Part shown: one piece after another, positions 1 through 28,540 of the stretch
Layout: the number at the start of each line of letters is the position of its first letter
Numbering within the stretch: position 1 is the stretch's first letter
Made by a program: the position numbers and the translations under genes
Notes under the pieces: model-generated
Told to the model about the DNA's origin: nothing
Database searches by the model: none
What the model saw: the letters and a program-made list of their open reading frames with translations, nothing else
IMG/VR virus record: IMGVR_UViG_3300021959_000290
Span: 1-28,540 of that record
Source of the DNA: a virus
Length of the DNA stretch: 28,540 nt
Direction: 5' to 3' (one strand)

Positions 1-316
1 CTGGCAGTGGACACGAGTACTAGCTGAAGGAGAGCAACAACCAGCTCCTGCTGTACAAACAGCTAGTGCAACAGCACGACCAGCAACACGAGTAACTGGT
101 AGTAACTATGAGACCAAAGAAGAACGAGCATTACGACAAGTAATGATTGTACGACAGAGTTCTCTAGCTAATGCAGTAGCTACGTTAGCAACACATGGTA
201 AAGCCATAACAGAAATTGATGTTATTGGTTTAGCTAAGAAGTATGAAAATTTTGTGCTAGGTCAGCAATCAGCTGACTCTAGCTTTGCAGAGTTTGAAGA
301 CGACATTCCATTATAA
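1..316 (+). CDS. Probable ssDNA-binding protein, C-terminal part (cut by window edge)
   Basis: An open frame runs from the window edge (first full codon at base 2) to TAA at 314-316. About 40 residues of low-complexity Gln/Pro/Ala/Thr/Arg linker come first. A short helical segment follows (VMIVRQSSLANAVATLATHG), and the protein ends in an acidic tip, EFEDDIPL. A flexible linker ending in an acidic D-D-I-P-hydrophobic tip is characteristic of bacterial and phage SSB proteins, where the tip recruits partner proteins. The gene directly precedes the exonuclease and endonuclease I genes, which fits a replication/recombination role. Its stop overlaps the next start (TAATG), suggesting translational coupling. 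The OB-fold would lie upstream of the window and cannot be seen, so the function is inferred from tail and context only. Confidence 0.6.
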   Translation, partial: WQWTRVLAEGEQQPAPAVQTASATARPATRVTGSNYETKEERALRQVMIVRQSSLANAVATLATHGKAITEIDVIGLAKKYENFVLGQQSADSSFAEFEDDIPL

Positions 317-1005
317 TGCAAGCTTTAATTGACATGGATATTGTATGCTTTCGCTGCGCAGCTAGCGCAGAGGAAGACCCATTTGGTATAGCTCAATGGA
401 GAGCTAGCGATTTGTTTGACCAGATAATTGAGAAAACAAATTCTGATTCTTATAAAGCATACCTAACCGGAGCTACAAATTTTCGTAAGAAAATATATCC
501 AGAATACAAAGCTAACCGTACAGCACCTAAGCCTAAACACTTAGATGATTTAAGAATATGGGCAGTGGAACATCTCAATGCTGAAGTAGCAACAGATGGA
601 TTAGAAGCAGACGACTTACTAGGCATTAACCAAACAGAAGATACAATCATCTGTAGCCTAGACAAAGACCTACTACAAATCCCTGGCAAACATTTTAGCT
701 GGGAAATAAACGGTAAAGGATGGTCAAGACCTGATACCTGGCAAGACATAAGTGAACTAGAAGGACTACGGTTATTCTACCAACAATGTTTAAAAGGGGA
801 CAGGTCAGACAACATCCGAGGCATAGAAGGAATTGGTAATAAAAAAGCAGAGGTACTGTTAGCTAACTGTCAATCAGAAAAAGACATGCTAGCTACAGTA
901 TTAAATGCTTATGGAAATGAAGAAGAGTTTCTTATGAATGCTAATTGTTTATGGATTCTAAGAAACTTTAATGAACCTTACGATGTACACTATGCCACAC
1001 TTTAA
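316..1005 (+). CDS. 5'-3' exonuclease, T7 gp6 / FEN family
   Basis: This 229-aa protein has the PIN-like nuclease plus helix-3-turn-helix layout of the 5' nuclease family (T7 gp6, T5 D15, Pol I N-domain). Visible metal-ligand acids are D6/D8 at the N-terminus, the E-A-D-D cluster at 97-100, D116 and D118 in SLDKDL, and D162/D165 in GDRSDN. The last is followed by a glycine-rich H3TH DNA-binding element, GIEGIGNKKAEVLL, at about 169-182. In T7 the enzyme removes RNA primers and degrades host DNA for nucleotide recycling. The length is close to other compact phage versions. The start ATG overlaps the upstream stop (TAATG), and the 3' end overlaps the endonuclease I gene by 14 bases, a typical tight phage operon. 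Confidence 0.93.
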   Translation: MQALIDMDIVCFRCAASAEEDPFGIAQWRASDLFDQIIEKTNSDSYKAYLTGATNFRKKIYPEYKANRTAPKPKHLDDLRIWAVEHLNAEVATDGLEADDLLGINQTEDTIICSLDKDLLQIPGKHFSWEINGKGWSRPDTWQDISELEGLRLFYQQCLKGDRSDNIRGIEGIGNKKAEVLLANCQSEKDMLATVLNAYGNEEEFLMNANCLWILRNFNEPYDVHYATL

Positions 1006-1378
1006 AAGTAAGTTTGAAGTACAGGTGTGGAAGGAACTTCGTAAGGAATTTCCTCGTACAAAATATGAGTCTAATTCATATAAGTATATTCAACCTGCTA
1101 TACATAGGACATATACTCCTGACTTTAGAACAGGAAGAAGATTAATTTATATTGAAGCAAAGGGTAAACTAGACTTAGATACAAGAAAGAAAATGGTATG
1201 GTTCAAAGAACACAACCCACATGTAACCATTATATTTTTATTTATGAACCCTGACAATAAGATAACTAAACGAAGTAAAACTACATACGCTATGTGGGCT
1301 GAAAAGAATGGTTTCTTGTGGTTAGATTACCGTAAGGATTGGCTCAATGATTATAAAAAATTTAAAGAAAAACGATGA
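992..1378 (+). CDS. Endonuclease I / Holliday junction resolvase, T7 gp3 family
   Basis: The 128-aa product aligns by eye with T7 gene 3 endonuclease. FKSKFEVQVWKEL corresponds to the segment containing T7 E20, HRTYTPDF to the segment ending at D55, and YIEAKG to the E65-x-K67 motif. The expected catalytic residues are therefore E9, D44, E55 and K57. In T7 the enzyme resolves branched DNA before packaging and helps break down host DNA. I prefer the ATG at 992 (MPHFKSK) over an in-frame ATG at 971, because T7-type homology begins here and overlap with the exonuclease gene is shorter. The 3' end overlaps the next ORF by 32 bases. Confidence in family is high from motif order and protein size. 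Confidence 0.93.
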   Translation: MPHFKSKFEVQVWKELRKEFPRTKYESNSYKYIQPAIHRTYTPDFRTGRRLIYIEAKGKLDLDTRKKMVWFKEHNPHVTIIFLFMNPDNKITKRSKTTYAMWAEKNGFLWLDYRKDWLNDYKKFKEKR

Positions 1379-1544
1379 TGGTTCATACGACTTCGACTTC
1401 TCAGTAGATTCTGTAGAAGCCGAATTCTTACTGGACCATGCAATAAAGAATTTAATACGGGAAGGTATTATTAAAACTGTATTAGATGAAAAGAATGAAG
1501 CAGAACAATTAGAGTTTGATTTACATAAGGAGACATTGCAATGA
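1347..1544 (+). CDS. Small acidic hypothetical protein (65 aa)
   Basis: I do not recognise this 65-aa protein. It is acidic, with a short N-terminal basic stretch, a central segment SVDSVEAEFLLDHAIKNLI predicted helical, and an acidic C-terminal half. Candidate ATGs near 1375 are out of frame, so the start must be 1347. An AAGGA sequence at 1334-1338 gives an 8-base spacing to that ATG. It overlaps the endonuclease I gene by 32 bases and the phosphoesterase gene by 4 bases (ATGA), so it is co-translated with nucleic-acid metabolism genes. Function unknown. Confidence 0.75.
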   Translation: MIIKNLKKNDDGSYDFDFSVDSVEAEFLLDHAIKNLIREGIIKTVLDEKNEAEQLEFDLHKETLQ

Positions 1545-2323
1545 AACATCTAGTCATTCCAGATACTCAGGTAAAACCTGGGATTAAATTAGATTACTTG
1601 ACTTGGATAGGAAAATATATAGTAGACAAACAACCTGATGTTATTGTACAGATAGGAGACTTTGCAGATTTGCCGAGTCTCTCATCTTATGATGTAGGTA
1701 AAAAGTCTTTTGAAGGTAGAACATATAAAGCTGACGTTCGTGCAGTACATAAAGGTATGGAAGCATTGCTAACACCATTGTGGAAGTTCCAAGAGAAACA
1801 ACGTAAAGCTAAAAAGAAAGTGTATACTCCTAGAATGGTACTGACTTTAGGCAATCATGAAGATAGAATTGATAGAGCAGTAGAGAATGATAGGAAGTTA
1901 GAAGAACTAATTAGCATAGGAGATTTAAATTATGTTGAATACGGTTGGGAAGTACATCCATTTCTTAGTGTTGTTCCTATTAATGGTATTGCTTACTCAC
2001 ATTACTTTGCTTCTGGAGTCATGGGAAGACCAATCACATCAGCAAATGCTTTGCTTACAAAGAAACATATGTCATGTTTCGCAGGACACCAACAAGGTAG
2101 ACAGATTGCCTACGGAAGAAGAGCAGATGGCTCAGAAATGACATCAATTATAGCTGGTAGTTGTTATCTTCATGATGAATCTTATCTTAACTATCAAACA
2201 AATGAACACTGGAGAGGTATCTATGTGTTACATGAAGTTAAAGATGGAAGCTTTGATGAGATGGCTGTATCATTAAGGTACTTAAAAGAACAATATAGTC
2301 TTGACAAAAGACGAAAGGTGTGA
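1541..2323 (+). CDS. Calcineurin-like metallophosphoesterase
   Basis: This 260-aa protein carries the binuclear-metal phosphoesterase motifs in order: IPDTQ (D8), QIGD (D40), LGNHED (N105, H106, E107), YSHYF (H154) and AGHQQG (H183). The first motif has Gln where the classic DxH has His, a common variation in phage members. The substrate cannot be deduced. Related phage proteins are annotated simply as metallophosphatases, and a role in nucleotide or nucleic-acid turnover would fit the neighbours. A strong Shine-Dalgarno, AAGGAGA at 1527-1533, precedes the ATG by 7 bases. The last 23 bases contain a perfect sigma70 -35 box and spacer that serve the downstream genes. Confidence 0.88.
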   Translation: MKHLVIPDTQVKPGIKLDYLTWIGKYIVDKQPDVIVQIGDFADLPSLSSYDVGKKSFEGRTYKADVRAVHKGMEALLTPLWKFQEKQRKAKKKVYTPRMVLTLGNHEDRIDRAVENDRKLEELISIGDLNYVEYGWEVHPFLSVVPINGIAYSHYFASGVMGRPITSANALLTKKHMSCFAGHQQGRQIAYGRRADGSEMTSIIAGSCYLHDESYLNYQTNEHWRGIYVLHEVKDGSFDEMAVSLRYLKEQYSLDKRRKV

Positions 2324-2329
2324 TATAAT
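2301..2329 (+). promoter_or_regulatory. Perfect consensus sigma70-type promoter
   Basis: TTGACA at 2301-2306 and TATAAT at 2324-2329 are separated by exactly 17 bases, so both boxes and the spacing match the bacterial housekeeping consensus. The predicted transcription start is around 2336, five bases inside the DUF3310 gene whose ATG is at 2331. A transcript from here would therefore lack that start codon and would first express the zinc-ribbon miniprotein, the 65-aa protein and the ribonucleotide reductase. The boxes lie in the last codons and just past the stop of the phosphoesterase gene. Activity is inferred from the match alone. Confidence 0.78.
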
Positions 2330-2330
2330 A

Positions 2331-2537
2331 ATGGTACAAGCTACAAAAAAACAAGTAAATGGTAGTCATTATAAAGACTTTAAGATACAACCAGTAGAGT
2401 TTATACATGCTAATAACATAGGATATATTGAAGGTAACGTTATTAAGTATGTATGTAGATGGCAAAATAAAAATGGACTTGAAGATATTAATAAAGCTAT
2501 TCATTACTTAGAATTACTAAAAGAATTAAACCAATGA
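2331..2537 (+). CDS. DUF3310 family protein (68 aa)
   Basis: The 68-aa product has the DUF3310 pattern: an N-terminal HY...I.P.EFI element (GSHYKDFKIQPVEFI), then GYIEGNVIKYVCRW and a terminal helix with LEDINKAIHYLELL. These small proteins are common in phages and are often named nucleotide-kinase-like or SaV-like, although their activity is not established. The frame opens with a TTG at 2301, but ATG 2331 is preferred because AAGGTG at 2315-2320 is a Shine-Dalgarno candidate and the family N-terminus begins near there. The stop overlaps the next start by 4 bases (ATGA). A consensus promoter directly precedes the gene, but its predicted start site falls inside it. Confidence 0.82.
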   Translation: MVQATKKQVNGSHYKDFKIQPVEFIHANNIGYIEGNVIKYVCRWQNKNGLEDINKAIHYLELLKELNQ

Positions 2538-2722
2538 CGCAATTTGAAAAAGCAAAGTTTAACTCTAAGGCTAACACTAAAGAGTATGAAGATAACTATG
2601 ACAAAATATTTAGTAAAACATGTCAGCATTGTGGTATGAAACAAACACAAAGAAGTAATGTTCTGTGCCAAAGCTGTGGAAAGGAAGTAAGTAATGGCAG
2701 TGACATTCAAAGAACTTTGTGA
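2534..2722 (+). CDS. Zinc-ribbon miniprotein (62 aa)
   Basis: The 62-aa protein contains C30-x-x-C33 and C45-x-x-C48 (KTCQHCG and VLCQSCGK) separated by 11 residues, the arrangement of a small treble-clef or zinc-ribbon metal site. The N-terminal 28 residues are charged and probably helical. There is no catalytic motif. The likely role is nucleic-acid or protein binding, but no partner can be named. It starts within the DUF3310 stop (ATGA) and overlaps the next gene by 29 bases. Confidence 0.72.
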   Translation: MTQFEKAKFNSKANTKEYEDNYDKIFSKTCQHCGMKQTQRSNVLCQSCGKEVSNGSDIQRTL

Positions 2723-2891
2723 AAATTTAAAGGAGATAGACGAAGTTACACTCCTAGAAATATTAGATATCTCAAGTGAAGATATTGTCTATCATTTTCA
2801 AGACAAGATAGAAGACAAGATAGATGAGCTTGAAGAATTAGTTAACGATAATAAAAAGGAATTTGATATATATGACGACAACATTACCTAG
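2694..2891 (+). CDS. Small acidic hypothetical protein (65 aa)
   Basis: This is an unrecognised 65-aa, strongly acidic, Leu/Ile/Asp/Glu-rich and probably all-helical protein (for example DKIEDKIDELEELVND). AAGGA at 2681-2685 is a good Shine-Dalgarno for ATG 2694. It overlaps the zinc-ribbon gene upstream by 29 bases and the reductase gene downstream by 20 bases, so it is read as part of the same operon. No function can be assigned. Confidence 0.7.
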   Translation: MAVTFKELCENLKEIDEVTLLEILDISSEDIVYHFQDKIEDKIDELEELVNDNKKEFDIYDDNIT

Positions 2892-4752
2892 TATTTACCA
2901 AGAAGTAATTCATCAAAGTAGATACGCAAGATACTTACCAGAGCAACATAGACGAGAAACATGGCAAGAAACTGTAGATAGATTAGTTAATTACTTAAAA
3001 GAAAAAGCTCCAGATTTAAGTAAAGAACTACCAGAGATTAGAGAAGCAGTACTTAATCTAGAAGTAATGCCGTCAATGAGATTATTAATGACAGCAGGAG
3101 AAGCTTGTGAACGGGATAACATTGCAGCTTATAATTGTAGTTACCTTGCTATCAACAATAAGCGAGCCTTTAGTGAGGCACTCTACATTCTTATGAATGG
3201 AACTGGTGTAGGTTTTTCATGTGAAAGACAAGACACTAATAAACTACCAGAGATTCCAAAAGATATAAAAGAATGTGATGATGTTATTGTTGTAGAGGAC
3301 AGCAAACTAGGCTGGGCAAAAGCATTTAAGAAACTAATATCTTCTTTATATGAAGGGGATATACCTCAGTTTAATTTTTCTAGAGTCAGACCAGCAGGCG
3401 CAAGACTTAAAACCTTTGGAGGTAGAGCCTCTGGTCCTGACCCTCTTAAGAAACTATTTCAATTTGTAACAGATACATTTAAAGAAGCTAAAGGACGTAA
3501 GCTTAACAGTATAGAAGTACATGATATCATGTGCATGATAGGTCAGATAGTTGTAGTAGGTGGTGTCCGTAGGTCAGCACTAATTAGTTTATCTAATCTA
3601 ACAGACAGACGTATGAGAGAAGCTAAGATGGGAGCCTGGTGGAATGACCATCCTTATAGAGCCCTAGCTAATAACTCTGTAGCTTATACAGAAGCCCCAG
3701 ATGCAGAAGTATTTATGGAAGAGTGGCTATCTTTAGTCAAGTCTAAATCAGGTGAGCGTGGTATCTTTAATAGATTAGCAGCACAAGCACAAGCTAACAA
3801 GTGGGGTAGACGTGACCCATCATTATCTTATGGAACTAATCCTTGCAGTGAGATAATTTTACGTGATAAACAATTCTGTAATCTAACTGAAGTAGTTGTA
3901 CGTGAGAAAGATACAGAAAAAGATTTAGCACGTAAGGTTAGACTAGCTACTATACTAGGTACTATACAGTCTACTCTTACTAACTTTCAATTCTTATCAG
4001 CAGAGTGGGTTAAGAATACAGAAGAAGAAAGATTATTAGGTGTGTCATTAACTGGCATTATGGATAACAAATTAACATCAAACCCAGACCCAAAGATGTT
4101 AGAAAGGTTAAGAGATGAAGCTCGTAAAACTAACGAAAAGATATCAGAAACGCTTGGAATACCAGCGTCAACAAGTATTACATGTGTTAAGCCGAGTGGT
4201 ACTGTTAGTCAGCTTGTTGATGCTGCTAGCGGTATCCATGCTCGTCATAACGACTACTACATAAGAACTATCCGTATGGATAAGAAAGACCCTATCTATA
4301 ATTTTATGAAAGATAGTGGTATCAGAGTAGAAGATGAGCAGTTTCACCCTAATGAAACAGCAGTGTTTAGTTTTGCAATGAAAGCACCCAAGGGTGCCAT
4401 TACCCGTAATGATAAGACAGCTATAGAACAGTTAGAAAACTGGTTAATATATCAACGTCACTGGTGTGAACACAAACCTAGTGTTACCATATCAGTTAAA
4501 GATGACGAGTGGGTAGAGGTAGGAGCATGGGTATGGAAACACTTTGATGAGATTAGTGGTGTATCTTTTCTACCTCATTCAGACCATACATATGCACAAG
4601 CTCCTTATCAAGATTGTAATAAAGAATCTTATGATGAGTTATATAAATACAATCCTAAAGAATTAGATTGGAAAACTTTTATAGAAAAAGAAGACAATAC
4701 AGTAGGAGCACAAGAACTAGCTTGTAGTAGTGGTTCATGTGAGATACTATGA
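2872..4752 (+). CDS. nrdJ: Adenosylcobalamin-dependent (class II) ribonucleotide reductase, monomeric type
   Basis: This 626-aa enzyme makes deoxynucleotides from ribonucleotides using a B12-derived thiyl radical. Numbered from ATG 2872, C89 (AYNCS) and C336 (QFCNL) match the redox pair, and N323/C325/E327 (GTNPCSE) match the radical cysteine and its partners. C618 and C623 (ACSSGSCEIL) form the C-terminal reducing pair. Spacings of 11 (C325-C336) and 5 (C618-C623) equal those in the Lactobacillus leichmannii enzyme (408/419 and 731/736). At 626 aa it is about 110 residues shorter than that 739-aa monomer, so regulatory segments may be reduced. The track frame begins at a TTG (2863), but ATG 2872 with AAAAGGA upstream is the better start. 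The stop overlaps the next ATG (ATGA). Confidence 0.95.
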   Translation: MTTTLPSIYQEVIHQSRYARYLPEQHRRETWQETVDRLVNYLKEKAPDLSKELPEIREAVLNLEVMPSMRLLMTAGEACERDNIAAYNCSYLAINNKRAFSEALYILMNGTGVGFSCERQDTNKLPEIPKDIKECDDVIVVEDSKLGWAKAFKKLISSLYEGDIPQFNFSRVRPAGARLKTFGGRASGPDPLKKLFQFVTDTFKEAKGRKLNSIEVHDIMCMIGQIVVVGGVRRSALISLSNLTDRRMREAKMGAWWNDHPYRALANNSVAYTEAPDAEVFMEEWLSLVKSKSGERGIFNRLAAQAQANKWGRRDPSLSYGTNPCSEIILRDKQFCNLTEVVVREKDTEKDLARKVRLATILGTIQSTLTNFQFLSAEWVKNTEEERLLGVSLTGIMDNKLTSNPDPKMLERLRDEARKTNEKISETLGIPASTSITCVKPSGTVSQLVDAASGIHARHNDYYIRTIRMDKKDPIYNFMKDSGIRVEDEQFHPNETAVFSFAMKAPKGAITRNDKTAIEQLENWLIYQRHWCEHKPSVTISVKDDEWVEVGAWVWKHFDEISGVSFLPHSDHTYAQAPYQDCNKESYDELYKYNPKELDWKTFIEKEDNTVGAQELACSSGSCEIL

Positions 4753-4949
4753 TAGCTGAGTTTGTATTAATATTAAGTTTAGTAGGAGACTTTGGTCCTT
4801 CTGAAAAGTATGAAGCTACCTTTAGTAGTTGTAAAGAAGCTAGTGAATACTATGAAACTTTTTACAGAGGTAAGAAAGAATACAATGGATATAGATGTAT
4901 CAGAAAGGATTTAGTTGTAGGAATAGACAAACTAAAATTAGGAATTTAA
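4749..4949 (+). CDS. Small Cys-pair protein with hydrophobic N-terminus, copy 1 (66 aa)
   Basis: This 66-aa protein begins with a short hydrophobic stretch (MIAEFVLILSLVG). It is followed by a Y-x-A-T-F-x-x-C element (YEATFSSCKEASEYY) and a second cysteine in YRCIRKD. The next gene encodes a protein with the same plan, so the two look like diverged tandem duplicates. The N-terminus is too short and lacks a positive start for a confident signal peptide, yet two conserved cysteines suggest a disulfide and possible export. The start overlaps the reductase stop. Function unknown. Confidence 0.72.
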   Translation: MIAEFVLILSLVGDFGPSEKYEATFSSCKEASEYYETFYRGKKEYNGYRCIRKDLVVGIDKLKLGI

Positions 4950-4952
4950 ATT

Positions 4953-5183
4953 ATGTTAGCTTACATATTAGTTATATATTTAGGAAGTACTCCAAATTAT
5001 ATAGGTACTTTTCAAGATTGTTTTTCAGCTGAACGATATGTAAGGCAAGTTTATCCTACATATAATAGTAGTTGTTTATACAAAGACTACATAGTATTAC
5101 CTAAAGATTTACAAGAACACTTTTTTATAGAACAACCTAATGGTAGTTTTGAAATTTTACATCAAATTCAGGAGCATGATTAA
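4953..5183 (+). CDS. Small Cys-pair protein with hydrophobic N-terminus, copy 2 (76 aa)
   Basis: The 76-aa product mirrors its upstream neighbour: hydrophobic start (MLAYILVIYLGS), a Y-x-G-T-F-x-x-C element (YIGTFQDCFSAERYV), an aromatic middle, and a second cysteine followed by Y-K-D (SSCLYKDYI). It then carries an extra tail of about 20 residues. AGGAA upstream at about 4939-4943 is a plausible ribosome site. Its TAA overlaps the ATG of the following 45-aa ORF (TAATG). Function unknown; duplication is inferred from the shared motif order. Confidence 0.72.
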   Translation: MLAYILVIYLGSTPNYIGTFQDCFSAERYVRQVYPTYNSSCLYKDYIVLPKDLQEHFFIEQPNGSFEILHQIQEHD

Positions 5184-5320
5184 TGGCAATTACAGCATAC
5201 CCTATTATGGGAGTTCAATTAGGATTTGAATTTACAGAACAAATTGTAGATGATAACGAATTAAACTATTTACTTATTGATTTATTTATTATAAGATTAC
5301 AGATTGCGTGGTTTAAATGA
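5183..5320 (+). CDS. Miniprotein of 45 aa, unrecognised
   Basis: A 46-codon frame runs from ATG 5183 to TGA 5318-5320. The protein begins MAITAYPIMGVQLGFEF and ends with a hydrophobic, possibly amphipathic helix (LLIDLFIIRLQIAWFK). It exactly bridges the two flanking genes: the upstream stop and this start share TAATG, and this stop and the next start share ATGA. That seamless fit, with no leftover bases, supports it as a real gene despite its size. No function can be given; membrane association is possible. Confidence 0.65.
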   Translation: MAITAYPIMGVQLGFEFTEQIVDDNELNYLLIDLFIIRLQIAWFK

Positions 5321-5682
5321 AGATAGCAGTAATTGGAAGTAGAAGTATTAGAGACCCAAAGGTACTCGACATAATAGACAAGTACCTTTCAGTCTACAAA
5401 GATAAGAACTATACTCTCCTTATGGGTGATGCCAAAGGAGTAGACGAGCTGACTAAGCACTACGCAGACGCACACAATCTAGACGTAGTTAAGTTCTTAC
5501 CTTACCATTTACTAGATAACAAAACAGAGTTTGATTCTAGACATTTCTTTATTAGAACTAAACAGTTAGTAGACAATGCTGATAAAGTCCTAGCAATATG
5601 GGATACTAAAAGTAACGGTACAGAATACGCAATTAAATATTCACAGAAACAAGGTAAACCTACAACGATAGTGAAGCTATAG
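5317..5682 (+). CDS. SLOG-superfamily (DUF2493 / YspA-like) protein
   Basis: The 121-aa product has a Rossmann-like SLOG fold signature. It shows an N-terminal strand followed by a nucleotide-binding turn (IAVIGSRSI), then LLMGDAKGVDELTKHYA, a central strand with FLPYH, and a late strand KVLAIWD followed by SNGTEYAI and a final TTIV strand. This matches YspA/DprA-type proteins that bind nucleotides or ADP-ribose-like ligands; no enzymatic reaction is established for the phage members. It is the last gene of the rightward operon. Its final 23 bases overlap the end of the lysozyme gene on the other strand. Confidence 0.8.
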   Translation: MKIAVIGSRSIRDPKVLDIIDKYLSVYKDKNYTLLMGDAKGVDELTKHYADAHNLDVVKFLPYHLLDNKTEFDSRHFFIRTKQLVDNADKVLAIWDTKSNGTEYAIKYSQKQGKPTTIVKL

Positions 5683-6553
5683 CTTTAGATGTAGCTTCCA
5701 TACGATTAACTACACCATCCATTGTGCCTGGTTTAGATTTATATTTTTTATATTCATCATTATTTAAAAATTCTTTACTAGCTTCTTCAAATTTACCTTC
5801 ATTAATTAAACGTATTGTCTTAGGTGAACCAGACAAACTACCTCTAAACCAAGAACCTAATATATTTTTACGTACTTCTAAAGGCATATTATCAAACTTT
5901 GGTATAGCTTTTTTAATTTTTGGTAGTCTTACATTAATATCATCTACTAAATATTTATCTGCTTCTTCTTCTGTAATAGTCATACCTTCTTTTACATCTT
6001 CACTATAATGACCATAGCCTATTGTATAATATTTTTCTGTTTCAATAGGTTTATAAGCTGTTAATTTTTTACCTTCATGTTCTTTTAAAAATTCCATATA
6101 AGTTTTTATATCATCTTCAGCACTATCTTTTCCAGGTAAAGTTATAGGGTCTTGTTTATCTTTAGGATTGTAAGGTAAATTAGTAGCTTTAGGTTCTTCC
6201 ATAAATTTATGTAATTCTTGAGAACGTTTATTAAGTTCATCTCCTGTATTATATATTGGAAATTTGTTAGCTTCTATATCTTTTTTCCAAAAGTTATAAG
6301 CTTCTTCTTCATTCATTATTTTACCTGAATCTCTGTTATATCCAGGGACAGCTACAAATTTACCGTCAGGAGTTTTAATACCTATACTATATACTGTAGT
6401 TATAGAACCGTCTTCATTAATAAGTTGTTTGTTTTGTTTAAGAGTATCGTTATGATAGTTAATTATTTCTTGTTCTTGTGAAGTAACCTTAGGCTCTTCT
6501 TTACCCAATTTAAATACATCAAACGTATCTAAAAAATCAAGATTAATTGGCAT
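5660..6553 (-). CDS. Virion-associated lysozyme, GH24 (T4-type) with extra N-terminal domain
   Basis: The C-terminal half of this 297-aa protein is a GH24 peptidoglycan hydrolase. LKEHEGKKLTAYKP holds the general-acid Glu (E160), YYTIGYGHY holds the conserved Thr (T177), and later segments LEVRKNILGSWFRGSL and DGVVNRMEATSKAI complete the fold. The usual catalytic Asp position (T4 D20) is Pro, with a two-residue insertion and nearby Glu residues, so the active site may be altered. The first roughly 130 residues are a separate domain (TTVYSIGIKTPDGKF, PGYNRDSG) seen, as I recall, in marine phage structural proteins. The gene is last in the virion operon beside internal virion proteins, so I infer an entry-stage virion enzyme that may also serve lysis. 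ATG 6553 is chosen over 6583 because it overlaps the upstream gene by only 11 bases. Confidence 0.85.
   Translation of the reverse strand: MPINLDFLDTFDVFKLGKEEPKVTSQEQEIINYHNDTLKQNKQLINEDGSITTVYSIGIKTPDGKFVAVPGYNRDSGKIMNEEEAYNFWKKDIEANKFPIYNTGDELNKRSQELHKFMEEPKATNLPYNPKDKQDPITLPGKDSAEDDIKTYMEFLKEHEGKKLTAYKPIETEKYYTIGYGHYSEDVKEGMTITEEEADKYLVDDINVRLPKIKKAIPKFDNMPLEVRKNILGSWFRGSLSGSPKTIRLINEGKFEEASKEFLNNDEYKKYKSKPGTMDGVVNRMEATSKAIASLSL
5673..5698. repeat. Inverted repeat at the convergence of the two arms
   Basis: GAAGCTA at 5673-5679 pairs with TAGCTTC at 5692-5698 across a 12-base loop. Inside this a perfect 12-base palindrome, AAGCTATAGCTT, lies at 5674-5685. The structures are mutually exclusive and not GC-rich, and no clear U-tract follows on either strand. 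Because both operons end here, a weak bidirectional terminator is possible but not demonstrated. Confidence 0.35.
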
Positions 6554-8321
6554 CAGGAACATACTCCAGATTATTAAGTTCATCTTTTAATATCCGTTCT
6601 GCAATTTTAATAGGGTCAGTCTCTTCCATCATAGCTCTAATTTTAATATATGAATTAGCTCTGGTAAGATTACCTTGCATTTCTGGAGGTAATGCATCAG
6701 GACTAGTTAAACGCCCTGTATTTCTATCTAATATAATATTGTAGTTAGTATCTTGGCTTTCTCTTTGAAATACAGTCATAATATATTGTCTAAATTCACC
6801 TAAAGATTTTATAATAGCAGGTTTAAAATCAGGATTACTATAAAAATGTTTGAAAACTTCAGGTTTTAATTGAGATAAAGCAGTTAATTGTAAGTCATAT
6901 CCGTCTAATTTAGTAGCTGATTTACTATTAAAATTTTGAGCATGTATATTATTTAATGTAGCACTAACTAAATTAATATCACCAGACTGAGAAGAAGTAT
7001 CTGCTTTTCTAATAGATTGTTCTACTACTACACCCCAATTAGGGTCATTAATAACATCAATTTCAGTAGCTGAATAAGAAGTATTTTTAGGTTCAGACAT
7101 AGCCTTAGCATATACTTGTAATTCTTTTCTAAAAGCCTCTTCTAAGTCTCCACTTAAAGCTCCTGCTCCTCTTAACTTAGATAAAGTATCAGCAAGACTA
7201 TTTAAACTTTTTTGAGCAAGCTCAGCGTTTCCAAACTGCATCATAAATTTAGTATCTAAATCTGTTTTAACAATTGCAGCTACATTTTTTTTATATTTTT
7301 CTAAACCTTCTAAACTTAAATCACTTGTCATTTCTTGACGTAATAATTCAAAAGTAGCATTCATAGTTGTATTAAAAGATTTAACATCTTCTTTATCTTG
7401 AGGCAATTCATCATACATTTCTGCTACAGCTGTTTCAAATCCAGCAATTAATTCTCTAGCTGCAGCTACTTTTAAATTGTAATCAGGGTAATTAGTATTA
7501 TCAAGAAGAATAGCTTTTACTCCTTGAGTAATTTCAGTATGTAGCATTTCTTTTATGTTAGCTGTACCTCCTGCATCTTTCCATATAGCATAAGTTTCTA
7601 TTTTAGATAAGCCTTCAGAGTTTTCTAATAAAAATTTAGCTCGGTCATACTTACTTGATTTACTTTTATAAAAATCATAAGCTACTTCTAGTTTATCTCT
7701 AGGTAAATCATAAGCACTACCTTCAATAAATGGGTCAGTGAATTCTACTTTTTGTTTATATTCTTCTAAAGCTATTTTTTGTGCAGTTTCTTGAGCTTTA
7801 ATTTGATAAGCGTAAAGGTCATTTGTTCCTAATTGATTTGTAGTTTGTGCATACCTATTTACAATTTCATCTTGTGCCCACATATTGTCATTAACTAATT
7901 TTTGAATTTGAGTTTTGTTTCTAATCATACTTTCATAAGGACTATAAATTCCTTGAGCTTCCCCTTTAGAAAGAGTACTAGTAATAGTATCAACTCTATC
8001 TAAAATTTTAGCACGAGCATCTCCTTCAAGACCAGGTAATTCATTTTGCAAAGCAGTTCGCTCTGATATTAATAAGTTTCTACCATCAGGACTATTAGCT
8101 AAAGCTTCTTGATAGTGGTCATAAGCAAGGGCATTAGCTTCTTTAGTTACTTTATTTTTTTCTAATTGTTCATAATTACCTAGCCCAAGCATAGCTCCAC
8201 CCGCTAAAGTAGTAAGCAAAGAATCGTCTATAGCCCCAGATTTATCTACAACACCAGGTTGTACTGTTAATCCAGGATATAGCTTTTCCATTTTAGTAGT
8301 TTCAAAATCTGATTTAGCCAT
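6543..8321 (-). CDS. Probable internal virion / structural protein (592 aa)
   Basis: I do not recognise a family. The 592-aa protein is rich in Ala, Leu, Glu and Lys and appears mostly helical, with one glycine-rich hydrophobic patch near the N-terminus (TTLAGGAMLGLGNYEQL) and no catalytic motif. It lies between the 1699-aa internal virion protein (one base apart) and the lysozyme gene (11-base overlap), the position where podoviruses place ejected core proteins such as T7 gp15. A good ribosome site, AGAGGA, precedes its ATG on the minus strand. The virion role is inferred from position and composition. Confidence 0.65.
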   Translation of the reverse strand: MAKSDFETTKMEKLYPGLTVQPGVVDKSGAIDDSLLTTLAGGAMLGLGNYEQLEKNKVTKEANALAYDHYQEALANSPDGRNLLISERTALQNELPGLEGDARAKILDRVDTITSTLSKGEAQGIYSPYESMIRNKTQIQKLVNDNMWAQDEIVNRYAQTTNQLGTNDLYAYQIKAQETAQKIALEEYKQKVEFTDPFIEGSAYDLPRDKLEVAYDFYKSKSSKYDRAKFLLENSEGLSKIETYAIWKDAGGTANIKEMLHTEITQGVKAILLDNTNYPDYNLKVAAARELIAGFETAVAEMYDELPQDKEDVKSFNTTMNATFELLRQEMTSDLSLEGLEKYKKNVAAIVKTDLDTKFMMQFGNAELAQKSLNSLADTLSKLRGAGALSGDLEEAFRKELQVYAKAMSEPKNTSYSATEIDVINDPNWGVVVEQSIRKADTSSQSGDINLVSATLNNIHAQNFNSKSATKLDGYDLQLTALSQLKPEVFKHFYSNPDFKPAIIKSLGEFRQYIMTVFQRESQDTNYNIILDRNTGRLTSPDALPPEMQGNLTRANSYIKIRAMMEETDPIKIAERILKDELNNLEYVPDAN

Positions 8322-8322
8322 G

Positions 8323-11300
8323 TTAGTCCTCTTTTAAATCTTGTAGTTCGTTATATAAAATTTCTAAAGTGTCTCTGTATTCAGAGTTAGGTGCTAATTC
8401 TATAAAAGTTTTTATAGCTTGTATTTCTTCAGTAGAATATTTAGGATTAGCATGTATTCTTCTACGTTCTAGTACGTCATCAAATAATGATTTAAGTCTA
8501 GATTTTTTAGATTGACTATCTAATTTAATTAGTTCTTCCCAAAACATTTCTCTTTGATTATCTGTGAATTCAGCAATAAAGTTAGCAGTTCTAAAAGCTT
8601 CTGTTATTTCACCAAAGGTTAAGTCATATCCATTAAGAATTAAACCTGATTCCCACCAGCTTTTAGCTAGTTCAACTATACGTTCTTCTTCATCTTTTAA
8701 AGCAAATTTAGTTTCAAAAAAGATTCTATCTTTATCATTAGGTACTGAAAAGGCAGTAAGAAACTTATCAAAGTTAGACACAGGTGTACCTGTAGTTTGT
8801 CCTAGTCTACTAATTTTTTCATTTAATTTAGTATACATAAAAGTATTCCATAACGAACTACCACCTGAAGTTAGTCTAGCTAGCTGTATTAAACTAGATT
8901 GTAACTTATCATTAAATGCAATATTATCATGTTCAGTAAACATAGAATCAATTAACTTAAATGTATCTATTGCTTGTATTGCTGTACGTGTAGCCGGTCC
9001 TAATTGATAATTAGGTATGTCAGCACCTAGCATTGTTGCTAAAGTTTTCCAGAATGAACGATAAACACCACCAGCCTCAGTACCAAAAGGTGAGTATACT
9101 TGTGCTATATCAGCAGTTGATGTAATTAAATTACCATTATCATCATAAGTAGGGAAGACAGCATCAGCTGTTCTATTAATAATTAATCTAGTTAATGCTA
9201 CATCATCTAACATTTTAGCTACATCTTCATTACCAGAAGCTTTAAGACTATCAAGTATAAGTTCTCCAAGACCATACACTAAACCTCCACGTACTCCAAA
9301 TACAGCTAAGTTATATGCAGCTAAAGCCCCACGTTGAGTAGGTGAATAAGGAGAAGCTCCTTTATTCCATATAGATTCAGAGGCTTTCATACCAAATGCC
9401 TGAAACTGTCCAATGTATTGTAAAATAGGAACACGTTGAAAAGCATATGTATTCTCTTTAATCATAGAACCAGCTAATTGATTAGCATCAAATGTAATTT
9501 CATTCATAGCTGTTTTACTTCTCCAGTTTTTACCTGGATTATTCTTAACCCATAGTGAACGAGCAGCATGCCACATACCAACACGGTTCATATATTCACC
9601 AGCTTCAAAACCATACTTACCATACGCTGATAAAGCTTTATTAGCTAGTCTACCAAAGGTAGTACCTCCTGATAATGTATCTACTTTATGACTAAAGATA
9701 CCTTTAGCAAAGTAGTGTTCACCAGTAATACCATGACCTACATCTTCAATGTATTTAATAATATATTGATGGTCTTTTAATGTAAGTTTAGAAGAATCAA
9801 CTCCTAAAGATTTTTCTATTCTTCCTTGTTCATAAGCATACTTAAATAACTCTGGATTATACTTAGCATATTTTCCTTCAATACCTTTAGTTTGTAATAG
9901 TTTAGCATGTAGTGTACCTACAGTATTTACAAAAGTATTTAACCTATCAGGACCTACAATCATAGGACCAAATATACCAATAGGTTGTAGCGTTAAGTTT
10001 CTCCACAAAGCCGCAAGTGTAATTTTAAATGTAGTAACATAACGTCTAGGAGCATCAAGAACTACATTAGGATTACGTTCCCATCTACGGAAAAATTTAG
10101 AAGCATGTAAAAACATTGGAGAATCTGTAGCACTACCAAGTTTATCAGCTATCATAGATAAATATCTAGCCCACATTTGCCCACTATGTCCTTGACCCAT
10201 AGCATGCATACGTTCCCACTCAGCTACAGCTTGTCTATATATACGTTCATTACCAGGTTTTATTTGAATTTCACTAGCTTTAGTAGGATAAACTTCACTA
10301 CCATGTTCTAATCTAACTTTACCTTTGTAAGCTTCAAGCCAACCAACTTGCATTTGTTCAAGAACAGGCTGCATAAATGCATCTGTACCTAGTCGTTGAG
10401 TAGTAAGTACAAAAGATTCTAAAGGGTCAGCATATATAGGATTATAAATATTATCATTAGATGCTTTAGCAGGTCTAGCAACAGCTTCTCTAATTAAATG
10501 AACTTCAAGATTATCACGTGCTGTTAATTCTTCTGCTTTAACTACATCAAAATCATATTTAGTAGAGTCCATCTCTGGAAGAAGGTCTCTATTTTTATTC
10601 ATCCAAGCATTAGCTTCGGTTTTAGTTTTAAACATAGCAACAGTATTAGCATTAGATTCTAACAATGGAATCTCACGAGCTAACGTACCAACAGGTGCCA
10701 TAGTTACTTTACCATTTCTTACTATACGTTTAGGATAAGCTTTAACAAAGAATGTACCTTCTGATATTCTACTAAAGTGTCCAGTTTTAGTAGGAACAAT
10801 CCAATCAGGTACTCCTGTTAACTTTTGTCCTTTAGGTAGTATAGCATAATCAAACATAGCTCCTGTTTCATCTCTAAAAGGTTTAGCTAATTTAACTATT
10901 TTTCTTATTGGTAAATCATTTTGATATAAAAATTGCTCAACAGCTATTGTTTGATTGTTAGCTTCATGTGCATTCCATTTAAATGCAGTTTGATGTTCAG
11001 CATCCCATAATGTATCTAAATTAATTTTACCTGTATTTTTATCAATAGGAAATTGAAAGACATCTTGTACCATTATTCTTTGTTTGTTACCATCCATTCT
11101 ATTTATATCTATATAATCTTTAAATCCTTCTGTGACATATCTGTTAATTTCACGTTGATTTAATAGTTGATAACTAAATCTATCTATTTGTCTCATCAAG
11201 GCAAGAGTATCTTGTAATCCACGAACATGTCTAATGTCAGGACTATAGTCTAATAGTTTATAAATTTCATTAGTAGTAAATAAATCAGATTGATTTCTAG

Positions 11301-13422
11301 AAGCTTCCATTAAAGTTTTAAGGTCCTGCCTAAATCTTTTAGTAGCTAACTTTACACCAAGTAAAGACTTATCATACATATAAGTAGACAATACTTCTAG
11401 TTGCCTTTTAGCTGCACGTTCTGCAAACTGGTGGCTCATTGTCCAATTTCGTTCTAAAGCTTTATCAGACTTACCAAAGACAGCTAACCAATTAAATGCA
11501 CCCTTGTTATCAAAGATAAATTCTCTGCCTTTAGTAGCTACTCTACCTATCCAACCTAAACTAGGGTCTTGTTCCCAAGGGGTTTTATTAAAATCGTCAG
11601 CTAATTGTCTTACTTCATCAAAGAAATCTCCTGTTCTTTCCCATCTTATTTGATACCTAGCTGTTCCATACATTTTAATATCTGTTAAAATACTAGGTAG
11701 TTCGTCTTTAATAGGTACTTTGTATAAAGGATTACCAGCATCATCTAAGGCTTCCATAAATACTTTACCACCATCTGTACCTTCAGCTTCATTAAGACGT
11801 TTTACTTTAGCTTGAAGAGCAAGACCTGCTTGATGAGCTTCTACTATATTAGAGTAAGCAAAACCATCTTTATTAAAAGCTAATGACATTTTAATCTGTG
11901 TACCATTACTTACAATAGGTAATACAGTTTGACTAGGAGCCATTTCAATAGGTATATCACTAACTATATCTGAATATACATTAGCATTTTCTTCCATCCA
12001 AGAGTATCGTTTTTGAAAATCTTTAAAATAAGGATTAAGTACAAAGTCTCTAGCTATTTCAGATTGTTCTAATTTAAGAGCTTTAAATCCAGGAGTAGCA
12101 TCAAAGGTTTCTCCTTGATACGCATCACGAACAAACTTAGGCATCATTAACATGTTAACAAAACTTTCAACAGATATATTCATAGCTTTAGAAGCTTGTC
12201 CTGTTGTGTCTTCCATAAATATTTTACTTAACTCTTGAGCTGTAGACTTATTACTATTAATAGCATCAAGTAAAGGAGACTTTTTAGGAATAGTTATACC
12301 TAAATCTTCTACAGTTCTAGTAGATAGGTCATCTATAAAAGGTACATCTGGTTTAAAGTCAGGTTTACCTTCTAATAGTTTAACTACTTGATATGCATTT
12401 GGGTCTGTAACTTTAAGATAGGCATCTTTAGATAATTTTGTTCCTTTTCTAAAGATAGGAATAGCAAATGCTGTAAGAATTTCTAAAGGAATTTTAGCTT
12501 TATCTACATCATCAGGGGATATTTTAGTAGCAGCCCATGTTAAACCTTCATCTAGTTTAGTAAATCCTTGAGTAACCCAAGCTTCTTCTATATCTTCACG
12601 TTCAACACCAAGAGCATTAGCTACATAGAAAAAAGCATCATATAACTCTTCACCCCAAGATTCATTAATTACTGTTCTAGCTTTAGTTCTTGCATCTGTA
12701 ACTGATTGTATTTCTTCCTCAGTAGCATAAAGAAATCCTGTATAAGCTAACTCACTAAGGTAAGGTGCAAGTCCTACAATAATAGTATTAAATAATGCAA
12801 GAGGTTCTGCTACAACAGGGTCATAAATAGACTCCATAACCTGGTCAAACAGGGAACCATCTAATTTTTTATTAAGTTCTTGGTCAGGTACTGGAGTTTT
12901 ACCTGTAACAATATCATTAACAATTCCAAGACTTTCTAAAAAATCTTCTTTTGTTTTATAATTATGAATTTTATAAGCAAGTCCATCAAGCTCTTCATCA
13001 GTTATTACAGGATTTTCGTCTATTTCTTTTTGTTGTAATGTCTCAAGATACATAGACCTAAGACTAGCTTGAGCAGGGTCATTCAATCTTAATTGTTTAT
13101 CAAGAATATAACTCTTTTCTTGTTTAGTAAAACTAGGGTCAGCTATCATATTCTCAATAAACATAGCTCTATCTAAATCTTTTTTCTGTTTATATTGAGA
13201 ACGTAAAGCATTAACAACCATAGAATCTCCAGTTGCTTCTAGTTCTTCTATACGAGTATAATAGTCTTGTAATGGATTTTCTGACTCAGTAAGAGCTGTT
13301 GCATAGAAAGCATCATTTTTATTTATAGGACTAGTTAAAGGTAATCTATTTTCACTAGGATTATAAATAGGAAGTTCTGCATCAGCATCTAAAAAGTCTT
13401 GTCTAATTAAATTTTGTAACAT
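8323..13422 (-). CDS. Very large internal virion protein (1699 aa), T7 gp16-like position
   Basis: At 1699 aa this is the largest gene in the window, occupying 5.1 kb. Position and size match the T7 gp16-type ejected core protein that spans the periplasm during DNA entry. I cannot find the E-S...G-L-M-Q lytic transglycosylase motif that T7 gp16 carries at its N-terminus. Peptidoglycan cleavage may instead be supplied by the GH24 gene two positions downstream. Hydrophobic stretches occur near residues 200-230 (LALFNTIIVGLAPYLSEL) and in the C-terminal third. No Shine-Dalgarno is visible before ATG 13422; the upstream 20 bases are almost pure A/T. Annotation as internal virion protein is by context. 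Confidence 0.75.
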   Translation of the reverse strand: MLQNLIRQDFLDADAELPIYNPSENRLPLTSPINKNDAFYATALTESENPLQDYYTRIEELEATGDSMVVNALRSQYKQKKDLDRAMFIENMIADPSFTKQEKSYILDKQLRLNDPAQASLRSMYLETLQQKEIDENPVITDEELDGLAYKIHNYKTKEDFLESLGIVNDIVTGKTPVPDQELNKKLDGSLFDQVMESIYDPVVAEPLALFNTIIVGLAPYLSELAYTGFLYATEEEIQSVTDARTKARTVINESWGEELYDAFFYVANALGVEREDIEEAWVTQGFTKLDEGLTWAATKISPDDVDKAKIPLEILTAFAIPIFRKGTKLSKDAYLKVTDPNAYQVVKLLEGKPDFKPDVPFIDDLSTRTVEDLGITIPKKSPLLDAINSNKSTAQELSKIFMEDTTGQASKAMNISVESFVNMLMMPKFVRDAYQGETFDATPGFKALKLEQSEIARDFVLNPYFKDFQKRYSWMEENANVYSDIVSDIPIEMAPSQTVLPIVSNGTQIKMSLAFNKDGFAYSNIVEAHQAGLALQAKVKRLNEAEGTDGGKVFMEALDDAGNPLYKVPIKDELPSILTDIKMYGTARYQIRWERTGDFFDEVRQLADDFNKTPWEQDPSLGWIGRVATKGREFIFDNKGAFNWLAVFGKSDKALERNWTMSHQFAERAAKRQLEVLSTYMYDKSLLGVKLATKRFRQDLKTLMEASRNQSDLFTTNEIYKLLDYSPDIRHVRGLQDTLALMRQIDRFSYQLLNQREINRYVTEGFKDYIDINRMDGNKQRIMVQDVFQFPIDKNTGKINLDTLWDAEHQTAFKWNAHEANNQTIAVEQFLYQNDLPIRKIVKLAKPFRDETGAMFDYAILPKGQKLTGVPDWIVPTKTGHFSRISEGTFFVKAYPKRIVRNGKVTMAPVGTLAREIPLLESNANTVAMFKTKTEANAWMNKNRDLLPEMDSTKYDFDVVKAEELTARDNLEVHLIREAVARPAKASNDNIYNPIYADPLESFVLTTQRLGTDAFMQPVLEQMQVGWLEAYKGKVRLEHGSEVYPTKASEIQIKPGNERIYRQAVAEWERMHAMGQGHSGQMWARYLSMIADKLGSATDSPMFLHASKFFRRWERNPNVVLDAPRRYVTTFKITLAALWRNLTLQPIGIFGPMIVGPDRLNTFVNTVGTLHAKLLQTKGIEGKYAKYNPELFKYAYEQGRIEKSLGVDSSKLTLKDHQYIIKYIEDVGHGITGEHYFAKGIFSHKVDTLSGGTTFGRLANKALSAYGKYGFEAGEYMNRVGMWHAARSLWVKNNPGKNWRSKTAMNEITFDANQLAGSMIKENTYAFQRVPILQYIGQFQAFGMKASESIWNKGASPYSPTQRGALAAYNLAVFGVRGGLVYGLGELILDSLKASGNEDVAKMLDDVALTRLIINRTADAVFPTYDDNGNLITSTADIAQVYSPFGTEAGGVYRSFWKTLATMLGADIPNYQLGPATRTAIQAIDTFKLIDSMFTEHDNIAFNDKLQSSLIQLARLTSGGSSLWNTFMYTKLNEKISRLGQTTGTPVSNFDKFLTAFSVPNDKDRIFFETKFALKDEEERIVELAKSWWESGLILNGYDLTFGEITEAFRTANFIAEFTDNQREMFWEELIKLDSQSKKSRLKSLFDDVLERRRIHANPKYSTEEIQAIKTFIELAPNSEYRDTLEILYNELQDLKED

Positions 13423-13443
13423 ATAATTTATTATATAGTTGGG

Positions 13444-14376
13444 TTAAATATCAAAAACTTGTTTATTTAAAAATTCACTTTTATTAAATATGCTTTCACC
13501 TAAAGAACTAACTCCTGTCCACATACTTTCTTGTCCTCTAGCTTTGTAATAATCTGTACCATAATCAGCAGCTAGTTGAGCTTGGTTACTTATTGCTTGA
13601 CTTGCTCCTTCACCAAAATCAATTGCTCCAATATTTGCAGTTGTTTGTGTTTGTATAGAAGAAGTAGCTCCTTGTAATCCAGATGTACCTACACCTAATC
13701 CTGCACCAGCAGCAGAAGCTTGGTAACCTCCTGAGATAATACGTTGTTGTCTAAGTAAATCAAGTCTTTGTCTACGTGCTAGTGTTTCTTGATAACGTTG
13801 TTGCATTTTTCTTTGTTCAGTTTCAGCACGTGCTTGTCCTTCTAAAGCTTCTGCTTGAGCATTTACAGCTTTACGTTGTTGAACATAACCTACACCTTGT
13901 AATGCCGTACTTCCTGCTTGAAAAGGATTTGCAGCAATCATACTTCCAACTTTTGAAATACCTGAAGCAATCGTACTACCTATACTTAATCCAGCTTGAG
14001 TTGTTTGTGCAGAAATTAAAGCAGGATTAATAAATTTACCTGCACTTATAGCTTGTGGTAAGACTGTACTACCTCCAACTTTTGTAGCAAATAAAGAAGA
14101 ACCTCCAGCCACTGAATACGCACCATAAGCTGCTGCTACATAAGGTGCTACTTTAGTTACTAGTTTAACTACAGATTTAACTGCTTTTTTATATTCAGGT
14201 AAACCTGTATTAGGGTTGATTGTACCAGAACCTCCTAAAGCTTTAAGTAATGCTGCCTCTTGGGGATTAATATGAGCAAGCGTAGTGTCGCCTTCTCTAC
14301 CCATGCTAGCAACATCATGATATAAAGCTTGTAAAGCTTCTACCTTTTGTTGTTGTGTTAAATTATTAATGTCCAT
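13444..14376 (-). CDS. Internal virion protein, T7 gp14-like
   Basis: The 310-aa protein has the layout of gp14-type core proteins. An Ala/Gly-rich hydrophobic N-terminal half (VAPYVAAAYGAYSVAGGSS and further repeats) may insert in membrane. A charged coiled coil follows at about 165-215 (AEALEGQARAETEQRKMQQR), then a Gly/Ser/Ala/Thr/Gln-rich tail (SAAGAGLGVGTSGLQGATSS). In T7 such proteins form the outer-membrane portion of the ejection channel. It directly precedes the 1699-aa gene in the transcription order, as gene 14 precedes 15 and 16. Ribosome site GGAGA lies just upstream of the ATG. Confidence 0.75.
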   Translation of the reverse strand: MDINNLTQQQKVEALQALYHDVASMGREGDTTLAHINPQEAALLKALGGSGTINPNTGLPEYKKAVKSVVKLVTKVAPYVAAAYGAYSVAGGSSLFATKVGGSTVLPQAISAGKFINPALISAQTTQAGLSIGSTIASGISKVGSMIAANPFQAGSTALQGVGYVQQRKAVNAQAEALEGQARAETEQRKMQQRYQETLARRQRLDLLRQQRIISGGYQASAAGAGLGVGTSGLQGATSSIQTQTTANIGAIDFGEGASQAISNQAQLAADYGTDYYKARGQESMWTGVSSLGESIFNKSEFLNKQVFDI

Positions 14377-14377
14377 A

Positions 14378-14683
14378 CTATGTCTCCAAGATTGTTATGT
14401 AGTTTTGTTTCCCATCTTCATCAAAAGCTACATGGTCAGGAACTGTTACAGCTCCAAATAGTTCATTGAACTTACGTTCTTTTTCTCCTTCACATAAACC
14501 AAATACATAATTAATACCATTTGATTTAAGATTTTGTTTTACTTTATCTATTGCTTTTAAATATTTTTTAAATTTATTATGAGACCACTCTTTGCAGTCT
14601 ACATGCATTTGCCAGGCTTTCATTTCTTTACTATAAGAGACTCCAATAAAAGCATTATTTTTTTCTTCCCACATTATTACCAT
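14378..14683 (-). CDS. Small protein in the T7 gene 13 position (101 aa)
   Basis: The 101-aa protein shows mixed alpha/beta sequence (NAFIGVSYSKEMKAWQMHV, then a basic helix, then INYVFGLCEGEKERKFNELF) with no motif I can name. It lies between the gp12-like tail protein and the gp14-like protein, the position of T7 gene 13, whose product has been compared to acetyltransferase folds. That comparison rests on synteny, not on recognised residues. Start ATG 14683 overlaps the upstream stop (TAATG). An internal ATG at 14674 is an alternative start. Confidence 0.65.
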   Translation of the reverse strand: MVIMWEEKNNAFIGVSYSKEMKAWQMHVDCKEWSHNKFKKYLKAIDKVKQNLKSNGINYVFGLCEGEKERKFNELFGAVTVPDHVAFDEDGKQNYITILET

Positions 14684-16938
14684 TAGATAGTTTCATTCAT
14701 AGTAACTGGTAAACCCCAACCTAGTATCTGCATATCTTTACCTGCTTCGGATTCTATTTTTAAACTTAATGTTTTACCAGAACCTCTAAGTTTATTTTTA
14801 GTTACTATAACACCTTCACCATAGTCAAAAGGGTCAGTAGGACCAGATGGTATATAATTTCTAAGTAATCTATATGCTTGAAATTGTGTTCCCCATTTGC
14901 CACTATTAGCAGAATTTGTCCAATTCCATTGTGCTTGTACTAAACATGAAGATGGTTTAGTTAATTCTAAAGTTCCACTTGCAGCTGTATATCCATTCTC
15001 AGTACGTTTAAAATAAAATTGTATATAAGGTACTTGTTTTTTTCTAAGAAAATTTCCAAATAATTCCCAACCTGTTACAAGATAACTTAAATAAGATATA
15101 CCAACAGCATTTGAAGAAACCCAATCTTTAAACGTATCATCTTTATATTTAGATATAGTAAATGATGTATCTCGTATAGTTAAATAACTAAATTGACTAC
15201 TTCTATTTACAGCTAAGTCTGAGTCTATTACTACAGTATCTCCTGCTGTTACTAATACTTCATCTGTTCCTGTGTATACAGTTTCTTCTGTAGATGTAAC
15301 AGAGTATCCTGGAATAGGAATATAGTCTGCTACATAAGGGCTATTACTTGCTAGTGTACTAAACGTATTTTTATACCAAGCTTGTAATGTAAGGTCATAT
15401 ATTAATTCTTTATTATAATTATTAATATAATTAGTTGTACTATAGTTTGCACTATCATTATACAACCATCTTACTTGATTTTCTTTTTCATCATAAAAAC
15501 CTTTACAATTATTTTTACCAATATCAGGTATATTTAAGTATAATGTTTGTATTGTTTTAAGTGAAACAGACTCTGCTCTAAAACGACCAGAAGCACTATC
15601 AGGACTTAATTGATATATACCAGCTTTAGACCAATAAATAAAGTTACCATTAATATCAACAATAGATTTAGGATTAAATACACCATTTGTAGATAGTTTA
15701 GATACTTGGAAAGAAGTTGCTACAAATCCACCAGTGTCTCCATATACTTCATACACACCATTTTCAGCAAATACAAGTAATGAAGCCTGTGTAGAGGCTA
15801 TCTTAATAATCCTAGTTACTTCTGGTAAATGTACAGTACCACCATCATTAGCTATAATGTCATTAATACCTGGGTCAGTAGGGTCAGCTTCTTGATAGCA
15901 CTTAATTAAGTCATCTTCAGAAGTTACAACTTTAGAAAAGAAAATATAACCAGAATAATTAGGAGACCTAGCATCTCCTCCATTAAGATTTGATACTATA
16001 CCTGAATAAAAGACTCGTTGTGCATAAGAGGCTACAGTAGTAATAGTACCATTTTCAGAATCAGAAGGTAATCCTGTTACTCCTGACTCACTTTGCCTAG
16101 AAGCTCCTCTATTAAAAGCATCAATAACATATGAACCTCTGGATACTTGATACTTAGATGTAGAATTTCTTTCTAATACTTCAGGGTCATATCTTTCATA
16201 ATCACTTGAACCTGGATTAGATACTTTACCTAGTGTCCATACATCAGAATTAGAAGGATACACACCAAGTTTAGTTTTAGTATAATCAATTGCATCTGCG
16301 CTACCTGCAGCTGCTACAGAAACTACTTCAGGACTCCAACCTTGATTACGTAAATTATATTTATGTGTATTAGATAAACTAGAGGGTCTTTCATCTACGT
16401 CAAGACTATCGTCTACACCATATAAATCTCTAATTTTTAAAATTAATTGAGATTGAGTAACTGTATCTGTACTTGGATTATAAGTTAATTTAATAGGATG
16501 TAATAAATCTTCTGAAGCTATAACACATTTATTACTAATAACAGCTGTTTCAATATTTGCATTGGATAAACCAGAAATAGTAATAGGACTACCACTATTT
16601 TTTAATGCTGCACTTGGAGTAGCTGCTAATAAATTAACAAACCATATTTTATTTTTAACTCTAATTAATCCAAGAGATACAGTCGTATCTCCTCCTGGAC
16701 TTTCCCATACATGAAATGATTGTTTACCATCACGTAGGTCAGCAGCTGTAAGTCCAGTAGCTCTTAATACATAAGACTCTTCAAAGTCTACACCAAGTCT
16801 GCGTGAACGAGAACCATCTCTGTTAAGAACAAAGTTTTGTTCATCAATAGAAGCAGACTCAGGAAAGGTTAATTCATTAGCTTCAGTAACAAGACCTTTA
16901 ATGAAAGACCTAAATGACTTTTCTGTTTTTTGAGCCAT
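14683..16938 (-). CDS. Tail tube / nozzle protein, T7 gp12-like (tail tubular protein B)
   Basis: The 751-aa protein opens with the pattern typical of podovirus tail nozzle proteins: FIKGLVTEANELTFPESAS followed by an E-Q-N-F-V-L-N-R-D-G-S-R-S-R-R-L-G stretch. The rest is beta-rich and Ser/Thr/Asn/Tyr-rich, as expected for a beta-propeller-like tube. Late motifs include QWNWTNSANSGKWGTQFQAY and GSGKTLSLKIESEAGKDM. The length is close to T7 gp12 (about 790 aa). It is preceded by the gp11-like adaptor and small proteins and followed by internal virion genes, the canonical tail order. Confidence 0.85.
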   Translation of the reverse strand: MAQKTEKSFRSFIKGLVTEANELTFPESASIDEQNFVLNRDGSRSRRLGVDFEESYVLRATGLTAADLRDGKQSFHVWESPGGDTTVSLGLIRVKNKIWFVNLLAATPSAALKNSGSPITISGLSNANIETAVISNKCVIASEDLLHPIKLTYNPSTDTVTQSQLILKIRDLYGVDDSLDVDERPSSLSNTHKYNLRNQGWSPEVVSVAAAGSADAIDYTKTKLGVYPSNSDVWTLGKVSNPGSSDYERYDPEVLERNSTSKYQVSRGSYVIDAFNRGASRQSESGVTGLPSDSENGTITTVASYAQRVFYSGIVSNLNGGDARSPNYSGYIFFSKVVTSEDDLIKCYQEADPTDPGINDIIANDGGTVHLPEVTRIIKIASTQASLLVFAENGVYEVYGDTGGFVATSFQVSKLSTNGVFNPKSIVDINGNFIYWSKAGIYQLSPDSASGRFRAESVSLKTIQTLYLNIPDIGKNNCKGFYDEKENQVRWLYNDSANYSTTNYINNYNKELIYDLTLQAWYKNTFSTLASNSPYVADYIPIPGYSVTSTEETVYTGTDEVLVTAGDTVVIDSDLAVNRSSQFSYLTIRDTSFTISKYKDDTFKDWVSSNAVGISYLSYLVTGWELFGNFLRKKQVPYIQFYFKRTENGYTAASGTLELTKPSSCLVQAQWNWTNSANSGKWGTQFQAYRLLRNYIPSGPTDPFDYGEGVIVTKNKLRGSGKTLSLKIESEAGKDMQILGWGLPVTMNETI

Positions 16939-17166
16939 CTAGCCCTCGTAGGATTTAGGTGCTTTGTCAGCCTTTTTATCTGGTTGGTTATGAACAAAAG
17001 TAAGAACAGCAGAATCTACTAAATTTATAGATGTATATACACCTGATAATTCAGTAGGTAGTTCTCCTCCTCCATCCCATTGTAATTTGTAATGTGATGT
17101 TCCAGGTTCAATGTATGCTTGTAATTCTTTAATACCTTTTGTTTTATAACTTCTTATTACTTTCAT
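16939..17166 (-). CDS. Small hypothetical protein (75 aa) in tail operon
   Basis: An unrecognised 75-aa protein with a beta-rich N-terminal half (KELQAYIEPGTSHYKLQWDG) and a short basic C-terminal tail. It fits without gap against the gp12-like gene and has a clear ribosome site, AAGGA, about 8 bases before its ATG at 17166. Its position between the adaptor and the nozzle gene suggests a tail or head-completion role, but no motif supports a specific one. Confidence 0.65.
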   Translation of the reverse strand: MKVIRSYKTKGIKELQAYIEPGTSHYKLQWDGGGELPTELSGVYTSINLVDSAVLTFVHNQPDKKADKAPKSYEG

Positions 17167-17175
17167 AAGTGGTCC

Positions 17176-17712
17176 TTATTTAGTTGGTCGTTTTAATAAT
17201 GATTGAGCCATACGTGTTGCTTCATGAATACGTCTTGGTTGTTTAATATCTCTAGCTTTTTTTGCAGTTTCCTTACGTTGATTATCTTTATACTTTTGAG
17301 TACCAGGATAATAAGCATTTCCAGGTCCTGTACCTACTTTTAAATCTGGTTTATTAGGAACATTAGGAGTAGTACTTTGTGCATAAGGGTCTATTTTTTG
17401 ACCACCAACTCCTTTAAGAATATCAGGAATTTTAGGAGTTTTATAAGAAGAGCCTCCAATATTTCCAGGAGTAACCTTTAATGCTCCTTGAGGTGCAATA
17501 GATTCTCTATTCTTAAACATTCCTCCAGTAGTATCTGTTGGTTTATAAGTATCAAATCCAGCAACAGTTTTCTTTTTTGGTAAGTTTTTTCTGTTTTGTT
17601 CAATTTTTTTAGCTCGTATTTTAGCTTGTTGTTTGTCTATAATACGACCAAAGAAACCCTCTGGTCCAAAAATTCCTTTAGAATTATATCCTTTTTTATT
17701 TTTGTCAGCCAT
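17176..17712 (-). CDS. Lys/Gly/Pro-rich, probably disordered virion-operon protein (178 aa)
   Basis: The 178-aa protein is strongly basic and low in hydrophobics. It has a Lys/Arg cluster near residues 30-50 (KQQAKIRAKKIEQNRKNLPK), Pro/Gly/Thr linkers in the middle, and a basic C-terminal helix (IHEATRMAQSLLKRPTK). It looks largely disordered. No family is recognised. Its ATG overlaps the stop of the upstream 45-aa ORF (TAATG). A DNA-binding or scaffold-like virion role would fit but is not shown. Confidence 0.65.
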   Translation of the reverse strand: MADKNKKGYNSKGIFGPEGFFGRIIDKQQAKIRAKKIEQNRKNLPKKKTVAGFDTYKPTDTTGGMFKNRESIAPQGALKVTPGNIGGSSYKTPKIPDILKGVGGQKIDPYAQSTTPNVPNKPDLKVGTGPGNAYYPGTQKYKDNQRKETAKKARDIKQPRRIHEATRMAQSLLKRPTK

Positions 17713-17849
17713 TACTTTTTCCTTTTAACTGGAGTTGTTTTCTTTTTGTTATGATATTTTTTTCCACAAGCCATAGTTTTTTTCCTTTTCTTTTTACCAT
17801 ACTGCTGACTTTCTATGAAAGCACCAGTATTGCTAGTTAACATACTCAT
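17712..17849 (-). CDS. Lys-rich miniprotein (45 aa)
   Basis: Reading the minus strand from ATG 17849 to TAA 17714-17712 gives 45 residues, starting MSMLTSNTGAFIESQQYGKK. The second half is almost solid Lys/Arg (KKKRKKTMACGKKYHNKKK and a KRKK end). The ATG overlaps the gp11-like stop (TAATG), and its stop overlaps the next ATG in the same way, so it fills the gap exactly. This tiling supports a real gene. Such a cationic peptide would bind nucleic acid or acidic proteins; role unknown. Confidence 0.68.
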   Translation of the reverse strand: MSMLTSNTGAFIESQQYGKKKRKKTMACGKKYHNKKKTTPVKRKK

Positions 17850-18622
17850 TAATAATTAGGACCTTTTTTAGATATTGTAGGTCTACCATAATTAGGGTAT
17901 TTAATACCACGTTCTAGTTTCCAAGCATCTTGACTCATTCTACGTTTTTGAGATACAGAAGTTTGTTCTGCTTTTTGATTAGCTATTTGTTTAAGAGTAA
18001 TAAAAGCTGATGATTTAGCTTCTGCTAAAAAATAACTAAACATTTGTACAGGTAAATCAGCAGTAAAGTTATTAGATAACGTAAAAGATACAGCGCGTTT
18101 ACCATAAGCTTGAGATTTAGTTTGTTGTAAATGTGTATCTGTTGTTCTAATATAGTTATCAAATACTACATACTCTTCATCAAAAGAAGTATAATACTCA
18201 GGAGCTCTATCATTATATATATTAAGTTTAATTCCTTGAAAACTATCTACTACAGTAATTTTAGAATCAGTACTATTTCTTACATCTACATGATTAACAA
18301 AATCTTCTGGAGTTAAGTATTTAATTTCACGATATTCATTTTTAGCTGCTAATGTTTTTTTTATATTATACTTAATCCAAAGAACATTTTCAATTGTGTC
18401 TGGTATTTTCATATGAGTAGGTCTAGTATCATTAGCACTATCTAATTGAAACAGCTCATTAAAATGAGGATAGTCCCTACCATTAACAATATTAAAATAA
18501 GTAGTTTTAATTATTTGGGCTACTTGCAAAGACTCTACTGAATCATTAATGCTATTGACTTCATCTGAATCCATATCAGATAAGATATCTTGAGTCATTT
18601 CAAGTAGTGTCATCTTAGCCAT
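17849..18622 (-). CDS. Tail tubular protein A / head-tail adaptor, T7 gp11-like
   Basis: The 257-aa protein begins with the adaptor pattern TLLEMTQDILSDMDSDEVNS, then ESLQVAQIIKTTYFNI and GRDYPHFNELFQLD. This pattern is common to gp11-type gatekeeper/adaptor proteins of podoviruses. It would form the ring between portal and nozzle. The C-terminus is basic and flexible. It is encoded after the capsid module and before the gp12-like gene, in the usual order. Its ATG at 18622 abuts the stop of the upstream gene. Confidence 0.82.
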   Translation of the reverse strand: MAKMTLLEMTQDILSDMDSDEVNSINDSVESLQVAQIIKTTYFNIVNGRDYPHFNELFQLDSANDTRPTHMKIPDTIENVLWIKYNIKKTLAAKNEYREIKYLTPEDFVNHVDVRNSTDSKITVVDSFQGIKLNIYNDRAPEYYTSFDEEYVVFDNYIRTTDTHLQQTKSQAYGKRAVSFTLSNNFTADLPVQMFSYFLAEAKSSAFITLKQIANQKAEQTSVSQKRRMSQDAWKLERGIKYPNYGRPTISKKGPNY

Positions 18623-19182
18623 TAACTATGTCCTTGTATCATTAATTGAATAGAAGCATAATCAACAGTACATGCTCCATCTGCTTTTGTAAATAATTCT
18701 ATGTAATCATTAGTTGCTAAAGCTATGACAGGAGAGAAAGTTATAGACCCCCAGCTACCAGTTGATAATGTTCTTATAACTCTTGAACCTACAATTGCTA
18801 CACCATTTTTATATAATGACCATTCAACATCTTTATTTGCTCCTGATGCTTGTTTAGTAGCAAACGATGCTTGAATAAATGTTGTTATAGTTTCTGTACC
18901 ATCATATCGAAGTCTAGTATTAGGCGAAGTTAATACAGTAAAACCATCATTAGATGCTGTTGTCCATGTATTATTTAATACTGTATCTGACGTAGTAGTT
19001 GAATGTTGGTAAGCTGGACCAACTGCATCAAAACCTGTATATACTCCAAGCCATTTATCTTTGTCTTGCCATGTACCTGAACCTGAACCATTAGCTACAT
19101 AAATTTGACCTGATGAAGCAGCAGCTACACCTTTAGGTTCGTGAATGTCTGGGTCTGTAATTACATTATGTTGTATTGTCAT
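18622..19182 (-). CDS. Virion surface / head-fibre-like structural protein (186 aa)
   Basis: The 186-aa protein has the N-terminus MTIQHNVITDPDIHEPKGVA, a pattern I associate with phage structural proteins. It is followed by SSGQIYVANGSGSGTW and a beta-rich, Thr/Ser-rich C-terminal domain (TTFIQASFATKQASG, NDYIELFTKADGACTV) resembling a jelly-roll. It probably decorates the head or tail. AAGGA precedes the ATG by about 6 bases on the minus strand. The hairpin at 19203-19218 lies just upstream, so expression may depend on read-through. Exact location on the virion is unknown. Confidence 0.68.
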   Translation of the reverse strand: MTIQHNVITDPDIHEPKGVAAASSGQIYVANGSGSGTWQDKDKWLGVYTGFDAVGPAYQHSTTTSDTVLNNTWTTASNDGFTVLTSPNTRLRYDGTETITTFIQASFATKQASGANKDVEWSLYKNGVAIVGSRVIRTLSTGSWGSITFSPVIALATNDYIELFTKADGACTVDYASIQLMIQGHS

Positions 19183-19189
19183 TTAAATT

Positions 19190-19218
19190 CCTTAAAAGGA
19201 GTGGGGTCCGAAGACCCC
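19190..19218 (-). terminator. GC-rich UUCG hairpin after the capsid/decoration genes (T-phi-like)
   Basis: On the minus strand GGGGTC (19218-19213) pairs perfectly with GACCCC (19208-19203) around the loop TTCG, giving the very stable C(UUCG)G tetraloop. The sequence ACTCCTTTTAAG follows, a short and imperfect U-tract. It begins 6 bases after the decoration gene stop. In T7 the T-phi terminator lies directly after capsid gene 10. The analogous position suggests a partial terminator or 3'-end protector for capsid mRNA. Confidence 0.65.
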
Positions 19219-19223
19219 TATCC

Positions 19224-19682
19224 TTATACTTCTACGTGATATTCAACAATAACTGTTGCAGTACCAGCAGTATATGTGCCAGTTGCAGCTACTGTTAGTT
19301 CACCAGGGTTAGCACCAATACTAGCACCAACTAATGCTCCGTTACCGTCAATAACGGCACCAGCAGTAGTAGGTGTAATAGCAGCATCAAGACCGTCAGC
19401 ATCAATTGCAACACCTGCTGATGTGTATAAACCTACATTAAGACTTGTACCACCAGCCCATGCAGTACCTGTAATCCACTTAGCGGATATTACAGTTGCA
19501 TTTGCAGGAAGCACAAATTGTAGATTAGTTGCACCCCAAACAGGTAAATCGTCATAGCTAAACTGCCATTCAGCACGTTTAACTTGACCTGTTGATTTAG
19601 CCTGACCACCCCATTTTGCATCTTTGCCTCTTGGTCCATAATGATTAAGGACATTGATGCCAGCTGTATTTTCATAAGCCAT
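19224..19682 (-). CDS. Probable capsid decoration protein (152 aa)
   Basis: The 152-aa protein is rich in Ala, Gly, Thr and Val with regular beta-strand periodicity (WQFSYDDLPVWG, LQFVLPANATVISAKW, GTATVIVEYHVEV) and no enzymatic motif. It directly follows the major capsid gene with an 11-base gap and has a strong ribosome site (AAGGAGA). That is the usual place for a head-decoration or minor capsid protein. The gene, like the capsid gene, has visibly higher GC than its surroundings, as expected of highly expressed structural genes. The role is inferred. Confidence 0.7.
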   Translation of the reverse strand: MAYENTAGINVLNHYGPRGKDAKWGGQAKSTGQVKRAEWQFSYDDLPVWGATNLQFVLPANATVISAKWITGTAWAGGTSLNVGLYTSAGVAIDADGLDAAITPTTAGAVIDGNGALVGASIGANPGELTVAATGTYTAGTATVIVEYHVEV

Positions 19683-19693
19683 TTTTATTCTCC

Positions 19694-20680
19694 TTAATAG
19701 TTAGATGGATGAGTTAAGATAACACCAAGAGTGTCAACACGTTGTGCGCCTAAGCCAAAACGTGATGTTACTTGATACTTGTCTGCACGTTCTTCGTTGT
19801 CTCTCCAGCCTTCTGTCTGAGGAGCTCGTCTCCAAGCATGCATAACTGGCTTACATGTATCATCTGCTACGCACATGAAAATGTTTGCAATGTCACCAAC
19901 TTCACCGGTGTCATTAGCTAAGCCATAAGCAGAAGCATTAAGAGCTTCTGTTGCTGTTAACTTAGGTAAGAAGTTAGAAGTATATACATCCCAACCCATA
20001 ATGTTTCTTACGAAACGATGGTCACGAGCAAATCCTTCTGTTACTAAGCCTTCGAACATTGGATTGTAATTAATAGACGCAGTTTGTGTAACTAAAGTAT
20101 TTAAACTTGCTTCCACAACTGGGTCAACAATTGCAATACGACCACCCGCAGGTGAGTTTGCTTTGTCGAATGCTAACTTCATAGCAACAAAATCAGATAA
20201 ATCAATAATTCTGTCTGTTGCACCTGAGCCACCAGCTACCCAACGATGTGGGCGACCATTAACTAAGTTAACGTTTGCTGCTGTTTGAGCAGCGTTAGCT
20301 ACGCTTAGGAAACGTGTTTCATGGTTTTCACCAAGAGCACGTGTTGATTCCATAGCACGCATAGCCATTAGAGTATCAACTTGAGAACCATCTTCACGGA
20401 GGTCATCAGAAACTTTCCATGCATCACCAACATAATCAGTGATAGAAAGATTTAATGTACCTGTGTCGATAGGACTATAGTTGAGAGGAGTATCCTCAGC
20501 TGCATCTTGAATTGTTACTGTACCTACTGTCTTGATGTTTAAAGTTGTACCTGAACCGAAGTCTGTTACATCTCTCCACATACCTTCAGGAAGTAGATAG
20601 TCATGTAAGTTTTCAAGAATAAACTGTGAATACTGTTGTGCTTCAATAAAAGCACTAGTATTACTTGTCAATTGTGACAT
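19694..20680 (-). CDS. Major capsid protein (HK97 fold)
   Basis: The 328-aa protein has the order and features of podovirus major capsid proteins. An N-terminal arm (SAFIEAQQYSQFILENL) is followed by YLLPEGMWRDVTDFGSGTT and the E-loop-like segment TVTIQDAAEDTPLNYSPIDT. A long spine-helix region comes next (DTLMAMRAMESTRALGENHE), then AGGRIAIVDP and a P-domain-like C-terminus (YQVTSRFGLGAQRVDTLGV). It lies right after the scaffold gene with ribosome site AGAGGA. Length matches T7-like capsids (about 345 aa). It forms the icosahedral shell. Confidence 0.93.
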   Translation of the reverse strand: MSQLTSNTSAFIEAQQYSQFILENLHDYLLPEGMWRDVTDFGSGTTLNIKTVGTVTIQDAAEDTPLNYSPIDTGTLNLSITDYVGDAWKVSDDLREDGSQVDTLMAMRAMESTRALGENHETRFLSVANAAQTAANVNLVNGRPHRWVAGGSGATDRIIDLSDFVAMKLAFDKANSPAGGRIAIVDPVVEASLNTLVTQTASINYNPMFEGLVTEGFARDHRFVRNIMGWDVYTSNFLPKLTATEALNASAYGLANDTGEVGDIANIFMCVADDTCKPVMHAWRRAPQTEGWRDNEERADKYQVTSRFGLGAQRVDTLGVILTHPSNY

Positions 20681-20690
20681 TTTTTATCCT

Positions 20691-21407
20691 CTACGCTTGT
20701 TGTTTAATTTTCTCACCAGCTGCTCTCCAAGCATTAACTAAATCTTTAGTAGACTTACCTTTACCTACACGAGCTGAAAGCTCTCCTGTTGGTCTAGTTT
20801 GTGCTAACGATTCAGTATTTACAGAACCAGAAGACTTAGCTACATTAGATGGAGCTGAGTCAGTAAGCCCTGCTAGTCGTAAGACTACACTAGGTGAACT
20901 AGTAGCGAGACTGTTAAGTTGTTGAGTTGACATACCTAACTCACCAGCAAGTTTGTTATAAACAGTTTCTGCTTCAGACCCATACTTACTCTGAAATTTT
21001 TTAGCTACAGAGTCAGCATTTTGTTTAGCAGTCTTGGTCTGTTCATTACGCTGGAGTGTTTGATTTACCAAACTCATAATAGCGTCTTCGTTTAACTCAA
21101 CCCCTTGAGTGGTGTTCTCTGCGGGTTGTCTAGTTTCAGACTTTAATTCATCAAGAAGTTCTTGTGTAGTTTTGCGTTTAGTTAGTTCTTCTTTCAACTG
21201 CGCCATCTCTTCCTCTAAGGTTTTGATGTGCTGTTGAGCATGAGGAACTGACCTAAGTGCTTCAACTGCATTAGCATACTTCTTACCCTCACCAACTAAG
21301 TCTTGAGCTTCTGTCGGAATTTCAAATAGTTTTGTTTGGGTATCTGCTTGTTGAGTTTCTTGGGTATTTGACTCAACAGATTGTTCTTTTGTTGTTTCTT
21401 CTGTCAT
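20691..21407 (-). CDS. Capsid scaffolding protein
   Basis: The 238-aa protein is highly charged and Gln/Glu/Lys/Thr-rich. It has a disordered N-terminus (EETTKEQSVESNTQETQQAD), a predicted coiled coil at about 50-80 (HIKTLEEEMAQLKEELTKRK), and a basic C-terminal helix (STKDLVNAWRAAGEKIKQQA) of the kind that contacts capsid subunits. It sits immediately before the capsid gene, the standard place for an assembly protein. The start is supported by a strong AAGGAGA site 6 bases upstream, and it overlaps the preceding 74-aa gene by 4 bases. Confidence 0.85.
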   Translation of the reverse strand: MTEETTKEQSVESNTQETQQADTQTKLFEIPTEAQDLVGEGKKYANAVEALRSVPHAQQHIKTLEEEMAQLKEELTKRKTTQELLDELKSETRQPAENTTQGVELNEDAIMSLVNQTLQRNEQTKTAKQNADSVAKKFQSKYGSEAETVYNKLAGELGMSTQQLNSLATSSPSVVLRLAGLTDSAPSNVAKSSGSVNTESLAQTRPTGELSARVGKGKSTKDLVNAWRAAGEKIKQQA

Positions 21408-21628
21408 GTGTTATCTCCTTGGTCAGGCAATAAACTATACAGTTTTGTAAAAGCTTTCTGAATGCCCTGGAGATATGCTTGATGGTATGACCATGAGGGC
21501 ATACTAAAGTTTTCTTCATCCATTGCTTTTCGTTGAGCTAATTTAATCTGTTCGTTACAGTAGTTTTTAATCTCTTGTAATGTTTCTTGTTTACTTAGAC
21601 TTTTACCTTTGTCAGATTTCAAATCCAT
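21404..21628 (-). CDS. Small hypothetical protein (74 aa), first gene of the head transcription unit
   Basis: This 74-aa helical, charged protein (TLQEIKNYCNEQIKLAQRKA, then SWSYHQAYLQGIQKAFTKLY) has no motif I recognise. It lies between portal and scaffold. No Shine-Dalgarno is visible before ATG 21628; instead the -10 box of a perfect sigma70 promoter lies 6 bases upstream. The predicted transcript starts on the A of the ATG, so it could be translated as a leaderless mRNA. Its 3' end overlaps the scaffold start by 4 bases, so its translation could set scaffold levels. Confidence 0.72.
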   Translation of the reverse strand: MDLKSDKGKSLSKQETLQEIKNYCNEQIKLAQRKAMDEENFSMPSWSYHQAYLQGIQKAFTKLYSLLPDQGDNT

Positions 21629-21634
21629 ATATTT

Positions 21635-21663
21635 ATTATACCATATAATTAACGAAATGTCAA
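21635..21663 (-). promoter_or_regulatory. Perfect consensus sigma70-type promoter before the head genes
   Basis: On the minus strand TTGACA (21663-21658) and TATAAT (21640-21635) are separated by exactly 17 bases (21657-21641), a complete match to the housekeeping consensus. It lies in the only gap of note between portal and scaffold genes. The predicted start, 7 bases past the -10 box, is base 21628, the A of the next ATG. It would boost the 74-aa gene, scaffold, capsid and decoration genes, ending at the hairpin at 19203-19218. Confidence 0.83.
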
Positions 21664-21667
21664 GTAA

Positions 21668-23446
21668 TTAGTTACCTAACTGTTGGTCAAGCATTCTTTC
21701 ATCAACAGTAGGAGCTACTTGAGTTTCTTGCAAGTCTTGTTGAATTTGCATCTTAAGTTTTTCTTGTTCAGCTAATTCAAATAATGCAGCATTATCTTTC
21801 ATAAAGTCAAACTTCTCAAAACCCATATACTCTTCAACCATATTTGCAAGTTTTTTAGCAGAAATATGGGGAGCAATTATTTGTCCCACTGGACTATTAA
21901 AGACTCCTAACATATTCTGCATTAACTGAGCACGTGTTGCATAATGTCTAGCCCCAATAGGTCTAAGTTTACCGCGAGCAGTTAAATCTTCTTTAGTAAC
22001 AGATAGAAAATCTATTACACCATAGTCATCATCCATAACTTTAGCTAGTTCTGGAAGATTCATATTACGTTTAGCAGTTTCTAGCATAGTATTTAGTATA
22101 GGTTCTAGAAATTCTACTTCAAATTGATTAATTTTATTTTGGAATATACGTGATGCAGCATTTTGTAACTGCTGTACTTCAAATGCAGTCTTCTCACCAG
22201 GACTTCTAAAGCCCATAGCTTCTTTAGGAGCTCCTGCCATCTCTTCCATAATGTTTAATACTGCAGCAATTTCATTATTTACTTGGAAAGCAGCAGCATT
22301 AGGAGGCATAGCCTCTACATTACCATCTTCTGGTATGTGAATAGTTTGTTCAGGACCCCATTCAAATGGTTCTACATCACCAGTTATCTTAAGAGGAGGA
22401 TGAATAGTAAGGTCTAAAGCATCTGCTTTAAGATTTTCAAGGTGGTCAACACGATATTGTAATCCAACAAGGTTATCTAGTGGACCCATAGCATATAAAT
22501 TGTCTGTTCTTTTTCTCCAACCTACATGATGTTTATTATCACGACCAATGTAACTAGGGTTATCAATATTTCGTAAGATGTAAGCTCTATCAATGATAGT
22601 AATAATTTTGTTTTTATATAATTTCTTTTCAATTCTATCATAAAAATCGCCTTCAAATTCTAGTAACTCTACATAACCTGACTGATAGTATTCTTGTAGT
22701 GTACCAAAACCTTCTGATATGTATGGACTAGCCTTATTAATATCTTCTTGTCTAAACTGTGATAAACTATTTCTAATATCAAGAGCTCTATCTACAGCTT
22801 TTTGGTCATAACCTAAGTCTGGTCTTTCTTCCATATCAATCATTAGTTCACCTACAGATTTAACATAGCGTGTAAACTTAGGAGACTTATCAAATGAAGG
22901 AGCAGTAGGATTAAATACAATATCAAATGGTGATATTCTATTTAACTTAGGACCATTGTAAGTTGTAATAGTTTCTTTAGTTACAGGGTCAATATGGTCT
23001 TCATTTACATATTGTACTTCTGCAAAAGCATTACCATAGTCAATATAATCATAAACTAATTTTGATACTGTTTCTCTAAACCCTGATTCTTTTAGTTTAG
23101 TTTTAAGGTAAGCTTCAATAGCTCTACGTTTTGCAGCATAACTATCTTCTAGTGTAGCACCTTCCCACTTCATCCAGTCATCATTAGGAAATAAAGCATC
23201 CATGTAATTAGCATGTAAGTTATCTCTAATTTGAGTTAACTTAGGTAGGGTAGTTTTATTTTTCCAAGGGAGTTTAGAATTAGAAGTAGTTGAAGTATCA
23301 GTAGCAAAGATATAGCTACGGAGTTCTCTCCATTCTGCTTCTTTACTTTCTCTTTGAATCCACCATTGATTGTACAGCTCAGCAAGGTTTCTTGCCATTG
23401 TATCTGCATCTATAGCTTTTTCAAATTGTGCGACTCTGCCTGCCAT
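21668..23446 (-). CDS. Portal protein (head-tail connector)
   Basis: The 592-aa protein has features of podovirus portal/connector proteins. The N-terminus reads NLAELYNQWWIQRESKEAEW, followed by TTLPKLTQIRDNLHANYMDA and YIDYGNAFAEVQYV, then NRISPFDIVFNPTAPSFDKS. A late GFRSPGEKTAFEVQQLQNAA segment corresponds to the long helices lining the channel. The C-terminus is Gln-rich and flexible. It forms the dodecameric packaging vertex. It follows the terminase gene by 9 bases, the normal order, and has ribosome site AAGGA 6 bases before the ATG. Family confidence comes from motif order, size and synteny. Confidence 0.9.
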   Translation of the reverse strand: MAGRVAQFEKAIDADTMARNLAELYNQWWIQRESKEAEWRELRSYIFATDTSTTSNSKLPWKNKTTLPKLTQIRDNLHANYMDALFPNDDWMKWEGATLEDSYAAKRRAIEAYLKTKLKESGFRETVSKLVYDYIDYGNAFAEVQYVNEDHIDPVTKETITTYNGPKLNRISPFDIVFNPTAPSFDKSPKFTRYVKSVGELMIDMEERPDLGYDQKAVDRALDIRNSLSQFRQEDINKASPYISEGFGTLQEYYQSGYVELLEFEGDFYDRIEKKLYKNKIITIIDRAYILRNIDNPSYIGRDNKHHVGWRKRTDNLYAMGPLDNLVGLQYRVDHLENLKADALDLTIHPPLKITGDVEPFEWGPEQTIHIPEDGNVEAMPPNAAAFQVNNEIAAVLNIMEEMAGAPKEAMGFRSPGEKTAFEVQQLQNAASRIFQNKINQFEVEFLEPILNTMLETAKRNMNLPELAKVMDDDYGVIDFLSVTKEDLTARGKLRPIGARHYATRAQLMQNMLGVFNSPVGQIIAPHISAKKLANMVEEYMGFEKFDFMKDNAALFELAEQEKLKMQIQQDLQETQVAPTVDERMLDQQLGN

Positions 23447-23455
23447 ATGTATTCC

Positions 23456-24985
23456 TTAGAATGTTACTCCACCAAATCTGGAGTGTGTCATAACGTTTTT
23501 ACTTAAATAACTAATATTGTTTCTGAGTTTTGGTACTAAAGATATTGAAATAGCATTAGCCATTGCATCTTTAATATCATCATGAGGTGGATGTGTCATA
23601 GTTAGTTCTTCTTCAAGAGGTTGACAATTGCCCCCTTTGTAATGCCACATCTGTTGATTGTGATATTTAGGTTCTAGTATTGCATTAATACGTTGTCGTT
23701 TATCTCCCATGTATCTTGTAGGTCTAAACTCATCTATTACTAATGGAATACCATTAGGTCTAAGATAACTGTCTTTAAGTTCTTTAACAATAGTTTGTTG
23801 AGCTACAGTAATTTCTGCTCGTATCTTTCTAAAACCCCACTTCTCCCAAGCTCGTAGAATATGTTCATAGTATTCTACAATCCTATCAGTTTTAAATCTG
23901 TCAATATCTAATACGTAATAATTAGCTTGATGGTCTACACCTACAATAACTAATGCAGTACTATCTGCTTGTTTACGTAAAGAGAATGCAAAGTCAATTG
24001 CTGCATAAACATTTAACTTTCTATCTCGTATATACCAATCCCCTTCTTTATTTTGTAATACACTTCTATCATAATATTGAAAGTTATCTGTAGATATATT
24101 TGCAGTTTCTTTACTATTAGGGTCATTGTAATACTGTGCAAAGAACTGGGTCTGGTCAATATACTTAGCTCTGATTCTTGCTAATTCTTTTGCATCAAAT
24201 CCAAAAGCTTTACCATCTTTTCTTTTTTGTTTAGCCCAAAGAAACTCACCATCTTTTTCTACGACTCTTTGAAACAATTCATATACTGGTTCTTCTGATT
24301 CTAGGTCGCCATCTTCATCATACAAAGATTCTTTCATGTTAACCATAGTATCATAAATATCCCTAGGATGATAACGGGTACCAACCACCCACTCGAAAGC
24401 TCCAGGATTCTCAATAGAAGCGAGTTGGGAATATGCCGAAGAAACTTTATCTCGCCCTTCTTCCGTATACGCATTACCAGGAACAACAATGTCATCAAGA
24501 ACAACAATATCAGCGTGAAATCCAGTAGTATTAGAAGTAAGACCAACGGCTTTAACAGTAGCGTCTCGAACACCTTCTTCCTTTCTTCTTGGATGGTCTA
24601 CTGCTATCTCAGCAACAGCCCATCGTTCACGTTTACCTTCTTCTGGATTAATCATTTCTGCCCAGTATCGTCTATAGATAGGGCTATCTATAATATTTTT
24701 AATAGCATACAATTGTTTTTCAGCAAGGTCTGCTGTTGCAGATACATAAAGTATTGATGTTTCAGGATGCTTAGTAATCCACCATGCAGTTCTATAAGCT
24801 ATTAACTTAGACTTCATATGTCCACGAGGAAGTAATACTAATTGATTAGCTTTAGCATCTTGCCTTTGCCACCATTGTATTAAGTCTTCATGTATAGCAC
24901 CCAGCATTAAATGCGGAGCTACTAATCTTATAAAAGTTAGTAAGTCATTTTCTGCTGCTTCTCTGATTTGGTCAATCTGTGTCAT
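23456..24985 (-). CDS. Terminase large subunit
   Basis: The 509-aa packaging motor shows a Walker A-like segment at 51-60 (LLPRGHMKSK), a Walker B with catalytic acid at 160-165 (IVVLDD), and a motif III-like VVGTRYH at about 200-206. A C-terminal RNase-H-type nuclease domain begins at D331 (AAIDFAFSL). The P-R-G/D-H-x-K-S form is the T7-type variant of Walker A. It cuts and translocates concatemeric DNA into the procapsid. No strong Shine-Dalgarno is visible before ATG 24985. The small-subunit gene is not recognised; one of the small proteins just upstream in transcription order could fill that role. Confidence 0.92.
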   Translation of the reverse strand: MTQIDQIREAAENDLLTFIRLVAPHLMLGAIHEDLIQWWQRQDAKANQLVLLPRGHMKSKLIAYRTAWWITKHPETSILYVSATADLAEKQLYAIKNIIDSPIYRRYWAEMINPEEGKRERWAVAEIAVDHPRRKEEGVRDATVKAVGLTSNTTGFHADIVVLDDIVVPGNAYTEEGRDKVSSAYSQLASIENPGAFEWVVGTRYHPRDIYDTMVNMKESLYDEDGDLESEEPVYELFQRVVEKDGEFLWAKQKRKDGKAFGFDAKELARIRAKYIDQTQFFAQYYNDPNSKETANISTDNFQYYDRSVLQNKEGDWYIRDRKLNVYAAIDFAFSLRKQADSTALVIVGVDHQANYYVLDIDRFKTDRIVEYYEHILRAWEKWGFRKIRAEITVAQQTIVKELKDSYLRPNGIPLVIDEFRPTRYMGDKRQRINAILEPKYHNQQMWHYKGGNCQPLEEELTMTHPPHDDIKDAMANAISISLVPKLRNNISYLSKNVMTHSRFGGVTF

Positions 24986-24991
24986 TTAAAC

Positions 24992-25336
24992 TTACTTTAA
25001 TTTACCTACATTACGTCTAGTTAAATCTAAAATAGTAATACCTTGACGCTCTAATTCAGGATAAATTACATTTTTTTGAAAAGCTTTTACTGCTTCTTTT
25101 CTACCTTTATTAAAACCTTCTTTATATTCTTTACTTTTAAATAAATTACTAATAGGTTTTTTACCTGTTATTTTTTCATGAGGTTTAAAACTTTTATTAG
25201 AATTTGTTAATCCAGATTCTACTCCTTCATAATATCCATGTTGAAAAGGACTTTTAAAATTTTTAGGTTTTTTAATTTTTTTATTAAAGTTTTGACCTAA
25301 CCAAGTACTTCCTTTTTCCCATTTTATTTGAGTCAT
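24992..25336 (-). CDS. Basic hypothetical protein before terminase (114 aa)
   Basis: The 114-aa protein is Lys-rich, with Phe/Tyr/Gly elements (WEKGSTWLGQNFNKKIKK, SPFQHGYYEGVESG, SKEYKEGFNKGRKEAVKAF). It ends in a possible DNA-binding helix (LERQGITILDLTRRNVGKLK). It lies immediately before the large terminase gene, where a small terminase would be expected, but I cannot match it to a known small terminase family. Its ATG overlaps the upstream stop (TAATG). Confidence 0.65.
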   Translation of the reverse strand: MTQIKWEKGSTWLGQNFNKKIKKPKNFKSPFQHGYYEGVESGLTNSNKSFKPHEKITGKKPISNLFKSKEYKEGFNKGRKEAVKAFQKNVIYPELERQGITILDLTRRNVGKLK

Positions 25337-25470
25337 TATGTTTTCTTTTTTTGTTTCTTACCCCAGTTGTTTTGCATATCTTTATATGCTTTAGCACTTA
25401 TAGTACTATTTTTTTTACTTCTGGACTTTTTTGCTTTCCTACGTTTATTAATGTTTTCTACTAAACTCAT
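25336..25470 (-). CDS. Lys/Arg-rich miniprotein (44 aa)
   Basis: The minus strand from ATG 25470 to TAA 25338-25336 encodes 44 residues, beginning MSLVENINKRRKAKKSRSKK and ending in WGKKQKKKT. More than a third of residues are Lys or Arg. The start overlaps the stop region of the 91-aa gene and the stop overlaps the next ATG (TAATG), so it tiles perfectly between neighbours. Function unknown; a nucleic-acid-binding peptide is plausible. Confidence 0.67.
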   Translation of the reverse strand: MSLVENINKRRKAKKSRSKKNSTISAKAYKDMQNNWGKKQKKKT

Positions 25471-25745
25471 TACCACTTCACCTTATGCGCCCAATAGCGA
25501 GCACTTAGTTTACTTGGATTTGGGTCTTGAGCATTATGTCTTGCATAATAAGATTTTTTACGAGCTTTATCTTTAGCTGATGATGGATTCTTGCCAGCAC
25601 CTTGTACACCCTGTTGTCCAAATCTAATAATCTTTTCTTTACCATTAGCACATGCTTTAACTATATGTGATTTAGTTTTATGCCCAGGTGTACGCTTAGG
25701 TTTATTGCATGGCATTTTCTTTTTACTAACAGGTTTAGTAGCCAT
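25470..25745 (-). CDS. Conserved small phage protein, Cys- and Lys-rich (91 aa)
   Basis: The 91-aa protein has a basic N-terminus with MPCNKPKRTPGHKTKSHIVK. The segment CANGKEKIIRFGQQGVQGAG follows, then a basic block with KSYYARH and the ending SKLSARYWAHKVKW. I recognise the RFGQQGV...ARH...YWA.KVKW arrangement as recurring in marine phage genomes as a small protein of unknown function (possibly DUF6321; not verified). Two cysteines could bind metal. It lies between the holin gene and terminase, overlapping each neighbour by one base. Confidence 0.75.
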   Translation of the reverse strand: MATKPVSKKKMPCNKPKRTPGHKTKSHIVKACANGKEKIIRFGQQGVQGAGKNPSSAKDKARKKSYYARHNAQDPNPSKLSARYWAHKVKW

Positions 25746-26137
25746 TACTTAGCTATTCCTTTCATCTTTTCAAAAGTTCTTAACCCTGCCATACCTAACA
25801 TAGCAAAGGTTAACTCTAATAAAATGTCATGGTCTATTGTAGGGATAGGGCTTGTTACACCATCTAATCCGTCTACATAAACTACAAGGGGATGCCCAAC
25901 AAATAACCAGAAGATACCAATAGCACATGACCAACCTATCATTGGTCGCCAGCCTGCAACAAATACAGACCTATGCTGTGCTTCTACTTTATTAATTTCT
26001 GCTTGTGCTAGATTAAGTTTACTAGCATTATCAATTAAAGCTTTTTCAATTTCTTGTTTAGCTTTTTCTGCACCAGCTTTATCTGGTATAATCCTATCTA
26101 ATACTGGTCCTATTAATGGAAGGATTGCTTGTAACAT
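25745..26137 (-). CDS. Holin of the 3-TM gene-transfer-agent type
   Basis: The 130-aa protein starts with an amphipathic hydrophobic segment (LQAILPLIGPVLDRIIP) and a charged helix (residues 20-55). It then carries the signature GWRPMIGWSCAIGIFW leading into a membrane span, and ends with a second span (LLELTFAMLGMAGLRTFE). G-W-R-P followed by a TM is typical of the GTA/phage 3-TM holin family. It would permeabilise the inner membrane at lysis. It lies right after two other small membrane proteins, forming a lysis cassette. Family call is by pattern. Confidence 0.82.
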   Translation of the reverse strand: MLQAILPLIGPVLDRIIPDKAGAEKAKQEIEKALIDNASKLNLAQAEINKVEAQHRSVFVAGWRPMIGWSCAIGIFWLFVGHPLVVYVDGLDGVTSPIPTIDHDILLELTFAMLGMAGLRTFEKMKGIAK

Positions 26138-26284
26138 TTATTTCCACCATTTTAATTTATTTACTAAATTTGTAAGTCTTACTTTATTTACTCGAACAGT
26201 TGTGTCTAACTTAGGCATTACCCATTTTCTAAGTAATACTTCCCAAACTACAACACTAACTACTACTACGATTAATGCGTTCAT
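26138..26284 (-). CDS. Small single-TM protein (48 aa), possible holin/spanin partner
   Basis: From ATG 26284 to TAA 26140-26138 the minus strand encodes 48 residues. It has an N-terminal span very rich in Val (NALIVVVVSVVVWEVLL) followed by a cationic tail (RKWVMPKLDT and VNKVRLTNLVNKLKWWK). A GGAG ribosome site is 5 bases upstream and the stop abuts the holin ATG. An N-in/C-cytoplasmic or N-anchored topology fits a holin accessory or pinholin-like protein. No family was recognised. Confidence 0.68.
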   Translation of the reverse strand: MNALIVVVVSVVVWEVLLRKWVMPKLDTTVRVNKVRLTNLVNKLKWWK

Positions 26285-26293
26285 ATTGTCTCC

Positions 26294-26467
26294 TTAAACA
26301 TGTAGAACACTCATGACTACTGCTACAGCAATAGCACCAAAACCAGCCATGATTCCCCAAATTAATTTCCAAAGCATTTGTTCAATACGGTCTAATCTAT
26401 GATGTATTGTGTCATATCTTTCTGCACAAAGTTTTTCGTGAGCAACTAATTCGTCATGAGGTGTCAT
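26294..26467 (-). CDS. Tail-anchored membrane protein (57 aa), XhlA-like
   Basis: The minus strand from ATG 26467 to TAA 26296-26294 encodes 57 residues. A charged helix (HEKLCAERYDTIHHRLDRIE) is followed by one C-terminal membrane span (GIMAGFGAIAVAVVMSVLHV). A short coiled coil then C-terminal TM is the plan of XhlA-type haemolysin/holin partner proteins. Its place at the head of the lysis cassette supports this. Two bases separate its ATG from the upstream stop. Confidence 0.7.
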   Translation of the reverse strand: MTPHDELVAHEKLCAERYDTIHHRLDRIEQMLWKLIWGIMAGFGAIAVAVVMSVLHV

Positions 26468-26468
26468 G

Positions 26469-26636
26469 TTATTCGTCCGCTGGTTCTGGTTCGTTACCTT
26501 CTGCTACCCATGCAAGGTATTCTTGGTAATCTGTGTTAGCTTCGTCTAGTGGGATAGATATTTTTGTATTATCTTCTTTTGTTAGTTCTATTGAACCAAC
26601 ATTTCCATAAGCATCATTTATTATTTTATATTGCAT
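26469..26636 (-). CDS. Small acidic protein downstream of tail fibre (55 aa)
   Basis: The frame from ATG 26636 to TAA 26471-26469 encodes 55 residues: a beta-rich first half (QYKIINDAYGNVGSIELT, then TKISIPLDEANTDYQEYLAW) and an acidic Pro-rich end (GNEPEPADE). Small proteins ending in Y-x-x-Y-L-x-W and acidic residues commonly follow phage tail fibre genes; their role is unclear, perhaps in fibre assembly. It begins 2 bases past the fibre stop. Confidence 0.65.
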   Translation of the reverse strand: MQYKIINDAYGNVGSIELTKEDNTKISIPLDEANTDYQEYLAWVAEGNEPEPADE

Positions 26637-26638
26637 AT

Positions 26639-27826
26639 TTATAGCTCCGCACTAAAAGTTAATCTAGCACTAATTGTAGAATCAGCCGTTAATTGAATAC
26701 ATTTTCCACCACCCATACTAGCATTGGTTGCTGTTGTTGTATTAACAATTACTTTTGTATTGTTTGAATCATTTGTAGCAATTGCCATAACTGTAGCTTC
26801 TTGCCCTGTTACTCCAGGATAATGTAATCTCCAATCACCTACAGCACTATACCCAAGTGACGGAACGCTCCTCATAGTTTGTAATAAATGAATTAAAACA
26901 TAAGTATTCGTTGTGCTAAATGAAGTACCTTGCCCTACTGTTTCAGCTACATTGCTTCCACCAAAAGATTGAAAATACCTCTGACACATAGCTAACTCTT
27001 GGCTATACATTCTGTTTTCAAAGGGGGTAGCGTTTTCACCTAGTTCTAGTTGTACACCTGTGATGTTAATGTAGTTTGAAGTAGAGTCTGCTAAATTTGT
27101 TTGTCCTACTGCACGATTAGCTGTTACATTGGCTGCCCAAGATGTATTTAATGTGCCAGAAGAATAAGTAGACCCAGCAGCTAACCAAAACCACACATAA
27201 AGACTTAATCCATTATCATTATTAAATCCGCTAACTGTATCACTAGCTAATATAATTGTTTTCTTTTCCCAAGTGTTAGCAGAAGATATTGTATAGGATT
27301 TAGAAGCTGTCTTATTTGAATCATCACTATAAAACTCTAATATATATGTTCCTGTTTTATTAGATTTTACCCAAAAAGAAACAGTAATTGATTTAGCAGA
27401 AGCTGTACCATAAGCTAATTGTTGCAAATTATACCCTTCAACTCTTTGGTCAAACCAAACTCTATCTCCAGCAGCTAATGACGCATCTGCTGTGGTGCAA
27501 GACATTTTCATACTATTTGCAAATCCTTGTCCTGTAGGCACATCTGTGTCTTGTTCCATAGTCCAAGTTCCAGCAGTAGTAATATTAAACTTCCACCTAT
27601 CAACAGTATAATATCCGCCTGTTGTTAAACCACTAACACTTGTCCCCCTCTGTGCTATCCTCATATCACCATTGATGATAAGGTTCTTCGTACCTAACCC
27701 AACAGTAGCATCTGTAGCTATGTTACCTGTAGCTTTAGGTAGTGTTAAGGTATGAGTACCCGCAACGCTAGGTGCTTCTACTGTTATAGAACCTGAGGTA
27801 TCGCCCTGTATAACTATTGAACTCAT
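26639..27826 (-). CDS. Tail fibre with carbohydrate-binding-like domain (395 aa)
   Basis: The 395-aa protein opens with a fibre motif (GSITVEAPSVAGTHTLTLPK), then NLIINGDMRIAQRGTSVSG and YYTVDRWKFNITTAGTWTM. A jelly-roll domain typical of carbohydrate-binding modules follows (SITVSFWVKSNKTGTYILEF, WEKKTIILASDT, ITGVQLELGENATPFENRMY). A C-terminal region (LAMCQRYFQSFGG onward) resembles receptor-binding tips. It probably recognises host surface sugar. No T7 gp17-type N-terminal tail-attachment domain is seen, so attachment may use the neighbouring partial protein. Ribosome site CGGAG precedes the ATG. Confidence 0.82.
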   Translation of the reverse strand: MSSIVIQGDTSGSITVEAPSVAGTHTLTLPKATGNIATDATVGLGTKNLIINGDMRIAQRGTSVSGLTTGGYYTVDRWKFNITTAGTWTMEQDTDVPTGQGFANSMKMSCTTADASLAAGDRVWFDQRVEGYNLQQLAYGTASAKSITVSFWVKSNKTGTYILEFYSDDSNKTASKSYTISSANTWEKKTIILASDTVSGFNNDNGLSLYVWFWLAAGSTYSSGTLNTSWAANVTANRAVGQTNLADSTSNYINITGVQLELGENATPFENRMYSQELAMCQRYFQSFGGSNVAETVGQGTSFSTTNTYVLIHLLQTMRSVPSLGYSAVGDWRLHYPGVTGQEATVMAIATNDSNNTKVIVNTTTATNASMGGGKCIQLTADSTISARLTFSAEL

Positions 27827-27829
27827 ATA

Positions 27830-28099
27830 TTACTCCGTAGGTTTAGGATGCTTGTCTTTAACAGGCTGTATCATATTTGTTTTCCATGCTTCTACACCAT
27901 TGTGATAAATGTAGTCTAGTTGTTCTGTTAATGGTGGATATTCAGAAGCTCTTTGTTCTTTGTAAGCATTTGCATTTACTTCTGCTTCTACTAATGCAGC
28001 ATCATAAGATACTTCGTTGCCATTTATATCGTATGCTGTGTCATCACGAATAGTAATAATATTAGGATATAGCTTTCTCATTGCTTCATATTTATTCAT
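27830..28099 (-). CDS. XkdW-like small tail protein (89 aa)
   Basis: The 89-aa protein has a first half reading MRKLYPNIITIRDDTAYDIN with DAALVEAEVNANAYKEQR, then YPPLTEQLDYIYHNGVEAWK and a Lys/Pro-rich tail. The Y-P-P-x-x-E-Q-L-D-x-x-x-x-x-G motif with a following W-K helix is typical of XkdW/DUF4376-type proteins found next to tail fibre genes, possibly fibre chaperones. It overlaps the upstream stop by one base (TAATG) and sits 3 bases from the fibre start. Confidence 0.72.
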   Translation of the reverse strand: MNKYEAMRKLYPNIITIRDDTAYDINGNEVSYDAALVEAEVNANAYKEQRASEYPPLTEQLDYIYHNGVEAWKTNMIQPVKDKHPKPTE

Positions 28100-28540
28100 T
28101 ACCCAGCTACCTCCATTAAAGTAATAGTAGAGGAAGCTCCAGCATTAAGTTCTACTACACTAGCACCATCACTACTACTAAATTGAATTTTATATGTTGT
28201 AGAGCTTGTAGTTGCTGGAGAATCTAAATAAGATAGCCCAGAAGTACCTACAGAATTAGTTGTTGTTGTGTTAGTATAACCAATAATAGTATCAAAGATA
28301 GATAAAACAGTTGCTCCACGAACTAATTGTAATCGCAGTGCAGTATTATTTGCTTTTCTTGTACCATTTACATTAGCAAAAACAAGAATCTTATTTGAGC
28401 TAGATGATGGGGTTATGGATAGCGTTAAACCACTATCTATATATGTTGCACTTGTGGTATTATTATAAGCTGTTGTTGTAACACTAACTACTTGTAATAC
28501 ATGACCTGTAGATATAAGTTTATTAGGTGCTGATAAGTTA
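28099..28540 (-). CDS. Tail/appendage structural protein, C-terminal part (cut by window edge)
   Basis: An open minus-strand frame enters at the window edge and ends at TAA 28101-28099, giving 146 visible residues (positions counted from the edge). It is Ser/Thr/Val-rich and beta-rich: GHVLQVVSVTTTAYNNTTSA, then LTLSITPSSSSNKILVFANV, LRLQLVRGATVLSIF, and a C-terminal ELNAGASSTITLMEVAG. A G-H-V-L-Q-V-V start followed by S-I-T-P-S-S-S-S-x-K-I-L-V is a recurring domain in phage tail-fibre or receptor-binding proteins. The N-terminus is outside the window. Confidence 0.75.
   Translation of the reverse strand, partial: NLSAPNKLISTGHVLQVVSVTTTAYNNTTSATYIDSGLTLSITPSSSSNKILVFANVNGTRKANNTALRLQLVRGATVLSIFDTIIGYTNTTTTNSVGTSGLSYLDSPATTSSTTYKIQFSSSDGASVVELNAGASSTITLMEVAG

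Follow-up and report, generated by a model that had tools for sequence, protein, structure and literature searches.

Leaderless messages are few in proteobacteria, and the textbook case in a phage is that of a repressor. The cI mRNA made by phage lambda from PRM is leaderless and is described as the best-studied model of such messages (PMC11514452). In TA-led leaderless genes, a −10-like box some 12 bp upstream of the initiation codon takes the place of a Shine–Dalgarno (SD) sequence. Of 71 beta-proteobacterial genomes surveyed, no more than 9 had genes of this type, which there make up 6.8% of the genes on average (PMC3160421). In Lactococcus, there are no mapped leaders with a length between 4 and 14 nt (PMC10986495). 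Within the phage family Zobellviridae, the genome of ICP2 carries a sigma70 promoter, annotated by its authors, that lies just before the scaffold gene and after the small gene that follows the portal gene. Among the hits listed by literature searches that combined leaderless messages with phages, none dealt with late or capsid genes that are leaderless.

The window, which is the whole stretch of 28,540 nucleotides analysed here, represents part of the genome of a phage in the Zobellviridae, with the OM43 phages MEP401 and MEP402 among its relatives. Its gene order is like that of MEP401, and its portal protein is 76.6% identical to that of MEP401 (76–77% to the Methylophilales phages MEP401 and MEP402, and 66% to MW202697). 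No lysogeny genes were noticed in the window, and the MEP401 paper (PMC10580990) contains no text on promoters, leaderless messages or SD sequences.

The gap between the portal gene and a gene for a 74-amino-acid (aa) protein contains the sequence TTGACA-N17-TATAAT at positions 21663–21635(−), together with the TG of an extended −10 element (Table 1). Only 39 nt separate the portal stop codon from the ATG of the 74-aa gene, and the promoter is held entirely within them. Both hexamers match the host sigma70 consensus exactly, and the 17-nt spacer falls within the 16–18 nt expected for such promoters. The −10 box is followed by AAATAT and then immediately by the ATG, such that the distance from −10 to ATG is 6 nt and the seventh base past the −10 box is the A of this start codon (21628), the predicted +1. 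The first-pass annotation had described a perfect promoter on this strand that would start transcription exactly on the A of the ATG; the promoter is indeed there, and a count of seven bases from the −10 box agrees with the start proposed.

Table 1 Features of the portal–scaffold junction, its neighbours and the second exact promoter of the window
Feature	Position	Strand	Remarks
Second exact sigma70 promoter	2301–2329	+	1 nt between its −10 box and the DUF3310 ATG; not a leaderless layout
Major capsid protein gene	19694–20680	−	phrog_267, major head protein, E = 1e-42; downstream on the proposed transcript
Scaffold gene	20691–21407	−	phrog_7931, E = 1.5e-42; MEP401/402 orthologue annotated as scaffold
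74-aa gene, predicted leaderless	21404–21628	−	ORF; predicted +1 at 21628
Scaffold SD	21415–21420	−	AAGGAG; within the 74-aa gene
Discriminator	21629–21634	−	AAATAT, 6 nt; ends in T, which would be −1 for a start at the ATG
Extended −10	21635–21643	−	TG at 21643–21642, G, TATAAT at 21640–21635
−35 box	21658–21663	−	TTGACA, exact consensus
Portal gene	21668–23446	−	phrog_332, E = 2e-95; stop at 21670–21668; upstream neighbour

This arrangement is likely to represent a host-sigma70 promoter in the late operon, with a leaderless start at the 74-aa gene that heads the scaffold and capsid block. It would thereby belong to a known kind of message, the leaderless mRNA, which is predicted here in a conserved position before the scaffold and capsid genes. 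Like lambda cI, it would be a phage message made by the host sigma70 polymerase and starting at the A of the AUG. However, cI is a repressor gene, whereas the cistron predicted to be leaderless here opens the scaffold and capsid block in a layout that is conserved across the clade. TA-led genes differ in that the present locus carries a full −35 and extended −10 consensus and belongs to a phage whose cultured relatives infect Methylophilales. The ICP2 promoter is the nearest counterpart by location, as it is of the host type and resides in the same family at the same junction between the small post-portal gene and the scaffold gene. In ICP2, however, the promoter sits where the small gene ends and provides the scaffold with an SD-bearing leader, whereas the window promoter precedes the small gene. 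Extra transcription at this junction appears to recur, because ICP2 has an annotated sigma70 promoter there; strong promoters were not found at the junction of the non-ICP2 Zobellviridae compared.

Exact consensus promoters are found twice in the window, where 0.08 would be expected from dinucleotide shuffles when spacings of 15–19 nt are allowed, and a count of two was reached in 1 of 100 shuffles. The promoter of the 74-aa gene is the only site that matches at 12 of 12 positions in the right-hand 16.5 kb (12000–28540). The genome is AT-rich and also holds weaker promoter-like sites, of which 47 were found compared with 69 expected.

The 74-aa gene lacks an SD, as its best pairing (−2.9 kcal/mol) involves the ATGG of the promoter itself. 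The pairing for gp43 of MEP401 is likewise −2.9 kcal/mol. In contrast, pairing energies reach −8.5 kcal/mol for the scaffold gene, −5.8 kcal/mol for the capsid gene, −6.0 kcal/mol for the portal gene and −9.2 kcal/mol for a 152-aa gene at 19224–19682, and these values bear out the earlier statement that the 74-aa gene is without an SD where scaffold, capsid and portal have clear sites. By itself, the missing SD is not distinctive for this gene, because the genes for TerL (−0.9 kcal/mol) and for a 1699-aa protein (0 kcal/mol), the gene at 24992–25336 and others in the window also lack one. The 1699-aa gene, located at 8323–13422(−) and with no detectable SD, is of the virion type and matches PHROG only weakly. 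Over its first 40 nt, the small gene is not unusually unstructured (mean z of −1.6 relative to mononucleotide shuffles), and the window has no Rfam match that would indicate an RNA element. An in-frame start farther upstream was considered and rejected, as the frame is open to the portal stop without an ATG, GTG or TTG.

Comparison of this gap among relatives, a check suggested in the first-pass annotation, backs the leaderless idea. Relatives were gathered by means of the 74-aa protein, the portal and an alignment of the small protein, to give a final set of 88 sequences that are distinct in the promoter and the first part of the gene. The promoter is kept in these 88 distinct relatives and the distance from −10 to ATG is 6 nt (N6) in 74 of the 88, although these sequences are related and the counts are not independent. 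A first pass had placed 45 of 55 distinct upstream sequences at this distance (outgroup and long-leader cases included), and a second had placed 56 of 70 at N6, with the rest at N5, N7, N8, N9, N10 or N12, plus one weak N13 and two at 81–82 nt. MEP401 and MEP402 both carry the promoter, which is among the few strong sigma70 sites of each genome.

Changes were counted by parsimony on a tree of the short gene, which makes the following numbers approximate. The six positions of the −35 box changed 0, 0, 0, 1, 1 and 7 times, the TG once at each base, and the positions of TATAAT 0, 0, 2, 0, 1 and 0 times; positions in the centre of the spacer changed up to 30 times. Judged by this pattern, the core boxes are under strong purifying selection in the 88 relatives. 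To go by the sequences, the promoter before the 74-aa gene is real, conserved and probably functional, and we infer that it is active. For the tips on which the gap between the portal stop and the −35 box changed 30 times (17 modulo 3), 10 changes were counted in the distance from −10 to ATG.

In N6 members, the six positions of the discriminator changed 6, 7, 4, 8, 6 and 0 times, and its last base is a T in all 86 relatives with a leader shorter than 60 nt. Indeed, a T precedes the ATG in every layout. Because it is also present where it would not be −1, this T should not be taken as a pure transcription-start signal, and it may instead have to do with the context of the start codon. The start codon is ATG throughout the relatives, although the absence of GTG and TTG starts is partly built in, as the scripts took only ATG as a start. 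Codon 1 is aligned with the window start in nearly all of them, synonymous differences from codon 3 on indicate that the start region is coding, and no convincing or strong SD was seen upstream of the small gene in the relatives' sequences listed.

The gap between the portal stop and the −35 box mostly measures 1, 4, 7 or 10 nt, as if the portal C-terminus changed by whole codons while the promoter stayed in place. The small gene is in frame with the portal gene at 31 of 41 loci and out of frame at 10, and the 31 are explained by such whole-codon changes. An in-frame fusion made by read-through of the portal stop was rejected, as the frame is not conserved. In one relative, L428, extra sequence separates the two genes, with about 620 nt from the portal stop to the small gene.

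No T7-type RNA polymerase was detected in MEP401, MEP402 or MW202697 (the T7 positive control was detected), and sigma region 4 is absent in MEP401 and MEP402 (controls were positive). Because neither turned up in the relatives searched, a promoter of a phage-encoded polymerase was rejected and the host RNA polymerase is the likely transcriber. In the model that we favour, a strong host-sigma70 promoter is placed within the late (virion) operon at the junction of portal and scaffold, and the host polymerase would begin transcription on the A of the 74-aa gene's start codon or no more than about 2 nt from it. Because transcription would start there, the message would be leaderless and its first gene would be initiated at a 5′-terminal AUG without a ribosome-binding site, probably through binding of 70S ribosomes or binding assisted by initiator tRNA. 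Farther along this transcript, scaffold, capsid and the genes after them would rely on SD sites of their own. The likely purpose would be to supply more mRNA for scaffold and capsid, which are needed in hundreds of copies, than for terminase and portal, while the small protein would be produced in modest amounts. Against this model, the 74-aa ORF would also be reached by read-through from a late promoter farther upstream. If true, this model would provide a natural, testable system for the use of 5′-terminal AUG codons in infected cells, and a warning to gene finders and expression models that presume a ribosome-binding site.

The spacing is not invariant, as it ranges from N5 to N13 with two cases at 81–82 nt, and this speaks against the favoured model. 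Departures between N5 and N13 would mostly imply leaders of 0–6 nt. The two relatives with 81–82 nt between −10 and ATG, L097 and L104, have leaders of about 75 nt and no good SD at normal spacing. Leaderlessness would accordingly be favoured rather than obligatory, because these leaders exist, and weak SD-less initiation of the small gene may matter as much as leaderlessness, because both relatives manage without a good SD. The roughly 75 nt that separate the promoter from the small gene in these two (L097:3665–3780 and L104:3290–3402) are AT-rich, and their first part resembles the sequence after the promoter at 42158(−) of MEP401.

These two relatives, which keep both promoter and gene, would also suit a different account, in which scaffold and capsid are expressed from a genuine promoter that came to abut the small gene through genome compaction, and the 74-aa protein comes mainly from longer read-through late transcripts via weak SD-less initiation, the leaderless form being translated little or not at all. 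Crowding of this kind does occur. The second exact promoter of the window has a −35 box that encodes the C-terminus of an upstream metallophosphoesterase-like gene, and among window-type relatives 0, 1 or 3 nt lie between its −10 box and the start codon of the DUF3310 gene, spacings that should not yield a leaderless message beginning at this codon. MEP401-type phages have TTGACT-17-TATAAT-N6-ATG at this site. Promoters thus do get squeezed against genes, and in other Zobellviridae the small gene itself abuts or overlaps the portal gene. However, compaction alone would scatter the distances as at the DUF3310 site, and this contrast argues that the single value that dominates at the 74-aa gene is not mere crowding. 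Moreover, a read-through transcript has no SD to use, and promoters in a sample of viral contigs (see below) peak at 6–7 nt from an ATG rather than lying at random. We consider this account unlikely.

Less probable still is a start a few bases away from the A, which would give a very short leader instead of a strictly leaderless message. Start-site choice is flexible, and N8–N13 relatives would have leaders of 1–6 nt if transcription began about 7 nt from the −10 box. Yet with N6 any leader at all would require initiation closer to the −10 box than the seventh base, which is itself a purine that follows a pyrimidine, and the range of leader lengths missing from the Lactococcus map (PMC10986495) argues against short leaders as well. 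A chance match without function, for which only the AT-richness and the many weaker sites noted above speak, can be dismissed given the shuffle expectation and the purifying selection on the site.

The first-pass annotation had proposed leaderless translation that is coupled to the scaffold gene by a four-base overlap. The leaderless mRNA is supported, by inference, by the promoter, the AUG, the prevalence of N6 and the lack of a strong SD, whereas the coupling fares less well. The scaffold ATG does overlap the 74-aa stop by four bases in the window (ATGA, 21404–21407), but relatives have either ATGA or TAATG at this junction, or leave as many as about 17 nt between the two genes. The scaffold SD (AAGGAG or AAAGGAG) persists among the listed relatives, including those whose small gene stops short of it. 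Because the overlap is not general and the scaffold gene keeps its own SD, overlap-dependent coupling seems possible but not needed.

By its similarity and its position between portal and scaffold, the 74-aa protein belongs to phrog_8956 (E = 1e-6), the small post-portal protein of Zobellviridae. Homologues are present in MEP401, MEP402, MW202697, PA11, ICP2, CVT22, CW02 and CRP-5, with PA11 ORF046, ICP2 gp18, CVT22 gp05, CW02 gp50 and CRP-5 gp48 as orthologues. The proteins from PA11, ICP2 and CW02 share its position, its size and a PxW...QA...G...A motif, and give pairwise hits. A Pfam search with the 74-aa protein returned nothing above the cut-off, and no relative with a solved structure was found. 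An AlphaFold model consists of helices (pLDDT 68), with no significant match to a viral fold.

The 74-aa gene does not abut or overlap the portal stop as its counterparts in PA11, CVT22 and CW02 do, and MEP401 and MEP402 are similar to the window; where the gene starts is a matter of genome layout and does not define the protein family. The orthologues in PA11, ICP2, CVT22, CW02 and CRP-5 start at, near or overlapping the portal stop and have an N-terminus that is about 10–12 residues longer, whereas in the window the small gene is preceded by a promoter of its own. The simplest story would be that, in the MEP401-like clade, the promoter took over sequence that once encoded the N-terminus, and the small gene came to start at an ATG beside it.

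A wider survey used an IMG/VR sample of perfect TTGACA-17-TATAAT sites that is not formally random, in which an ATG was sought within 20 nt of the −10 box. Cases were non-duplicate and had an ORF of at least 45 codons. Among the matches listed, the ATG lies 6 or 7 nt from the −10 in 30 of 68 cases (P of roughly 1e-13 relative to a flat expectation), a few of the 30 being clearly internal codons of longer frames. A control with the reversed motif gave 6–7 nt in 1 of 23. This peak fits both the TA-led genes (PMC3160421) and the leader-length gap of Lactococcus (PMC10986495), and it suggests that the layout is not one phage's curiosity. We tentatively propose that, among phages dependent on the host sigma70 polymerase, leaderless operon entry could be widespread and favoured by selection, with promoters that would settle 6–7 nt from an AUG far above chance in virion and other operons, and that phages may exploit leaderless initiation while they infect a cell. 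Two of the survey loci (L329 and L344, within L305–L424) look T4-like by N-terminal sequence only.
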